Part shown: piece by piece, positions 1-64,000 of the stretch
How the letters are laid out: each line of letters starts with the position of its first letter
How positions within the stretch are numbered: position 1 is the first letter of the stretch
Source of the DNA: Erysipelotrichales bacterium
Lineage (GTDB): Bacteria > Bacillota_I > Bacilli_A > Erysipelotrichales > Erysipelotrichaceae
Direction of reading: 5' to 3'
Assembly: GCA_910575705.1 (NCBI GenBank)
Contig: CAJTFG010000001.1
Location: 372,001-436,000, forward strand
Length of the DNA stretch: 64,000 nucleotides
The notes under the pieces: generated by a model
Told to the model about the DNA's origin: nothing
The model's input: only the letters and a program-made list of their open reading frames with translations
Databases searched by the model: none
Translations under genes and position numbers: made by a program

Positions 1-153
1 TTTATCAAAATTCTTCATATCTGTTTTTAAATAATAAATGACACAATCAATATCTTCTTCAAATGTATACTCTATTTTATTTCGCTCTAAAAATTTCTTC
101 AAATATTTATTCTTACTAAAATTAAAGTTAACAAATCTATATGATTTTCTCAT
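1..153 (-). CDS. Partial small protein, candidate orphan immunity gene
   Basis: The gene starts at an ATG (complement of 151-153) behind an AAAGGAG ribosome site and is cut by the window edge after 51 codons. The visible protein begins MRKSYRFVNFNF and is lysine- and aromatic-rich, with no signal peptide. It lies 11 bp downstream of an orphan Rhs toxin module, the usual position of the cognate immunity gene, so an immunity role is inferred from position only. I do not recognise the family. Confidence 0.55.
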   Translation of the reverse strand, partial: MRKSYRFVNFNFSKNKYLKKFLERNKIEYTFEEDIDCVIYYLKTDMKNFDK

Positions 154-164
154 AGTTTTCTCCT

Positions 165-584
165 TTAAAATGGGAAATAGGACTTATATGTATTCATATC
201 ATTCAAAAATGCATTTAACATATCCGGATAATTTGCATAGATACTCTTACCAGCATTTACATATCTTTCCCATGATATTGCACTGTAATCAGTTCCATAG
301 CTAAACGTTGATCTCCATGCTTTTGTAAAATCTTGATGTTGTGCCCTTGTAACAATGGTACTCATTAGATTATTTGTATTTATATCAAATTTTTCTGCTA
401 TTCTCTGTTCCAATAAATGATGTGCTTGTATCTCTCCTTGATATCCTGCCGTCAATTTCTTTGCTTCGTTATATGGCATCGTCTTCCCCAGATGCTCATA
501 TCCTGGTATTTGTACTGATGTTGACGGTGGTGACGAAGTTTCTTCTTTAAGCGGTTTACCAGGCAATTTCCCACTTACATACAT
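165..584 (-). CDS. Orphan Rhs C-terminal toxin module (HNH-like), 5'-truncated
   Basis: Residues 1-12 (MYVSGKLPGKPL) match the tip of the full-length Rhs protein (MYVNGELSS) and then diverge into a different toxin tail. In-frame homology continues upstream to about 702, where it stops abruptly at a repeated element, so the module lacks the Rhs shell and probably has no proper start. The tail carries GEIQAHHLLEQR followed by TRAQHQDFTKAWR, a His-rich arrangement resembling HNH/GHH-type nuclease toxins. The nuclease call is inference. It could be expressed only after recombination onto a full-length rhs gene. The immunity candidate is the partial gene immediately downstream. Confidence 0.65.
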   Translation of the reverse strand: MYVSGKLPGKPLKEETSSPPSTSVQIPGYEHLGKTMPYNEAKKLTAGYQGEIQAHHLLEQRIAEKFDINTNNLMSTIVTRAQHQDFTKAWRSTFSYGTDYSAISWERYVNAGKSIYANYPDMLNAFLNDMNTYKSYFPF

Positions 585-703
585 AATCGCTCCGGCTAAA
601 GTTCCGAAAGATACTCCCGTAGATGATATACTAGCATTAAACTGACCGTTTAATATCCGTTCCTTCGCCTCTTCTTCTGTCAGCTTTGTTCCATCCTGTA
701 TAA

Positions 704-856
704 CTTTTTTTATGATGAAAGATAAAGCTGGTTTGTTTATAGTTCTCAGCTAGGAACTATCTATATAGAGTGCTGTAGTTCTATATTCTGTTCAGTCTTG
801 GAGATATCAAGTCCACAGAGGTAGATGAGAAGACATTTATATTTTAGCACTATTAT
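704..856 (-). repeat. Rhs orphan-junction element, copy 1
   Basis: This is a ~150-bp sequence present three times in the window. Read on the minus strand it opens with ATAGTGCTAAAATA, contains TATAGAACTACAGCAC and AGTTCCTAGCTGAGAA, and closes with GCTTTATCTTT and an A-run. Immediately after the A-run the sequence becomes Rhs coding sequence (DGTKLTEE). The other copies lie at 12673-12821 and 14987-15131. Confidence 0.75.
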
Positions 857-974
857 GATCTGTTTCCTATATATAAAGCACATGACTATATTCATAAAAC
901 TATGTTATAGCTAGCCTAAAAAATGTAGTATGCATACAAACTAAGATTTCCATCTATCCCCACATATAAAAGGC

Positions 975-1259
975 TTATTCCATACCTAAATATTTTTTTG
1001 TTCTCAGTGTCGCTGATACAATACATTCTGGTAAAATTTTATAATATTCACCTAATCCATTTTCCAAAACTGGGTACAAAATTGTTTGATATGTTTTATC
1101 AATACCTTCTTCTAATATTTGAACATCTCCAACTTCAAGATCAAAATTATCTGTACTTTTACCGTTAATATTAAATATAAATCTACCATTTATATCACAT
1201 ACATAATATTTAGGATATTTTTTATATAAAAATATAACATTAAGCTTTCTTTTTTTCAA
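975..1259 (-). CDS. Hypothetical protein, possible orphan immunity protein
   Basis: Encodes 94 residues starting MKKRKLNVIFLYKKYPKYY, with no signal peptide or membrane segment. It is AT-rich like the other immunity candidates. It sits between the immunity gene of the full-length Rhs protein and junction element copy 1, so it may be the left-over immunity gene of a lost toxin tip. I do not recognise the family; the role is inferred from context. Confidence 0.5.
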   Translation of the reverse strand: MKKRKLNVIFLYKKYPKYYVCDINGRFIFNINGKSTDNFDLEVGDVQILEEGIDKTYQTILYPVLENGLGEYYKILPECIVSATLRTKKYLGME

Positions 1260-1385
1260 TGTTATTATATTTATGAATTGAAAAAGCCAGACAAAATAGT
1301 TTTCATAGATTTTACTTTTTCATTCCATGAATTTTTACCAGTCAAATTTTTGAACCTTATTTAGAAATTATTTAATTTTTATTAT

Positions 1386-1775
1386 TTAACTCCCATATGG
1401 GCTTGGTTCAACAACAGAAATATTTTTTTCACTTGCATACTTCATAATTGCTCTATTAACATCATTAATAATAGCTTTATTATTGTCGAAATATTCTTCC
1501 CAAACAATATTAATATCTTCTGAATCCTTTAATAATAAATAAATCTCTGCCAGTGTAATAACACAAGTATTATTTCCTTTCAAATAAACCATATTATCTA
1601 AACTCAGAGAAGTATAACTAAACTCATCACTATTAAACATAGATGGAATTCCTTTGTCATTTATCAGTCTAAATGACATTGTTTGTCTGTCAAAATTCAT
1701 ATAAATCTCAAAAACTAGGTACTCTTTTCCATATGTCAAGTATTCGTTTGTACATTCCTTAAAAATTACTTTCAT
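1386..1775 (-). CDS. Candidate immunity protein for the Rhs C-terminal toxin
   Basis: Encodes 129 residues and starts 15 bp after the stop of the large Rhs gene, the classic place for an immunity gene. It is recognisably related to the protein at 15731-16111: both share a pattern of K-E-C/S near the N-terminus, then YLV-E, then a R-I-D/N-G-P block around residues 35-50. That second protein follows an orphan toxin whose tail (HFNYDPINKLFDDFKFK) is nearly the same as the one here (HFVYDPINHLFDDFKF). The toxin-immunity pairing is therefore repeated in the window. It has no signal peptide, so it should act in the cytoplasm, where it would neutralise incoming toxin. The biochemical target is unknown. 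Confidence 0.7.
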   Translation of the reverse strand: MKVIFKECTNEYLTYGKEYLVFEIYMNFDRQTMSFRLINDKGIPSMFNSDEFSYTSLSLDNMVYLKGNNTCVITLAEIYLLLKDSEDINIVWEEYFDNNKAIINDVNRAIMKYASEKNISVVEPSPYGS

Positions 1776-1790
1776 AATTACTTTACCTTT

Positions 1791-4700
1791 CTATTTAGGG
1801 AAAACAAATTTAAAATCATCAAATAAATGATTTATTGGATCATATACAAAATGGATTGTGATTTTATTATCACTGGTATAATATACAATCTGGTATTTAT
1901 CCCATCCACTCCATCTAGGATCACTCATTTTTTCCATAATCCTAATAGACTGAGAAAGGGGATCAATTTTTGCATTATTCATTGCCGTTTGCTCTAAAAT
2001 ATTATTTGGTATAGTCCTACCCGTAGACCCTCTGCCTTCTAATTTAACAGGATTTCCAGACTCTTTATTAGCAGTATTGGAAGACAACTCCCCGTTTACA
2101 TACATAATCGTTCCGGCTAAAGTTCCGAAAGATACTCCCGTAGACGATATACTAGCATTAAACTGACCGTTTAATATCCGTTCCTTCGCCTGTTCTTCTG
2201 TCAGCTTTGTTCCATCTAATCTATACCCCATCGTTCCGGATGCTATTTGAGTTATGGATCCACCCATTCCTATAGTTCCTGAGACAATAGCTACTGGTGC
2301 TGTAGATGTTGCTATTGTAGATACTGATATCCCTGCTATTGTCCATCCTGCACATGCTGGAAACAATCCCATCGTCGCTGCTGTTAATGCGATAAATCCT
2401 GTTCCTAAAGCTATAAATCCTGCCACTCGCGCAATAGTATTAAGATTTTCGTCCACCCATGAGAAAAAATTCCTCACTGCTACATCTACCGTATTCGTTA
2501 CCGGTTTTATCAATCCTACAATTTGATCCGATAACGTCGGACATGGCTGTGGTGGTGCCGGTTTACATACCTTATTTCCGTATAAGTCATATTGGCATGT
2601 CATTCTTGGTGCCGGTTGCTTTTTCTCTTCTACATGCAGGATGTTCTTTCTCGTATACCGCTTTCTCTCTTCTTCTGCCTCTTTTACCAGCGATATATGA
2701 TTTTTCCTTTGTTGTGCATTTAGGATACCTGCATTCTTTCGGAAATCATCAAATACATTATGTCCACTCGGATCGGTATACTTATACGGATTATTCTGTG
2801 TATAAATATATCGATTCTGACTTTCGATACTATCGGTATCTCCCTTGAAACTGTCGATCTGGATAAACCTTCCGATCTTCGGATGATAGTATCTCGCTCG
2901 TAAATAGATCAGTTCACTCTCATCTCGGAATTCTCCGTTATATCCATATCCGCTTCCGATTCCCTTCGCATATCCGAAATCATCATATCTCTGCTTACGG
3001 ATCGTTTCCTTTCCGTCTTTCTTTGTCAGATAGCCATATACACTGTTATGAAGTCCGTACAGATAGATCGTTTCACTATCGGCTCCTTCGCTGTACAATC
3101 TCTCATTTCCGTAGATCTGATTGCCTTCTCCGCTTTGCCACAATACTTCATGGTATTCCTTCGTCTTATCGATGATCTGTTCGCTGCTGCTTTGGTACCA
3201 GTCTGTATGGAAGTATTCTTCATCAAAGGTACACAGGTAATCATCTGCTTGATTTAGTTTTTCTTTGAATACCGCAAAGCTCTCTTCCTGATGTTCTTTT
3301 ACATAGGCAAGACCTTCTTCTGCGGTTTTCTTATGCAGATCTTCATACCATGCATTTTGATGGATCGGATCGTTATTTTCTTTCTTATACCCTACTCTGT
3401 CTCCTTGCGGATCATAGATATATGTATAAGTTGTCCCATCCCCCTTTTTCAGTTCAACTAACTGACCGTATTCATCATAAGTATACTGTTCTTTTACGCC
3501 GTCGCTTTTGGAAATTTTTTCCATATTTCCGTTGTCGTTGTATTGAATATTCGTAATGCCGGTTTCATCTTTGATACGGACGAGTTTTTGATCCTTATAT
3601 TCATATGTTTTCACACGGTCGCCGCTTGTTTCGGTCTGATTGCCGAAGAAATCATAACCGTAAACGACGGTAACCTGCTGTCCGTCTTCGTTGTATTTTA
3701 CACTCTCTTTCAGTTCATCCAGCTCATTATACGTATACGTATTCGTCTTGCCGTCGATCGTTTCGCTCGTGATGTTGTTCGCACCGTCATAGGTGTAGGA
3801 TACATGGGATAATGGTATACCGTCTCTTGTGCTGAGAATGTCCGTTTTCCTGCCTAGCGCATCATACTGCGTTACGGTAAGAACACCCTTGCGCTCTGCT
3901 GTCAGCGCATGTCCCATATCATCGTACGTATACTGTGCCGTGACTTCTCCGTCCTGAATGACCTTTGTGATCTTATTTAATGCATTGTATTCATATTCCA
4001 CCAGCGTGCCGTCATCGTATGTAATGGATGTCTGATTGCCTAACACATCGTATGTATACGACGTCGTTCTTCCTTTGCTGTCGGTCGTTTCGATGATGTT
4101 GCGGTAATCGTCGTAAACATAGGTAATCGTCTGATCAGGGTCGCTTGCTTTGATGAGGTTGCCTTCCTCATCGTATGTAAAGCTGCGCTTTCCTTCTTTG
4201 ATCTTGTTTCCCTGAGCATCATAGGCATACGCAATAACAGTGCCATCCGGCTTGGTATACGATACGAGCTGATCGAAGGCATCGTATGCATACGTTTCTT
4301 CATAACCGTATTCATTATGTTCTTCGATCTTGCGGTCATATTCGTCATACACATATTCCGCTTTCAGATCCCCAATGGTTTTTGCGACTTGGTTATAGTT
4401 GCCGTCATAGGTATACGTCATGACCGTATCTTTGGCATTTTGCACCTTTAAGAGATTGCCCATGCAGTCATAAGCATATTTCGTCACATGACCGTTGGCA
4501 TCCGTTTGCGAAGTAACCTGACCGTTTGCATCATAGGTACGGCTTTCCGTTTCTCCTAACGCATTTTCAATTTCTACCAGATTGCCGCCTTCGTCATATA
4601 CATAACGGAAATATGTTTCATATGTGTCATTGATGCGGTATTGTTCCTCTACCTTCTGATTGTTCGCATCCAATACGTATTGCTTATGAATACCGTCTTC

Positions 4701-7700
4701 ATAGCGACGGATGACGTTGTTGTTTTCATCATAATCTGCCGATGTTACCAATGTGCCGTTGACACGCTGCGATAATTCGTTGCCGTTGTCATCATACGTA
4801 TATGTATATATCCGACTTTCTCCGTCTGTCTTTTCTATGATGCGGTTGTTTTTGTCGTATACATAGTCCGCAGAATGTCCGTTGATATCTTCATGCAGCA
4901 AGTTGCCGTAGCTGTCATACGTCATCTTTGACGTATTTCCGTTTTCGGTCTTCTCTATGATGCGTCCGGTATCGTCATATGTCTGCTGCAGCGTCGTGAC
5001 GTCGTTGATCTTTGTGCGCACCAAGCGTCCGTAGTCATCATACGTATGCTCGGTTATCTTATCGCCTTCTTCCGTCCGAATGACATTGTTTAACGCATCA
5101 TACGTCGTTTCCGTCACATTGCCGTTCGCATCGGTTTCCTTGATCGTATTGCCGTAAGGATCATATGCGTAAGACGTCGCATTGCCATTGCCGTCTATGA
5201 TCTCTTTTACTTGATTATGTTCGTTATATACATAGCGTGTCGTTTCATCAAACTTACCGACAAGTTCTTTTAAACGCAGCTGTTCATCATAAATATACGT
5301 CGTGGAAAAACCGCGTTCATCCACTTCCATCTCCTTCATATTAAAGGCATTGTATTTTGTCTGACGAATGTTTCCGTTGGCATCGGTCTCTTTGATGATA
5401 TTGCCGAAGGCATCGTATTCCTTCGTACTCGTATTTCCTCTGCCATCCGTGGTGCTTATTTCCTGATTCTTTCCATCATAGGCATGCGTTACCGTATTGC
5501 CGTTTTTATCGGTTTCGCTGATCACATTGCCTTTGGCATCATAAGCCGTATACGTGCTCTTATCATCATGAGACGTATGTATCGCGATCGTTCTTCCCAA
5601 TGCATCATACGTATAAGATGTTACGATATCATGGTACGTACTTTGCAGCAGGCGATGCTGCCCGTCATAGATATAGGTGGTCTCATTGCCGTTCCCATCC
5701 ACGGAAGATACAAGATCCTGATGTTCGTCATAGACGTTCTTCGTCGTTTCTCCCGTGAAAGAAGTTTCTTCTATGACATGCTGAAAATCATCATAGACGC
5801 TTGTCTGTACACGGCCATAGGCATCCTCGGTCTCCACAAGCCGGTGATAGTCATCATACGTATAGATCGTCGTTCTGCCTTCACTGTCTTCTTCTCTCAG
5901 CACATTGGAGAAGCTGTCATATTCCTTTTCAATGGACAATCCGGTCGTTTCATTGGTTTCCAAAATGACATTGTCAAACGTATCGTATTCATATGCCATC
6001 GTCTTTTCCGGTGTACGCTCCCGGATCACACGGCCATACGCATCATATTCTTTTTCTTCTGCCGTAACGCCGTTGACTTTCGTTTCCGTGATATTGCCAT
6101 GTGCATCATAAAGGAACGTCGTATGCATATTGCCTTTGGAAACGCCCGTGTTCTGTCCGCGGTTATCGTAGGTATACAATGTTTCATGGCCGTTTTCATC
6201 GGTTTCTTTTATACATTGACCGAGAAGGTTATAATCTCGTTTTACGGTATATCCTGCCTGATCGACAGTCTGTACCTCATTGCCGATACCGTCATAGTAA
6301 TGACGGATCGTCTGGTTCAAAGCATCGGTTTCTACGGATATACGATCGAGTGCATCATAACTGCGTCTTGTCACGATACCGTATGGATCTACCGTTTGAA
6401 TGACATTGCCGTATACGTCATATGTATACGTAGTCCGCATGCCGTTTTCCGTTACGACACTCGGCTGTCCGTACATATCATACGTCGTTTCCGTTACATT
6501 TCCTTGCGCATCCGTCTTTCGTATGACACGTCCGTATGCATCATATTCTAAAGATGTAATATTACCAAATTCATCTTTTTGTTCCTGCGGACGATGATCC
6601 GCGTAAGTCGTCGCAGTCGTCTTACCGTTCGCCTGTATGGTCTCGATGAGCTGTCCGGCATCATCATAGGCATATTTTGTCTGATTGCCTTGCGGATCGG
6701 TAAGGGAAAGCCGGCGGTGACCTTCATCGTATTCTTCGATCATGCGGTTGCCTTTCGGATCGATCGTTTCAATCACATCGCCTTGCGCGTTGTATACATA
6801 ACTCGTTTTCTGACTGTAGTTATCGATGGAGGCAATCTTGTTTCCCGCACCGTCATATACATAGCTTGTCGTTTGTCCCTGTTCATCGGTTTCCGTAAGG
6901 ATACGGTTTTTCGCATCATACTGTTTTGATGATGTCAAATTGCCGCGGTTCGTTTGGATCTGATTGCCGTTGGCATCATAAACATATGTCGTAACACCGC
7001 CGTTGCCATCGACATAGGCGATGAGATTGCCGTTGCCGTCATATTGGTACTTCTCGCTGTAACCGAGCGCATCCGTCTTTTGAATCAGCCGGTTATTGTG
7101 ATCGTATTGATACGATGTCGTACGTCCGTTGTTGTCGCTTTCCTTTAACAGATTGCCGTTGGCATCGTAAGTGAGAGTGATGACAAGACCGTTGGAATGC
7201 GTGATCGTCTTGATCTGATTGCCTTCATATGTATAGCTTTTCCATGCACCGAAGACATCCGTTTCTTTCATTACGTGGTGCTGCGCATCATAGACATACG
7301 TCGTGGTAATGCCGTCGTTATCCGTATGCGATAAAACGTCGTTCCCGGCGCTGTACGTATACGATTCCGTCTTCCCGACACTATCCTTCTTCATCAGCAA
7401 ATTCTGTCGGTCATCGTATGTATATTCCAATGTCGTACCATCGGGATTGTTTTGTTTCGTCAGATTGCCTGCCGAATCATATTCGTAGGTAATCGTACCG
7501 CTTTTATCTTTCTTGCTTACCATCCGTCCGTTTTGATACGTGTAAGAAGAAGTATCGCCGTTTTCATCCGTGATCGTACTGATCTTATAATCTCCGTCAT
7601 GGCGGTATGTCTTGGTCGTCTGATCGGGATAGGTGATCGTCGCCGCATTGCCGCTGTAGCTGATCGTCGTTTTCTGTCCCTTGCCGTCTTCCTGAGTAAG

Positions 7701-10451
7701 CACTCTTCCTTCTTCATCATACGTATTATTCGCAATATCATGTCCGCTTCGATCGGTAATGGAACGGATCTTCCCGTTTTCATCATAATGATATTCTTCC
7801 TGATTGCCTGCGGCATCGATAAAGCGGACTAACCGTCTTCCGTTATACTCATACTGTACCTTATCGCCGCTTGGCAAATGAATCGCTTTAACAAGCATGC
7901 GATCCGGATAGTATTCAAAATCCACTTCCTTACCGCCGACGGAAACGCCTTGGATCCTTCCTTTCAGATCATAGCGCAGAACAATCTTATGTCCTTCTTT
8001 CGTCGTAATGCTTGTTAACATACCGTACACATCGAAATCCATGGTTTCTTGGGTCTGCGTATTTTCAATGCGCACCTTATCATCGATTATGGAAATCTTA
8101 TGATCTTCCACGTTTTGATAAGAGCCGTTTTTATACGGAAATTGCAGGATCTTTCCATCCCCGGCAAAATAGAGGATATTGCTGTCGGCATCATAAGAAA
8201 CGTATTGCTCAAACGGCGTATTGAAACCATCTCCGAAAACAGAGCTGTTTTCGCCGACAGAGTTATATGTTCTTTGAAAGCTCAGATCATCATAGTCCTG
8301 TAAGGTGAAATCCGTTGTCTGATGATAAAAGTTTCCGGTGCTCGTATTGATCGGATCACCTTCAAAACAATTCCCGAAGCAGGCCGGCCCGCGGTACTTA
8401 AATTTCGCTTCATATGTCTCAATGCGGATCGGCGGCGTATACGCATCTTTGGTGAGCGTCGGCATATCCGCCGGATAGCGGATCAAGATTTCATCGCCTT
8501 CCTTAACGATGTTGCTTGTCGTATTATTATCTTCTTTGATGCGTGCGACGCTCGTGCCATAATGCGCCGCGATATTTTTCAGGTTATCGCCTAATTTTAC
8601 CTTGTAAAATAAGAAGCTGTCGCTTTCTACTTTCTTTCCGTATTCGCTTCCTTTGGTCGGCTGCAGCAAAAATGTATATACCGTATCCGTCAAAGGAAAA
8701 AAATCACGTCGATAATAGTTCGTCGTATAGTTAGCGTCCTCATACGGATATTTCTGCACATTGCTTAACGGAGAATCCTGGTAAATAGGATGAACGAAAT
8801 AAACACCTGTCGTAAAGCCGGACAGCGTATCTTTGACCGGTGTCAGCTGATCGTCCTTTTTCTCATGCAATTCGACATTGACCTTCCCATGCGGTTTGGC
8901 GATCCCATCCATGCTGATAGCCTGAAAACGGCTGTAGCCGGAAGAGAATACTCGGAATTTGGCCTGAAAGGTATTGATGCCGATATCCGGACTGACATCG
9001 TAATCATCGCGGTGTGCGATCTGAATACGCGGACGCGTACCGCTTCCGGAGGACTCGCTGTAAAAGACAGACGGAATATAACTCGTATTGTTTTCCGCAC
9101 TGGATTTCAGCATGATACTCGTCTTCTTGCCCTTATACATGGCAGCAACGATATCGGTAATATCAAAATACTTATCTCCCATGCCGTTGAGATTGCTGAA
9201 GGAAGATATGTATGTCAGATTGCTCGGCTGTGTATTCCATGTAACGGTATCCGGATTTACCGATCCGTTTGTATCATATACGTCAATTGACGGGATCTCC
9301 CATCCTGCATAATCCGTTTTTTTCGTCAAAACCAAACTGGCGGATGTCACGAGCTGATTCGTGCCGATATTCGGCATCGGGAAATCGATAAACGTACGGC
9401 CGTTCCCGATAATGGAAGCCGTTCCCAAACCGGATGCTATTCCGTTCGTATCATATCCGACGAACAGATCATAGTAGTTGCTCGTTTCATACGGAGAACC
9501 GCTGCGAATATAACCGCTGTCTACATCGATCTGCAAACGGGCATCATAGGCAGAAGCCATAACGACGGGATATGCGGTTTCTTCATTGAAGAAAGAGGTA
9601 TCCCCGCGATACGTAACGAGATAGCCATCTTCCTGCTCTTCCAGTACGGTATCGACCTGCAATGACATGCGATGCTGCTGATCTTCCAGAACCGGCGCCT
9701 TCCATACCGCCTTTTCATTTCCGTCTTCATCCTTAAAGATCAGCGCGTTGCCTTGTTCCTCTACGGTATACGGTGTTTCCAGCTTCATGGAAAGAAGTGC
9801 TTCCTGCGGTTTTTCCGTAAACTTTAATTCCTGAAATACCTTATCGGAACGTACGGTGATCTGCATATCCTGCTGTTCTTGAAAACTATTGTAAAGAACA
9901 GCGTTGTCTTTGGCTACAGGATGCGTCAGATCTCCTTGCGGATACGTAATCGTCGTATCTTCGATATATACGGCCGATTCATTCATCCCGACTTGCAGCA
10001 AGCCATCTTCATTGGCAAACTGCTGTTCGCCGGAAAACAGCTGAACACCGCCGCTATCCAGCGTATCGTCGATCTCTACATAAGAACCGTTTTCCTCTTT
10101 AAAGATCGGTTCAAAAAACTGTTCAGTCAAATAACTTCCGTCTGCCATGCGGTATGTCCGTGATGTCGCCGTACGCTCTTCTACGATCTCCTGATCGCTT
10201 TGTACCGGCGCTACTTCTTCCTGCACATCCGGCTCTTTCAGCAATACGTCCGCTTCCTCTTCTTTCATATCGGAAGGCGGCACTTCCGGATCTTGTATAT
10301 CCTTCTGAAAAAGATCGCCGTATATATCAGCAATACGTATCAGCGAATTCTCTTTTGCGGCTACTTCCCCGAGAAACTGCAGCTGAGAAATACATATACA
10401 AGATACAACGACTTGTAATACGCGTTTTTTAATCTTTCTTTTCCCCATCAT
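1791..10451 (-). CDS. Giant YD-repeat (Rhs/WapA-type) polymorphic toxin
   Basis: This 2886-residue exported protein has a signal peptide (residues 1-33, KRKIKKR then hydrophobic), an acidic linker, a DNRLRE-like domain (about 295-485), a LysM cell-wall domain (about 612-660, FYKVKLGDNLKNIA), a DUF6531-type start of the shell (about 700, INTSTGNFY), then dozens of YD repeats to about 2330. The Rhs core (RARYYHPKIGRFIQID, about 2490) ends at YKYTDPSG (about 2560). A hydrophobic linker and a variable C-terminal toxin (ending FDDFKFVFPK) follow. In related proteins the YD shell encloses the toxin, which is released at the core and enters a neighbouring cell. The start overlaps the upstream gene by 23 bp and the immunity gene follows closely, which indicates one operon. 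The toxin's activity is not recognised. Confidence 0.93.
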   Translation of the reverse strand: MMGKRKIKKRVLQVVVSCICISQLQFLGEVAAKENSLIRIADIYGDLFQKDIQDPEVPPSDMKEEEADVLLKEPDVQEEVAPVQSDQEIVEERTATSRTYRMADGSYLTEQFFEPIFKEENGSYVEIDDTLDSGGVQLFSGEQQFANEDGLLQVGMNESAVYIEDTTITYPQGDLTHPVAKDNAVLYNSFQEQQDMQITVRSDKVFQELKFTEKPQEALLSMKLETPYTVEEQGNALIFKDEDGNEKAVWKAPVLEDQQHRMSLQVDTVLEEQEDGYLVTYRGDTSFFNEETAYPVVMASAYDARLQIDVDSGYIRSGSPYETSNYYDLFVGYDTNGIASGLGTASIIGNGRTFIDFPMPNIGTNQLVTSASLVLTKKTDYAGWEIPSIDVYDTNGSVNPDTVTWNTQPSNLTYISSFSNLNGMGDKYFDITDIVAAMYKGKKTSIMLKSSAENNTSYIPSVFYSESSGSGTRPRIQIAHRDDYDVSPDIGINTFQAKFRVFSSGYSRFQAISMDGIAKPHGKVNVELHEKKDDQLTPVKDTLSGFTTGVYFVHPIYQDSPLSNVQKYPYEDANYTTNYYRRDFFPLTDTVYTFLLQPTKGSEYGKKVESDSFLFYKVKLGDNLKNIAAHYGTSVARIKEDNNTTSNIVKEGDEILIRYPADMPTLTKDAYTPPIRIETYEAKFKYRGPACFGNCFEGDPINTSTGNFYHQTTDFTLQDYDDLSFQRTYNSVGENSSVFGDGFNTPFEQYVSYDADSNILYFAGDGKILQFPYKNGSYQNVEDHKISIIDDKVRIENTQTQETMDFDVYGMLTSITTKEGHKIVLRYDLKGRIQGVSVGGKEVDFEYYPDRMLVKAIHLPSGDKVQYEYNGRRLVRFIDAAGNQEEYHYDENGKIRSITDRSGHDIANNTYDEEGRVLTQEDGKGQKTTISYSGNAATITYPDQTTKTYRHDGDYKISTITDENGDTSSYTYQNGRMVSKKDKSGTITYEYDSAGNLTKQNNPDGTTLEYTYDDRQNLLMKKDSVGKTESYTYSAGNDVLSHTDNDGITTTYVYDAQHHVMKETDVFGAWKSYTYEGNQIKTITHSNGLVITLTYDANGNLLKESDNNGRTTSYQYDHNNRLIQKTDALGYSEKYQYDGNGNLIAYVDGNGGVTTYVYDANGNQIQTNRGNLTSSKQYDAKNRILTETDEQGQTTSYVYDGAGNKIASIDNYSQKTSYVYNAQGDVIETIDPKGNRMIEEYDEGHRRLSLTDPQGNQTKYAYDDAGQLIETIQANGKTTATTYADHRPQEQKDEFGNITSLEYDAYGRVIRKTDAQGNVTETTYDMYGQPSVVTENGMRTTYTYDVYGNVIQTVDPYGIVTRRSYDALDRISVETDALNQTIRHYYDGIGNEVQTVDQAGYTVKRDYNLLGQCIKETDENGHETLYTYDNRGQNTGVSKGNMHTTFLYDAHGNITETKVNGVTAEEKEYDAYGRVIRERTPEKTMAYEYDTFDNVILETNETTGLSIEKEYDSFSNVLREEDSEGRTTIYTYDDYHRLVETEDAYGRVQTSVYDDFQHVIEETSFTGETTKNVYDEHQDLVSSVDGNGNETTYIYDGQHRLLQSTYHDIVTSYTYDALGRTIAIHTSHDDKSTYTAYDAKGNVISETDKNGNTVTHAYDGKNQEISTTDGRGNTSTKEYDAFGNIIKETDANGNIRQTKYNAFNMKEMEVDERGFSTTYIYDEQLRLKELVGKFDETTRYVYNEHNQVKEIIDGNGNATSYAYDPYGNTIKETDANGNVTETTYDALNNVIRTEEGDKITEHTYDDYGRLVRTKINDVTTLQQTYDDTGRIIEKTENGNTSKMTYDSYGNLLHEDINGHSADYVYDKNNRIIEKTDGESRIYTYTYDDNGNELSQRVNGTLVTSADYDENNNVIRRYEDGIHKQYVLDANNQKVEEQYRINDTYETYFRYVYDEGGNLVEIENALGETESRTYDANGQVTSQTDANGHVTKYAYDCMGNLLKVQNAKDTVMTYTYDGNYNQVAKTIGDLKAEYVYDEYDRKIEEHNEYGYEETYAYDAFDQLVSYTKPDGTVIAYAYDAQGNKIKEGKRSFTYDEEGNLIKASDPDQTITYVYDDYRNIIETTDSKGRTTSYTYDVLGNQTSITYDDGTLVEYEYNALNKITKVIQDGEVTAQYTYDDMGHALTAERKGVLTVTQYDALGRKTDILSTRDGIPLSHVSYTYDGANNITSETIDGKTNTYTYNELDELKESVKYNEDGQQVTVVYGYDFFGNQTETSGDRVKTYEYKDQKLVRIKDETGITNIQYNDNGNMEKISKSDGVKEQYTYDEYGQLVELKKGDGTTYTYIYDPQGDRVGYKKENNDPIHQNAWYEDLHKKTAEEGLAYVKEHQEESFAVFKEKLNQADDYLCTFDEEYFHTDWYQSSSEQIIDKTKEYHEVLWQSGEGNQIYGNERLYSEGADSETIYLYGLHNSVYGYLTKKDGKETIRKQRYDDFGYAKGIGSGYGYNGEFRDESELIYLRARYYHPKIGRFIQIDSFKGDTDSIESQNRYIYTQNNPYKYTDPSGHNVFDDFRKNAGILNAQQRKNHISLVKEAEEERKRYTRKNILHVEEKKQPAPRMTCQYDLYGNKVCKPAPPQPCPTLSDQIVGLIKPVTNTVDVAVRNFFSWVDENLNTIARVAGFIALGTGFIALTAATMGLFPACAGWTIAGISVSTIATSTAPVAIVSGTIGMGGSITQIASGTMGYRLDGTKLTEEQAKERILNGQFNASISSTGVSFGTLAGTIMYVNGELSSNTANKESGNPVKLEGRGSTGRTIPNNILEQTAMNNAKIDPLSQSIRIMEKMSDPRWSGWDKYQIVYYTSDNKITIHFVYDPINHLFDDFKFVFPK

Positions 10452-10959
10452 ACAAAGCTCCCCCTTCTTTGTTTAATCGTTCATATGTATTCACATACTC
10501 ATAAAACGCCTCTTCCAACGCTTCCGCATTGGCAGAGTCCGCATTTCGTATCAAGATATCCAACTTTTCAATGAGCACTCTCTGCACTTCCAGCATTTCC
10601 TGCACTTGCGGATCCAAACTGTTTTTATGCAGTCGGTATTGCTCCTTCAGCGACGCTACACAAAACTTCATCTCTTTCATCCATGTCTCCTCGCATAGAT
10701 AAAAGGAATCCATCGACTGCAGGAAAATCTGCATATTATCAACCGGTGTCGTCTTTAAATGAAACTGCCGATTGCCTTCCATCAACAAAAACCGCACCCG
10801 CACACCTTCCAGAAACGGATCATTCCATAAAGAAAAATCATCATGCAGCGAATTATCAAAGGCCGCATGCGAATCGTCCTGCGAAGGAAGCAGCATCAAT
10901 ACCAAAACAAGCAACAATACCGCTCCTATCACACGGTATTGCTTATATATCTTCTCCAT
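10429..10959 (-). CDS. Membrane-anchored coiled-coil protein of the Rhs operon
   Basis: Encodes 176 residues with one N-terminal hydrophobic segment (residues 11-26, VIGAVLLLVLVLMLLP) as signal or anchor, then an exported helical domain rich in Gln, Glu and Leu. The gene overlaps its neighbour on each side (17 bp upstream, 23 bp with the Rhs gene), so translation is probably coupled. A role in export, wall attachment or folding of the Rhs protein is inferred from position. No known domain is recognised. Confidence 0.7.
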   Translation of the reverse strand: MEKIYKQYRVIGAVLLLVLVLMLLPSQDDSHAAFDNSLHDDFSLWNDPFLEGVRVRFLLMEGNRQFHLKTTPVDNMQIFLQSMDSFYLCEETWMKEMKFCVASLKEQYRLHKNSLDPQVQEMLEVQRVLIEKLDILIRNADSANAEALEEAFYEYVNTYERLNKEGGALYDGEKKD

Positions 10960-11596
10960 CTTTCATTCCCCCATTTATCAACGCATGCAGCATCTCTTCA
11001 TACCGGATGCGAACGTCTTCCCGATCGAACAGGATTCCCCGATCATATACTGTCCAATCCTTTTGATGATCTTTTAAATACTGAAATATCTCTCGCAAAG
11101 ATGCGATTTGCTGCGGCAGCGGTGTTGTAAATGCTTCTGAGACATCAGAAAAATTCTCATTGACATACGCGATATAGATCTTCTGATATTCCCGGTTGTC
11201 ACTGAGCTGTTTCGCCCGCTTCCGGACGCTGTCTTTCGCTATATAACGAAGCGCTTCTTCCCGCAGTTCATCATACGATGCACCGCATGCGTCTAAATAT
11301 AAAAAAGTATCCGCAAACGAAGGCCCGTCTAACCGCAGATTTTCATATAGAAAATCATGAGCCTCAAACTGTGTATGCAGATACTGAAATTCTTCGTGCA
11401 GCTGTTTCAGATAAGCGCGATCCTCTTTCAGCTGTATTTTTATATGTTCCGTCGCTTTTTCACTGCGGGCGCGCAGAAAAAAACCTTCATCCTTATCATA
11501 AAGATGAAGCATCGATTTTGGTGAATGATCGGCTATGAAAAAAAATCCCCCGCATACCAATATCACCACGATGCAAAAAAGCCCCTTCTTTTTCAT
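10943..11596 (-). CDS. Exported protein, first gene of the Rhs operon
   Basis: The start is placed at MKKKGLFCIVV because GGGGGA lies 7 bp upstream; an ATG nine codons earlier lacks a ribosome site. The protein (217 residues) has an N-terminal hydrophobic segment (about 5-22) and a helical exported body with many Asp, Glu, Gln and Tyr. Its layout resembles the next gene, with which it overlaps by 17 bp. It looks like the first of two accessory proteins made together with the giant Rhs protein. Function unknown. Confidence 0.65.
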   Translation of the reverse strand: MKKKGLFCIVVILVCGGFFFIADHSPKSMLHLYDKDEGFFLRARSEKATEHIKIQLKEDRAYLKQLHEEFQYLHTQFEAHDFLYENLRLDGPSFADTFLYLDACGASYDELREEALRYIAKDSVRKRAKQLSDNREYQKIYIAYVNENFSDVSEAFTTPLPQQIASLREIFQYLKDHQKDWTVYDRGILFDREDVRIRYEEMLHALINGGMKDGEDI

Positions 11597-11968
11597 ATCG
11601 TTTCCCCCAATACACCTTCCCATGATGTATATAGCAATAGTATTTCATATTATACTATGAATCGCAATAGAATACCCTCGAATTGCGGATTAATATAAAA
11701 AAGATAAATAAAGCGTATTTTTTTACATCATCCCTAATTCAAACTGAAATGTAGATTCTTTCCTATTAATAAAAAAGTATCTCAGAAGGAATGATATAAT
11801 CGTTAAACTAGGAAATCACAGCGCTGTATACTTAAAAATTAAATTTCCATGATATAATGATTTCACATAGCTGAGAGATGTATCATGGTTGTAAGTTATA
11901 AAAACAAGTAAAAGTATTGGGAAGATATAGATAGCATTGAATTATCATATAATGGAGGAACTTCGGAA
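11597..11968. other. Intergenic region between divergent units
   Basis: This gap separates the Rhs operon (minus) from the gene at 11969 (plus). On the minus strand a TATAAT (complement of 11649-11654) could serve as the -10 box of the Rhs operon, but no good -35 is visible. The plus side is AT-rich. I see no convincing gene. Confidence 0.35.
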
Positions 11969-12559
11969 ATGAAAGATGATAAATATATAATATTATTAAT
12001 TGCAGGAATCATAATCCTGTTTGGATGGGTGACATATAAAGAAAACGTGAATAGAGAAGATACAAGAACCCATATAGAAGAGGAAGTAGTTTTAAATGAT
12101 ATACCGATTAAAGTTTCAATAGCATATGAGAATGAAGAATTAATAATAAAACCTTCCCCGGAAGATAAGTATCAATGTTTAATAACTTATACTGCCAAGA
12201 TGGATAAAAAGGCATTTGATACAGAGTTAACTTTAGTGAGTGATAAGAATCCTATAGAGCTAACGAACATCTATATAGATGAAGATTATCAGGATGATAA
12301 AATAATTATATATGACATTCAAATAGAATATTATTTAAATGGTGATGTAATGGATGGAAGAAATATATTAAATATTGAAAGTTATGTATATTTGAAAAAA
12401 GAAAACAAATATATTAATTTTAAAATGTGGTATGATGATTTAATCAATATATTACAGAGGGAAGGATATACAGAATACGATGAGGAGAAAATACAAGAGA
12501 TAACGGATGAAAATTATGAGAGATGGTATAATCAAGATATGGGGAGGAAGAACAGATAA
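11969..12559 (+). CDS. Single-pass membrane protein of unknown function
   Basis: Encodes 196 residues: a short N-tail, one transmembrane helix (about 6-22, YIILLIAGIIILFGWV), then an acidic soluble domain with many Asp, Glu, Ile and Tyr. GGAGG lies upstream of the ATG. It sits between the Rhs operon and the first plus-strand orphan toxin module, the place where orphan immunity genes are found. Some Rhs immunity proteins are membrane-anchored, so that role is possible but unproven. Confidence 0.6.
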   Translation: MKDDKYIILLIAGIIILFGWVTYKENVNREDTRTHIEEEVVLNDIPIKVSIAYENEELIIKPSPEDKYQCLITYTAKMDKKAFDTELTLVSDKNPIELTNIYIDEDYQDDKIIIYDIQIEYYLNGDVMDGRNILNIESYVYLKKENKYINFKMWYDDLINILQREGYTEYDEEKIQEITDENYERWYNQDMGRKNR

Positions 12560-12672
12560 ACTTTAAAGTATAGTAAATAATAAACAGTGTTAGTAAGATT
12601 TAATAACTAATACTGTTTTTTCTAAAAATGAAAGCAGTTTTCATAATCCCTACTATATATAGGCAATAACCT

Positions 12673-12821
12673 ATAATAGTGCTAAAATAGAAATATCCTC
12701 TTATTCATCTCTATGGATCTGGTATCTCCAAGACTGAACCGAATATAGAACTACAGCACCCTATATGGATAGTTCCTAGCTGAGAACCATAAACAAACGA
12801 GCTTTATCTTTAATGAAAAAA
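12673..12821 (+). repeat. Rhs orphan-junction element, copy 2
   Basis: Same element as at 704-856, here on the plus strand. It begins at ATAATAGTGCTAAAATA and ends in an A-run. The next bases resume Rhs coding sequence at AYVKEHQEESF, a different point of the gene from the other two copies. Confidence 0.75.
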
Positions 12822-12990
12822 AGCCTATGCCTATGTAAAAGAACATCAGGAAGAAAGCTTCCAAGTATTCAAAGAAAAGCTGGATCAAGCAGATGATTAC
12901 CTGTGTACCTTTGATGAAGAATACTTCCATACAGACTGGTACCAAAGCAGCAGTGAACAGATCATCGATAAGACGAAGGAATACCATGAA

Positions 12991-14337
12991 GTGCTGTGGC
13001 AAAGCGGAGAAGGCAATCAGATCTACGGAAATGAGAGATTGTACAGCGAAGGAGCCGATAGTGAAACGATCTATCTGTACGGACTTCATAACAGTGTATA
13101 TGGCTATCTGACAACGAAAGACGGGAAGGAAACAATCCGTAAGCAGAGATATGATGATTTTGGATATGCCAAGGGAATGGGAAGCGGATATGGATATAAC
13201 GGAGAATTCCGAGATGAGAGTGAACTGATCTATTTACGAGCGAGATATTATCATCCGAAGATCGGAAGGTTTATCCAGATCGACAGCTTCAAGGGAGACA
13301 ATGACAGTATCGAAAGCCAGAATCGATATATCTATACACAGAATAATCCGTATAAGTATACCGATCCGAGTGGGAATGAATTATTGGAGGATTTTGATTT
13401 CCGAGATAAGTACAAACCGAAGGGTATAAATCAGTTTATCGCAAATACCGCCAAAAACCTTTCCAATTTGTATTTTGATCCGAAGACGCAAACGCTTGTT
13501 TCAAGAACACAAACACAAAGAATGATTTATGCAGGGAATCAATTTTATCAAAGTGGAGTAACGGAGACATGTATAAGAGCGGGGATAGAGCCGGTAACTT
13601 TGAACTTACCAGTACCATGCCCACAGCCGGATTGGACAGAAGATTTCTTAGATGGATTACAAACGATATTGGACTGGGGAGGAATCATACCGGGTATTGG
13701 AGATGTACTAGATCTATTGAATGCCGTTATCTATTATGCAAGAGGAATGATGATAGATGCGGTAATCTCGGTAGGATGTGTAATATTCTCAGTTGTAGCG
13801 GATACATTATTAAAACCATTGAGATGGGCAGCGAAATCCGTAGATGATTTGGCAGCGAAGATCGTAAAGAAGATACCGGATTTTGCCAGATCAATAAACA
13901 GAGGAATTATAAAGCTGTCAGATAAGATCGTAAGTCAGAAATGGATACCGAAGTGGATAAGAGAAAAGGTATCCTCCATTGCAAAGGCATTCACAAACTT
14001 TATAGATTCGGTATTTAATAAAGCGGCTAAGGAAAATGCAGATGAAGTAATTACTGAGGGTGTTGGAAAAAAGCCAGGACCAGGAAGTGCTGTAGGAGAA
14101 GATTTAAATCATATATTTGGTAAGCCAGAGCATAATTTGGATGGTTTTCTAAATTCTTATGGAGGAAACCAAAATGATGCATTTAATGCTGTACAAAATG
14201 CTGCACAAAATAATATTAATCCAAGTACTTATGTTACAGGAAGTGATTATATCTTGAGCGTTAACGGGTATTCTATTACGGTACGTGGAGCATTTGTAAA
14301 TGGTGTCTTTAGAGTTGGAACTTTCTTTATACCTTGA
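12991..14337 (+). CDS. Orphan Rhs core plus C-terminal toxin module, 5'-truncated
   Basis: In-frame Rhs homology begins at about 12823 directly after the junction element, with a stop codon just before it. No natural start is visible; the first usable codon is a GTG at 12991. Up to YKYTDPSG it is nearly identical to the full-length Rhs core (RYDDFGYAKGMGSGYG, RARYYHPKIGRFIQ). Then comes a different tail: a hydrophobic pretoxin stretch (PGIGDVLDLLNAVIYYARG, which may help membrane passage) and a C-terminal domain of about 80 residues containing NHIFGKPEHNLDGF and ITVRGAFVNGVFRVGTFFIP. That last domain is probably the toxin; I cannot name its activity with confidence. The cognate immunity gene is the next one downstream. 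Probably silent unless recombined onto the full-length gene. Confidence 0.75.
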   Translation: MLWQSGEGNQIYGNERLYSEGADSETIYLYGLHNSVYGYLTTKDGKETIRKQRYDDFGYAKGMGSGYGYNGEFRDESELIYLRARYYHPKIGRFIQIDSFKGDNDSIESQNRYIYTQNNPYKYTDPSGNELLEDFDFRDKYKPKGINQFIANTAKNLSNLYFDPKTQTLVSRTQTQRMIYAGNQFYQSGVTETCIRAGIEPVTLNLPVPCPQPDWTEDFLDGLQTILDWGGIIPGIGDVLDLLNAVIYYARGMMIDAVISVGCVIFSVVADTLLKPLRWAAKSVDDLAAKIVKKIPDFARSINRGIIKLSDKIVSQKWIPKWIREKVSSIAKAFTNFIDSVFNKAAKENADEVITEGVGKKPGPGSAVGEDLNHIFGKPEHNLDGFLNSYGGNQNDAFNAVQNAAQNNINPSTYVTGSDYILSVNGYSITVRGAFVNGVFRVGTFFIP

Positions 14338-14358
14338 TTAACGAAAGGAAGAAAAAAT

Positions 14359-14751
14359 ATGTATGTTAAGTTAATAGATAGAGTAATGGAATTATTACTT
14401 GATGGAAGATCTGAGGTTTTAGAAACCTTAAAGCATCAATATGAGAATAGCAAAATAGTGGAAGTTGAAGAAACAGGAAAAGGTATTTTTGTGAGATTTG
14501 AAATAACTAGAGATTCACGCCCTGTCAATAGTAAAAATAAAAAAGATTTTAACTTTGGTGATGTAAACGGTATTGTTGATGGAATAGTAGGTGCAATAGG
14601 TTTTATCCTTTATGTTAGAAATGGATATATTTCTACATTAGAAGGATATGCTAATGTACCAGGGAGTTGGTCAAATGTTAATGAGGATACTCAACTTATA
14701 TATATGTCAGAGAAAAGGAATTTAGAAGTGTTAGAAAAGATGGAACAATAA
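14359..14751 (+). CDS. Candidate immunity protein of orphan Rhs module 2
   Basis: Encodes 130 residues with GAAAGGAAG before the ATG, 21 bp downstream of the orphan toxin. It has no signal peptide. The sequence (LDGRSEVLETLKHQYENSKIV, then FVRFEI, NFGDVNGIVDG, ILYVRNGYISTLEGY) looks like a compact alpha/beta cytoplasmic protein. Pairing with the upstream toxin is inferred from position. It is AT-richer than housekeeping genes here, which is common for toxin-immunity cassettes. Confidence 0.65.
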   Translation: MYVKLIDRVMELLLDGRSEVLETLKHQYENSKIVEVEETGKGIFVRFEITRDSRPVNSKNKKDFNFGDVNGIVDGIVGAIGFILYVRNGYISTLEGYANVPGSWSNVNEDTQLIYMSEKRNLEVLEKMEQ

Positions 14752-14945
14752 TTTGAGTATAGATAAAATTGTTTTAGAATAAATGAGTGCAGAAAAGAAA
14801 ATTAATATATCTAATAAATATAATAGATTCAAATTAATAAATGAGTATATGTTTGAAATAAATTAGATACATTCCATTAAAATAAAGAGATTACATATAT
14901 TAATATATTGAGAACAAGAAAAATTTGAATCAGCTTAATTGCGGT

Positions 14946-14982
14946 AAAAACCCAAATGAACTAATAAGCATTTGGGTTTTTT
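14946..14982 (+). terminator. Rho-independent terminator after immunity gene
   Basis: The stem AACCCAAATG pairs with CATTTGGGTT across a 10-base loop and is followed by a T-run. It lies about 195 bp after the immunity gene and just before junction element copy 3. Confidence 0.75.
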
Positions 14983-14986
14983 GTTG

Positions 14987-15131
14987 CATAGTGCTAAAAT
15001 ATAGGTATCTTCTTATCCATCTCTGTAGATCTAATATCCCAAAGCTGTATCAAATATAGAACGACAGCCCCTATATGGATAGTTCCTAACTGAGAATCAT
15101 AAACATATAGGCTTTATCTTTCGTCAAAAAA
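14987..15131 (+). repeat. Rhs orphan-junction element, copy 3
   Basis: Third copy of the ~150-bp element (CATAGTGCTAAAATA to TCGTCAAAAAA). It is joined to Rhs coding sequence at TCAGWTIAGIS, a third distinct break point in the gene. Confidence 0.75.
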
Positions 15132-15224
15132 GTAACATGTGCCGGATGGACAATAGCAGGGATATCAGTATCTACAATAGCAACATCTACAGCACCAGTA
15201 GCTATTGTCTCAGGAACTATAGGA

Positions 15225-15707
15225 ATGGGTGGATCCATAACTCAAATAGCATCCGGAACGATGGGGTATAGATTAGATGGAACAAAGCTGACAGAAGAAG
15301 AGGCGAAGGAACGGATATTAAATGGTCAGTTTAATGCTAGTATATCGTCTACGGGAGTATCTTTTGGAGCTTTAGCTGGAGCGATTACGTATGTAAGCGG
15401 GGAGTTGTCTTCTCAGGGGAATAGTGAAGCTAGAAATTTTGTTAAAATTGAAAATAGAGGTTCGACGGGAAGGACAGTTGCAAAAGATTTATATGAGCAA
15501 ATAGCAATGAAAAGTGCTAAAACAAACCCGTTTGATCCAGGGGAAGGAAATACAATTAGACGTATTGTAGCATCTTTAGATGATGAACGTTGGTTAAAGT
15601 GGGAGAAATGGGAAATTATTTTTAGAACAAATGAAGGAAGAAAAATAAATATTCATTTTAATTATGATCCAATAAATAAATTATTTGATGATTTTAAATT
15701 TAAATAA
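15225..15707 (+). CDS. Orphan Rhs toxin module 3, 5'-truncated
   Basis: Homology with the full-length Rhs tail starts at about 15134 (TCAGWTIAGISVSTIATSTA) right after the junction element. The first in-frame ATG is at 15225. The protein follows the full-length tail through GGSITQIASGTMGYRLDGTK and the STGVSFG linker. It ends in a diverged version of the same toxin (GSTGRTV, then IHFNYDPINKLFDDFKFK). It is thus an allelic variant of the toxin now on the full-length gene, with its own related immunity gene next door. Expression would need recombination or a cryptic start. Confidence 0.7.
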   Translation: MGGSITQIASGTMGYRLDGTKLTEEEAKERILNGQFNASISSTGVSFGALAGAITYVSGELSSQGNSEARNFVKIENRGSTGRTVAKDLYEQIAMKSAKTNPFDPGEGNTIRRIVASLDDERWLKWEKWEIIFRTNEGRKINIHFNYDPINKLFDDFKFK

Positions 15708-15730
15708 ATAACGAAAATAGGAGATATATT

Positions 15731-16111
15731 ATGTTGATAAAGTGTAAAGAGTCCTTTAGGCATCAAATAACTAAAGGAGATATTTATTTAGTAATAGAAA
15801 TGATAATTAGGTTATCCGATAATTCTATATTCTATAGAGTTATTGATAATGAAGGTTATCCAGCGATTTATGAATTTGAAAAATTTGAGATAGTTTCTAA
15901 TGAATATAAGAATAGTGCTGTTTTATTGAATGATACAAAATTTATATTGTCACATAAAGATATATTAAATTCGTCTTTAAATGAAAAAAATATAGAAGGA
16001 TTTTGGGGGTGCTTTATAGAAGATGATGTTGAAGCTATAAAGGTTGTAAATAATATTGTAAAAGAGCTATCTTTACAAGAGAATATAGAAGCACCCCAAA
16101 TAATTATTTAA
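15731..16111 (+). CDS. Candidate immunity protein of orphan Rhs module 3
   Basis: Encodes 126 residues, 23 bp after the toxin module, with a TAGGAGA ribosome site. It is related to the immunity candidate at 1386-1775 (shared K-E-S/C, YLVIE, RVIDNEGYPAIYEFEKF pattern). This matches the relatedness of the two toxin tails, so toxin and immunity have diverged together. It has no export signal, consistent with cytoplasmic action. Confidence 0.7.
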   Translation: MLIKCKESFRHQITKGDIYLVIEMIIRLSDNSIFYRVIDNEGYPAIYEFEKFEIVSNEYKNSAVLLNDTKFILSHKDILNSSLNEKNIEGFWGCFIEDDVEAIKVVNNIVKELSLQENIEAPQIII

Positions 16112-16818
16112 AACTTATATGATACACAAGATACATGCTTTTACTTTTTAACCACTCTCAGAGTACGAAGTGTAAACATGCGAAGTAGTTTAGATTATTA
16201 ATGATAATCTTATCTTACTAGGGTGTATAAGCAGTACATTCTACTCATGTAGAACTAAGAGGTGGTAACTTACTCTATATAAGATTTTATGATTAATTTA
16301 TGACTTTAACTATCAATAAAAAGTAACTTTATATAAAACCTAGTTGAGTATATTCAATTAAGGTTTTATCATTTAAAGTATATTTAGGCTTTTAAAGTAG
16401 TGTGCAAAAATTTGTGTAAACCTTCAAAAGTAGTAAGATAAACATATGAAATTGGAGGTTTTTCTAATGAACAAAAGAAAAGAATTAATAAAAGAACTAA
16501 TGAAAGAATTTGAGTTAAAAGATACCAATAATATTTCAAACATGTTTCGAGAGTGTTTCATTTTTTGTGTAAACGGTAAATGTTAGGAAGAAGCGGAAGT
16601 AGTAGCCGCTTTTTCATTATAATTAAAGAGTGCTTTATTTCATACCTCTGAATTTCACACATTCAATAAATTAAAAATTTATATAAAATAAAAAGGACTA
16701 ACTTCCGTTTAATACAGAAATCAATCCCTATTTGCAATAATTTTAAAGCTTTCTTCTTTTGCAAAACATCACAATCCACAATTTTTCTTATTTGTCCGTA
16801 ACATTCCAATACCGTTTA
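16112..16818. other. Gene-poor stretch containing an IS relic
   Basis: The AT-rich sequence to about 16400 shows no convincing gene. An IS256-like deletion relic follows (16401-16576). The rest, up to the end of the GntR gene, shows nothing I can name. Confidence 0.4.
16401..16576 (+). mobile_element. Internally deleted IS256-like element (MITE-like relic)
   Basis: The left end carries TTTGTGTAAACC and the right end TTTTTTGTGTAAACGG. Between them lies a good ribosome site (TTGGAGG) and a 39-codon frame at 16467-16586 starting MNKRKELIKELMKEFELKD. It resembles the N-terminus of IS256-family transposases and runs straight into the right end. The transposase body is missing, so any movement would need a transposase supplied in trans. 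It is not a copy of the intact element at 57.5 kb, whose N-terminus differs. Confidence 0.5.
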
Positions 16819-17583
16819 TTATTGCCGGACAAGACGGATCGTAAACTTACTGCGATCCCCCCGATAATTGGCAACGGAATATTCAATCGGCGTATCTTCT
16901 TCATCATAGGCCAGTGTCGTGATCGTATAGATCGCCTGTCCTTCTGCAATATCCAGCATATCTGCCAATGGCAGCGTTGCATTGCTGGCTTCGATCGTAC
17001 GATCTACATAAGAAATATACACATGATAATCACGCTTCATCAGATCATACAACGATACATCGTTATCCGCAAAATCCTTTTTTTCAATATGTAAAAACCG
17101 ATCATATGGAATATACGTATGCACGTATACCATCGGTTCTTCATCCGCAAAGCGCAAACGCACCAAATGGAAAACGGACGCACCTTCCGGCAGCTGCAGA
17201 CATTCTCGTATATCAGCTTCCGCAAGAATCACTTCACTCGTGACAACTTCCGTACGCGGTGTCAGCTGCAATGCGCGCATCTCATCATTGTAGCTTTCCA
17301 GTTTCTTGAAAAAGTATCCTTCTACTTTCGGTTTGCATACAAAGGTTCCCTTTGCCTTCTTACGGGTAATATACCCCTCATTGATAAGCTCCTGAAATGC
17401 CTGCCGTATCGTCGGACGGGAAATATCCAGCTCATTGCAGAACTCCAATTCCGTCGGTAACCGATCTCCGACCTTATAAACACCGGACTTGATCGCTTTT
17501 ATGATCTCTTTGCGTATTTGAAAATACATCGGCACCGGTGACTGCTTATCTATTTTAAATATCTGTTTTAAATTATTGCTCAT
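16819..17583 (-). CDS. GntR/HutC-family transcriptional regulator
   Basis: Encodes 254 residues. An N-terminal winged helix-turn-helix (about 12-75, SPVPMYFQIRKEI, then RPTIRQAFQELINEGYITRKKAKGTFV) is followed by a UTRA ligand-binding domain (about 95-250, VVTSEVI, VHTYIPYDRF, PIEYSVANYRGDR). The start is set at MSNNLKQ because GAGGG lies 6 bp before it; an ATG two codons earlier would sit directly on the ribosome site. HutC-type regulators usually sense sugar phosphates, amino sugars or similar effectors and repress neighbouring catabolic genes. No obvious target adjoins it here, so the effector is unknown. Confidence 0.9.
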   Translation of the reverse strand: MSNNLKQIFKIDKQSPVPMYFQIRKEIIKAIKSGVYKVGDRLPTELEFCNELDISRPTIRQAFQELINEGYITRKKAKGTFVCKPKVEGYFFKKLESYNDEMRALQLTPRTEVVTSEVILAEADIRECLQLPEGASVFHLVRLRFADEEPMVYVHTYIPYDRFLHIEKKDFADNDVSLYDLMKRDYHVYISYVDRTIEASNATLPLADMLDIAEGQAIYTITTLAYDEEDTPIEYSVANYRGDRSKFTIRLVRQ

Positions 17584-17807
17584 AAACATCCCTCATGGCT
17601 ACTATTATATAAGATAAACTATGTTTTTACAATGTTATGACATTGTTACGTAATAAAATTTTACTGATTTATGATTCATGTACAGATCCAGATAAGGAAA
17701 AAATTATTCCTCATAAATGACGGTACCCATAAACGGTGCCACCTGTCCGAAACAACAATCCCCTCGATGCTTAGTTTCTCTGCAATAATATGTCGGTACA
17801 TTTCTTA

Positions 17808-17840
17808 CAAAAAAAGACAGCTCGATTTGAACTGTCTTTT
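17808..17840 (-). terminator. Terminator of the ParE/Phd operon
   Basis: AAAAGACAG pairs with CTGTCTTTT across an 11-base loop. Read on the minus strand it ends in a T-run, so it closes the toxin-antitoxin operon. Confidence 0.7.
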
Positions 17841-17860
17841 CCGTTTATCTTTAATCGGTT

Positions 17861-18163
17861 TTAGAAACTGCTTGTCATATACCGTATTGTAACGATATGC
17901 ACCTCTTTATTTTTCTTCAACACACGATAGATAATACAATAATTTTTAACGAATAACTGGCGGTAATTTCCGCTTACATAAGCACCGATATGACGGACTG
18001 CACCGCGTTCCGGTAACTGCTCCAGACTGAAAATCGCTTTTTCCAGTTCATCAACTATGTTCAAGGCTGTGCTGGGCTCTAAAAGGGTTTTGGCAATATA
18101 AGTATAAATATCGCTCAAATCTCGGTAAGCACGTGCATAGAGTTTTACAACATATTTATCCAA
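17861..18163 (-). CDS. RelE/ParE-family toxin
   Basis: The start is set at a TTG (complement of 18161-18163) that overlaps the end of the antitoxin gene by 8 bp, giving a 100-residue protein. Residues 1-100 fit the RelE/ParE fold: VVKLYARAYRDLSDIYTYIAK, a central helix pair, then SGNYRQLFVKNYCIIYRVLK and VHIVTIRYMTS. Family members poison DNA gyrase (ParE) or cut mRNA on ribosomes (RelE). The layout LSDIYTYIA favours ParE, but this is not decisive. Overlap with the antitoxin implies coupled translation. Confidence 0.85.
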   Translation of the reverse strand: MDKYVVKLYARAYRDLSDIYTYIAKTLLEPSTALNIVDELEKAIFSLEQLPERGAVRHIGAYVSGNYRQLFVKNYCIIYRVLKKNKEVHIVTIRYMTSSF

Positions 18164-18419
18164 AATGTTTTCTCCGTAAAGAGGAAAGAACTTCCTTTGC
18201 ATCCAATAAAGTACCATCCGCGGCGTATTCCCGTTCAGCTTCACTGATTGCCGCGTCTGTTCTTACTGTTTCTATCATTTCCTCATATGTTTCAATGCTC
18301 ATAACCACTAAATCGCCATAGCCATTCTTTGTGATAAAAAGCGGTTCACGCTTTGCATGACAAAGCTCGGAAATTTCAGTGGTATTTCTAAGATCTGTAA
18401 TCGGTCTGATTTGTGGCAT
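18156..18419 (-). CDS. Phd/YefM-family antitoxin
   Basis: Encodes 87 residues: an N-terminal DNA-binding Phd/YefM fold (about 1-55, IRPITDLRNTTEISELCHAKREPLFITKNGYGDLVVMS) and a helical C-terminal toxin-binding tail. It is first in the two-gene operon, with an AAAGGAGG ribosome site. A perfect inverted repeat overlaps its promoter, so autorepression by the antitoxin or the toxin-antitoxin complex is likely. Confidence 0.88.
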   Translation of the reverse strand: MPQIRPITDLRNTTEISELCHAKREPLFITKNGYGDLVVMSIETYEEMIETVRTDAAISEAEREYAADGTLLDAKEVLSSLRRKHFG

Positions 18420-18436
18420 GCTACGCGCCTCCTTTC

Positions 18437-18467
18437 TTGTATATTATTATAGCAGAATAATATACAA
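18437..18467 (-). promoter_or_regulatory. Promoter and operator of the Phd/ParE operon
   Basis: On the minus strand TTGTGT, 17 bases, TATAAT forms a sigma-A-type promoter. A perfect 12-bp inverted repeat (TTGTATATTATT and its complement, 7 bases apart) covers the -10 region, which is ideal for autoregulation. Confidence 0.75.
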
Positions 18468-18731
18468 AACACAAAACGACTATACAAACACTGCCGCAAA
18501 CTTTTTTCTATGCAACTGCCTTTCCTCCCTATCTGACTTCATACATATATCACAGTGAAACAAACAAAAAGCAAGAGATCGTTCATGCATAAAGTAACAC
18601 CATGAAAAAAACTCCTGCTTTTGTATTCTCCGACCTTTTTCTCCCTACATCAAAGCCATTCGCTAAAAAAATCAAAAAATTTTAGGAATCGTTAAAAAAG
18701 ATGTGTAAGAGATTATTGAGGAGGAACAAAG

Positions 18732-18788
18732 ATGAGCTCTGAAATATGCGCTCGGATTAAAAAGGACGGCATGTGGAATATCTTGTAA
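18732..18788 (+). CDS. Possible 18-residue leader peptide
   Basis: An ATG preceded by GAGGAGGAAC opens an 18-codon frame (MSSEICARIKKDGMWNIL). Downstream come a stem (18809-18836) and a strong terminator (18903-18932), then the AIM24-family gene. The ribosome site is unusually good for a chance frame. A leader or small protein is possible; no function is recognised. Confidence 0.35.
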   Translation: MSSEICARIKKDGMWNIL

Positions 18789-18808
18789 TTCTTTACTTGA
18801 TTCTCCTT

Positions 18809-18836
18809 CTTACCGCTGTATTGTTAAAGCGGTAAG
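18809..18836 (+). other. Stem-loop without T-run upstream of the AIM24 gene
   Basis: CTTACCGCT pairs with AGCGGTAAG across a 10-base loop. No T-run follows, so this is not a standard terminator. It could be an RNA leader structure. Confidence 0.4.
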
Positions 18837-18902
18837 ATAAGAATTTATGAAAGCCCGACATTTACGATCCCAGCCTTCTTTCAGGTCAGAGCCTCCCAAT
18901 TT

Positions 18903-18932
18903 AAAAGGGGCAAGTGCTTGCTTGCCCCTTTT
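18903..18932. terminator. Strong bidirectional terminator
   Basis: AAAAGGGGCAAG pairs perfectly with CTTGCCCCTTTT across a 6-base loop, with A- and T-runs on both sides. Confidence 0.8.
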
Positions 18933-19107
18933 CAGATGTTTCCACCTGTTCGGTCAGATACTTATATTATATCCCCTTCCTCTATATTTTCAAGCTTCTC
19001 ATTCGAAACAAATTGCCTATAATGATAAGATCTTCAGCAGAATTTACATTTTTTGTCTTATAAATCATCGATATATATTATACTGTTTTTATAAAGGAGG
19101 AATTCAA

Positions 19108-19785
19108 ATGAACTATGAAATCGTAGGAGGACAGCTTCCTGTCGTCGTATGCAAACTGCGCGCCAATGAAAAGATGTACACGGAATCCGGCGGTATGTGC
19201 TGGATGGATGAAGGATTCCATATGGACAGCAACACCCGCGGCGGACTCTTAAAAGGACTGGGAAGAGCCATGAGCGGAGAATCCATCTTCCTGACGACAT
19301 ACAGCAATCCCGAGGACATGGCGGAAATCGCTTTCGGATCCAGTTTCCCAGGGAGGATCATCCCGATCACACTACAGGAAGGAGACTGTAAAATCATACA
19401 GAAAACAGCCTTTCTTGCGGCAGAAGACAGTGTTCAGCTGACAACCCATTTCCGTAAAAAACTGGGGACCGGCTTTTTTGGCGGAGAAGGCTTTATCTTG
19501 CAGAAGATAAGCGGCAGCGGAACGGCATTTTTGGAAATTGACGGTGATATCGTAGAAAAGGAACTGGCTCCCGGAGAAATCATCCATGTAGATCAAGGAT
19601 ATATCGCTGCCTTTGATGAAAGCGTCGAATTCGATATCACGACGGTAAAGGGATTAAAAAATAAATTTTTAAGCGGGGAAGGCTTCTTTTTAGCGACCCT
19701 GAAAGGACCGGGAAAAGTATGGCTGCAAACGATGCCGTTCTCGGTTCTGGCAGATCGTATCATCGATATCGTACCTCATCGATAA
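19108..19785 (+). CDS. AIM24 / TIGR00266-family protein
   Basis: Encodes 225 residues; the start is fixed by AAAGGAGG 7 bp before MNYEIVGG. The protein fits the AIM24 (TIGR00266) family of trimeric beta-rich proteins: MYTESGGMCWMD near residue 25, the glycine-rich TRGGLLKGLGRAMSGES, FGSSFPGRIIPI and a C-terminal GEGFFLATLKGPGKVWLQ. Bacterial members are widespread but have no agreed function; mitochondrial AIM24 affects inner-membrane organisation. It stands alone between a terminator and a convergent operon. Confidence 0.92.
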   Translation: MNYEIVGGQLPVVVCKLRANEKMYTESGGMCWMDEGFHMDSNTRGGLLKGLGRAMSGESIFLTTYSNPEDMAEIAFGSSFPGRIIPITLQEGDCKIIQKTAFLAAEDSVQLTTHFRKKLGTGFFGGEGFILQKISGSGTAFLEIDGDIVEKELAPGEIIHVDQGYIAAFDESVEFDITTVKGLKNKFLSGEGFFLATLKGPGKVWLQTMPFSVLADRIIDIVPHR

Positions 19786-19828
19786 ATAAACCGGAAAGAA
19801 CTTCAACATTCGTATTCATCAAAAAAAC

Positions 19829-19852
19829 GGATATCCCTTATAGGAGATATCC
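19829..19852. terminator. Bidirectional terminator between convergent genes
   Basis: GGATATC and GATATCC pair, flanked by an A-run upstream and TTTT downstream, between the AIM24 gene (plus) and the RmlD-like gene (minus). Confidence 0.55.
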
Positions 19853-19877
19853 ATTTTCCTTATTTCGATCTTACCGT

Positions 19878-20744
19878 CTACATCCATCCGTAATCTTTCA
19901 GACAAGCTTCCAGATCTTCTTCGAATGTACCCAGTTTTATACCGGCCGCCGTGATCTTTCCGTTATCTAAGCGATAATCACGGAAACGATCCTTATAGCG
20001 TTCCGTATTCGGCAATATGAATTTCGCGATGCGTTCTTCGCTGATGCCCATTTTTCTTGCGACCAGCTTAGCGCTTTCGTACGTATTCCGTTCATTTACA
20101 CTGGAGAAATGATATACGCCGCTTGGCAACTCCGTAATAGCCGCAAACTGATCCGCCAATCTTCGAGCATATGTCATGCCTCTTACTTCATTGACGGTAA
20201 ATAACGTCGGAACTTCGTTGACAACCGCATGCATGGCATTTTTAATGATATTCGGACTCGGCTTGACACCGGGCTGCGCCAATCCCATCATCCAAGATAA
20301 ACGCAAGGTAACATAATCTCCCAAATGCGTTTGAATGTAACGGTCAGCCTCTGCTTTCTGCTTTCCGTAGTTCGTCACGGAAATGAGCTCGTCCTCTTCC
20401 GTAAACGGTCCTTCCTTCGTCTGTCCGTTAAAGCATTGCTCCGTACTAAAGAAGATCATACGCTTATTTCGTTCCTTGCATACATCTGCGATCGCCATTA
20501 CAGATTGCACATTGATGATATGCGTCAGCTCCGGGTGTTCCTCACAATCCGCCGTTGTTGCATTCGCAGCTGTATGAAGCACGATATCAAAATCAAGCTT
20601 TCTAAAATAATCGCGAACTTTTTCAGGATCATCCAATGACAGCGTCTTTCTCGTAATCGGCAGAAAAAGGAAATTATTTTGATTCGTCTTCTGTATCAAA
20701 GAAGCGATATAGCCATTCGCTCCGGTAACCGCAACTTTTTTCAT
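19878..20744 (-). CDS. RmlD-like NAD(P)-dependent sugar-nucleotide reductase
   Basis: Encodes 288 residues of the short-chain dehydrogenase/RmlD family. It has an N-terminal Rossmann motif TGANGYIAS (residues 7-15), a conserved HTAANAT after the fourth strand, and the catalytic YGKQK (Tyr-x-x-x-Lys, near residue 125). RmlD itself reduces dTDP-4-keto-rhamnose, but no other rhamnose gene is nearby and the true substrate is unknown. It lies 2 bp downstream of deoC, so the two are co-transcribed and it may act on a related aldehyde or sugar. That link is inference. Confidence 0.85.
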   Translation of the reverse strand: MKKVAVTGANGYIASLIQKTNQNNFLFLPITRKTLSLDDPEKVRDYFRKLDFDIVLHTAANATTADCEEHPELTHIINVQSVMAIADVCKERNKRMIFFSTEQCFNGQTKEGPFTEEDELISVTNYGKQKAEADRYIQTHLGDYVTLRLSWMMGLAQPGVKPSPNIIKNAMHAVVNEVPTLFTVNEVRGMTYARRLADQFAAITELPSGVYHFSSVNERNTYESAKLVARKMGISEERIAKFILPNTERYKDRFRDYRLDNGKITAAGIKLGTFEEDLEACLKDYGWM

Positions 20745-20746
20745 AG

Positions 20747-21439
20747 TTATTTCCCCTGTTCTGCTTTGAAACCTTCCAAAATCTTTTTACTGGAACTTGT
20801 ACCGATCCTGCTGGCACCCAATTCGATCATCTTCTTACATGTTTCCCAATCGCGGATACCACCTGCTGCTTTTACCTTGCAGGCACCGTCTACAGTTTTC
20901 ACCATCAGCTCCACATCTTCAAATGTAGCTCCTCCGGTACCGAATCCGGTACTCGTTTTAATATAATCCGGTTTTACCTCTTTTGCGACCAAGGCGCATT
21001 CACGGATCTCATCTTTTGTCAGATAGCAGTTTTCAAAGATGACCTTGGAGAGGACGTTATGCTCTTTGCACACGGAAACGATCGCTTCCATTTCCTCTTT
21101 AATATATGCATAATTGCCTTCTTTTACTTTTCCGATATTGAGGACATAGTCAATTTCATCTGCGCCCTCTTCAATGGATTTCTTTACTTCAAATACCTTT
21201 GTTTCAATCGTCGTCTGTCCCAAAGGGAAAGAAATCGCGGCACCGACATGTACGTCCGTATCTTTCAAATATTCTTTGCACAGCTTTACCGGATAGGAAT
21301 TGATGGCAACCATCGCCGTTCCCATTTCTTTTGCTTCTTTGCATAATGCCAATAAATCTTCTTCCGTTGCATATGCTTTCAGCAATGTGTGATCAAAAAA
21401 CTTCGCTAATGTCTTTTCTGTCAATTCACTTGTTTTCAT
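20747..21439 (-). CDS. deoC: Deoxyribose-phosphate aldolase
   Basis: DeoC cleaves 2-deoxyribose 5-phosphate into acetaldehyde and glyceraldehyde 3-phosphate in the cytoplasm. The 230-residue protein has DHTLLKAYAT at the N-terminus, VKVIFENCYLT-like strand 5 (here SKVIFENC), the Schiff-base lysine in YIKTSTGFG and the phosphate-binding KAAGGIRDW. The start is set at MKTSELTEK, with AGGAGGGA 5 bp upstream; a longer reading would begin without a ribosome site. It is the first gene of a two-gene operon with the RmlD-like reductase. No other deoxynucleoside genes adjoin it. Confidence 0.95.
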   Translation of the reverse strand: MKTSELTEKTLAKFFDHTLLKAYATEEDLLALCKEAKEMGTAMVAINSYPVKLCKEYLKDTDVHVGAAISFPLGQTTIETKVFEVKKSIEEGADEIDYVLNIGKVKEGNYAYIKEEMEAIVSVCKEHNVLSKVIFENCYLTKDEIRECALVAKEVKPDYIKTSTGFGTGGATFEDVELMVKTVDGACKVKAAGGIRDWETCKKMIELGASRIGTSSSKKILEGFKAEQGK

Positions 21440-21570
21440 ATAAGTCCCTCCTAATGTAATTACATTATAACAATACATATTCTATCTGTCAATCCATCTT
21501 TCTTTATTTTTATAAATTTCTTTATGTTATGATACTTAAGAAAGAGTAGAAAAGAAACCTTTCTCCATAA

Positions 21571-21862
21571 TGCACGATTTCTGTATTTCATGACATCGTT
21601 TATAAACCGCTGACACATTGCAGCGGAGGGTTTTGTGATAATGTCAGCGATTCATATTTCCAATATAGTGAAACCAATTATGTATATGATACCGTATGGG
21701 GTTCATCTCCCTACTCATTAGGTTCCTTTGCATGGGATATTAGAGGCAGACTGGGACATGATTATCCTAACCTAAACTCAGAAGAAGGCTTTCATCAGCG
21801 TCCGGCTCTGTACAGATGAAATAACTATGGTAAGTATCATAGTCATGTATAATATACAGAGG
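21571..21862 (+). other. Variable C-terminal cassette 1 (CTIS...QRPALYR)
   Basis: Left box GCACGATTTCT at 21572, right box CAGCGTCCGGCTCTGTA at 21796, 75 codons apart in one open frame, stop 21817-21819. The frame holds a Cys pair (THCSGGFCDN) and VWGSSPYSLGSFAW. The nested hairpin pairs CTCTGTA (21806) with TACAGAG (ends 21861), with an inner stem at 21824-21843. No start codon or ribosome site precedes it. Confidence 0.8.
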
Positions 21863-21960
21863 GATTTCCAATATTTACTAATATTTTTTTGTACATTATC
21901 TGGTATTCTTTCTATAAAGGTAGGCTTTTTATTCTTCTCTTCCCTTCTTGGATCAGCTAT

Positions 21961-22291
21961 AGCACGATTTCTGTTCACAATAAAATTATGGTTGTGATTA
22001 CTACAAAAGGAACTAACGGTTCTCAAACAGGTTCAGAATATGTCAGCGGCAGTAAACTTCAAGTACTCCAATGGAACAGAGAGACTGGACATAATTTTGA
22101 GGAATTTTGGGGATCTCATAGTTTTACGGAAACTCAAGCCTTGATCACTGGCGATAATGGTTATATTCATCCAAAAGTTGCGAATCTTACCCCAACAGAA
22201 ACTGCACCTCAAGTGCCTCGCGGTCAGCGTCCGGCTCTGTATCGATGAGAAAACTATGGTAAGTATCATAGTCGTGGATACCATACAGAGG
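21961..22291 (+). other. Variable C-terminal cassette 2 (STIS...QRPALYR)
   Basis: Left box at 21962, right box at 22225, 88 codons apart in frame, stop 22246-22248. No Cys pair. Outer stem CTCTGTAT (22235) with ATACAGAG (22283), inner stem 22253-22272. The upstream context CTTGGATCAGCTATA is shared with cassettes 3 and 6. A TTG at 21889 is in frame but has no ribosome site. Confidence 0.8.
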
Positions 22292-22389
22292 GGTTTCCAA
22301 TATTTACTAATAAATTTTTATAAATTATCTGTTATCCTTTTCCTATAGGTAGGCTTTTTATACATTCCTTCCCTTCTTGGATCAGCTAT

Positions 22390-22686
22390 AGCACGATTTC
22401 TGCTAGTCAATTCATCATCACTCGTCCTGGTACAAGCTGTGCAACAGGTGTTTGTTCCGGAGGTTCTCATACACCTTCCTTTTGGTATGCAACTAATGAT
22501 GGTGTATTTCTTTGGACACTTTCCTGTTCTCCCTCTAATCCTCATCAACTTTATGGACAAAGCGCACTTGCCTATTATCCAAGTGACCACCCGGCATCTG
22601 CCGGTTCCATTCAATATTCCCAGCGTCCGGCTCTGATGATCTAAGATAACTATGATAGGTATCATAGTTCAAACAACATACAGAGG
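22390..22686 (+). other. Variable C-terminal cassette 3 (STIS...QRPALMI)
   Basis: Left box at 22391, right box at 22621, 77 codons apart in frame, stop 22642-22644. It contains the Cys pair TSCATGVCSGG. The inner hairpin ACTATGAT/ATCATAGT (22649-22668) is a perfect 8-bp stem with a 4-base loop. The outer stem is shorter (CTCTG/CAGAG). Confidence 0.8.
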
Positions 22687-22711
22687 AAAAAGTAGAAAAA
22701 AGAGGATTGGG

Positions 22712-22858
22712 GTTCGCTTAATATGACGGAAAGGGATTCGGTCAAAATGGTGAGGAGAAGGTAAAAGAAAAATGAGGCTAGGGGTTCCGTTGTAAGGTGG
22801 GATTCGGTTAATATGGTGGATTGAGATTCGTTTCTAAGATTGGCTCGGTCACTTTGGG
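22712..22858 (+). repeat. Degenerate tandem leader units before cassette 4
   Basis: About six units resembling GGTTCGNTTNNNANGGTGG follow one another (for example GGGTTCGCTTAATATGACGG, GGATTCGGTCAAAATGGTGA, GGATTCGGTTAATATGGTGG). The last runs into the left box of cassette 4. Single units precede cassettes 7, 8, 9 and 12. It is not a CRISPR: units are short, diverged and unspaced. Confidence 0.5.
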
Positions 22859-23144
22859 AGCACGATTTCTGTAAAAAACAACAGAGTTGCTACGATGGTC
22901 AGCCTTGAGCCATTATTTCCCTTATTTTACAAAGGAGACAATACCTCTGCACCCTATCCAAATGCTTATTGGCTATCTTCTTTTCAAACAGCCCTAATAC
23001 CTCTTATCGTAATGTATGATGGCTCTATGGATGGGAAATCATGGTGGGATAACCGTGCATCCGAGGGAATTTTCCCACAGCGTCCGGCTCTGTATCGATG
23101 AAAGAACTATGGTAAGTATCATAGTCGTGTATACTATACAGAGG
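22859..23144 (+). other. Variable C-terminal cassette 4 (STIS...QRPALYR)
   Basis: Left box at 22860, right box at 23078, 73 codons apart in frame, stop 23099-23101. The C-terminal half (YWLSS, then MYDGSMDGKSWWDN, then QRPALYR) is the member most like a C-type-lectin fold ending in RPAL. Outer stem 23088-23095 with 23136-23143, inner stem 23106-23125. Confidence 0.8.
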
Positions 23145-23295
23145 ATAGATATTTCCAATATTTACTAATATTTTTTTGTACATTATCTGGTATCCTGTTC
23201 CTATAGGTAGGTTAAAAAAGGAAAAAGAGGATGAAATTTTATGCATAAGAGGAGCCTTATTTAAAACTATTGGACTGGGGTTCCATTATAAGGGG

Positions 23296-23608
23296 AGCAC
23301 GATTTCTTATCATAATTACATCGTTCATAAGGATGTTACTACATGTCAGCATATCGGTATCTGCCTTGAAGGTTCTAAAGTCTTCGCTCTATCATACCCC
23401 GATCCCGGTTATTGCGATGAACGAACAACATGCCCGCGATTGTATATGGGTTCAACTCCCGGTAGTAATGTAGTATTTTCTGCTTATGATTTTCAGGGAA
23501 TGGGTACACTAAGACGACCCGGTCATGATCAATATGACTTTCAGCGTCCGGCTCTGTATAAATTGGATAGCTATAATAAGCATTATAGTTCTATATAACA
23601 TGCAGAGG
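23296..23608 (+). other. Variable C-terminal cassette 5 (STIS...QRPALYK)
   Basis: Left box at 23297, right box at 23542, 82 codons apart in frame. The frame reads on through the hairpin to a stop at 23596-23598. Cys pair TTCQHIGICLEG. Stems are altered but still pair: CTCTGTAT with ATGCAGAG (one G-T), and CTATAAT with ATTATAG (23571-23588). Confidence 0.8.
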
Positions 23609-23741
23609 AAAAAAGGACAGAAACAGTCCTAGTAGTTTATGATAAATAAGAAAGGTAGGATGTATGTATATAAAGTTATAACACATACAAAAGTAGAAAA
23701 TTTATGGATCTTATCAATACCCAAGTACTTGGATCAGCTAT

Positions 23742-24034
23742 AGCACGATTTCTGTTAACCATAAAGTCGTCGTAAGCCCATCAATCAGCTTTAGCGGCAG
23801 CAAAGATTTTACTATGAGATGGAAACCCATATCCGTTTATCAATGGGAATCCACACACACTGCAACCGTATATCCTGTCAATAAAAACAGCGTCTACTTC
23901 ATCGGCTTTCTCGGCGTTACGGATATCGGTGCTGTTGGCGAGACAAACAATAAACAAGGTCTTCATCAGCGTCCGGCTCTGTTAAATGTTTGCTAACTAT
24001 AATAGGTATTACAGTTCTATACAGCATACAGAGG
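23742..24034 (+). other. Variable C-terminal cassette 6 (STIS...QRPALLNVC)
   Basis: Left box at 23743, right box at 23967, 75 codons apart in frame, stop 23994-23996. No Cys pair within the variable part. Inner stem ACTATAAT with ATTACAGT-type partner (23996-24015), outer CTCTG with CAGAG. It ends 65 bp before the DeoR-family gene, whose promoter must lie in or near this cassette. Confidence 0.78.
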
Positions 24035-24098
24035 ATACCGTTGTTTGCCAATTCAAAAAGGTTATGCTACTATTAAGAAAATATAAGGAGATGAGCAC

Positions 24099-24857
24099 AT
24101 GTTAGCAAAAGAGCGCTTGGCCTATGTCGTAAAACGGTTACAAGTACAGCCGAGCATTTCTATACAGGAATTATCAAAAGAGATGAACGTTTCCTTTTCT
24201 ACTGTGCAAAGAGACCTTAGAAAACTGGAACAAAACGGAAACATTGAACGTTCACGAGGCGGGGCCATCTCCAAGCAGGTTTCCGAGATGCTTTCGGGAA
24301 TGAATGAGATCTCCGTTTTTGAAAAGATTCACCTCAATGAACCGGAAAAAGACCGCATCGCCGCAAAAGCCGCACAATACATTCATGACGGCGACTGTAT
24401 TTTTCTGGATTCCGGAACGACGATCCCTTATCTCGTACCGTATATCCGCAACCGCAACATCACCATTATCACCAATTCCATCTATCTGCAAAAAAAGCTG
24501 ATCGGATGTCGCTGTGACGTGTTTCTCTTAGGCGGCATGTACCATCCGAAATTCGATATGACACTCGGTGCATCCACGCTTATGCAGCTGGAAAGCCTTC
24601 GTTTTAACTATGCTTTTTTAAGCGCCAGCGGTATCGATATGGAAAGCCGTGAACTTTATGTCGTAGAATCGGAGATCGCAATGATCAAAAAAATGGCGAT
24701 TCATCGATCCAAGAAAAACTATGTTCTCGCCGATCATACCAAATTCAATATCCGAGCGATGCATACGTATGCCAAACTATCCGATGTCGATCAGATCTTG
24801 ACGGATGCGTATGAGAAAAAAGGCAAGCTTCCCAAAGAGATCATCCTATGTCCGTAG
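24099..24857 (+). CDS. DeoR-family repressor of GRE module 1
   Basis: Encodes 252 residues. An N-terminal DeoR helix-turn-helix (about 1-58, RLAYVVKRLQVQPSISIQELSKEMNVSFSTVQRDLRKLEQNGNIERSRGGA) is followed by the DeoRC sensor domain (about 75-230, IFLDSGTTIPYLV, ITNSI, LLGGMYHPKFDMTLGAS, ADHTKF). DeoR proteins typically sense a phosphorylated sugar and repress the neighbouring catabolic operon. Three TGACTT repeats overlapping the promoter of the next gene are the likely operator. Ribosome site AAGGAG before ATG. Confidence 0.92.
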   Translation: MLAKERLAYVVKRLQVQPSISIQELSKEMNVSFSTVQRDLRKLEQNGNIERSRGGAISKQVSEMLSGMNEISVFEKIHLNEPEKDRIAAKAAQYIHDGDCIFLDSGTTIPYLVPYIRNRNITIITNSIYLQKKLIGCRCDVFLLGGMYHPKFDMTLGASTLMQLESLRFNYAFLSASGIDMESRELYVVESEIAMIKKMAIHRSKKNYVLADHTKFNIRAMHTYAKLSDVDQILTDAYEKKGKLPKEIILCP

Positions 24858-24885
24858 ATGCAGAAATGCATCTTATTTTTTTATT
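24857..24885 (+). terminator. Terminator after DeoR-family gene 1
   Basis: GATGCA and TGCATC pair around a GAAA tetraloop, followed by a T-rich run. The stem starts at the last base of the stop codon. Confidence 0.65.
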
Positions 24886-24890
24886 CATTA

Positions 24891-24933
24891 TGACTTAAAA
24901 TGACTTGACGTGACTTATTTTGAATAGTATGAT
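24891..24933 (+). promoter_or_regulatory. Promoter of GRE module 1 with three TGACTT operator repeats
   Basis: TTGACG (24905-24910), 17 bases and TATGAT (24928-24933) form a good sigma-A promoter. TGACTT occurs at 24891, 24901 and 24911, exactly 10 bp apart, so all three face the same side of the helix and flank the -35 box. This is the probable binding site of the adjacent DeoR regulator. Confidence 0.75.
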
Positions 24934-24959
24934 GACTGTGTAGAAAGAGAGGGTTTATC

Positions 24960-25709
24960 ATGAAAACAACAGACACCAGAAAACGAGCATTATTAGAAGG
25001 ATTGAAAGACGGACTTATCGTATCCTGTCAGGTGCAGCACGATGATCCGATCTACACGGACGATATCGTCGTCAAAATGGCAGAAGCGGCAAAATGGGCG
25101 GGAGCTGTCGCTATTCGCGCCAATTCTCCGGAACAAATCAAAGCGATCAAGGAAAAAGTCGATCTTCCGATGATCGGTTTATGGAAGATCTGGCATGACG
25201 ATACGGACGTATTTATCACACCTACCTTAGAAGCCGCAAAAGCGGTTTGGGAAGCAGGTGCAGAGATCATTGCCTTAGACTGTACCGCACAGACGACACA
25301 CGAAGGAACGCAGGCTTGGGATCTGATCAAAGAAGTAAAAAAAGAAATACCGGAAGCAATCATCTTTGCGGACGTATCCAACTATGAAGAAGCAAGACGA
25401 GCCATCGACAATGGTGCGGATATCGTCGCTCCGACATTGTATGGCTATACAAAAGAAACCCAGCATATCGAAGGTGCCGATTACCGTGCATTTGCGAAAA
25501 TGTGCCGTGATTTCAAAGATGAGGCATACGTTATGATGGAAGGACATCTGTATACACCGGAAGACGCGATGAAATGCATTTATTTAGGAGCACACAGCGT
25601 TGTTGTCGGAAGTGCGATCACACGACCTCATTTAACTGCCAAACGCTTTGTTGATTTGTTAAGCGGTTATCAAAACAACTGGCGAGATGCAGAGAAAGCG
25701 AAACACTGA
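24960..25709 (+). CDS. nanE: NanE-like N-acylmannosamine-6-phosphate 2-epimerase, paralogue 1
   Basis: Encodes a 249-residue TIM-barrel of the NanE family, which epimerises ManNAc-6-phosphate to GlcNAc-6-phosphate. Recognisable landmarks: LIVSCQVQHDDPIY, the catalytic Lys in MIGLWKIWHDDTDVFITPT, IALDCTAQ, FADVSNYEEARRA, GADIVAPTLYGYT and the catalytic Glu in MMEGHLYTPEDA, then GSAITRP. It differs from paralogue 2 in the loops next to these residues (WKIWHDD instead of VKRNYDD), so its substrate may be a related sugar phosphate. It is followed one base later by the GRE gene, so they are co-transcribed. AGAGAGG ribosome site. Confidence 0.88.
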   Translation: MKTTDTRKRALLEGLKDGLIVSCQVQHDDPIYTDDIVVKMAEAAKWAGAVAIRANSPEQIKAIKEKVDLPMIGLWKIWHDDTDVFITPTLEAAKAVWEAGAEIIALDCTAQTTHEGTQAWDLIKEVKKEIPEAIIFADVSNYEEARRAIDNGADIVAPTLYGYTKETQHIEGADYRAFAKMCRDFKDEAYVMMEGHLYTPEDAMKCIYLGAHSVVVGSAITRPHLTAKRFVDLLSGYQNNWRDAEKAKH

Positions 25710-25710
25710 T

Positions 25711-27978
25711 ATGGCAAGGATCAACATTGACGGCGAACAAAATGTAGAAGTCAGTAAACCGGTTCCTTCCGAGAAAACTCCTCAGCAGCAGCTGGCGATC
25801 ATGGAGGCGTATACAGAAGCGCATAAAAACAGCGCACATCTGGATAAAGCACAGCGCGAGATCAACTGTCTGAAAACGATTTTTCCGGTGCTGTTTCGTT
25901 CCATCGGGGAGGATGATTTGATTGCCGGAAGACTGGATTTTCTTCCGATCGGCTTCGGCAGTGTAACAAGCATCGGCGGTGTCGGTCACTACTGTGTATT
26001 CCATAAGCTGCGTGCTTTCAAGGAACAGTTAACTACCGAGGAAGAAAAAGCAAGAGTCGATGCTCTTTATGACTACTGGCAGGAACATGATGTGAAATCC
26101 ATCTACTGTCAGGATGTATTAAACGATACGACGACCGGACGTTTTATCGACTGCAATTATCCGTTTATGGCTACTGCCCGTTTAAGCGGTATGATGTTAA
26201 ATTACAAAAAGTTGATGAAATACGGTATCAACGGATTGATCGAATTGATCAATCGGCAAGGAGATAATGCGTTCTTAACCAGTTCCGCAGAAGCTCTTGC
26301 GCTGTTAAAAACAGTTATCGACCGTCAGATCGAGCTTGTGGAGGAAAAGCTGACAACAGCACAAGGACAGCGTCAAAAAGATCTGCAGCTGATGAAGGAT
26401 GATCTGGCTGTGATACGGGAAGATGTTCCGCATACGTTCCATCAGGCATTACAGCTGTTTTGGATCTACGCTCTATGTGCCGGCGTCATCAACTACGGAC
26501 GCATGGACGATGTATTAGGTCCTTATCTGAAAGATGATATCGATGCCGGACGGATCGATGAAGAAGAAGCTTACCGCTATTTAAAATCCTTATGGAAGAT
26601 GATCGAAAACCGCAGAACAACGGTAAACGGACGCATCATTGTCGGCGGCAAAGGAAGAGAACATGCAGAGGCAGCGGATTTGTTCGCCCGCATCTGTCTT
26701 CGCGTATGCAAAGATACCCGCTATGTAGAACCGCAGTTTACTCTTCGATTCAGTTCCGATACGCCGCAGGACATCATGGATATGGCGTATGACTGCATCG
26801 GCAGCGGTGCTACGTATCCTACTTTATATAACGATGATGTCAATATACCGGCAGTGGAATACGCTATGCGGGTAGATCAAAAAACAGCCCAGCAGTATGT
26901 ACCGTTCGGATGCGGAGAATTCGTCATCCAAGGACAAAGCGTCGGTACACCGAACACAATGTTAAACTTGTTGAAGATCTTCGATATGACGCTGCATGAA
27001 GGCGCCGACTCCTTTGACGGCATTAAGAAAAACGGGCCGGTACATGTAAAACCATTAAGCGAATTTCATACGTTTGATGATCTGTATGAGCAATATAAAA
27101 AGCTCTTAGATTACTATTTCGATATAAGCGTACAGGCACAGAGCTATTCTTATGAGGTAATGAACAAGGAAGTTTCTTTCCTGTTTACAAGCATATTGAT
27201 GGATGACTGCATCACTAGAAAAAAAGCGCTTTTGGACGGTGGTGTAAAAATCCTCGGCGGTACAAACGAAACGTATGGAAATATCAATACAAGCGATGCC
27301 TTGTATGCCATCAAAACACTTGTATATGAGCAGAAAAAATATACGCTGGAACAGTTAGTGGAAGCAGCGGATCATGACTTTGCAGGTTATGAATATATCC
27401 AGAAAGATTTGTTGGATGCACCGAAATACGGAAACGACCATACCGCATGTGATGAACTGGCAAATGATCTTTATGAGTTTGTCGCAAAAGGTATCCGTCA
27501 GCGCGGGATCGACGCCGGTATGGGATATTATCTGATTGTTATCAGCAATAACCAGACAAATACCGATTGGGGACATAAAACGGCCGCTTCTTTAGATGGT
27601 AGAAAATCCGGGCTTTATATGAATCCCGCCAACAATCCGCAAGGCGGCGCCGCAAAGAGCGGACCTACGGCCGTATTAAATTCATTGAGCCGCTTTGATG
27701 CCAAATACCATGGCGGAAGTGTACAAAATATCAAATTCACACCGCGGATGTTCCAAAAAGACAGAGAGAAGATCAAATATCTGTTTCAGACATATTTTGC
27801 GAAAGGCGGCTGTCAGCTGATGGTGACCGTTGTCGATCACGGTATCTTGGAGGATGCACAAAAGCATCCGGAGAACTATCCAGATCTGATCGTCCGCGTT
27901 GCCGGATACAGCGCTGTCTTTGTCAATCTGACAAAGGATATCCAAGAAGAACTCATGAGTCGTGAACTGTATGATTAA
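25711..27978 (+). CDS. Glycyl radical enzyme 1 (pyruvate formate-lyase superfamily, GCGE type)
   Basis: Encodes 755 residues of the glycyl radical superfamily. The C-terminal radical site is RVAGYSA (glycine near residue 732). The active-site loop is FGCGEF (Cys about 401, Glu about 403). Cys-x-Glu is kept, as in dehydratase/lyase members, but the usual middle Val is Gly. The start is set at MARINIDG, one base after the nanE stop, though an in-frame ATG eight codons earlier is possible. Its activase follows with an overlap. A sugar-phosphate substrate is suggested by the NanE and DeoR neighbours; the reaction is not known. Oxygen-sensitive, so anaerobic use. Confidence 0.9.
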   Translation: MARINIDGEQNVEVSKPVPSEKTPQQQLAIMEAYTEAHKNSAHLDKAQREINCLKTIFPVLFRSIGEDDLIAGRLDFLPIGFGSVTSIGGVGHYCVFHKLRAFKEQLTTEEEKARVDALYDYWQEHDVKSIYCQDVLNDTTTGRFIDCNYPFMATARLSGMMLNYKKLMKYGINGLIELINRQGDNAFLTSSAEALALLKTVIDRQIELVEEKLTTAQGQRQKDLQLMKDDLAVIREDVPHTFHQALQLFWIYALCAGVINYGRMDDVLGPYLKDDIDAGRIDEEEAYRYLKSLWKMIENRRTTVNGRIIVGGKGREHAEAADLFARICLRVCKDTRYVEPQFTLRFSSDTPQDIMDMAYDCIGSGATYPTLYNDDVNIPAVEYAMRVDQKTAQQYVPFGCGEFVIQGQSVGTPNTMLNLLKIFDMTLHEGADSFDGIKKNGPVHVKPLSEFHTFDDLYEQYKKLLDYYFDISVQAQSYSYEVMNKEVSFLFTSILMDDCITRKKALLDGGVKILGGTNETYGNINTSDALYAIKTLVYEQKKYTLEQLVEAADHDFAGYEYIQKDLLDAPKYGNDHTACDELANDLYEFVAKGIRQRGIDAGMGYYLIVISNNQTNTDWGHKTAASLDGRKSGLYMNPANNPQGGAAKSGPTAVLNSLSRFDAKYHGGSVQNIKFTPRMFQKDREKIKYLFQTYFAKGGCQLMVTVVDHGILEDAQKHPENYPDLIVRVAGYSAVFVNLTKDIQEELMSRELYD

Positions 27979-28867
27979 CATTTGCAACATCGAGCGTTTT
28001 GCGACGCATGACGGTCCCGGTATCCGCACGGTCGTCTTCTTTCAAGGGTGCCCACTGCGCTGTCCATGGTGTGCCAATCCGGAATCACAGATCATACAGG
28101 CACATCTATTGTACGATCACAAAAAATGCGTCGGCTGCCAAGTATGCGAGCAGCATTGTCCGACAAAAGCGATCCAATTTACCGATCATCGTTTCACATG
28201 GGATAGAAGCCTTTGTATTCACTGTAAAGCATGTGAACAGGCATGCCTGCATCATGCGATCAGCTTTGCCGGAGAACAGAGATCCATCGATGACATCATG
28301 GAAGAGATACGGAAAGATAAAGATTATTATCGATCTTCTCACGGCGGCGTTACCATTTCCGGCGGAGAAGCCTTCATGCAATTTCCGCAACTGATGGAGC
28401 TGTTAAAAAAGCTGAAAGAGGAAGACCTGCATGTCACGATAGAGACCTGCGGACAGTTTCCAAGCGAATATCTGGAACAGGCATACCCATATATCGATCT
28501 GTTTTACTTTGACATCAAGCATGTCGATGATGATATATACCGATCTACGGTAAAAGGAAACCGAAAACAAGTTCAGAGAAATATGGAATACCTGACACGG
28601 AAAGATCCCGATAAGATCGTCTTTCGGGTACCCGTCATCCCCGGTTTTAACTATGATGATAAAACACTGAACGCCATTATCGATCTGGCAAAACAGCATC
28701 ACGTAAAAGAAGTCCATTTTCTTCCCTATCATACTTTGGGCAAAGTCAAGTATGAAAAAATGCTGCAAGACTACACATGGAGTCCGACGATGATGAAAGA
28801 GGAAGAACTTGAAAAGTATAAACCATATGCCCTGTCACAGGGGATTACTTTAAAGATCGGCGGATAA
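27971..28867 (+). CDS. Glycyl radical enzyme activase 1 (radical SAM)
   Basis: Encodes 298 residues. It begins at an ATG that overlaps the end of the GRE gene by 8 bp; a GTG three codons earlier is less likely. The radical SAM motif is CPLRCPWC (about residue 27), followed by a two-cluster ferredoxin insert, CVGCQVCEQHC and CIHCKACEQAC, then the SAM-binding SGGEAFMQ. It uses S-adenosylmethionine to install the glycyl radical on its partner. The two extra [4Fe-4S] sites are typical of activases for GRE lyases and dehydratases rather than of PflA itself. Confidence 0.95.
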   Translation: MINICNIERFATHDGPGIRTVVFFQGCPLRCPWCANPESQIIQAHLLYDHKKCVGCQVCEQHCPTKAIQFTDHRFTWDRSLCIHCKACEQACLHHAISFAGEQRSIDDIMEEIRKDKDYYRSSHGGVTISGGEAFMQFPQLMELLKKLKEEDLHVTIETCGQFPSEYLEQAYPYIDLFYFDIKHVDDDIYRSTVKGNRKQVQRNMEYLTRKDPDKIVFRVPVIPGFNYDDKTLNAIIDLAKQHHVKEVHFLPYHTLGKVKYEKMLQDYTWSPTMMKEEELEKYKPYALSQGITLKIGG

Positions 28868-28903
28868 ACCCTTTCAAAATTGCCACTATAAAGTAATCAC
28901 TGA

Positions 28904-28929
28904 AAAAGAAGGAACGCGTTCCTTCTTTT
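28904..28929. terminator. Bidirectional terminator between convergent operons
   Basis: A perfect 26-bp palindrome (AAAAGAAGGAACG and its complement) sits between the GRE activase (plus) and the ATPase gene (minus), with T-rich sequence on both exits. Confidence 0.8.
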
Positions 28930-28954
28930 CTTTTGTTATTTTTCGTATACTTTA

Positions 28955-30298
28955 CTAATGTAAGCGACGATATTCCAGTGCTATGTCAATCAGCCGGTCT
29001 GTCTGATCGACCATAAACAAGGGAATATTCAACACATCATCATCCAATTTCAAATTATCCAGAGAGAAGCGAATACGAAGCTTCACTTGATCCGGAAATA
29101 ACTCCTTAAATTTCTTCAGACTCCTGCTTGTTGTATTAACTCCGGATTTTATCTCTACAGGAAAAATATCGTTTTCTCTCTGGATAAGGAAATCTACTTC
29201 ATAAGGAGGATTATTCTGATTCCAATATCGAGGAATAACTTCAAATTGAGTAATTAAAATCTGAAGTACGAAATTTTCCGTCAATGCTCCTTTAAACTCG
29301 GTAAACAGACGATTACCCTCTCCAAAAGCAGTAGGAGCCAACTGCGACAGACGACGAAGCAATCCTACATCTACCAAATAAATTTTAAAGGCAGAGAGAT
29401 CATCATAAGCAGACATAGGCAGACCGGGAGCAGAACTGCGATAAATCTTATGCACCAGCCGGGCATCTACCAACCACTGCAAAGCATTTTCATATTCACG
29501 AGCCCTTGCACCTTCTTTAACCGCTTTATAGATAAACTTTTTATTTTCTCTTGCGAGCTGAGATGGTATCGACTTCCAAATCATAGAGATCTTCGGAAAC
29601 TCATTAACATCGGGATACTTGGCAAAATCTCGTTCATAAGCATTGATAATCCCCGACAAAACTTCCTGCACAGCAGATACATCCCGTTCTTCCGTCCACA
29701 TCCGCACCGATTCCGGCATACCGCCGGTAACATAATACATTTTAAGTTTTTCATAAAGAGGATTAAAAAAAGCATCCGGGATCGGTTCGATAGTATCTAC
29801 CTTATTCAGATACTCCGCTAAATTCTCATCACCGCTTGCAAGCAGGAACTCGGTAAACGTCATAGGATCGACCTGCATAAAATTAACCTTGCCTACAGGG
29901 AATGAAGAAGGTTTGGCTAAGGAGATCCCGAGAAGAGAACCGGCGCAGGCAATATGATATTGCGGTGCATTCTCACAAAAATATTTCATAGAATTGATTG
30001 CCTTAGGGCATTCTTGTACTTCGTCAAAAATGATAAACGTTTTTTCAGGCATAATTTTCTGACCGCTGGCCAGCATTAAATTCTGTAAGATTCGATCCAC
30101 ATTTTTTGTCGTTTCAAAGAACTGTTTATATTCTTCATTTTCATCAAAATTAAAATAGGCTATATTTTCATAATATAACTTGCCGAATTCTTTTAAAATC
30201 CAAGTTTTCCCTACTTGACGAACACCTTTCAAGATCAACGGTTTTCGATAAGGAGAATTCTTCCATTCCAACAATCGTTTCAACAACAGTCGTTCCAT
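28955..30298 (-). CDS. AAA ATPase with DUF4143 (AAA_14 family)
   Basis: Encodes 447 residues. P-loop GVRQVGKTW (about 27-35), Walker B FIIFDEVQECP (about 90), GSLLGI sensor, then the DUF4143 domain ending with a restriction-nuclease-like motif (EVDFLIQ followed by VEIKSG). The start is set at MERLLLKR with GGGAG 7 bp upstream. These AAA_14/DUF4143 proteins are common as stand-alone genes in gut Firmicutes and Bacteroidetes; their function is unsettled. The E-V-D-F and E-I-K pair suggests a nuclease-like fold. It lies alone between two sugar modules. Confidence 0.88.
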   Translation of the reverse strand: MERLLLKRLLEWKNSPYRKPLILKGVRQVGKTWILKEFGKLYYENIAYFNFDENEEYKQFFETTKNVDRILQNLMLASGQKIMPEKTFIIFDEVQECPKAINSMKYFCENAPQYHIACAGSLLGISLAKPSSFPVGKVNFMQVDPMTFTEFLLASGDENLAEYLNKVDTIEPIPDAFFNPLYEKLKMYYVTGGMPESVRMWTEERDVSAVQEVLSGIINAYERDFAKYPDVNEFPKISMIWKSIPSQLARENKKFIYKAVKEGARAREYENALQWLVDARLVHKIYRSSAPGLPMSAYDDLSAFKIYLVDVGLLRRLSQLAPTAFGEGNRLFTEFKGALTENFVLQILITQFEVIPRYWNQNNPPYEVDFLIQRENDIFPVEIKSGVNTTSRSLKKFKELFPDQVKLRIRFSLDNLKLDDDVLNIPLFMVDQTDRLIDIALEYRRLH

Positions 30299-30472
30299 AT
30301 ACAACACTCCCTTTCCTTATTATTGGAGCTACATACATTTTTATTATATATAGAACAGCAGGAAAAAACAACGACAATCACATTATTATCAATGATTTTG
30401 TGAGTTATATCACACTATTATTAAAAAATAATGGAATATGCAACTGATTCCCTATTTTTTATACGATTTACT

Positions 30473-30925
30473 CTACTTTTCTCTCTTATTCCAAACCTGT
30501 GCCAATATGTCCTTAAGCACCAAAGAAGCATCCTCATCACCATATCCGCATTCCGTTTGCAGCTTCTGTAATAATGTTTGAAGTGCTGCATCATACTCTT
30601 GCGTATTCACTTCCTGCCGGTATTTTTCCAAGATCGGATATTTTTTTGCCCATACTTTCGTCCAATCGACTTCTTTCTGTTTTTCCTCGCTTATGCTTTC
30701 AATCGCATGCTCGATCTCTTTCATATCCACATCAAAATCGATCAGCTCATCCAACGTCACATGATACAATACCGACAGTTTCTTCGACTGCCCTATGTCC
30801 GGAAGCGTTTCATCCAACTCCCATTTCGAAATGGTCTGCCTGCTTACGCCTAATTTTTCCGCCACCGCTTCCTGTGACAAACCGCTTTTCTTACGCGCAT
30901 GGAATAAACTGTTTCCCAAACTCAT
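30473..30925 (-). CDS. XRE-family helix-turn-helix regulator
   Basis: Encodes 150 residues. The start is MSLGNSLFHARK, with AAAGGAGG 8 bp upstream; a longer in-frame reading has no ribosome site. The N-terminal XRE domain (about 6-60, LSQEAVAEKLGVSRQTISKWELDETLPDI) is followed by a helical, charged C-terminal region (EEKQKEVDWTKVWAKKYPILEKYRQEV). Targets are unknown. It has no clear operon partner. Confidence 0.9.
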   Translation of the reverse strand: MSLGNSLFHARKKSGLSQEAVAEKLGVSRQTISKWELDETLPDIGQSKKLSVLYHVTLDELIDFDVDMKEIEHAIESISEEKQKEVDWTKVWAKKYPILEKYRQEVNTQEYDAALQTLLQKLQTECGYGDEDASLVLKDILAQVWNKREK

Positions 30926-31035
30926 CTTACCTGCCTCCTTTACGAATACAAAACAAGTATAAAAGAAAGACACGGGAAAATCTACCGGTTCCATTTTCCA
31001 TTTATGCCCGCTTTTTTAACATATCTATCTCAAAA

Positions 31036-31060
31036 AAAGAAAGGGCAAGTCCTTTCTTTT
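31036..31060 (-). terminator. Terminator of GRE module 2 operon
   Basis: AAAGAAAGG pairs with CCTTTCTTT across a 6-base loop, with A- and T-runs. It lies just after the transaldolase gene on the minus strand. Confidence 0.75.
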
Positions 31061-31075
31061 TCGGATTTCGTATAA

Positions 31076-31741
31076 TTATCGCAAAGCAGTGATACCGTAT
31101 GCTTTTTTCCAATCGTCGGTAAATGTCTTTACCGCACTGTCGGTGCCCGGATGATCGATCATATGGAACGCTACATCTACTGGGATCGTAACTGCCTGAA
31201 TACCGGCAACCAGCAGCTGATGCACCTGCTTCGTATTCTTAAAAGACGCCGCAACGACCTTTGTGTCCATATGATTTTTTTCCAGCATCTGAATCAGTTC
31301 TTTTACATTTTCCACACCGTCACCGAAGTTATCCATACGGTTTACATACGGCGCCAGATAATCCGCCCCGGATAATGCTGCCAGAAATGCCTGATCCGCT
31401 GTATAAATAGCAGTCGCTAACACTCCGAGACCGAGTTTCTTACATTTTTTGATCGCCTTCAATCCTTCATGGGTAACCGGAATCTTCACATACATATTCT
31501 TCTTTCTCAAAGAACAGATATACTTGGCTTCTTCCACGATCTCATCACATGTCGTTGCCAATACCTGAATAAACAGTTTCTGATCCTCACTCAAGATATC
31601 GATGATCTCTTTTACTACCTGATCGAACGGTTTCTTACTCTTCGTAATGATGGATGGGTTCGTCGTTACTCCCGTCACCGTCAATAAATCGTTCAATTCT
31701 TTGATTGCCGCTACATCAGCTGTGTCTAAAATAAGTTCCAT
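31076..31741 (-). CDS. fsa: Fructose-6-phosphate aldolase / transaldolase-like protein
   Basis: Encodes 221 residues, the length of small FSA/TalC-type aldolases. It has LDTADV at the N-terminus, GVTTNPSI, the Schiff-base lysine in VKIPVT (Lys86, equivalent to Lys85 of E. coli FsaA), LGVLATAIYT and SGADYLAPYVNR. It is last in the operon GRE2, activase 2, aldolase. The same trio occurs in E. coli as ybiW, ybiY and fsaA. From memory, recent work assigns the E. coli set to 1,5-anhydroglucitol-6-phosphate breakdown, with the aldolase splitting 1-deoxyfructose-6-phosphate. A parallel role here is inference. Confidence 0.92.
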   Translation of the reverse strand: MELILDTADVAAIKELNDLLTVTGVTTNPSIITKSKKPFDQVVKEIIDILSEDQKLFIQVLATTCDEIVEEAKYICSLRKKNMYVKIPVTHEGLKAIKKCKKLGLGVLATAIYTADQAFLAALSGADYLAPYVNRMDNFGDGVENVKELIQMLEKNHMDTKVVAASFKNTKQVHQLLVAGIQAVTIPVDVAFHMIDHPGTDSAVKTFTDDWKKAYGITALR

Positions 31742-31758
31742 TGTTCTCTCTCCTTTTC

Positions 31759-32601
31759 TTATGTTCCGTGAACAATCGTTTGTATTCCTTCTTTATGAAA
31801 CATCTCTTCTATCTGATGAACCTCTTCATCACGTAACGGTGTCAGTTCTTCACATGTATATTCCATCGCGATGGATGCGTATTTATTGGCACCCAGCTGA
31901 TGAAACGGAAGCAGGTGCACTTCTGTGAGATTCAGCTCTTTTACACTTTTTATGACCTCCCGCACATTTTGCGGTGTTGCCGTATATGTCGGTATAAGCG
32001 GTATACGCGGTATTACTTTGCCGTTCATTGCCAAGATCGAACGTACATTCTCTTTCATCTGCAGCACATCCAGATGCAGGATCTCACGGCTCTTTTGCGG
32101 ATCCATGATCTTAAAATCCACAAGAAATAAATCGACATACTTCACAAGCTCTTCCAATCTTGCGATCGGCAGCGACATCGTCGTTTCTACCGCCGTATGA
32201 ATATGCTCTTCTTTGCATTTCTTCAAAAGCTCGATCGCAAAATCGATCTGTAATAAAAACTCACCGCCGGATAGCGTTACACCGCCGCCGCTGGATTCAT
32301 AAAATACCCGATCACGCTGTACGATATCAAATACCTCATCGATGCTCTTCATCTCTCCGATGATCTCTTTGGCACCTGTCGGACAGTCTTTCGCATCGGT
32401 TTCACACATGCCGTTAATCTTCTTTGAACAATTCATACATATGCTTTTTTTGTAAAACAGCTGCGGTTTCATACTGAGGGACTCGGGATTGCAGCACCAC
32501 GGACATCGGCAATGACATCCTTTAAAAAATACGATCGTGCGAATACCGCCGCCATCATGCAACGAATAGCGCTGGATATTAAAGATACACGCCTGCATCA
32601 T
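31759..32601 (-). CDS. Glycyl radical enzyme activase 2 (radical SAM)
   Basis: Encodes 280 residues. Radical SAM motif CHCRCPWC (about residue 29) in the context LHDGGGIRTIVFFKGC, and SGGEFLLQ for SAM binding. The iron-sulphur insert is reduced: it contains CMNCSKKINGMCETDAKDC rather than the two full ferredoxin motifs of activase 1. It overlaps the end of the GRE2 gene by 4 bp (ATGA-type), so it surely serves that enzyme. It resembles the PflC/YbiY group. Confidence 0.94.
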   Translation of the reverse strand: MMQACIFNIQRYSLHDGGGIRTIVFFKGCHCRCPWCCNPESLSMKPQLFYKKSICMNCSKKINGMCETDAKDCPTGAKEIIGEMKSIDEVFDIVQRDRVFYESSGGGVTLSGGEFLLQIDFAIELLKKCKEEHIHTAVETTMSLPIARLEELVKYVDLFLVDFKIMDPQKSREILHLDVLQMKENVRSILAMNGKVIPRIPLIPTYTATPQNVREVIKSVKELNLTEVHLLPFHQLGANKYASIAMEYTCEELTPLRDEEVHQIEEMFHKEGIQTIVHGT

Positions 32602-34877
32602 AATACATGCTCGCTTCGGCGGATGATGTCATCCTGAATCGGCTTGCTTAATTCCGTAAACATCGCACTATAACCGGCTACGCGCACAACGAGATCTTTA
32701 TAATTCTCCGGATGCTTTTGCGCATCAATCAGCGTTTCGCGATGAATGACATTGAATTGAATATGTTGCAGCTTCAAGCGAGAAAAACTCTTCAAATAGC
32801 TGATCAGCTTTTCAATGCCGCGTTCCCCTTCTAAGGTAGAAGGAGAAAACTTCACATTTAACAAGCTGCCGTTGGAATTCAAGATATTATCAAGCTTACT
32901 GACGCTCTTCAGACTGGCACTCGGTCCCTGCTGATCTCTTCCGACCATCGGCGACAATCCGCCATCCGCAAGCTGTTCTCCCGCTTTTCTGCCATCAGCA
33001 CTAGCACCGACACCTTCTCCCAAAGGTATATGAGCACTTACGGTATAAGAACCGGGATGGAACGTACCGCCGCGCGGATTCTCATACTTCGCTACCTCAT
33101 CGCCATAAAATGAAAGCAGACTGGCGCCCAAAGTGTCCACCTCATCGTTATCATTGCCGTACTTCGGATATTTATTGATGAAGTACTGACGCAAAGTCTC
33201 TTCGTTTTCCCAGTTATGCTCCAATATATCGAGCAGCTTTTGATACGATAAACGCTGTTCTTCAAACACTGCCTTTTTTACCACATACAACGAATCACTC
33301 AAATTAGGACAGCCGATCCCCTGTACACCGGAGAAATTATACTTCGCGCCCCCGGCAGTAATATCCAGTCCCTTTTCCTTGCATCCTTCAATAAACGTAG
33401 AAAGAAACGGTGTCGATGCACATTCACGATGGGCGATATCACACGTATTGCTGCCCTCTACCATAAAGCGGATATAATATGCAATGTTCTTCTTGATCGC
33501 TTCATGGAACTCATCATAGCTATCAAATCCTTCCGGATGTTCCTTCATGGTGATCTCCATGCACTTCAAAAGATTGAACATCGCAATATCGTGCAGCCCG
33601 TATGTCTTTGCCGGAATGCTTAATTCCACACATCCGACCACGGCATAATCGCGCGCATCATGCAAGTTGACGCCGCGGTTCACATATGCCAGGATATTGG
33701 CTTCATCATTGAAGATCTGCGGCAGTCCCGTTCCCAGACGAATGGTTTGTGCCGCCGTCTTCCACAATGTATACGGCGTTTGTTCATGCACACGAACAGA
33801 GAGATTCGGCTGCGGCAGACGAATATCCTCATGCAGCCTCAAAAGCAGCTCTGAAAAATCATTGCTGGCATCTTTTCCATCTCTATCCACACCGCCTACC
33901 ATCAGCGTGTAGCCGATCGGGAATCCGGCAAAGAATTTTGCACTTTCACTGCTGCGTATCGCTACGATGGAATTAAACTTTAAATATAAGCAATCCAACA
34001 ATTCTTTCACAAATTCGGGATCTGTTTCCTTTTTATAATAGGAATACATATACTGATCAAAGCGCCCGACGGAAATAGAACTCGCATTGGATTCATGCTG
34101 GAAGATCACACAGCTGATCCAAAATAACTGCACTGCTTCATAAAGCGTATCCGGACGTTCATACGCTACCTTATGCAAGATGCGTTTGATCTCCTTTAGT
34201 TCTTCTATTCTTTTCTCATCACGGCAATCATCGATCTTTTTATCCACTTCCGCCTCATAGCGCAAAACATAGCGGATAGCGGCTTCCAAACAGATTTCAC
34301 TTGCTTCATAAAAAGCATTTTCCGGATGTTCCTTACGCAGCAGCCGCATTTCTTCCAGCAGCTTCTCCAACCCGTTTTCCAACAAATACGGATAGTCTGG
34401 AATGATGTGTCCCTGTCCTTTATCGGTCTGGTTGATCGCAACTACCTTTGTCTGCACCGCCTTTTTCACATCTTCGGAAACATGCTCGTTATAATAGTCC
34501 TTTAATGAGCGTCCCTTCCAATACGGATATAGATGCTCGCGGTAATACTGCTTATCTTCCTCGCTCATGCGGAATTTATCCTGCGGTCTTGTTTCAAATT
34601 GATCCAATTCCTCTAAGATCCAATACGGTGACATCTCCGGAGAAATGACACCGCTGCGCGGAAATTCACTTCGATTTCCGACGAGCAGATCATCGTCGTC
34701 GATCACGATCACATGGTTCTCTAATATATGACGCAAAGCTTTCGCTCTGCGAACAACGATCGGTTCTCCTTCCGTCATCTGAAAGCTTTCCGTATATAAA
34801 ATGGATCTCTCTAACGATACGACGCGCGGATCCGCAAATAACGATGCCTTGATTCTTTGTGTGCGTTCTGACAGCAT
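32598..34877 (-). CDS. Glycyl radical enzyme 2 (PflD/YbiW-like)
   Basis: Encodes 759 residues of the glycyl radical superfamily with the canonical VVGCVELSIP active-site loop (Cys about 416, Glu about 418) and RVAGYSAM radical site (glycine about 735). Other landmarks: GRFDQYMYSYY and ADGRKAGEQLADGGLSPM. It heads the operon with its activase and an FSA-type aldolase and is divergent from DeoR regulator 2. This context fits the YbiW group, for which I recall a sugar-phosphate (1,5-anhydroglucitol-6-phosphate) lyase assignment. That substrate is inference here. Confidence 0.93.
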   Translation of the reverse strand: MLSERTQRIKASLFADPRVVSLERSILYTESFQMTEGEPIVVRRAKALRHILENHVIVIDDDDLLVGNRSEFPRSGVISPEMSPYWILEELDQFETRPQDKFRMSEEDKQYYREHLYPYWKGRSLKDYYNEHVSEDVKKAVQTKVVAINQTDKGQGHIIPDYPYLLENGLEKLLEEMRLLRKEHPENAFYEASEICLEAAIRYVLRYEAEVDKKIDDCRDEKRIEELKEIKRILHKVAYERPDTLYEAVQLFWISCVIFQHESNASSISVGRFDQYMYSYYKKETDPEFVKELLDCLYLKFNSIVAIRSSESAKFFAGFPIGYTLMVGGVDRDGKDASNDFSELLLRLHEDIRLPQPNLSVRVHEQTPYTLWKTAAQTIRLGTGLPQIFNDEANILAYVNRGVNLHDARDYAVVGCVELSIPAKTYGLHDIAMFNLLKCMEITMKEHPEGFDSYDEFHEAIKKNIAYYIRFMVEGSNTCDIAHRECASTPFLSTFIEGCKEKGLDITAGGAKYNFSGVQGIGCPNLSDSLYVVKKAVFEEQRLSYQKLLDILEHNWENEETLRQYFINKYPKYGNDNDEVDTLGASLLSFYGDEVAKYENPRGGTFHPGSYTVSAHIPLGEGVGASADGRKAGEQLADGGLSPMVGRDQQGPSASLKSVSKLDNILNSNGSLLNVKFSPSTLEGERGIEKLISYLKSFSRLKLQHIQFNVIHRETLIDAQKHPENYKDLVVRVAGYSAMFTELSKPIQDDIIRRSEHVL

Positions 34878-34946
34878 AATGCAGCCCCTTTCTTATTTAT
34901 TATTATTTTATCTCATTTATTATTGTTTGGCAACCCTTCGCTTACA

Positions 34947-34982
34947 TTATTTTTTATTATTTCTTCTTATTTTTTATTATTT
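34947..34982 (+). promoter_or_regulatory. Direct-repeat operator between GRE2 and DeoR2
   Basis: TTATTTTTTATTATTT occurs twice, at 34947 and 34967, exactly 20 bp apart (two helical turns). It lies in the 139-bp divergent gap just before a TATACT box (about 34988). More distant copies (TTATTTATTATTATTTT) lie near 34893. This is a likely DeoR-type binding site that controls both directions. Confidence 0.6.
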
Positions 34983-35016
34983 GTTGTATACTATACAAAA
35001 AGACAGGAGGTATATC

Positions 35017-35775
35017 ATGTTTGCTAGTGAACGCCATCAGGCGATTATCGAACAGCTGAACAGCGAAGGAAAGGTAACCGTAAAAGAACTTAGCACACGT
35101 TTTCAAGTAAGCGAAGACTGCATCCGCAAAGATCTGAAACAGCTGGAACTGCAAGGCGCATGCAAGCGGGCTTACGGCGGCGCTATTCTCATAAAAGAAG
35201 ATCTTATCCGCGATGTTTTTAAACGGAAGGATCATTTTTCCACCGAAAAAAAAGAGATCGCTCAAAAGGCATATGACATCATCGAAAACGGAGAAACGAT
35301 TTTTCTGGATATTTCTACGACAAATATTTATCTGGCCAATCTGTTGGCTTCCGGCAACAAGTCCTGCATCATCATCTCCAACATGATCGATATTTTGCAG
35401 ACGCTGGCCAAAAATCCGCTCCTCAGCGTCATCGGTACCGGTGGTAATGTAAACTTGGAATTAAACGGTTTTGTCGGAGCGGCAACCATCGATATCGTTT
35501 CCCGCCATAACTTCGATCGCTGTTTTATCGGAACCCTCGGCATCAGCGGAGATGATCTTTCTTTAACGACGTTCGATCTGGAAGACGGACTTGTAAAAGC
35601 CAGCGTCATCGAACATTCTCGAAATAAATATGTCGTAATGGACGCTCATAAATTCCACGAGACAGGCAACTATCGTTTTTGTTCCTGTGATTCCCTATCC
35701 GCGATCATCACGAACGATGCGATCGATGCAAAATGGCTGAAAAAGCTGAAAAAACATAACATTAATATATTATAA
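35017..35775 (+). CDS. DeoR-family repressor of GRE module 2
   Basis: Encodes 252 residues. The start is MFASERHQ, fixed by CAGGAGG 7 bp upstream; an in-frame extension upstream has no ribosome site and crosses the promoter. HTH at about 1-58 (AIIEQLNSEGKVTVKELSTRFQVSEDCIRKDLKQLELQGACKRAYGGA), sensor domain after it (IFLDISTTNIYLA, GTGGNVNLELNGFVG, MDAHKF). Divergent from the GRE2 operon and 35 bp before nanE paralogue 2, so it probably represses both. Note DISTTN instead of the more common DSGTT in the phosphosugar loop. Confidence 0.92.
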   Translation: MFASERHQAIIEQLNSEGKVTVKELSTRFQVSEDCIRKDLKQLELQGACKRAYGGAILIKEDLIRDVFKRKDHFSTEKKEIAQKAYDIIENGETIFLDISTTNIYLANLLASGNKSCIIISNMIDILQTLAKNPLLSVIGTGGNVNLELNGFVGAATIDIVSRHNFDRCFIGTLGISGDDLSLTTFDLEDGLVKASVIEHSRNKYVVMDAHKFHETGNYRFCSCDSLSAIITNDAIDAKWLKKLKKHNINIL

Positions 35776-35810
35776 TATGTTATATTATAGACAAAGAGGA
35801 GGACATGCAA

Positions 35811-36476
35811 ATGTTAAATGAAGTAAAGGGTAAATTAATTATTTCTTGTCAAGCACTGCCAGATGAACCGCTGCATTCACCTTTCATCATGGGAAGAATG
35901 GCCTTAGCCGCAACACAGGCAGGAGCAAGCGGGATCAGAGCGCAAAGCATGGCGGATATTCTGGAGATCAAGAAAAATACAGATCTGCCAATCATCGGTA
36001 TCGTAAAGCGAAATTACGACGATTCTGATATTTATATCACACCGACAAAAAAGGAAGTAGATGAACTGCTGGCTGTAGGATGTGAAATGATCGCATTGGA
36101 TGCGACAAACAGAACGCGGCCGCACGGTGAAAAAATTGAGGATTTAGTTGCTTATATCAAATCAAAGGGCATCGAAACGATGGCAGACTGCTCTACGTAT
36201 GAAGAGTGTATGGAAGCAGAGCGTATCGGGTTTGACTGTGTATCGACAACGCTATGCGGTTATACACCATACAGTAAAAATGTCGATGGACCGAATATCG
36301 AATTGATGAAGCGTCTTGTAAAAGATCTCAAAGTCCCTTTAATTGCAGAAGGAAAAATCAATACTCCGGAAGAGTTGCGTGCTGTATTAGAAACTGGCGT
36401 ACATTGTGCTGTTGTCGGCGGTGCGATTACCAGACCATTGCAGATCGCAAAGCGTTTTGTTGAAGTAATCAAATAA
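35811..36476 (+). CDS. nanE: NanE-like N-acylmannosamine-6-phosphate 2-epimerase, paralogue 2
   Basis: Encodes 221 residues. The start is MLNEVKGK because AGAGGAGG lies 8 bp before it; an ATG two codons earlier would be too close. It is closer to classical NanE than paralogue 1: LIISCQALPDEPLH, catalytic Lys in IIGIVKRNYDDSDIYITPT, ALDATNR, GFDCVSTTLCGYT and catalytic Glu in LIAEGKINTPEE. It would interconvert ManNAc-6-P and GlcNAc-6-P or a related pair. No other sialic-acid genes (nanA, nanK) are in the window, and both NanE copies sit with GRE modules, which suggests a non-sialate role. That is inference. Confidence 0.9.
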   Translation: MLNEVKGKLIISCQALPDEPLHSPFIMGRMALAATQAGASGIRAQSMADILEIKKNTDLPIIGIVKRNYDDSDIYITPTKKEVDELLAVGCEMIALDATNRTRPHGEKIEDLVAYIKSKGIETMADCSTYEECMEAERIGFDCVSTTLCGYTPYSKNVDGPNIELMKRLVKDLKVPLIAEGKINTPEELRAVLETGVHCAVVGGAITRPLQIAKRFVEVIK

Positions 36477-36485
36477 TAATGTCAT

Positions 36486-36513
36486 AAAAATCGGAAGGTC
36501 TTTCCGATTTTTT
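36486..36513 (+). terminator. Terminator after nanE paralogue 2
   Basis: AAATCGGAA pairs with TTCCGATTT, followed by six or more Ts. Confidence 0.8.
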
Positions 36514-36689
36514 ATTTCTCCGTCACTATACGCTTTATATTATATTTAATTAATATTATAAATATAGAATAATTAATACAAAACGCTTTTCATATCAGTA
36601 TTTTCTTATGTGCCACCTGCAAAATATGGTATTCTTTTCTTATAAGGTGGATAAAAAGAAAAAGAGGACAGAGGTTCGCTCACTTTGAG

Positions 36690-37002
36690 GGCACGATTTC
36701 TTCTGCATATATTCCCTATATGCAGATGACGATCAATAACGGAGGAATCGCTGTTCCCGGTGTCATTAATCTTGCTATGCGATGGAACTCTATTTCAAAT
36801 TTAGAATGGGAATATACATGGTGGTCAACTCCTGCCGCACCCCAAAGAACATACTCCAACAGTTATGACAGATGGTATTGGGATAATTGGGTTTCCTGGT
36901 ATAAACCAAATCCTTCAGCTGCTCTTATGCCCCTTCAGCGTCCGGCTTTGTATTATCTCCATACATTGTAGTAAGCATTACAATGCCATATAACTTACAA
37001 AG
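36690..37002 (+). other. Variable C-terminal cassette 7 (GTIS...QRPALYY)
   Basis: Left box at 36691, right box at 36936, 82 codons apart in frame, read-through to a stop at 36969-36971. Very aromatic (WEYTWW, WYWDNWVSWY). Key covariation: the right box carries CTTTGTA instead of CTCTGTA, and its partner is TACAAAG instead of TACAGAG (36996-37002). Inner stem CATTGTA/TACAATG. Confidence 0.8.
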
Positions 37003-37039
37003 AAAAAGGTAAAGAGGGCTGGGTGTTCGCTTCTAAGGT

Positions 37040-37271
37040 GGCACGATTTCTGCTAGTCATGAGCGTTCTGTTTTTCAATATTATACAACCTTATTTCCAT
37101 GGAACATAAGTGCAACTCTTTCTGATGCAGATACTAAACGAGTGCACGATTACAAAAACACCGGTATCTCTGGCTCTACTCCTGTAATTGATACTGATGA
37201 ATATCAGCGTCCGGCTCTGTATAGATGAAAGAACTATGGTAAGTATCATAGTCGTGTATACCATACAGAGG
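37040..37271 (+). other. Variable C-terminal cassette 8 (GTIS...QRPALYR)
   Basis: Shortest member: left box at 37041, right box at 37205, 55 codons apart in frame, stop 37226-37228. Outer stem CTCTGTAT (37215) with ATACAGAG (37263), inner stem 37233-37252. An in-frame TAA lies three codons before the left-box codon, so this copy cannot be translated from upstream. Confidence 0.8.
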
Positions 37272-37370
37272 TATTTCCAATATTTACTAGCAAATATTCA
37301 TGAGTATGTGTTATCCTTTCTATAAAGGTAGGTAAAAATGATAATGAGGTTAGGGTGTTCCTTTCTATGG

Positions 37371-37680
37371 TGCACGATTTCTCAAGCTCATTATATCGAG
37401 ACGGTAGTTTCTACCTCATGTAGTTCCGGATATAACTGTAATGGTTCCGTAGATCCGTATATGGTCTTTCATGCGGTAACAGAGAAACCCGCCGATGTTT
37501 GGTGGGCTTCTTCCATCTTTAATAATACACATCCATATCATGTGGGAAAATCCGGTTATTTTGCAAATTCTGTCCATGCAGTTGGTACATCAAATCCCGG
37601 TGTACTTGCACATCAGCGTCCGGCTCTGCACATGGTAAAGAATCACGATACGTATCATGGTTACATACATTGTACAGAGG
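37371..37680 (+). other. Variable C-terminal cassette 9 (CTIS...QRPALHM)
   Basis: Left box at 37372, right box at 37614, 81 codons apart in frame, continuing to a stop at 37683-37685. Cys pair STSCSSGYNCNG, then DVWWASSIF. The inner stem is AATCACGAT with ATCATGGTT (one wobble, one mismatch). An ATG at 37338 is in frame, the only cassette with a nearby ATG, but no clear ribosome site precedes it. Confidence 0.78.
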
Positions 37681-37683
37681 TAT

Positions 37684-37712
37684 AAAAAAACAAAAGCGAC
37701 CGCTTTTGTCTT
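37684..37712. terminator. Terminator of rpmE
   Basis: CAAAAGC and GCTTTTG pair around a 4-base loop, with A-run and T-run flanks, just past the rpmE stop on the minus strand. It also closes cassette 9 on the plus strand. Confidence 0.7.
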
Positions 37713-37713
37713 T

Positions 37714-37917
37714 TTATTTTCTTCCGTATTTTTTGTTAAACTTCTCGATTCTACCCTGAGCAGCCGCAAATCTCTGACGTCCGGTATAGAATGGATGACA
37801 ATTAGAACATGTATCCACACGAAGTTCTTTTGCTGTAGAACCCGTTTCAAACTGAGCTCCACATGACGTACAAGTAACTGTAGCCTTATGGTATTCCGGA
37901 TGAATTCCTTTTTTCAT
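37714..37917 (-). CDS. rpmE: 50S ribosomal protein L31
   Basis: Encodes 67 residues, typical for L31. It is the zinc-binding form, with CTSC (residues 16-19) and CSNC (about 37-40), then [26 protein letters not shown] component of the large ribosomal subunit that bridges to the small subunit. AAGGAGATAAAATATG context gives a clear start. Confidence 0.97.
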
Positions 37918-38033
37918 ATTTTATCTCCTTCCGCCTTGGATCCCATGTTGATCCAAAGTAAGTGCTATACCATTATAACAATCGTTTTACAATTACGCAA
38001 GCCATACCAAAGAAAAAGTGGATATTTCCACTT

Positions 38034-38651
38034 TTAATTCTCACTTACATAATCCTGACGGATCATCAATCCACCCTGAATGATAGAACCGCGCTCGATT
38101 TCAATATCCGCAGCACTGATAGAACCGATCACGATAGAAGAGCTTCCCAGGCGAATGACATCCTCTGCCTTGATATCGCCCTTGATCTTACCATTAACAT
38201 ACAGCTCGGCAGCTGATAAATTACCGTTTACCGCAGAACTGCTGTCCAAGCTAAGGTTTCCACTGCAAGTGATATCATCCCGTACCACCGCATTTTCAAA
38301 TACTGCATTCGCACAATGGATCTTGCCTTCCACTTCCCCGCATACGGTAATATTACTGTTAGGACATTCGATGTTTCCCTTGATATGTCCATATACAAAC
38401 ACATCACAGTCAGATTCCACATCACCGACCAACAGTGTTCTCTCCGCAATCACCGTTACATCCGGCTGCGGCAAAGCCGCTTCCGGCACGTAGTTTTCTT
38501 CTGTTTCCATAGCAGATTCCATTACCTGCTGTACCGGTTCTTCACGCTCCGCATATGACTGTGAAACTTTTTCCTCGCTAACATCAGAATGCTGTGTATT
38601 TCTAACATCATCTTGTTCAAAAAGCTTTTTTTGTTTTTCGTACCACTTCAT
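38034..38651 (-). CDS. Bactofilin-like cytoskeletal protein
   Basis: Encodes 205 residues. A charged, flexible N-terminal region (about 1-60) precedes a right-handed beta-helix built of short repeats (TLLVGDVESDCDVFVYGHIKGNI, GEVEGKIHC, VNGKIKGDI, VIGSISAADIEIERGSIIQGGL), which is the bactofilin (DUF583) pattern. Bactofilins polymerise without nucleotide near the membrane and scaffold envelope processes. The alternating gly-hydrophobic repeat is plain; the particular role here is unknown. Single gene with AGGGAGG ribosome site. Confidence 0.9.
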   Translation of the reverse strand: MKWYEKQKKLFEQDDVRNTQHSDVSEEKVSQSYAEREEPVQQVMESAMETEENYVPEAALPQPDVTVIAERTLLVGDVESDCDVFVYGHIKGNIECPNSNITVCGEVEGKIHCANAVFENAVVRDDITCSGNLSLDSSSAVNGNLSAAELYVNGKIKGDIKAEDVIRLGSSSIVIGSISAADIEIERGSIIQGGLMIRQDYVSEN

Positions 38652-38785
38652 ATAGCTACCTCCCTGATAAATGAACTTATAAAACTCCCTAATATCTCAT
38701 GATTTCAGTACTTACAGTATATCATAGATTTTTAAAAATAAATGCAATTTCTAAAGAAATTTGCCGGATTCTGCTTACCGATGAT

Positions 38786-38813
38786 GAAAAAGGCCTGCAT
38801 GGCAGACCTCTTC
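38786..38813 (-). terminator. Terminator of the metG operon
   Basis: On the minus strand AGGTCTGC pairs with GCAGGCCT (one mismatch) followed by TTTTTC. It begins at the stop of the small membrane gene. Confidence 0.65.
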
Positions 38814-39000
38814 ATTCCGTTTCCTGACTTTTAAGTGCCTTCAACATTCTATATAAACGCAAGCTTCCATATATCCCCAGCACAATACCCAAGCCTGTCA
38901 ATACATACGTCTTATGCATACATCCATATACAACAAACATCACGCTGAATATCAAAACAGCGATATTAGAAACATATATATAGAATTTCATGCTTTTCAT
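38812..39000 (-). CDS. Small two-helix membrane protein
   Basis: Encodes 62 residues with two hydrophobic segments (about 8-27, YVSNIAVLIFSVMFVVYGC, and 32-48, VLTGLGIVLGIYGSLRL) and a basic/charged tail. Its ATG shares its last base region with the metG stop (1-bp overlap), so it is co-transcribed and probably translationally coupled to metG. Function unknown. Confidence 0.7.
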   Translation of the reverse strand: MKSMKFYIYVSNIAVLIFSVMFVVYGCMHKTYVLTGLGIVLGIYGSLRLYRMLKALKSQETE

Positions 39001-40937
39001 CAGCTTACCTCGGTTCCGTTAACAAGTTCCTTCGTAATCGTGACAATATCCAGATCCTTTTTATCCTCAGAAGCTGCACATAGGATCATACCTTGTGATT
39101 CTACCCCTCGTAAAACGGCAGGCTTCAAATTCGTTACGACGATGACCTTTTTCCCCAGCAATTCTTCCGGTTTATAAAATTGTGCGATACCGCTGACGAT
39201 CTGTCTGGTCTCATCCCCTAAATCAATCTGTTCAACGAGAAGCTTATCCGCTTTCGGATGCTTTTCACAAGAAACGATCGTTCCTACTTTCAATTCCAGC
39301 TTGGAAAAATCCTCAAATGTAATCTCCTCTTTCCCCTTAGTCATCTTCTCTGCTTCCTTCTCTTCATGATCCGCATTCAACTGCTTCATAAATTCTTCTG
39401 CATCAATGCGCGCAAACAGTATTTCCGGTTTTTTCTCTACGTGATGACCGCATTCCAAAGCGCCGAATGCTTCTAAACTTTCAGCATCCCTCTTCTTTGT
39501 CTTCAACTCATCCAGAATCTTCTCTGCTGTCTGCGGCATAAAAGAAGATAACAGAACAGCGGAAATGCGAATACATTCCATGAGATTATATAGTACTGTC
39601 GCTAAACGATCTTTTTTTGTTTCATCCTTGCCTAATACCCAAGGCGTCGTTTCATCGATATACTTATTGCTGCGGCGCAGTAACGCAAAGATCTCATCAA
39701 TGGCATCCCCTACGCGAAGTTCATTCATCTTTTCTTCTACCCGTTTCGGTACCGCCAGTGCCATATCGATCAATTCCGTATCAATGGCTTCATGAACGCC
39801 CGGATTTTTAATTTCTCCGTCAAAATATTTATTCGTCATAGACAACGTACGGCTGACGAGATTTCCCAGCACATTCGCAAGATCGGAATTGATGCGCTCT
39901 ACCATCAAATCCCACGTGATCGTACCATCCTGCGCAAACGGCATCTCATGCAATACGAAATAGCGTACCGCATCTACACCGAAATAATGTACCAATTCAT
40001 CTGCATAAATCGCATTACCCTTAGATTTTGACATCTTTCCATCACCGACAAGCAGCCATGGATGACCGAATACCTGTTTCGGCAAAGGCTGACCTAACGC
40101 CATCAGCATGATCGGCCAATAGATCGTATGAAAACGAAGGATGTCTTTCCCAATGATATGCACATCAGCCGGCCAATACTTTTTAAAATTCTCTTTGTGA
40201 TGACCGTCGGCATCATACCCTAAAGAAGTAATATAGTTGCTTAATGCATCGATCCATACATAAACGACATGCTTGTCATCAAAATCTACCGGTACGCCCC
40301 AACGAAAAGATGTTCGGGATACACAAAGATCCTGCAATCCCGGTTTCAGGAAATTGTTGATCATCTCGTGTTTCCTTGATTCTGGCTGAATGAATTGGGG
40401 ATGTTCTTCGATATGCTGAATCAAACGCGGTGCATATTTCTGCAAATTAAAGAAATACGCTTCCTCGGTTGCTTTCTGTACCGGTCTGCCGCAGTCCGGA
40501 CATTTTCCATCCACAAGCTGGCTCTCTGTCCAGAAAGACTCACACGGCGTACAATACATTCCCTCATACGTTCCCTTATAAATATCTCCCTGTTCGTACA
40601 GTTTTTTAAAAATCTTCTGCACTTGCTTTTCATGACTCTCATCAGTCGTACGGATAAAATAGTCATAGGAAGTATTCATCATATCGAAATTCTGACGTAT
40701 GATCCCCGCAACATCATCGACAAACTGTTTTGGCGTAACACCGGCTTCCTTAGCCTTTTCTTCGATTTTCTGTCCATGCTCATCCGTACCTGTTTGAAAA
40801 AACACCTCATATCCCTGCTGACGCTTATAACGGGCAATCGCATCTGTCAGCACGATCTCATAGGTATTGCCGATATGCGGTCTTCCTGACGTATAAGCGA
40901 TCGCCGTTGTAATATAATATGGTTTCTTTTCCTTCAT
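39000..40937 (-). CDS. metG: Methionyl-tRNA synthetase
   Basis: Charges tRNA-Met in the cytoplasm. The 645-residue protein has the HIGH signature (PHIGNTYE, about 20), the zinc knuckle CTPC and CPDC, the KMSKS loop (KMSKSKGN, about 305), the anticodon-binding helical domain, and a C-terminal OB-fold tRNA-binding domain (about 540-645, FSKLELKVGTIVSCEKHPKADKLLVEQ). A T-box leader precedes it, so transcription should respond to uncharged tRNA-Met. AAGGAGGAG ribosome site. Confidence 0.98.
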   Translation of the reverse strand: MKEKKPYYITTAIAYTSGRPHIGNTYEIVLTDAIARYKRQQGYEVFFQTGTDEHGQKIEEKAKEAGVTPKQFVDDVAGIIRQNFDMMNTSYDYFIRTTDESHEKQVQKIFKKLYEQGDIYKGTYEGMYCTPCESFWTESQLVDGKCPDCGRPVQKATEEAYFFNLQKYAPRLIQHIEEHPQFIQPESRKHEMINNFLKPGLQDLCVSRTSFRWGVPVDFDDKHVVYVWIDALSNYITSLGYDADGHHKENFKKYWPADVHIIGKDILRFHTIYWPIMLMALGQPLPKQVFGHPWLLVGDGKMSKSKGNAIYADELVHYFGVDAVRYFVLHEMPFAQDGTITWDLMVERINSDLANVLGNLVSRTLSMTNKYFDGEIKNPGVHEAIDTELIDMALAVPKRVEEKMNELRVGDAIDEIFALLRRSNKYIDETTPWVLGKDETKKDRLATVLYNLMECIRISAVLLSSFMPQTAEKILDELKTKKRDAESLEAFGALECGHHVEKKPEILFARIDAEEFMKQLNADHEEKEAEKMTKGKEEITFEDFSKLELKVGTIVSCEKHPKADKLLVEQIDLGDETRQIVSGIAQFYKPEELLGKKVIVVTNLKPAVLRGVESQGMILCAASEDKKDLDIVTITKELVNGTEVS

Positions 40938-40951
40938 TATGACTCCTCCTT

Positions 40952-41185
40952 ATAAAAGAAAAACCCTCATCAAAGGACGAGAGTTCCGTGGTACCACCTT
41001 TTTTTGCATAGAATCCTATGCCTTGAATCCATAACGCTGATAAGCGGCCTCAAGCTAACGATGATGATCGCAAGAAGCAGTTCCAGGGCCATCTTCGAAT
41101 ATACGTTCATATGGATTTTCACCAGCCATCCATTCTCTTATAATCCGGTATATCCTACTCTTCCTGTCATCACTTTTTCGTATGT
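40952..41185 (-). promoter_or_regulatory. T-box riboswitch leader of metG
   Basis: Minus-strand leader with the conserved T-box GGTGGTACCACGGAA (complement of 40983-40997). Stem I carries AGTA-like and GAAGATGG elements, and a terminator stem (CTCGTCC to GATGAGGG plus T-run) lies just before the metG ribosome site. Methionine specificity is inferred from the gene it controls. Confidence 0.92.
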
Positions 41186-41210
41186 TCATTATATATAATA
41201 TCGATCTTGT

Positions 41211-42425
41211 TTACAAGCCTTTTCCTTTTTTCTTTGAAGGTTTGCGGTTCTTTGCGGCCGGTTTTACATTTTTCGGCTTCCCAGCCTTTTTTCCTCCCGG
41301 ACGCTGTCCGGAACGGTTTTTCTTCTTCACATTTTTACGCGGCTTGGCCGGTTTTGTTTCTTTCGGCAGTTCCGTTGTCGTCTCTTCGGCCTGTTCAGTC
41401 GTCTGACGTGCCGGCTTTTCGATCTTGACCGGATATACTTCCTTTTTTGATTCCAATGCCTGATCCACGACGCTCACCGCTTCGGAGATGATCTCGGTTA
41501 CCGATTTCTCTTTCAGTTCTTTCTTCTTTGTGTCCGGATCTTCCTCTTTCTGCACCGTTTCCTCATCATGCGGCACTTCCTTTACGCTTCCGGCATCCTT
41601 CTTCACGTTCTGTTCCACTTCCGGTTCAACGCTCTTCAATTTCGGTGTGTTTTTCTCATCCGCTTCGCTTTCTTTCTCTTTCTCCTTATGAGTAGGGATA
41701 TCCAGTTCGATAACGGACTCTGCTTCTTTTATCGTATTGGCGATCTTTTCTTCGATCTCTTCCTTTACCGTCTTTACACGTACCTCTTCCTTATTCGGTG
41801 TTTCTTCCGTATTTTCTGCTTCATTTCCTTCTTCTGAAACGTCCGGCAAGAAAACGAGCTTCGTTCCTAAAAACAGATCGATGATACTGCGATGTCTGCG
41901 ATCGATCACGATAAAGACGAAATTAACAAATAGAAATGATAAGAATAAAACAGAAAATACCGCCAGGTTAAACATGTTGAATGACAGCAGGATCATCACC
42001 CATGGAATGCTTACACCGCATAATTCGCGAAGGAGAATGATCGCTACGGATGCTTCGCTGTTATCTTTTTTAACGATCTTTAGCTGATAATAGCGCATGC
42101 CGAATGTTTGCCCCATCCAATAAACGGCACTGCCGGTATTAAAACACAAAATGGAAAGAATATATATGACCGTAAGCTCCCATATATTATTGATCAGACT
42201 GCCTCCGATATTTGCCGGTGATGTCAGCAGCAATAAAGATATAATGAAAAGAAAGGACGGCCAGAACATGAAGATGGAATCTAACATAAAGCTGAGGATC
42301 CGAATTTTTACACCGCTCATCGTCAGATCTTCTGCAGTATGTCTTTGTTTTTCATTATAATCGGAACGGATCTCATCATGCTTCTGAAATAATTTGCCGA
42401 CTGCCCCAGTTGCTTCCCTAACCAC
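41211..42425 (-). CDS. RDD-family membrane protein with long charged C-terminal tail
   Basis: The RDD domain (about 35-200) begins GVKIRILSFMLDSIF and carries about four hydrophobic helices, ending RRHRSIIDLFLGTKLVFLPD. It is followed by about 200 residues of low complexity: first acidic (EEGNEAENTEE), then Lys/Pro-rich and strongly basic at the end (KPRKNVKKKNRSGQRPGGKK). The start is set at GTG 42425, because AGGAGG lies 6 bp before it; an ATG seven codons earlier has no ribosome site. RDD proteins are linked to ion or osmolyte exchange, but the tail suggests binding to a nucleic acid or anionic surface inside the cell. That is inference. Confidence 0.8.
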   Translation of the reverse strand: MVREATGAVGKLFQKHDEIRSDYNEKQRHTAEDLTMSGVKIRILSFMLDSIFMFWPSFLFIISLLLLTSPANIGGSLINNIWELTVIYILSILCFNTGSAVYWMGQTFGMRYYQLKIVKKDNSEASVAIILLRELCGVSIPWVMILLSFNMFNLAVFSVLFLSFLFVNFVFIVIDRRHRSIIDLFLGTKLVFLPDVSEEGNEAENTEETPNKEEVRVKTVKEEIEEKIANTIKEAESVIELDIPTHKEKEKESEADEKNTPKLKSVEPEVEQNVKKDAGSVKEVPHDEETVQKEEDPDTKKKELKEKSVTEIISEAVSVVDQALESKKEVYPVKIEKPARQTTEQAEETTTELPKETKPAKPRKNVKKKNRSGQRPGGKKAGKPKNVKPAAKNRKPSKKKGKGL

Positions 42426-42651
42426 AAACATCCTCCTGTTCTTCATAGCGCCATTTCAATATTAGAATTATCTCACATTTTCCTGAATATGTAAAAGACT
42501 TCTTTACAACATTAAGATTTTATGCTTTTCTTTATTTTAAAGAACCTGTTCCAGTTCCAAATAAAAAAATAAGCAAGTATCTCCGGATTGATATTCCTTT
42601 TTTTTTCAAGATATGTTACTATAGCTTTAGAAATCAAGATAGGTGATAAAA

Positions 42652-43182
42652 ATGAAGAAAATTTTAAAAATATGTCTGGCTTGCTTTCTGGCAGCAGGAC
42701 TTGCCGGATGCGGTTCTTCAGAAGAAAAAGCGGCAAAGAGCGTCGTTTCCGATTATTTGGATTATTTGCAGGACCGAAACTTTACGGAAGCCGCAAAGAT
42801 GACCGGCGATACGTATGATACGTCACATGACGGAGATGAAATTTATAAGCGAAAGGTAGAGCTCATGCTGGATCGTCTGGACTATGAGATTTCCGATGTC
42901 AGCGTCAACGGCAATGACGGCGTCATCACCGTAGAACTATCGAATATCCACTATACGAATTTCTTGGAATCTTCCAAAATAAAGTTGGAAGCAGATACGG
43001 AAAACTTCAGTGAATTAAGCAATGAAGATAAGGAATTAAAACTGATAGAACTGATGGAAGCGGAACTGCCGAACGCCGATGTGGTCACACAGTCCGTAAG
43101 CGCCTATGTTTATAAAGACGGAGATACTTGGAAGCTGTCAAAAAACAACGCGACGTTCTTCAAAGCAGTAAACGGTGAATAG
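42652..43182 (+). CDS. Lipoprotein with NTF2-like/DUF4878-type layout
   Basis: Encodes 176 residues. Signal peptide with a lipobox (AAGLAGCGSS, Cys at about 19), so it is exported and lipid-anchored. After the Cys, SEEKAAKSVVSDYLDYLQDRNFTEAAKMTGD and a C-terminal YVYKDGDTWKLSKNNATFF resemble small extracellular NTF2-like lipoproteins of Firmicutes. The start is ATG 42652, spaced from AGGTGA. Single gene with its own terminator. No specific function known. Confidence 0.85.
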   Translation: MKKILKICLACFLAAGLAGCGSSEEKAAKSVVSDYLDYLQDRNFTEAAKMTGDTYDTSHDGDEIYKRKVELMLDRLDYEISDVSVNGNDGVITVELSNIHYTNFLESSKIKLEADTENFSELSNEDKELKLIELMEAELPNADVVTQSVSAYVYKDGDTWKLSKNNATFFKAVNGE

Positions 43183-43189
43183 ATCAGAT

Positions 43190-43216
43190 AAAGACCGCTG
43201 AAAACAGCGGTCTTTT
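43190..43216 (+). terminator. Terminator of lipoprotein gene
   Basis: AAAGACCGCTG pairs with CAGCGGTCTTT around an AAAA loop, followed by T-rich sequence. Confidence 0.85.
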
Positions 43217-43236
43217 CTTATGCGGTACAGCTATTG

Positions 43237-43269
43237 AAAAACCGACATGTTCTAACTGCCGGTTTTTTT
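43237..43269 (-). terminator. Terminator of the nitroreductase / RDD-PHP operon
   Basis: AAAAACCG pairs with CGGTTTTT across a 15-base loop. On the minus strand it ends in a T-run, 14 bp after the PHP gene. Confidence 0.6.
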
Positions 43270-43282
43270 ATCTCTCATATGA

Positions 43283-44851
43283 TCAATGGCATTCCAAGAA
43301 GTTTTTTACTAACCGCAATCCTGCCGGCGGACAATTCGTCTCCCCGATCTCCAATCCCGGTTTTGTCTTTCCGTGGAAATCACTTCCCGCTGTAACGAAT
43401 ACCTTTCGTTCCTTGGCGATCTTTAAAAGCTCCGCCATTTCCTTTTCGCTGTGATAAGAACTGAATACCTCGATCCCTTCAATCCCTTTATCGATCAGTT
43501 TATGAACAAAGGATATATCCTCACGGAACGTCTGGTATGGATGGGCAATTACCGGTACACCATCCGTAAGCTTGATCACTTCGATGATATCCTCAAGTTT
43601 AGGATATTTAACTGCCGCATGGCATGGTTTCCCGGACGCAAAGAAATCCCAGTAGAAATTCACATACGGCATATCGCTTCGTTCTCCGCCATCGCGATAC
43701 GGTTTCAGCAATTCATGAGATCGATACTGCGGATCATTTAACAGCTGTTCCGCGATCATCTCTCCGGTAATGATCTGCCGGCGGTTTTTACTTAACAGTG
43801 CATCCGTATCCAGCTTCATGCCGGAAAACTCTTCAAACAGCCGTACTCTTTCAAAAGAAGCCTTTCGCTCTTGTACCAGATTTTCATTTTCAATATGAGA
43901 ATATAATTCGGAAGTATAGGTTATGAAATAACCGAGCACATGCATATCATGCCCTTCATACGTACAATCGATCTCAATACCCGGAATATAAGCGATATCA
44001 TACAACCCGCTCATCTTATCCGCAATCACGTTAGCCTTTGTACTGTTATGATCGGTGATCGAGATGATCTTCATACCTCTGGACTTCGCCATCTGAAAGA
44101 TCTCTTCTACGTTATAAGAACCGTCTTCACTGAAGCTGGAATGCATATGCAGATCGATATTGGAAACATAGCGCTGTTTCTTTTCTTTTACTTGCGACGT
44201 CTCCTTACTGGGAACTGTTTTGCTGTTTAAGATGACCAAACGCGTTCCCATAAGCAGATCGATGATCGCTACATGACGCGGCAATAAAAGGATGCACAAG
44301 ATATTCAATACGATATAACCGATAACGGCAAACAACGCTACGGTAAAAACTTTGCTGGACATATCGATATTCAATCCGAATTTTACCAAGACATTGGATA
44401 CCGATGAAACGACAAGCATGACCAGCACGCAGATACCGTACCCGAGAATCTCTCTCATCGCCGCTTTTTTAACGGATATACGGCGTTTATCTTTCGCAAC
44501 GATCTTCAAATCGAAAATCGCTCTTCCAAACGTATTGCCATCTGTTATTTTAGAGATGATAAAAGGAAATAAAACAACACTGATCAAAAGAAGGACAAAG
44601 GTGACCATCTGGACGATCTCCAAAACGCCGATCGGCATTATATTGGCAATTACCAAAAGCATTGCCAGCAGCCATATAAAGATCGGCAGCAGCAAAATGC
44701 TGATGTCACAGCAGAACGCAAGAATCCTGACACCCAGATGATGCAATCCGACAAACTTTGCGTATTTATATCCATACGTATCGTACTCTTTTGATTTCTT
44801 TCGATAATACACCGTAATCAACTGTGATGTACGGTAATTTTTCTGTTCCAT
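43283..44851 (-). CDS. RDD membrane domain fused to PHP-family phosphoesterase
   Basis: Encodes 522 residues; the start is MEQKNYRTSQ because AGAGGTGA lies 4 bp upstream. The N-terminal half (about 25-210) is an RDD-type membrane domain (GVRILAFCCDISILLLP, several helices, RHVAIIDLLMGTRLVIL). The C-terminal half (about 235-522) is a PHP metal-dependent phosphoesterase: NIDLHMHSSFSEDG, ITDHNSTKA, GIEIDC, VIAHPYQ and GSDFHGKTKPG supply the expected His/Asp ligands. Such PHP domains hydrolyse nucleotides or phosphorylated metabolites. Tethering one to a membrane RDD domain is unusual. It closes a three-gene operon with a zinc-ribbon membrane protein and a nitroreductase. Confidence 0.88.
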   Translation of the reverse strand: MEQKNYRTSQLITVYYRKKSKEYDTYGYKYAKFVGLHHLGVRILAFCCDISILLLPIFIWLLAMLLVIANIMPIGVLEIVQMVTFVLLLISVVLFPFIISKITDGNTFGRAIFDLKIVAKDKRRISVKKAAMREILGYGICVLVMLVVSSVSNVLVKFGLNIDMSSKVFTVALFAVIGYIVLNILCILLLPRHVAIIDLLMGTRLVILNSKTVPSKETSQVKEKKQRYVSNIDLHMHSSFSEDGSYNVEEIFQMAKSRGMKIISITDHNSTKANVIADKMSGLYDIAYIPGIEIDCTYEGHDMHVLGYFITYTSELYSHIENENLVQERKASFERVRLFEEFSGMKLDTDALLSKNRRQIITGEMIAEQLLNDPQYRSHELLKPYRDGGERSDMPYVNFYWDFFASGKPCHAAVKYPKLEDIIEVIKLTDGVPVIAHPYQTFREDISFVHKLIDKGIEGIEVFSSYHSEKEMAELLKIAKERKVFVTAGSDFHGKTKPGLEIGETNCPPAGLRLVKNFLECH

Positions 44852-44855
44852 ATCT

Positions 44856-45263
44856 TCACCTCTTATCACTGCCTGTTTCATAGACAAGCAGATCTGCATG
44901 TACCAGTAGCAGTCCCGATATAAAAACGAGCGTCCATGATATACCAAGGATAAACGCAGTCTTTATGTCGATGGATGCCCCTTGCAGAAAACATATGCTC
45001 ATAGCTACGGTAACTGCCACCGAGCACAGCGGAACAACCATATAGATCTTCATGCTGCGTTGTGTCAGCCGATACGTGTTCCCGCAGTTTTTACAACGTA
45101 TATGCACATAGCCGGAAAGAAGACCCGCATATATATCTTCTCCACATTTATCGCATTTATGACATGCAAACAAACCATCACACCTTACTTTATTAAGTAT
45201 ACTACATCTGTATAAATTTTGCAGAATTTCATTTCTGAAATTTATTTTTTCCTGCCGTCCCAT
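44856..45263 (-). CDS. Zinc-ribbon membrane protein
   Basis: Encodes 135 residues with a zinc ribbon near the N-terminus (CHKCDKCGEDIYAG, then HIRCKNCGNTYRL, two CxxC pairs) and two hydrophobic helices (about 72-92 and 99-121). The start overlaps the nitroreductase gene by 22 bp, and 4 bp separate it from the RDD-PHP start, so the three are one operon. Function unknown. Confidence 0.72.
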   Translation of the reverse strand: MGRQEKINFRNEILQNLYRCSILNKVRCDGLFACHKCDKCGEDIYAGLLSGYVHIRCKNCGNTYRLTQRSMKIYMVVPLCSVAVTVAMSICFLQGASIDIKTAFILGISWTLVFISGLLLVHADLLVYETGSDKR

Positions 45264-46024
45264 CCCTTTAATGCAACGCGTACGCTCCGTGCCATTTCCT
45301 TACAGAAAGAAGCACCTGTTTTACGTGCATAAAACTGCTGTGCATAATTTTTTGCACCGTATGGGTTTTCCGGACGGTAGATCGTTTCCTGATCTTGGAA
45401 CATCTCCGCATACTCTTCATCACTCAACTGCCGGTACGTATCTTCAAATACGACAAATTTCTTATCAAAACGCGTTCGGAATTTACGTGTATGATCTTTC
45501 TTATAATGTCCGTAACAAAGCATGCTAATAGGGAATGTATAGGATGGAAGCTGTAAAAGCTTTTGTATCTCTTCAAAATTTTCGAGGATATCCCCGATAT
45601 AACAAGAACCGATCCCCATGGATTCTGCGGCGATCACACTGTTTTGTGCCGCTGCCATGGCATCTTCGATCGCTAACAGAAGATCGCTTTCCTGCGGAGC
45701 TTCAAAGCTCAGACCGCTTCGCTTTGCAAATGCAGGCACATCGTTTTTTTCATAATAATCAAACCATTTATGATGATCCGCAACAAATACGATCACCAAC
45801 GAAGCTTTCGCGATAAACGGCTGATGATCGCACAATTCGCTCAATCGCTCTTTTCGCTTTTGGTCTCTTATGATAATCATGGAATACAGCATTTGATTAC
45901 CGGCAGTAGGTGCCTGTATAGCGCTTTTAATGATGGCATCCTCTTCCTCTTTTGTAACAGGACGATCATCATAAACGCGAAGAGAGGTCCTCTGATAAAG
46001 CACATCCAAAACTGAATTTTTCAT
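45242..46024 (-). CDS. Nitroreductase-family flavoprotein
   Basis: Encodes 260 residues of the FMN nitroreductase fold, NfsA-like in length. It has YQRTSLRVYDDRPVT near the N-terminus (FMN phosphate binding), IQAPTAGNQMLYSMIII, a central DAMAAAQNSVIAAESMGIGSCYIGDI, and a C-terminal extension with RTRFDKKFVVFEDTYRQL. Members reduce nitro compounds, quinones or flavins with NAD(P)H. First gene of the operon. Natural substrate unknown. Confidence 0.93.
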   Translation of the reverse strand: MKNSVLDVLYQRTSLRVYDDRPVTKEEEDAIIKSAIQAPTAGNQMLYSMIIIRDQKRKERLSELCDHQPFIAKASLVIVFVADHHKWFDYYEKNDVPAFAKRSGLSFEAPQESDLLLAIEDAMAAAQNSVIAAESMGIGSCYIGDILENFEEIQKLLQLPSYTFPISMLCYGHYKKDHTRKFRTRFDKKFVVFEDTYRQLSDEEYAEMFQDQETIYRPENPYGAKNYAQQFYARKTGASFCKEMARSVRVALKGWDGRKK

Positions 46025-46098
46025 GAAACCACACCTTTCTGCGTTTCAATTATACCGTATCTTACAAGAAAAGAAAACCATACGCATAGTGCAGGTAA

Positions 46099-46133
46099 TA
46101 AAAAAGCATGATGCATCTCATGTGCACCATGCA
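46099..46133 (-). terminator. Terminator after the small membrane peptide
   Basis: On the minus strand GCATGGTGCA pairs with TGCATCATGC (one mismatch), followed by TTTTTTATT. Confidence 0.65.
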
Positions 46134-46134
46134 C

Positions 46135-46242
46135 TTACCAAAAAGAAAGTGTAAAATAAAGAGAGAGCAAAAGTATACCAAAGGCGATAACCATAAACAA
46201 AAGAATAAAACATATCGCTATGTACTTTTCCATATGGGTCAT
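46135..46242 (-). CDS. Single-helix 35-residue membrane peptide
   Basis: ATG (complement of 46240-46242) behind GAGGAT opens a 35-codon frame, MTHMEKYIAICFILLFMVIA then a further hydrophobic run to SFW. It is one transmembrane helix with a short N-tail. A terminator follows at once. The clean ribosome site, helix and terminator support a real small gene. It is AT-balanced like its neighbours. No function recognised. Confidence 0.5.
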   Translation of the reverse strand: MTHMEKYIAICFILLFMVIAFGILLLSLYFTLSFW

Positions 46243-46331
46243 AAGCATCCTCTTCCTTTTCACGATGACCCTTATGTTACATGGGCTATGTGACGAATAT
46301 GTGACAAAGAAGAAAAGATCATATGAATTTT

Positions 46332-46635
46332 CCTCTGCATATTATATAGAACTATAATGCATATTACAGCTTTCCTATCGATGCAGAGCCGGACGCTGGG
46401 AGCCCATGGTAAACGCATGCACGTCCGGTTCTCCTGCGGCAAACATGAGATCCATACCACCGTTGTTTCCAAAACTAAACGCAATATTCGGCAGTCCCCA
46501 CTTGCTGCTGCTAAAAGGAAGCGATGAAGACCATATACGCGTATCGCCGGTCGTATACAATGCAGCTAAGCTTCCGAACAGATCACCGCATTGCTCTTCC
46601 GGAAGGTATGTCCCATAATGAGAAGAAATCGTGCC
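46332..46635 (-). other. Variable C-terminal cassette 10 (GTIS...QRPALHR), reverse strand
   Basis: Left box is the complement of 46624-46634, right box ends at 46398, 79 codons apart in frame, stop 46377-46375. The left box starts only 6 bp after the fhs stop on the same strand. No Cys pair; FGNNGGMDLMF is a glycine-rich turn. Covariation: CTCTGCAT pairs with ATGCAGAG (46333-46340), and the inner stem CTGTAAT with ATTATAG. Confidence 0.8.
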
Positions 46636-46640
46636 GGATC

Positions 46641-48317
46641 TTAAAACAATCCCTTACTATGTCCCTCTGCATCAATATCCATATGGTTGGCAGCCGGTAC
46701 CTTCGGCAATCCCGGCATCGTCAATACATTTCCCGTTAACGCTACGATAAAGCCGGCTCCTAACGAAGGACGCAGCTCTCTTACCGTGATCGCAAAATCT
46801 TTCGGAGCACCGTAGATCTTATCCTGATCCGTCAAAGATGTTGGCGTCTTTGCCATACAAATCGGCATCTTATCCCAGCCCAGCTCATTATACGTCTGAA
46901 TCTGTGCCTGTGCTTCCGGTGTAAAGACAACATCACTCGCTCCGTAACAAACACGGGCAATCGTTTTAATCTTATGCTCGATCGATGCTTCTACATCGTA
47001 GATCGGCGCATAGCTGTTTTCTTGTTCGCATAGCTCAGCTACTTTCTCAGCCAGATCGATGGCGCCTTCTCCTCCCTTTGCCCATACTTGTGACAAAGAC
47101 ATCGGATGTTGATGCTGCGTACACCAATCTTGCAGTGCCTCTACTTCCTTCGGTGTATCGCTGGCAAATTCATTGATCGCTATAATATAAGGCAGATGGA
47201 ATTGGCGGATCGTATCGATATGCTTAGCCAGATTCGCACAGCCTTCTAACATCGCTTCTACATTTTCTTCTTTTAAGTTTTCAAAAGCGACACCGCCATG
47301 CTGCTTCAATGCCCGTATCGTCGCTACGATCACAACGGCATTAGGATGCAGGCCACCAAAACGGCATTTGATATCCAAAAACTTTTCGGCACCGAGATCC
47401 GCACCGAAGCCCGCCTCGGTAACCGTATAGTCTGCCAGTTTTAAACACGCTTTTGTCGCCGTGATGGAATTGCAGCCATGCGCGATATTCGCAAACGGCC
47501 CTCCATGTACAATGACCGGATTATTTTCTAACGTCTGTACTAAATTCGGCTTGATCGCATCTTTTAACACCATAGCCAAAGCTCCCTCAATGCCCAGATC
47601 CTTTACGTACAACGGTTTCCCATCCGTATTGTAAGCGATCAGCATCTTGCTTAAGCGCTCTTTTAAATCCATCAGATCATCGGCAAGGCATAATACGGCC
47701 ATGACCTCGGAAGCGACCGTAATATTAAATCCGTCTTTGCGTTCCACACCGTTTGCTTTAGAACCGAGGCCAATCTCGATCTGACGAAGATTACGATCAT
47801 TCATATCCAAACAGCGTTTCCACGTTACGTTATGGATATCGATATGCAATTCATTCCCCTGATGGATGTGATTGTCCAGACAAGCAGAAATCAGATTGTT
47901 CGCTGTCGTGATCGCATGCATATCTCCGGTAAAATGCAAATTCAGATCTTCCATCGGAACTACCTGCGCATAACCGCCTCCGGCTGCGCCTCCCTTTAAT
48001 CCGAAAACAGGTCCCAAAGAAGGCTCACGCAAAGCGATCATTGTCTTTTTGCCAATCCGGTTCAGCGCATCCCCCAGACCTACGGTCGTCGTCGATTTTC
48101 CTTCCCCGGCTTTTGTCGGATTGATCGCGGTTACCAAGATCAGCTTCCCGTCTTTCTTGGTCTCATTACGCTTCATGACTTCAAAAGGAATTTTCGCTTT
48201 ATAGTTTCCGTATAGTTCCAAGTCACTGATATCCATACCGACCTTTTTGGCTATTTCCCCGATAGGAAGAAGCTTCGCTTCCTGAGCGATCTCTAAATCT
48301 GTTTTGTACATTGTCAT
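46641..48317 (-). CDS. fhs: Formate-tetrahydrofolate ligase
   Basis: Makes 10-formyl-tetrahydrofolate from formate, THF and ATP in the cytoplasm. The 558-residue protein matches the usual length (about 555). It has the P-loop [18 protein letters not shown] (about 63-80), [43 protein letters not shown] and the C-terminal [20 protein letters not shown] with [12 protein letters not shown]. The pathway links to folD (62.9 kb) and, through formate, to the lyase-type radical enzymes of the window. Reverse-strand cassette 10 abuts its 3' end. Confidence 0.98.
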
Positions 48318-48462
48318 TCTCCTTATGTTATGTTCAATAATATTTTACTTCTTTTATATAGACAATACAATATTCATACGCTCATATTACGGAAGAGAAC
48401 ATACATTTTCCGTTTATGGTAAAATACCATAAAGGTAAGGAAAACGATCATCTTTCTAGTAA

Positions 48463-48732
48463 AGCACGATTTCTCATTCCTATGGAATCATAAGCTCCTA
48501 TGACGGCATAAGAGTGAAGGTTTTCGCATATCCTTGGACACAAACCGGCTCATGGGGATTTGAATCTTCGTTTTTATCTTCTGCACATAATGGCACACTT
48601 GCCACAGGTATTCAGTGCTGGGGATCTTGGGGAATTCCCAGAGCTGACCGCAAAGATGAAGGAAACCAGCGTCCGGCTCTGTAGAGATTAGACAACTATG
48701 ATGGGTATCATAGCTCAAATAACATACAGAGG
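48463..48732 (+). other. Variable C-terminal cassette 11 (STIS...QRPAL)
   Basis: Left box at 48464, right box at 48667, 68 codons apart in frame, stop 48682-48684 directly after QRPAL. Rich in Gly, Ser and Trp (WTQTGSWGFESSF). Outer stem CTCTGTA (48677) with TACAGAG (ends 48731), inner stem ACTATGAT with ATCATAG (48695-48714). Confidence 0.8.
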
Positions 48733-48919
48733 ATAGGTATTTCTATTATTTATTAATTTTTTTGTACTGTATCTGTTATCCTTTATGTATAGGTAGGCTG
48801 AAAAAGGAAAAAGAGAATAAACCTTTATGCATAAGAGGAACCTTGTTTAAAATTCGGACTGGGGTTCTATTAATATGATGGATAAAAATTAAAAGAGGAG
48901 TGGAGTTCGTTTCTAGGGG

Positions 48920-49195
48920 GGCACGATTTCTTATCGTCATGGCTACGTTACGGAGGTAAGCGCAATTGGCGCGGATAAAAGAGATTTTACTTTCCGTTGG
49001 CAACAAGTATCTTTACAACCTTTGGAAGGATTTCATCAAAGTACTCCCAGCACTCTCATCCGTTCTTATGCTATATATCATGATGCTACACTGACCGATA
49101 CACTGGCAGATAATAACGTAAATCGTCATCAGCGTCCGCTCTGGTATAAATGAAGAATCATGATAAGTATCATGATTTCCTATGATATACAGAGG
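48920..49195 (+). other. Variable C-terminal cassette 12 (GTIS...QRPLWYK)
   Basis: Left box at 48921, right box at 49130, 70 codons apart in frame, stop 49151-49153. The right box is altered (CAGCGTCCGCTCTGGTA, one G moved), which changes the ending to QRPLWYK but keeps the frame and length. The inner stem AATCATGAT/ATCATGATT (49156-49177) is a perfect 9-bp variant. An in-frame TAG lies just upstream of the left box. Confidence 0.78.
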
Positions 49196-49334
49196 ATATA
49201 TCTTTTCATTATTTACTGATTTTTTTATACATTATCTGGTATCCTTTCTATAAAGGTAGGTTAAAAAGAGGATCAGCTTTTATACATAAGAGAATCCTTA
49301 TTTAAAACTATTGGACTGGGTTCATTATAAAGGG

Positions 49335-49693
49335 AGCACGATTTCTGCCAGCTATCGAATACTCCCTGTTCCCACGACAACCTGTTCTAACGGTGTTGGT
49401 ATAGGACCCGAGTTTTGTAACGGAAACCTATTGCCTGCTTTATCCTGGTCGGTTTCCAACGGCTTCTTATATGACGAATCCTGGACTTCTACCCCTGCAG
49501 GTAACATTACGTTATATCATAACAGAATGGGCGCATGGACGATCGGTAATACCGGCTACTATATTTTATATCCGGGTAATAACTTAACGGGTACCACCGT
49601 ACACCGCATTCAGCGTCCGGCTCTGTAGATATTCAACAATGGATATAGTAAATAATTATAGTAGGTATTATAATTTCATATTTTTTACAGAGG
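49335..49693 (+). other. Variable C-terminal cassette 13 (STIS...QRPAL)
   Basis: Longest member: left box at 49336, right box at 49611, 92 codons apart in frame, stop 49626-49628. Cys pair TTCSNGVGIGPEFCNGN, later SWTSTPAGNITLYHN and NTGYYILYPG. Outer stem CTCTGTA/TACAGAG, inner stem AATTATAGTA with TATTATAATT (10 bp with one wobble). Confidence 0.8.
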
Positions 49694-49698
49694 AACAT

Positions 49699-49720
49699 AA
49701 AAAGCGCCGTTACAGCGCTT
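49699..49720 (-). terminator. Terminator overlapping the purD stop codon
   Basis: On the minus strand AAGCGC pairs with GCGCTT, followed by TTT. The stop codon lies in the loop, so the last purD codons form the left arm. Confidence 0.7.
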
Positions 49721-50951
49721 CCATATCTTTTTTCCCAATATCCGTGCGATAAAACAAATGATCGCTTTTTATCTTAGCTACATCATCATACGCCTTATCA
49801 TATGCTTCTTCCAATGTCGGAGCTTTCGCTGTTACAAGCAGCACTCTTCCTCCGGCAGTCACTAGCTGCCCATCTTTTTCCGCCGTTCCCATGTGAAACA
49901 CATAGCCGTCTGTATCATCGCTGCCCGTTATAACCGCATCTTTTGTGCTGGAAGCCGGGTATCCCGTACTTGCCATAACGACACCGAGCACGGTATCTTC
50001 ATCCCATTCCAATTCTGTTTTTGATCCGGCCATTATATTTTCAATCACATCGCAAATATCCGTTTTCAGCCTAAGCAAAATTACTTCCGCTTCCGGATCG
50101 CCGAAGCGGGCATTAAATTCAATCGTCTTTACACCGTTTTCCGTCAACATCAAACCGCCATACAAGAATCCGGTAAACGGATGTCCTTCTTTTACCATAG
50201 CTCTTGCCATCGGTTTCATGACCGTTTCCAACGCTTCCTCAATAATCTGCGGTGTAATTCTCTTCACCGGAGAATACACACCCATGCCACCCGTATTCGG
50301 CCCACGGTCACCGTCATAGGCACATTTATGATCCTGTGCGATCTCCATCGGTATGACAAGTTCATCATGTACGAAGCAGATCAAGGAAAATTCAAACCCG
50401 ACCAGGCATTCTTCAATCACCACACGATTATCCGCGATCGCAAAAGCAGCCTCTAAGGCCTGCAGCGCTTCTTCTTTTTCATAAGCAACCGTCACACCTT
50501 TTCCCGCTTTCAACCCATCTTCTTTAATAACGATAGGAACACCTTGCTTCGTTACATAACGGACAGCCGCATCATAATGATCAAAGGTCGCATAAGCTGC
50601 TGTAGGTATGCCGTACTTGCTCATGATGCCTTTCGCAAAATCTTTGCTGGTTTCTACTTGCGCCGCGTCTTTGGTAGGTCCGAAAATCTTCAGCCCTTCC
50701 TTCTGAAAAGCATCAACGACACCAAGCGACAGGGTATGTTCCGGCCCGACGATCGTCAGATCGATACCTTCCTGTTTCGCAAAAGCAGTCAGTCCTTCTA
50801 TATCGGAATCACTGATATTTACCAGTTCCGCCATATCTTTCATTCCTATATTGCCCGGAGCGGCATAGATCTTCTTTACCCGCTTGCTTTGATGCACGGC
50901 GTATACCAGCGCATGCTCTCTTCCGCCTTTTCCGATTACCAGTATTTTCAT
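49710..50951 (-). CDS. purD: Phosphoribosylamine-glycine ligase
   Basis: Joins phosphoribosylamine and glycine with ATP in purine synthesis. The 413-residue ATP-grasp protein begins MKILVIGKGGREHALVY, has the ATP-binding VIKEDGLKAGKGVTVAY, DGDRGPNTGGMGVYSPV and the metal-binding EFNARFGDPEAEVIL. GAAGGAAAT ribosome site. Other pur genes are not adjacent; cassettes fill the gap between it and fhs, its metabolic neighbour. Confidence 0.97.
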   Translation of the reverse strand: MKILVIGKGGREHALVYAVHQSKRVKKIYAAPGNIGMKDMAELVNISDSDIEGLTAFAKQEGIDLTIVGPEHTLSLGVVDAFQKEGLKIFGPTKDAAQVETSKDFAKGIMSKYGIPTAAYATFDHYDAAVRYVTKQGVPIVIKEDGLKAGKGVTVAYEKEEALQALEAAFAIADNRVVIEECLVGFEFSLICFVHDELVIPMEIAQDHKCAYDGDRGPNTGGMGVYSPVKRITPQIIEEALETVMKPMARAMVKEGHPFTGFLYGGLMLTENGVKTIEFNARFGDPEAEVILLRLKTDICDVIENIMAGSKTELEWDEDTVLGVVMASTGYPASSTKDAVITGSDDTDGYVFHMGTAEKDGQLVTAGGRVLLVTAKAPTLEEAYDKAYDDVAKIKSDHLFYRTDIGKKDMEAL

Positions 50952-51160
50952 GTTTATTTCCTTCTTTCATCGACAGTAATATTTTACTTTATTTAAAGAC
51001 ACAATACAATATAAGCTTAAGTTAATTAAAGCAGTTGATATACATGATATATCAACATAAATATAGCAAGAACATAGAACGATACAATGTTCATTATTGA
51101 GAAAACTCAACTGCTTTCTTAGGTTCTAAGAATTGTAAAGTTGAGTTTTCTTATTTGATG

Positions 51161-51350
51161 TTAAATAAATATATGATCCGGATCTTCTATTCCCACATTG
51201 TGCTCAGAAATGTTCCAAATCAGGCCCAGTGCTTTCGGATTATTTGTACATAGCTTTTCGAGCTTTGATAAAGTCAAAAACACGATGAATCCGATAATGA
51301 GAAAGGCGCCGAAAAGTCTTATTCTATCGAGGCTGGCGAGGTAAAACGAA
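51161..51350 (-). pseudogene. Possible gene fragment of unknown origin
   Basis: About 60 minus-strand codons run without a stop and end at TAA (complement of 51161-51163). They have normal-looking codon use and one hydrophobic stretch (FGAFLIIGFIVFLTL). No start or ribosome site. The adjoining mobile defence genes suggest a remnant of an inserted element. I cannot name the family. Confidence 0.25.
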
Positions 51351-51441
51351 CGATAAATTTATATGTTGTTGCTTCTGCAAAATTTGAAATAGCATGCTAA
51401 ATTACTGTTTTCCACTCACGGATAAATCACTTGGTTTCCTT

Positions 51442-51520
51442 ATAGTAAACTACCCACTTATTTATTTTTCAAGCGGCAGTTTACTATTGACTTTCTATAC
51501 GGAAATCGAACATAATATAA
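51442..51520 (+). promoter_or_regulatory. AbiE promoter with long inverted repeat
   Basis: ATAGTAAACT (51442-51451) and AGTTTACTAT (51478-51487) are a perfect 10-bp inverted repeat. The right half overlaps a TTGACT -35-like box (51486), and TATAAT-like sequence lies near 51511-51518. AbiEi antitoxins are known to bind inverted repeats ahead of their own operon. Confidence 0.65.
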
Positions 51521-51572
51521 TAAAGTGCCCCGACAATAATCAGATTTGGGTCAATTAAATAGAGGTGGACAA

Positions 51573-52181
51573 ATGCTTCGTAAAAACGATATTAAAAATG
51601 TAAGAAAGTTATTCAATCGACATCACTATGTAATGACTACTGCCGAGCTTCTTGAAGCTAAGCTATATTATGCAGATATTAAGCAGCTTTTGGATGAGGG
51701 CTTTATTGAAAGAATAAGACGGGGGTACTATCATTGGATTGAAAACGGCGAAACCAGAGAAATAGTTATCATCAATAGTTTGTTTCCCGATGCTGTTCTT
51801 TGTATGGAAACTGCTCTATTTTATTATGAATACAGCGATAGAAATCCTGCTGAATGGAATTTTGCCATAGATAGAAATGTTTCAAAATTGCGAACCAATA
51901 TAGAGTACCCATTCATTAAAGCATATCGTATTGAATCCGGTTTGGTTACGCTTGGTGAAACAACAGGTGAGATTGATTTCACAAAAGTGCGAATTTATGA
52001 CCGTGACAGAACAATTTGTGATGTTCTGAAAAATATGAGTAAAATGGATAAAGAAATTTTCAATAAAGCAATACAAGGGTATGTTAATGACCCGAAAAAG
52101 AATATACCAAACCTTATGATGTATGCAAAAAAACTACGTGTGCAAAAGAAGGTTAAAGAATTGATTGGAGTGTGGTTGTAA
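51573..52181 (+). CDS. abiEi: AbiEi-family antitoxin (type IV toxin-antitoxin)
   Basis: Encodes 202 residues; the start is MLRKNDIKN with AGAGGTGG upstream. N-terminal winged helix (about 1-75, VMTTAELLEAKLYYADIKQLLDEGFIERIRRGYYHW) is followed by the AbiEi C-terminal domain (FPDAVLCMETALFYYEYSDR, RIYDRDRTICDVLKN). AbiEi represses the operon and blocks the toxin without direct contact. The stop overlaps the next start (TAATG), so the two are coupled. Known AbiE systems abort phage infection. Confidence 0.92.
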   Translation: MLRKNDIKNVRKLFNRHHYVMTTAELLEAKLYYADIKQLLDEGFIERIRRGYYHWIENGETREIVIINSLFPDAVLCMETALFYYEYSDRNPAEWNFAIDRNVSKLRTNIEYPFIKAYRIESGLVTLGETTGEIDFTKVRIYDRDRTICDVLKNMSKMDKEIFNKAIQGYVNDPKKNIPNLMMYAKKLRVQKKVKELIGVWL

Positions 52182-53116
52182 TGGCAGATATAGCAGCTTC
52201 CATTCTGGCAAAGCTGAGAAATAAAGCAAAAGCTTCTGGTATCAGCTATCAGCAATGCTTGCAACTTTTTGTGCAAGAAGAATTTTTGAGAAAACTATCA
52301 AAATCTGGGTGTGAGGATACGCTAATACTCAAAGGTGGATTGTTCATTTATACGCTAACTAATTTTGAAAGTCGAGCTACCATTGATGTCGATTTCCTGC
52401 TCCGTGGATACTCTAATTCAATAGATGATGTAAAAGAATTGATTTGTAAAATCATCGACACTCCGACCGGCAACGATTATATAGAAATGCGAGCAAAAGG
52501 CTTTGAGGAGATTTCTCCGCAAAGAAAATATCACGGCATCAGTACACAGATTATTGCTCAAATAAAAAATGTGCGTGTACCGTTCAATGTTGATATAGGA
52601 GTAGGCGATATTATAGTCCCCCGTGCCGAATTACGCACAATCAACACTCAGCTTCCAGACTTTGAAGCACCTGTAATCAAAACTTATTCCCTTGAAAGCA
52701 CCATTGCCGAGAAATTTGATGCCATACTGCAACGCTTTGAACTAACTGGCAGGATGAAAGACTTTTATGACATCTATTATCTTTCAAGGACATTCGATTT
52801 TGAAGGTGCAAAATTGCAGGCAGCTATCTTTGAAACCTTACAGCGGCGTGGTACTCCCTACAACCGAGATAGTTTTAAGCGTGTTGTTGCACTTGCCGAG
52901 GATGAGGATATACAGAAGCGTTGGAAATTCTTTTTGAAAACTATAAAAGATGATACGCTTGAGTTTCTTGTAGTTATTGAGGAAATACAGATTTTTCTTG
53001 AGCCTGTGTTTGATATGATTGTAAATGAGAAAGAGTTCCAAAAGATTTGGCATTCTACAGAAGATGAATGGAAATATATTGATTCAAGAATACATAATTA
53101 CGAAAGCAAAAGATAG
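52181..53116 (+). CDS. abiEii: AbiEii-family nucleotidyltransferase toxin
   Basis: Encodes 311 residues of the AbiEii/MenA nucleotidyltransferase fold. Motif FVQEEFLRKLSKSG then LILKGGLFIYTL, the metal-binding TIDVDFLLRG (Asp-x-Asp), and IDIGVGD, then the lysine/Glu-rich YSLESTIAEKFDAI conserved in the family. Related toxins transfer nucleotides to tRNA and stop translation. It shares one base with the antitoxin stop, and only 12 bp separate it from the CBASS operon, so the two defence systems may be transcribed together. Confidence 0.92.
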   Translation: MADIAASILAKLRNKAKASGISYQQCLQLFVQEEFLRKLSKSGCEDTLILKGGLFIYTLTNFESRATIDVDFLLRGYSNSIDDVKELICKIIDTPTGNDYIEMRAKGFEEISPQRKYHGISTQIIAQIKNVRVPFNVDIGVGDIIVPRAELRTINTQLPDFEAPVIKTYSLESTIAEKFDAILQRFELTGRMKDFYDIYYLSRTFDFEGAKLQAAIFETLQRRGTPYNRDSFKRVVALAEDEDIQKRWKFFLKTIKDDTLEFLVVIEEIQIFLEPVFDMIVNEKEFQKIWHSTEDEWKYIDSRIHNYESKR

Positions 53117-53128
53117 GGGTTGAAAATT

Positions 53129-54130
53129 ATGAAATTAAAAGAACAATTTAGCAAATTTCACGATAATATTAAAGCAACATTGACATCTGAATTAAAAGAA
53201 GAAAGAACTATGTTTGAAGATGAAATAAAAAATAAGTTTCCTTCTATTTGTGATGAACATGAAATTAAAATCAATAAATCAGATTTGAATTTTTTCATGC
53301 AAGGATCTTATTCTATTTCAACGGCAATAGATGCATATGATAGTTCTGTAGATTTAGATTTGGCAGTAGCTTTTCCATTTGATGTTGATGAAAATAAAGA
53401 TTGCCGTGTTATAAAAGGTTATATGAGAGATAGTATTGATACTTATAATAGAACAATTAATTATAAGGTACCATGTATTACAGTTACATATCTTGAAGGC
53501 GGTGAAGAATCTTATCATATTGATTTTCCAATCTATGCTATTCATAATGATAAATATTATTTAGCAAAAGGAAAAGAGTATAGTGAGGACTATGGATGGG
53601 AATCGTCTGATCCAAAAGGGTTAAAAGAATATTTGGAAGGATATTTAACAAATAATCCTCAATTAAGAAGAACAATAAGATATTTAAAATGTTGGAAATT
53701 AAATGCTTTTAACAAAGATAATGGTAATGAAATGCCTCCAAGTATCACATTAACATTACTAGCATGTCAGTATTTTGAAGCGAAAAAGGAAGATAATCAT
53801 GATGATGATTTAGAAGCTTTGTATAATGTTGTGAAAAAGATAAAAGATTCAATTAATAGTTATAGTGAGGATCCTTATTATCATGTGAATTTGCCAGTTA
53901 CTCCTTATACGGATACAATGTTTAAAATAAATTCCAATTCTTCATATAGAAAGAAGTTTAAGGATAAAATTTATGATTTTGAATTACAATTGAGAAATGC
54001 GAAAAATGCTGGTGATGAACACACGGCTGGAGAATATGTACGTAAAGTATTAGGTGAGGAATTTGAAGTTCCAGAAAAGCAGGTAGATGCAGGTGAAAAT
54101 AGCTTTAGAAGAACAAGTCAATTTGGATAA
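53129..54130 (+). CDS. CBASS CD-NTase (cyclic oligonucleotide synthase)
   Basis: Encodes 333 residues; ATG 53129 follows AGGGG, and a TTG three codons earlier is possible. The nucleotidyltransferase core has QGSYS (Gly59-Ser60), VDLDLAV (Asp75 and Asp77) and HIDFP (Asp132), the expected metal triad of SMODS-type CD-NTases. It would make a cyclic di- or oligonucleotide on phage infection and so activate an effector. The protein ends in glycine (TSQFG), as needed if Cap2 conjugates it through its C-terminus. It is followed by Cap2 with a 44-bp overlap. The nucleotide product cannot be read from sequence. Confidence 0.93.
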   Translation: MKLKEQFSKFHDNIKATLTSELKEERTMFEDEIKNKFPSICDEHEIKINKSDLNFFMQGSYSISTAIDAYDSSVDLDLAVAFPFDVDENKDCRVIKGYMRDSIDTYNRTINYKVPCITVTYLEGGEESYHIDFPIYAIHNDKYYLAKGKEYSEDYGWESSDPKGLKEYLEGYLTNNPQLRRTIRYLKCWKLNAFNKDNGNEMPPSITLTLLACQYFEAKKEDNHDDDLEALYNVVKKIKDSINSYSEDPYYHVNLPVTPYTDTMFKINSNSSYRKKFKDKIYDFELQLRNAKNAGDEHTAGEYVRKVLGEEFEVPEKQVDAGENSFRRTSQFG

Positions 54131-55754
54131 AAAGTTTATTGAAAGTAAATTGGCAGAATTTTCGCATATTGTAGAAATTGAGGAAAAATTTATTCAATTT
54201 GAATATAAAGATGAGACATTTTATTTATTTCCAAATTTTGATGGAATCCCAGAAATTTGTGTTTTAACTAATCAAATTAAATCATATCCACATTTTTGCT
54301 TGCATAAAAGTTTACAATATAAAGAATTTAACTTTTATTCCATATGTTTATATGTAAGTGATGAAATTTCATTCTATAATGCTACTTATCAAGAAAAGTT
54401 TGAATTTATTATAGAGCAATTTATAAGATTAATGAACTTAAATAAGTATGAATTAGAAAAGGAAGTTATGAGTGAGTATAGATACCATTGGAATAAAATT
54501 TCAGAATCATTTGTGTATTCAAATGTTTCACCACTAGATTCGATTAACAATATTCACATGTTTGAATACAGAAGAAAAAAAGATGAGAAGCCTACAAAGA
54601 AATATATTCTTTCAAAAAATTTCCCTTTTGATACATCTATATATAGTTATACTCAAATAAACTGTTTATATCTTGATATTGTTGATATGAAAGGAATTTT
54701 ACCTCCTCCTTTTAAAACATGGGATATTAAGCTATTAAAGGATTTGTTATTTAGTATCAAAAGAAAGCGTTTTGATGAAAAAATATGTAAATTTTTATCA
54801 AATTATAATGTCAAAGAAAAAGTATTTATCTTTTTACGTATTCCACAATTTGATAATTTTGAAATTGGAATAAAAGTAACATTTTCAAATGATGAAAAAT
54901 GTAAATTGAAAAGCAAACTTAATCAAATTGAATCGATTACTTTTATTGAAGTATCAAATAGAAATATTGAAGCAAGTATTATTAGGAATGGAGGTATTCC
55001 TGTCGAATGCAAGAAAGTATTAATGATTGGATGTGGCTCATTAGGTTCATATATTGTTAGAGAATTACCAAAAATTGGAGTAAATAATATCACAATTGTC
55101 GATGGGGATAGTTTGGAATTTAGCAATTTATCTAGGCATATGTTGGGAGAGATGTTTGTTGGTCGTAATAAAGCTATAAGTATGTGTAATTTACTTTCTG
55201 TAGAATATGAGAATATGAAATTTAATGCTATTAACAAATATGTGACAGATAGTAATATTCATGAAATCATCAACGATGAATCTGATTACGATTTGGTTAT
55301 CATCACTACAGGTAATGAAGATTTACAATATATGCTCAATAAACGATTATTCAGTTTGAAAAAATTTATTCCAGCAATTTTTTGTTGGTTAGAATCTCAT
55401 TCCATAGGTTCTCATACTTTGGTTATGAAAAATGAATTTAGTGGCTGTTACAACTGTCTAATGAACGCTAATTTAAATTATATAAAAAATAGTACTAAAC
55501 AAATTAGGTATAATGGTTGTGGAGGAGTTTATTCTCAATATGGAACGAATATTCTATTAAATACATCAGCATTAATTGTTGATATAATTAGTGCATGGTC
55601 ATCTATTAAGTCTAATATTTTATACTCATATAAAACTAAAAATATTATAAATAGTATAGAAGGCATACAATTTACAGAACGTTATTATGAAGATGAATAT
55701 GGAATAAATGTAATTGAGAATTTAAAAAATAAGGAATGTGATTGCTGTGATTGA
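54087..55754 (+). CDS. cap2: CBASS Cap2, fused E2-E1 ubiquitin-like transferase
   Basis: Encodes 555 residues. The N-terminal part (about 1-160) is E2-like, with a candidate catalytic Cys in YPHFCLHKSLQ. The C-terminal part (about 305-555) is an E1/ThiF domain with the glycine-rich nucleotide site VLMIGCGSLGSYIV, VDGDSLEFSNLSRHML and, later, GCYNCL and CDCC, which may bind zinc or hold the E1 Cys. Cap2 primes the CD-NTase by attaching its C-terminal glycine to a target. The start ATG lies inside the CD-NTase gene, so translation is coupled; a GTG two codons on is an alternative. Confidence 0.94.
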   Translation: MQVKIALEEQVNLDKKFIESKLAEFSHIVEIEEKFIQFEYKDETFYLFPNFDGIPEICVLTNQIKSYPHFCLHKSLQYKEFNFYSICLYVSDEISFYNATYQEKFEFIIEQFIRLMNLNKYELEKEVMSEYRYHWNKISESFVYSNVSPLDSINNIHMFEYRRKKDEKPTKKYILSKNFPFDTSIYSYTQINCLYLDIVDMKGILPPPFKTWDIKLLKDLLFSIKRKRFDEKICKFLSNYNVKEKVFIFLRIPQFDNFEIGIKVTFSNDEKCKLKSKLNQIESITFIEVSNRNIEASIIRNGGIPVECKKVLMIGCGSLGSYIVRELPKIGVNNITIVDGDSLEFSNLSRHMLGEMFVGRNKAISMCNLLSVEYENMKFNAINKYVTDSNIHEIINDESDYDLVIITTGNEDLQYMLNKRLFSLKKFIPAIFCWLESHSIGSHTLVMKNEFSGCYNCLMNANLNYIKNSTKQIRYNGCGGVYSQYGTNILLNTSALIVDIISAWSSIKSNILYSYKTKNIINSIEGIQFTERYYEDEYGINVIENLKNKECDCCD

Positions 55755-56283
55755 ATATAGAAACGAATTAATAAAAATGTATTCTAATAAGTATAAAATG
55801 ATTATTAATATCTCGGATAATGTGATTTCAAACATGAACTTATATTTACAAAATAAACCATTTATTAATGAGTCAGGTGGCGTTCTTATTGGATACAAAG
55901 TGAGAGGATATGATGAAATTATAATAGAAGATATATCGTTACCAGATGAAAAGGATGAGAGTAGTATTATTAAATTTGTTAGGAAATCTATCTCACATAT
56001 TTTGAAAATAAAGAAGGCCTCTTTAAACAACTCGTTTTGCATTGGTAATTGGCATACTCATCCTGTTTCGATTCCTTGTCCATCTCCAACTGATTTGTCA
56101 ACTTGGAAAGAAGAATTGTTTGAATGCAAAAGTTCTTTTGGGTTTCAAGTATATATTATTTGTGGTATTGATGGTTTTAAAGTTTGGCTTGGTGAAGAAA
56201 AAACTGCTAATATTGTAGAATGTTTTGAATGTGAGAAGAATGACGGAATATATATTGATAGTTTTAATGAAAATGTATTATGA
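55738..56283 (+). CDS. cap3: CBASS Cap3, JAB/MPN deconjugase
   Basis: Encodes about 181 residues. The JAMM zinc motif is complete: Glu in ESGGVLIG, then NWHTHPVSIPCPSPTDLS (His-x-His-Pro, with Ser-x-x-Asp). It removes the Cap2-made conjugate and so balances CD-NTase priming. It overlaps cap2 by 17 bp. The start is uncertain: GTG 55738 sits very close to AAGGA, and GTG 55747 is better spaced. Confidence 0.93.
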   Translation: MIAVIEYRNELIKMYSNKYKMIINISDNVISNMNLYLQNKPFINESGGVLIGYKVRGYDEIIIEDISLPDEKDESSIIKFVRKSISHILKIKKASLNNSFCIGNWHTHPVSIPCPSPTDLSTWKEELFECKSSFGFQVYIICGIDGFKVWLGEEKTANIVECFECEKNDGIYIDSFNENVL

Positions 56284-56295
56284 GGTAAAAATATA

Positions 56296-57138
56296 ATGAG
56301 TAAGTTAATTAAAAGAGTAAAAAATAAAATTGTGGATTCAGGAAGAGAATACCTACAGTTATTATCATTATGTTTATGCTTTGTATTTCCTAAATTAGTC
56401 AATTTATCAGAAAGAATTAGAACTTTACTTGGTGGTCAAAAGCCAGATTTTGAAACTGCAAAATACTATTATTTGATGATTTTAGGTAATTGGGTAATAG
56501 GTTTATTATTAGTATTATATGTACTATTTAATTTTATTCGAAAATCTAACAAAAAAACAATTTTGAATAAGGGTAATGTGTATCATAAACATAATTATGC
56601 ATGGTACTGGTTCTGTTCAAAAATACTAGGTTATGATAAATGTAACTTAGTATTAGTTCCAATACAGATGCAATTTAAGTTAGCATTAAGGGATACTTTT
56701 AAAGAGTATCCATTCAATGAAGATATATTTTCAAAGGAATGTTGCCAAGTTAATGTAACAAAAAAGAATGAAAATAATCAATCGAATAAGTTTACATTAA
56801 TAATAGAAGATACCTATCCTGTTAAAGATATTCAAATTCCAGAAATGTATTTAAACATGTATTTAATTAGAATAACTCGATTGTCAGATAAGATTGGAAA
56901 AAGGGTCTATTGTGAAGAATTTATTGATAGTATTGTCGGAGAGATGAGATCACTTCCAGAAGATTCTATTGTTAACATTTTTGCAACAACAAACCCTAAA
57001 AATACTTATGAAATTGCAAAAAAAGGATTTTTTCTAGCTGAAAGAAGTAATATTGCTAAAGTTAATGTTTTTCAACAAAATCAAAGTGGAGAAAGAAAAT
57101 TTATCGAAAAACCATATGTTGTAATAAATAATATGTAA
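56296..57138 (+). CDS. Candidate CBASS effector with two membrane helices
   Basis: Encodes 280 residues. Two hydrophobic segments (about 18-37, YLQLLSLCLCFVFPKLVNL, and 60-84, YYLMILGNWVIGLLLVLYVLF) are followed by a soluble alpha/beta domain of about 190 residues (LVLVPIQMQFKLALRDTF, FTLIIEDTYPV, NIFATTNPKNTYEIAKKG). It is the last gene of the operon, 12 bp after cap3, with TGAGG upstream. The place and membrane anchor fit a CBASS effector that damages the membrane when the soluble part binds the signal. The soluble domain is not one I recognise (not plainly SAVED, TIR, STING or the Cap15 beta-barrel). Confidence 0.7.
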   Translation: MSKLIKRVKNKIVDSGREYLQLLSLCLCFVFPKLVNLSERIRTLLGGQKPDFETAKYYYLMILGNWVIGLLLVLYVLFNFIRKSNKKTILNKGNVYHKHNYAWYWFCSKILGYDKCNLVLVPIQMQFKLALRDTFKEYPFNEDIFSKECCQVNVTKKNENNQSNKFTLIIEDTYPVKDIQIPEMYLNMYLIRITRLSDKIGKRVYCEEFIDSIVGEMRSLPEDSIVNIFATTNPKNTYEIAKKGFFLAERSNIAKVNVFQQNQSGERKFIEKPYVVINNM

Positions 57139-57455
57139 ATAAAATCGAAATTGAGATTGATAGCGGCATTATATTTTCAATATTTTGAGTACATTTTGAG
57201 TACAAAAATTTTGACAGTCAATTAAAAATAAAATAATAATTGCATATTTGAAATTAAATACTTGATTTTATCAATGAAAATTATAATGAACGATTATCTA
57301 TAGTCGAAAGTAAATGGAGAGTGATTAAAGATAACAGCGTAAAATTCCAGAACCTATAAAAAGAACCGGAAGTTGATGACTCACAACTGTTTTTTCAAGA
57401 ATATCCATATATTAATTCCCCCTATTTATAATAAAATTTGGGAATATAGCAAAAG
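57139..57455. other. Gap between CBASS operon and IS element
   Basis: AT-rich sequence without a convincing gene. TTTGAGTACATTTTGAGTAC (57184-57203) is a short tandem pair. No terminator with a good stem is obvious, so the end of the CBASS transcript is unclear. Confidence 0.35.
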
Positions 57456-58870
57456 ATGTGTAAATAGTAAAAAGCGGGTAAGAATGTAGATACGAAACAT
57501 ACTTACAGGAGGAAAAATACTATGAACACATCTTTTATTTCGACAAAGCAGATCAAGGACCTTGTGAATGAACAAAAGTTTACATCAACACAGGACATTA
57601 TGGAGTGCATGAAAGGCATGTTTGCGGATGTTTTAGAACAGACCTTACAGGCTGAAATGGATCAGCATTTAGGCTATGATCGTGCAGAAAGAACGACATG
57701 TGAAGGCAAGAAAAACTATCGCAACGGCTCTGTAAAACGCACGATGAAAACACAGTTAGGTGAAGTGGATGTGAATGTACCGCGTGATCGTAACGGTGAA
57801 TTTGAGCCGCAAATCATTGGGAAATATCAGAGAAATGCCGATGGCATTGAGGAACGCATCCTTTCCTTGTATGCTACTGGAATGTCCACAAGAGATATCA
57901 GAGACCAGATCAAAGGACTGTACGATGTAGAGATTTCAGAAGGACTGGTAAGCAAGATCAGCGAGCGCATTCTGCCCGAAGTAACAGAATGGCAAAACAG
58001 ACCCTTAGAAGCCTTCTATCCATTCATATTTATGGATGCGATCCATTATAAGATCAGAGAAGATCATCAGGTTGTGACCAAAGCAGCCTATGTTGTTTTA
58101 GGCATCAACAACGAAGGAATGAAGGAAGTTTTAGGATTGTGGGTAGGTGCGAGTGAATCAGCGAAATACTGGATGGGAGTGCTGAATGAGTTGAAAAGCA
58201 GAGGGGTTAAGGATGTTTCCTTGTTCTGCGTAGATGGTCTTACGGGCTTCAGAGAAGCCATAGGAGCAGTCTATCCAAAGGCGCGTATTCAGCGTTGTAT
58301 TATTCACCAAATCCGCAACAGCACGCGCTTCGTAAGCTATAAGCATATCAAAGAGTTCATGAAAGACCTTAAGACTGTTTATCAAGCAAACACAGAAGAA
58401 CCGGCATTAAACCAGTTAGCAATTTTCAAAGATAAATGGGGCAAGCAATATCCAACCGCAGTCCGCAGCTGGGAAGAGAATTGGGATATACTAAGCACAT
58501 ACTTTGATTATCCAGTTGAAATCCGCAAAATCATTTACACGACAAATGCGATCGAAGGATTGAACAGACAGTTCAGAAAAGTCACGAAAACAAAGACGGT
58601 TTTTCCAAACGATGACAGTTTGAGAAAGATGCTTTACTTGGCTATTCAGAACCTCAGCAGCAAATGGACACAGAGATGTCGAAACTGGGATATGATTCAA
58701 AATCAACTTGCCATTATGGAAGCAGTAGAAGCATAATGAGTAAAGATAAAGGCATATAAAAAAATCAGTATAACCCTAGATGAATTGGGCATACTGATAA
58801 TACATAAACAGATGATGATTAGACATGATTCGTCATCTACTATCTAAACTGTCGATTTTTACTTACACAT
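57456..58870 (+). mobile_element. IS256-family insertion sequence
   Basis: Bounded by imperfect inverted ends: ATGTGTAAATAGTAAAAA on the left, and on the right the complement of ATGTGTAAGTAAAAATCGAC. It holds one transposase gene. No target duplication is evident at these limits, so the ends are approximate or have decayed. It closes the right side of the defence island. Confidence 0.75.
57522..58736 (+). CDS. IS256-family transposase
   Basis: Encodes 404 residues (family range about 380-420), intact. The mutator-type DDE core is visible: FIFMDAIHYKI (Asp), LFCVDGLTGFREAI (Asp) and TNAIEGLNRQFRK (Glu), with IQRCIIHQIRNSTRFV between. The N-terminal region has the conserved LGYDRAERTTCEGKKNYRNG. 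ACAGGAGG ribosome site. Its base composition is closer to housekeeping genes than to the AT-rich CBASS genes beside it, so it arrived separately. Confidence 0.95.
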   Translation: MNTSFISTKQIKDLVNEQKFTSTQDIMECMKGMFADVLEQTLQAEMDQHLGYDRAERTTCEGKKNYRNGSVKRTMKTQLGEVDVNVPRDRNGEFEPQIIGKYQRNADGIEERILSLYATGMSTRDIRDQIKGLYDVEISEGLVSKISERILPEVTEWQNRPLEAFYPFIFMDAIHYKIREDHQVVTKAAYVVLGINNEGMKEVLGLWVGASESAKYWMGVLNELKSRGVKDVSLFCVDGLTGFREAIGAVYPKARIQRCIIHQIRNSTRFVSYKHIKEFMKDLKTVYQANTEEPALNQLAIFKDKWGKQYPTAVRSWEENWDILSTYFDYPVEIRKIIYTTNAIEGLNRQFRKVTKTKTVFPNDDSLRKMLYLAIQNLSSKWTQRCRNWDMIQNQLAIMEAVEA

Positions 58871-58942
58871 AATTCTTCACATTCCCTAAAATTTTGTATT
58901 AAAGTTCCTCATATTCCTAAACTGAATATCGAACAATATGAT

Positions 58943-58975
58943 AAACGAGCAGTTCTGTGAACCGCCCGTTTGTTT
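58943..58975 (-). terminator. Terminator of darA
   Basis: AAACGAGCAGTTC pairs imperfectly with GAACCGCCCGTTT around a 3-base loop, with T-rich flanks. It lies just past the darA stop on the minus strand. Confidence 0.55.
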
Positions 58976-58980
58976 TATTA

Positions 58981-59304
58981 TTATAATTTGATAAACTTCT
59001 CTACATCGATCACGAAAATCGTAGCTCCTCCGACTTGTACCTCTACCGGAAAAGATGCATACCTTCCGATATCGTAAGACGCGGTACTAGGCACAACTTC
59101 CGTACGTCTGCGGCTATATTCACCGATCACTTCGATGGCCTTTTCAATTTTATCATCATCCGTACCGACAATCAGCGTCGTATTGCCTGCGCGTAAAAAA
59201 CCGCCGGTTGTCGCAAGACGGGTAACCTGATAATTTTCTTTTGTCAATGCACTGGAAACAGCAGGGCTGTCGTCATTTGACATAATTGCTAAAATGAGCT
59301 TTAT
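58981..59304 (-). CDS. darA: Cyclic-di-AMP receptor, PII-like (DarA/YaaQ), apparent ATA start
   Basis: Family members are about 109 residues and begin MKLI(I/L)AIV. Reading upstream of the first ATG (59283) restores exactly this: IKLILAIMSNDDS, with ATA (complement of 59302-59304) where the start should be. GGAAAGGAG sits 8 bp before that ATA, the right spacing, whereas the ATG at 59283 has no ribosome site and would delete the first beta strand. With the ATA start the protein is 107 residues. It keeps RLATTGGFLRAGNTTLIVG and the C-terminal VQVGGATIFVIDVEKF. It binds cyclic di-AMP in the cytoplasm; downstream partners are unknown. Confidence 0.85.
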   Translation of the reverse strand: MKLILAIMSNDDSPAVSSALTKENYQVTRLATTGGFLRAGNTTLIVGTDDDKIEKAIEVIGEYSRRRTEVVPSTASYDIGRYASFPVEVQVGGATIFVIDVEKFIKL

Positions 59305-59453
59305 ATGAACTTCTCCTTTCCTATCGTTAATTACATCATATCACTTCAAAACCGGAAATACAATTCCATTCCCGTTTTTCCATATAAACAATCCTACGCA
59401 TATATTGAAAAATCTATGTTATAATATGAGAAAAATCGGAAGGAAGGATACAT

Positions 59454-60299
59454 ATGGAGAAATTAGGCTTAGTGCTGGAAGGCGGCGGCATGCGCGGTTT
59501 ATATACGATCGGCGTATTGGATTTTTTAATGGAAAAAGGCATTTATACCGATGGTGTGATCGGGGTATCCGCAGGTGCCTGCAACGCATGCAGCTACGCT
59601 TCCCGACAGATCGGAAGAAGCGTACGAATAAACGTAAACTACATTAAAGATAAACGCTATATGAGCCTGCGATCTCTATTAAAAACAGGCGATCTGTTCG
59701 GCGCAAAATTCATCTATGATACCATCCCCAATGAGCTGGAACCGTTTGATTACGACGCCTTTGATCAACAAGGTATGGAGCTATACGCAGTGTGTACGAA
59801 TCTGGAAACGGGGAAAGCGGAATACATAAGATGCAAGGATATGAAAAAAGACGTCATCTATGTCCGCGCCTCCGCTTCCTTGCCATTACTGTCCAGAATC
59901 GTAGAAGTCGATGGGATGAAACTGCTGGATGGCGGTGCTGCGGACAGCATCCCATTTAAAAAATTTCAAGAGATGGGCTATCGTAAAAATATTGTCGTAT
60001 TAACGCGGGATGCCGCATACCGGAAAGGAAAAAATAATCTTATGCCGATGATCCGTCGGACATATCGTCAGTATCCGAACTTTATAGAAGCTCTCGATAC
60101 GAGACATACCCGTTATAATCAAAGCTTGGAAGAACTTGAAAAAATGGAAAAGGAAGGAAGCGTACTTGTCATACGTCCATCCAGTTCCATTGAGATTGGG
60201 CGACTGGAAAAAAATCCTGTAAAGCTGACAAACTTATATAAAAAGGGGTATCATGACGCAAAAGCCATGTATCCGCAAATACTGGCATATATTAAATAG
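59454..60299 (+). CDS. Patatin-like phospholipase
   Basis: Encodes 281 residues of the RssA/YjjU type of patatin-like hydrolases. Oxyanion loop EGGGMRGLY (about 9-17), nucleophile elbow GVSAGA (Ser about 42), and the second catalytic residue in LLDGGAADSIPF (Asp about 161). It should hydrolyse acyl ester bonds of lipids. No signal peptide, so cytoplasmic. GGAAGGA ribosome site; it stands alone, divergent from darA. Confidence 0.93.
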   Translation: MEKLGLVLEGGGMRGLYTIGVLDFLMEKGIYTDGVIGVSAGACNACSYASRQIGRSVRINVNYIKDKRYMSLRSLLKTGDLFGAKFIYDTIPNELEPFDYDAFDQQGMELYAVCTNLETGKAEYIRCKDMKKDVIYVRASASLPLLSRIVEVDGMKLLDGGAADSIPFKKFQEMGYRKNIVVLTRDAAYRKGKNNLMPMIRRTYRQYPNFIEALDTRHTRYNQSLEELEKMEKEGSVLVIRPSSSIEIGRLEKNPVKLTNLYKKGYHDAKAMYPQILAYIK

Positions 60300-60340
60300 T
60301 TTTGTTTTTATAAATCATCAAATTTACCATAATATTGATT

Positions 60341-60398
60341 AAAAAATTCCTTTCATGAACATCGGTGATACACCATATCCATGATAAGGAACTTTTTT
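60341..60398. terminator. Long stem terminator between convergent genes
   Basis: AAAAAATTCCTTTCATG pairs with CATGATAAGGAACTTTTTT with small mismatches, between patatin (plus) and ychF (minus). Confidence 0.55.
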
Positions 60399-61500
60399 AT
60401 ACATTAAAGCGGAAATGCAGGATATCGCCATCCTGAACGACATATTCCTTTCCTTCACTTCGCAGTTTACCTGCTTCCTTGATCGCATGTTCGCTTTCCA
60501 GCTCATCGATATCTTCAAAGGAATAGGCTTCTGCACGAATAAATCCTCTTTCGAAATCCGTATGGATCACTCCGGCACACTGCGGAGCTTTCATACCCCT
60601 GTGAAATGTCCATGCCCGGCATTCATCTTCTCCGGCTGTTAAAAACGTACATAGATCCAAGATCGCATATGCACTCTTGATCACCTGATCCAAACCAGAT
60701 TCCCGAATGCCGAGATCCTGTAAGAAGAGATCTTTTTCTTCCTTATCCAGCTCTGACAATTCTTCTTCGATCTTTGCACATATCGGCACGACCCGGTTAT
60801 GTTCCTTTTCCGCATGTTCTTTTACCTGACAGTAATACTCATTGCTTTGCGGATCGGCAATCTCTTCCTCGGACATATTCGCAACATAGATCATCGGTTT
60901 CATCGTCAGTAAAGAAAAGTTTTTTACTAATAAACGTTCATCCTCATCCAAGTCTACGCTGCGTGCGGCTTTCCCGGCATTCAACGCTTCCGCGATCCTT
61001 TTTAAAACGGCACACTCCGCCAAAGCATCTTTATCGCGGTTGGTTATCGCCTTGCGTTCAATCTTTCCGATACGATTTTCCACGGTTTGTAAATCCGCCA
61101 TAATCAATTCCAGATTGATGATCTCGATATCGCGCAGCGGATCTACAGAACCCTCTACATGAGTGATATCCGCATCATCAAAGCAGCGAACGACATGACA
61201 TATCGCATCCGTAAGGCGTATATTGCTTAAAAACTGATTGCCTAACCCTTCTCCTTTGCTGGCACCCTTCACCAGACCGGCAATATCCGTAAATTCAAAT
61301 GTCGTATAAATCGTCTTCTTCGGATGAAACAGCTCTGCCAGACGATCCACACGATGATCCGGTACCTCTACGACACCGACATTCGGCTGTATGGTCGCAA
61401 AAGGGTAATTCGCTGCCTCCACCTGACTTTTGGTAATCGCATTAAATAAGGTAGACTTTCCGACATTCGGAAGTCCGACAATTCCTGCAGTTAACGGCAT
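60397..61500 (-). CDS. ychF: Ribosome-binding ATPase YchF (Obg family)
   Basis: Encodes 367 residues (usual 363-366). P-loop GLPNVGKSTLFNAIT (about 7-21), switch DIAGLVKGASKGEGLGNQFLSNIR, coiled-coil insert, and C-terminal TGS domain (about 280-367, TFLTAGEDECRAWTFHRGMKAPQCAGVIHTDFERGFIRAEAY). YchF/OLA1 prefers ATP, binds ribosomes and is linked to stress control. Conserved across bacteria. Confidence 0.98.
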   Translation of the reverse strand: MPLTAGIVGLPNVGKSTLFNAITKSQVEAANYPFATIQPNVGVVEVPDHRVDRLAELFHPKKTIYTTFEFTDIAGLVKGASKGEGLGNQFLSNIRLTDAICHVVRCFDDADITHVEGSVDPLRDIEIINLELIMADLQTVENRIGKIERKAITNRDKDALAECAVLKRIAEALNAGKAARSVDLDEDERLLVKNFSLLTMKPMIYVANMSEEEIADPQSNEYYCQVKEHAEKEHNRVVPICAKIEEELSELDKEEKDLFLQDLGIRESGLDQVIKSAYAILDLCTFLTAGEDECRAWTFHRGMKAPQCAGVIHTDFERGFIRAEAYSFEDIDELESEHAIKEAGKLRSEGKEYVVQDGDILHFRFNV

Positions 61501-61555
61501 ACTATCATCCTCTCCATCTTATTGTCATTCTGCCTCTTCATCATGGTATATCCTT

Positions 61556-62719
61556 CTAAAAAGCAGCTTGGAATATACGCAAGATATCCTCTTTCGTCAA
61601 TGTCCGATATGCTTGTTTCGTTTCCAATGCCGCCTTTTTTGCCATCGCTTCAAAACAATCCGTATCGGTGATCCCGGCTTCCCGCAATGTAGAAGGAAGT
61701 CCCAACTTTTGAAAATATTCCGCCGTACGACGAATGCCTTCTTTCGCTGTCTGCATCGGATCTTGCACAGACAAAGAAACATCCCATACATTACGTGCAT
61801 ACTCCGCAAACTTATCCACCGTAGTTTCATCTAAAACATATTCCATCCAGTGCGGCGTTAATATCGCCAAGCCCGCTCCGTGTGTAATATCATAATAAGC
61901 GCTGAGCTGATGTTCCATCGGATGCACGCTCCACGGTATATTTTTACCTAGTTTCAATACATTGTTCATCGCCCAAGAACCCGTCCACATCAAATTCGCT
62001 CTCGCTTCATAGTCATCCGGCTGTGCGATTGCTTTACTGCCATACGCTATGCACGTTTTTAAAAGACCTTCTGCCATGCGATCCTGCATATAGCCTTCTT
62101 CCTTAGAAAAATAAGCTTCTATTATATGACTCATAATATCCGCAGTACCGGCTGCTGTCTGATAAGCATTCACCGTAAACGTATACGTCGGATCCAATAT
62201 GCTCGCCTTCGGCCGCATATCCGGATGCGCAAAGCCTTTTTTATCGTTTGTATCCATATTGGAAATAACCGCAGAACGTCCCATCTCGCTTCCGGTAGCT
62301 GTCAATGTTAATACCGTAACGACCGGCAAAACACTTACGATGCGAGAAGGATCTATAAGCAGATCCCAAGCGTCTCCTTCATACGATACCGCCGCTGCGA
62401 CTGCCTTGGCGCAGTCAATAGCAGAACCGCCGCCGACAGGGACGACGACTTCAACATCGTATTGACGGCAGATATCCACGCCTTTACGAACGCTTGTAAT
62501 GCGCGGATTCGGCTCTACGCCGCTAAGTTCCCAAAAGGCGATTCCTTCCTTTTTCAATAGATCGCATATCGTATCATAAATCCCATTTCGCTTGATACTG
62601 CCGCCGCCGTAAACAAGCAATACCCGCTTTCCATATTCGGTTATGATTTTCGGAAGATGACGAATTTGTCCCTTACCGAAATAAATGTCGGTAGGAATGG
62701 AATATATAAAGTTTTCCAT
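61556..62719 (-). CDS. Iron-containing alcohol dehydrogenase (BdhA/YqhD-like)
   Basis: Encodes 387 residues of the group III, metal-dependent alcohol dehydrogenases. NAD(P)-binding VYGGGSIKRNG (about 37), PVGGGSAIDCAKAVA (about 94), and metal ligands in GTADIMSHIIEAYF (Asp and His) and PMEHQLSAYYDITHGAGLA (two His). Close to butanol dehydrogenase and YqhD in layout; it probably reduces aldehydes with NAD(P)H. It begins at the stop of the DUF951 gene, so it is translated with it; the link in function is unclear. Confidence 0.93.
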   Translation of the reverse strand: MENFIYSIPTDIYFGKGQIRHLPKIITEYGKRVLLVYGGGSIKRNGIYDTICDLLKKEGIAFWELSGVEPNPRITSVRKGVDICRQYDVEVVVPVGGGSAIDCAKAVAAAVSYEGDAWDLLIDPSRIVSVLPVVTVLTLTATGSEMGRSAVISNMDTNDKKGFAHPDMRPKASILDPTYTFTVNAYQTAAGTADIMSHIIEAYFSKEEGYMQDRMAEGLLKTCIAYGSKAIAQPDDYEARANLMWTGSWAMNNVLKLGKNIPWSVHPMEHQLSAYYDITHGAGLAILTPHWMEYVLDETTVDKFAEYARNVWDVSLSVQDPMQTAKEGIRRTAEYFQKLGLPSTLREAGITDTDCFEAMAKKAALETKQAYRTLTKEDILRIFQAAF

Positions 62720-62922
62720 TATGCTTCCCCCTTATCTTCTGCTTTCTGTACAACCCTTTTCAGTTTTTTATCAAACTTCGAGCGCGGCATCAACACACTT
62801 GTGCCGCATCCCTGACACTTGATTCGTATATCCGCACCCATACGGATGATCTCCCACTGCTTGGACTTATGACAAGGATGTTCCTTTTTCATCTCCACGA
62901 TATCATGCAGATCATATTCCAT
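62719..62922 (-). CDS. DUF951 protein
   Basis: Encodes 67 residues. DUF951 landmarks: HDIVEMKKEHPCHKSKQWEIIRMGADIRIKCQGCG, with a CxxC and one upstream Cys that may bind a metal, and VLMPRSKFDKKLKRV. A small conserved Firmicutes protein often next to ychF; function unknown. It overlaps folD by 11 bp and the dehydrogenase by 1 bp. Confidence 0.93.
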   Translation of the reverse strand: MEYDLHDIVEMKKEHPCHKSKQWEIIRMGADIRIKCQGCGTSVLMPRSKFDKKLKRVVQKAEDKGEA

Positions 62923-63778
62923 ATATATTCTCCCTTCGCTTATAAGACTCCATCGTATTTTCTAAAAGCATGGCAATGGTCATCGGACCGACACCCTTCG
63001 GTACCGGTGTAATATAGGAGACCATATCTTTTACATCTTCAAAATCAACATCTCCGCACAGCTTATTATGCTCATCGCGGTTTACTCCCACATCGATGAC
63101 GACCGCTCCCTTTTTTATCCATTCATGATTGATAAGACGCGGTTTCCCGACGGCAACTACGAGAATATCCCCACGCTTGGCCACTTCTTTGATATCCTTT
63201 GTTTGGGAATGGCATACCGTTACCGTAGCATTCTTATTTAACAACAGCTGGGCGACCGGTTTCCCGACGATATTGCTACGGCCGATAACGACTGCTTCTT
63301 TACCGCTTAAATCATCCAGACCGATCGTCTCCAACATATATATGATACCTTTCGGCGTACAAGGCAGATATACGGGATCCTGCATCATCATCCTGCCGAT
63401 ATTATACGGATGAAAACCATCGACATCTTTTTTCGGATCGATCGCTAATAAGATCTCGCGTTCCTGTAAATGCTTGGGAAGCGGCAGCTGTACCAGAATA
63501 CCGTCCACAGCAGCATCTTGATTCAATCTCTGTACTACATTCATCAATTCCGATTGTGTTGTCTGTTCCGGTAGATGGATGAGTTCGTGATCCATTCCAA
63601 TAGCGCTGCACGCCTTTTCTTTTCCTGTTACATAAGACAGGCTGGATGGATTATCGCCAACCAAAACAACGACCAGCTTCGGTATTCGTTTTTGCTGCAG
63701 ACGCAGCTGATCCAATTCTTTTTTCAAACCGTCTTTTACTGTTTGTGCAATTTCACTTCCGTATAATATTTCGCTCAT
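62912..63778 (-). CDS. folD: Methylene-tetrahydrofolate dehydrogenase / cyclohydrolase
   Basis: FolD interconverts methylene-, methenyl- and formyl-tetrahydrofolate with NADP. The 288-residue protein has VVLVGDNPSSLSYVTGKEKAC (catalytic Lys in this motif), VQLPLPKHL, DVDGFHPYNIGRM, PCTPKGI, VVIGRSNIVGKPVAQLL and VGVNRDE. The start is MSEILYG with AGGAG 8 bp upstream; an ATG six codons earlier is not supported. It works with Fhs (46.6 kb). Confidence 0.97.
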   Translation of the reverse strand: MSEILYGSEIAQTVKDGLKKELDQLRLQQKRIPKLVVVLVGDNPSSLSYVTGKEKACSAIGMDHELIHLPEQTTQSELMNVVQRLNQDAAVDGILVQLPLPKHLQEREILLAIDPKKDVDGFHPYNIGRMMMQDPVYLPCTPKGIIYMLETIGLDDLSGKEAVVIGRSNIVGKPVAQLLLNKNATVTVCHSQTKDIKEVAKRGDILVVAVGKPRLINHEWIKKGAVVIDVGVNRDEHNKLCGDVDFEDVKDMVSYITPVPKGVGPMTIAMLLENTMESYKRRENIYGI

Positions 63779-63789
63779 ATATCGATCTC

Positions 63790-64000
63790 CTAACATCCTT
63801 CATTGCTGTCCAGTATGATCGTAACCGGACCGTCATTGAGTAATTCCACCTTCATATCTGCCCCAAAAATTCCTGTTTCTACATGTATGCCCATCGATTC
63901 TATCACTTGATTGAAGTATTCATATAAAGGCTTTGCCGTTTCCGGTCGTGCCGCATCCGTAAATCCCGGTCTTCTCCCTCGACGGCAATCAGCATACAGC
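63790..64000 (-). CDS. dtd: D-aminoacyl-tRNA deacylase, partial
   Basis: The C-terminal 69 codons are present; the rest lies beyond the window edge. Conserved end of Dtd: [18 protein letters not shown], then [26 protein letters not shown] (the family Gly-x-Phe-Gly-Ala-x-Met motif and NDGPVT). It removes D-amino acids from mischarged tRNAs. It ends 11 bp before the folD start, so the genes form an operon with folD, DUF951 and the dehydrogenase. Confidence 0.92.

Follow-up and report, generated by a model that had tools for sequence, protein, structure and literature searches.

Silent cassettes, a covarying 3′ RNA element and a DGR-type reverse transcriptase point to probable retroelement-derived cassette switching in an Erysipelotrichales genome

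Results

Silent cassette units in the window

The window (the whole 64-kb stretch of DNA that was analysed) carries 13 cassette units, which are intergenic and stand singly or in short rows (Table 1). The order of modules is left box (GCACGATTTCT), open cassette, right box (CAGCGTCCGGCTCTG), hairpin and the motif TACAGAGG. Right-box matches at three or fewer mismatches number 12 in the window, against a mean of 0.6 and a largest value of 3 in shuffled sequence.

An earlier note, made from the letters of the window, had singled out the stretch at 22859-23144 for its boxes, frame and hairpin. These features were borne out, and shuffles, genome-wide controls and the phase shared among units argue that they are not due to chance. 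As claimed, the protein end is of the RPAL(Y) kind, the frame of unit 4 closing ...QRPALYR; the right box is GC-rich, with G or C at 11 of its 15 bases; and past the stop lies a hairpin with an 8-bp stem and a 4-base loop, the stem being 9 bp in most cassette copies. The note was also right that no reverse transcriptase (RT) is encoded within the 64 kb.

Among the other genes of the window are two glycyl radical enzyme genes with activating-enzyme genes (25687-28867 and 31759-34877), near transaldolase-like and DeoR-type regulator genes (all identified by eye). An AbiEi/AbiEii toxin-antitoxin pair (51546-53116; PADLOC) lies directly upstream of a CBASS type II-like defence operon (53120-57138), whose oligonucleotide cyclase, E1-E2 protein, JAB protease and 2TM effector genes all have strong PADLOC matches. 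Downstream of the defence genes, a 404-aa IS256-type transposase-like protein is encoded at 57522-58736 (by eye; no PADLOC match).

Table 1. Cassette units and their component features in the window
Feature	Position	Strand	Remarks
Silent cassette unit 1	21572..21862	+	
Promoter-like leader of unit 2, TGGTATTCTTTCTATAAAGGTAGG	21864..21924	+	similar copies at 22293-22353 and 23151-23211
Silent cassette unit 2	21962..22291	+	left homology reaches 21947, as in the expression gene
Silent cassette unit 3	22391..22687	+	extended left box starting at 22376
Silent cassette unit 4	22860..23144	+	product TISVKNNRV...QRPALYR; left box, body, right box and 3′ RNA element to 23144
Left box GCACGATTTCT	22860..22870	+	11 bp; 128 copies genome-wide
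Right box CAGCGTCCGGCTCTG	23078..23092	+	15 bp; last bases CTCTG(TA) form the 5′ arm of the outer stem
Unit 4 stop TGA	23099-23101	+	
Covarying hairpin ACTATGGT-AAGT-ATCATAGT	23105..23124	+	
ATACAGAGG	23136..23144	+	TACAGAG forms the 3′ arm of the outer stem and pairs with right-box CTCTGTA
Silent cassette unit 5	23297..23608	+	
Silent cassette unit 6	23743..24034	+	a 51-bp stretch spanning the left box (23703-23753) matches the expression gene exactly
Silent cassette unit 7	36691..37003	+	right-box end CTTTGTA, downstream arm TACAAAG (compensatory change)
Silent cassette unit 8	37041..37271	+	
Silent cassette unit 9	37372..37680	+	
Silent cassette unit 10	46332..46634	-	reverse strand
Silent cassette unit 11	48464..48732	+	
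Silent cassette unit 12	48921..49195	+	right box CAGCGTCCGCTCTGG, one base missing; 3′ RNA element kept
Silent cassette unit 13	49336..49693	+	

A genome-wide library of open cassettes

The genome (1.85 Mb in 11 contigs) contains 141 right-box matches at two or fewer mismatches (reversed control, 0) and 128 left-box matches (control, 2). About 130 silent cassettes are dispersed through it, with up to ~7 per site outside the window. R1, a covariance model of the right box and 3′ element, finds 142 places, ~129 of them on the sense strand; the remaining 13 are opposite-strand mirror matches to the same hairpins.

The phase from box to box is identical in all 132 units that have both boxes. Their bodies range from 153 to 267 bp (median 219), every length being a multiple of three, and the coding frame is open in 130 of them; any other of the five frames is open in at most eight. 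Damaged units are few, two carrying stops and one a single-base deletion. Most silent units lack a start codon and are intergenic, and none of those examined has an upstream open frame like that of the expression gene described below. The cassettes encode segments of a protein and are not genes in themselves; their consensus reads TISV...GS.D..F...W.SS...G...QRPAL.

A box resembling AAGGTAGG lies upstream of 78 of the 132 units (14 expected), and in 50 cases (1.6 expected) a -10-like sequence precedes it in the pattern TAYNNT-N2..10-AAGGTAGG. These leaders suggest that many units are transcribed separately. Variant units at L040, L041 and L073 end in RPAQ, their right box being CAGCGTCCGGCTCAA and the partner arm TTGAG or similar; they possibly represent a second address class.

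We compared the cassette domain with known folds in several ways. Alignment by hhalign to the variable regions of targets of diversity-generating retroelements (DGRs) gave a weak match (E 5e-4, probability 31%), and Pfam and PDB searches gave none. An AlphaFold model of the expression domain, built with 109 cassettes, had a mean pLDDT of 47, with the cassette part mostly at ~75-90; Foldseek and VIA-align found no fold match for this low-confidence model. These comparisons do not demonstrate the C-type lectin fold to which the earlier note had likened the cassette ends.

The 3′ element covaries as a sense-strand RNA fold

In 68 units, all with the standard spacing, the right-box end CTCTG(TA) pairs with a downstream (TA)CAGAG, and between these two arms stands a hairpin of 9 bp whose 4-nt loop is mostly A(A/G)G(T/C). 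Compensatory changes occur at 13 of the 16 pairs in this set, which was picked partly for pairing; they fill 92 cells of the alignment, compared with a mean of 20 after shuffling (0 of 500 shuffles). Shifting the partner arm abolishes the pairing in the 68-unit alignment. Pairing held for 808 of 927 hairpin cells in 103 units that were picked solely by motif distance, and RNAalifold recovered the same fold unprompted. Variant right boxes carry matched downstream arms (CTTTG with CAAAG, CTCTA with TAGAG, CTCAA with TTGAG). The sequence of the stem varies freely, and what is kept is the pairing. Rfam has no match for the element.

On the sense strand, G-U pairs outnumber A-C pairs by 85 to 23. 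Such an excess would be expected if the selected structure were a sense RNA, or a sense single strand, rather than a DNA cruciform. A target-side DNA cruciform is known from BPP-1, and the earlier note had likened the hairpin to the one downstream of retroelement variable regions. That likeness needs amending: the G-U excess points to RNA, and the expressed target has no such hairpin after its right box and is absent among the R1 matches. A target-side cruciform is disfavoured on both counts.

Copying of cassettes into one expressed gene

A single expressed acceptor was found. On contig C3 (~176531-197065; loci L042 and L072) a cassette lies inside an open frame of 6,858 aa, preceded by an ECF-type sigma factor gene. 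Read by eye, the protein has a signal-peptide-like start and a C-terminal membrane anchor; between them stretches a long repetitive extracellular part, and the variable domain sits near the N-terminal tip.

The expressed cassette (L042) is identical to a silent cassette on another contig (L031) over 247 bp (100%), and the two loci are unrelated outside this stretch. Since the silent copy is still in place at L031, the transfer to L042 was one of copying. Silent units show the same pattern among themselves. Bodies at unrelated sites are 100% identical in the pairs L009/L012, L012/L039 and L023/L030, and nearly so in L010/L041 (98.5%) and in L031 and window unit 4 (99.0%; 99% over 207 bp), which lie ~237 kb apart on the same contig. 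Copying of cassettes is strongly supported by these observations.

Where do the copied tracts end? In most identical or near-identical pairs, identity sets in no more than 15 bp from the left box and stops at the right box; in two of the 100% pairs it runs from left box to right box, with differing leaders and hairpins. The exception is L023/L030, where it continues past the right box through the hairpin and 3′ element. Past the boxes, little matches the expression gene: the left side of 110 of 131 units extends the homology by 0-2 nt, and the right side of every unit by 0-4 nt. In five units, 30-40 bp or more upstream of the left box are identical to the expression gene; transfer in the opposite direction, out of the expressed gene and into silent units, may also occur. 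Neither these five nor L023/L030 are directly explained by a simple cDNA running from right box to left box. The five are window unit 6 (shared stretch 23703-23753) and the units at L020, L025, L030 and L036; the shared sequence includes the coding sequence for ...YPSTWISYS. We looked for polarity in partial cassette mosaics and saw none.

A DGR-type reverse transcriptase and Avd gene on another contig

The earlier note had proposed searching the genome for an RT of the DGR clade and an accessory gene near the full-length gene. Both kinds of gene are present, on contig C2, apart from the expression gene on C3. The genome has a single RVT_1 match. Its best PDB match is 8ub7 (E 3.6e-43), which we take to be the BPP-1 DGR RT (the table names it only as a reverse transcriptase), and the protein carries a GxxxSQ motif and YMDD. 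Just upstream, adjoining the RT gene, is a gene of the bAvd family, which scores 45.6 bits with PF22296 bAvd (cut-off 40) and 1.8e-21 with the PHROG Avd profile; with the NCBIfam Avd model it reaches 41 bits, under the cut-off of 80. The RT and Avd genes look intact and are of the DGR type. In a tree of 76 RTs, which holds no group II intron or retron and no deliberately included non-DGR outgroup, the RT sits on a long branch and clusters with DGR RTs (support 99/92), among them its closest relatives and two further groups.

No template/variable (TR/VR) repeat was found in ~30 kb around the RT, and among the boxes listed, none places a cassette within ~20 kb. The closest relatives, at 42-45% identity, belong to ordinary DGRs of uncultured gut Bacillota and Mycoplasmatota, in which the template lies ~200-250 bp upstream of the RT and the variable region downstream. 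The 3′ end of their template, TTCACTTT, pairs with a downstream AAAGTGAA; the two enclose a 9-bp hairpin with the loop AAGA, AAGG, AAGT or AGGT, followed by GG. This template-spacer junction and the element downstream of the cassettes share one layout. The outer stem of the relatives hardly varies, so that its support there comes from conservation rather than covariation. R1 found no significant match in their spacers (best E 2.8), and the RNA link therefore rests on shared architecture.

Substitutions between cassettes lack the adenine signature

DGRs place errors opposite template adenines. In the closest DGR relatives, the same kind of count as we made here puts nearly all TR-VR mismatches at template adenines. 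Related cassettes in this genome instead differ by ordinary transitions, with C/T changes at least as frequent as A/G changes in all identity classes between 70 and 97%, and the expressed cassette is identical to its donor. The claim in the earlier note that whole cassettes vary, and not adenine-derived positions only, thus stands: there is no adenine bias, and bodies differ in length. An ordinary adenine-mutating DGR was rejected because of the mutation spectrum and the template layout.

Residues I181 and R74 of the BPP-1 RT reportedly promote adenine mutagenesis, in 2021 work attributed to Handa et al. R74 is conserved in the RT described here. The residue aligned with I181 is Q208, and the same position in ~165 readable relatives is I, V or L, rarely P or another residue, and never Q. 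This substitution is consistent with faithful copying and does not prove it, and the missing adenine bias would fit any mechanism without an RT equally well. RT relatives at L105, L108, L109, L115, L118, L121 and L258 have a GYNPGSQ- or GFNPGSQ-like motif with P at the I181 position. They form a separate branch close to this RT in the tree, and the template pair of L258 is still mostly adenine-directed.

Discussion

What copies the cassettes? We put a probability of about 0.75 on retroelement-derived cassette switching, that is, on a DGR-derived system that is faithful and uses many templates. The earlier note had seen target genes in the cassettes. Here that picture turns around: the cassettes lack start codons and carry an RNA element that the expressed target does not have, so they look like templates or donors, and the best reading of the silent cassettes is that they are templates, not targets. 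The suggestion of a cassette-based system related to DGRs yet distinct from them has held up, given a DGR-type RT, an Avd gene and an RNA element like a TR spacer.

We infer that the RT is the copying agent. A silent unit would be transcribed from its leader as template RNA, and the RT-Avd pair would recognise and bind the 3′ fold and prime cDNA at or near the right box; priming in BPP-1 serves as the analogy for this start (PMC12875486). The RT would then copy the cassette faithfully into cDNA, which would replace the cassette of the expressed gene, or occasionally that of another silent unit, by way of the short boxes. The endpoints of this replacement are observed, whereas its agent is presumed. 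In BPP-1 retrohoming, at least 8 bp of upstream identity suffices (PMC3240598), with which the extra homology of 0-2 nt and 0-4 nt beyond the boxes agrees. The switching reading draws on one genome and one expressed cassette. On balance we think it probable that a mutagenic DGR was turned into a faithful RNA-templated switch, in which one RT-Avd pair serves ~130 templates and one giant protein and the library itself is shuffled through RNA. The system would vary the tip of the giant surface protein from a stored library, presumably in a surface-variation or ligand-binding role.

The strongest competitor is classical gene conversion, in which host homologous recombination copies the cassettes in the way of pilE/pilS or vls, and the RT is unrelated or has another target. 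Such a process would leave the same copies. It readily accommodates silent donors, a single expression site, a donor kept after transfer and the absence of an adenine signature, and the 15-40 bp of extra left homology between some units and the expression gene would suit it as well. Most units, however, share just 11-13 and 15-19 bp with the acceptor, and host recombination gives no account of a sense-strand RNA fold that covaries and in which the right box takes part, of the likeness of that fold to DGR template spacers, or of the sole RT having neither template nor target nearby. We therefore consider gene conversion unlikely.

The two other explanations fit less well. The units could be what is left of an old multigene family, or of some non-autonomous retroelement that had spread between genes, with no switching today, as the intergenic position of most units, their missing start codons and the few damaged copies might suggest. 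Frames intact in 130 of 132 bodies, lengths that are all multiples of three, and signs of recent activity, namely the expressed copy that equals its donor and the several pairs of identical units, make decay very improbable. Least probable of all is exchange of cassettes at the boxes by a tyrosine recombinase, integron- or shufflon-like with the hairpin as site, for which the short conserved boxes, the hairpin beside each cassette and three tyrosine recombinase genes in the genome might speak, because the donor keeps its cassette (copying, not exchange), the expression site has no hairpin, the stem is free in sequence with pairing alone kept and G-U pairs on the sense strand, and the recombinase genes are on C2 and C5, apart from the contig of the expression gene (C3). 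An integron or shufflon proper is likewise disfavoured by the retention of the donor.

How widespread are such cassettes? The elements were found in the source genome only, among the genomes searched: the R1 model gave no second case in 195 other genomes of the same family, nor did the right-box pattern in 394 other genomes of the same class, and a search with the N-terminus of the expression gene found nothing in 40 relatives and GTDB contigs. Right-box matches in viral contigs, one per contig, look like chance. Other lineages could use other boxes. In the open-licence literature, we found faithful or multi-template DGRs only in an atypical DGR of Pseudomonas costantinii, with 6 TRs, 91 TR-VR pairs and few A-to-N changes (PMC6642488), and in a survey of DGRs that notes seven clusters with weak adenine bias.

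If retroelement-derived switching is confirmed, it would unite the random adenine changes of DGRs with the stored set of variants on which antigenic variation relies. A natural RT would then be copying parts of a library into a chosen gene through homologies of ~11-15 bp, which would be a novel route to surface change in bacteria.

By a strict test this system is not a DGR, because adenine mutagenesis and a template next to the RT, both of which were tested for, were not found; its RT, Avd and template RNA nevertheless look DGR-derived. With DGRs of the BPP-1 type and those of gut Bacillota and Mycoplasmatota (L238-L254) it shares a DGR-type RT and Avd, a structured 3′ template spacer, a GC-rich right-hand box, short left homology and a target protein ending in ...RPAL, and with the closest of them an outer stem and A(A/G)GN hairpin at the template-spacer junction. 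Unlike DGRs, which usually have one template beside the RT, it has ~130 dispersed templates, swaps whole cassettes of different length without adenine-specific mutagenesis, has Q at the I181 position and has an expressed target with no downstream hairpin. The P. costantinii DGR, as described in the paper on it, is similar in having several templates and little adenine bias. Its TR and VR are ~97.6% identical over ~122 bp, whereas most cassettes here share little beyond the boxes. Integron gene cassettes are also followed by a structured element, but they are whole genes that are inserted and excised, while the cassettes here are parts of one protein, copied by replacement between two boxes. 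Finally, the system resembles Borrelia vls and Neisseria pilE/pilS in its single expression site, silent partial genes, one-way copying and surface protein, and differs from them in that its donors are scattered over the genome rather than held in one or a few arrays, in its very short homology, in the RNA fold on its donors and in the DGR-type RT encoded in the same genome.
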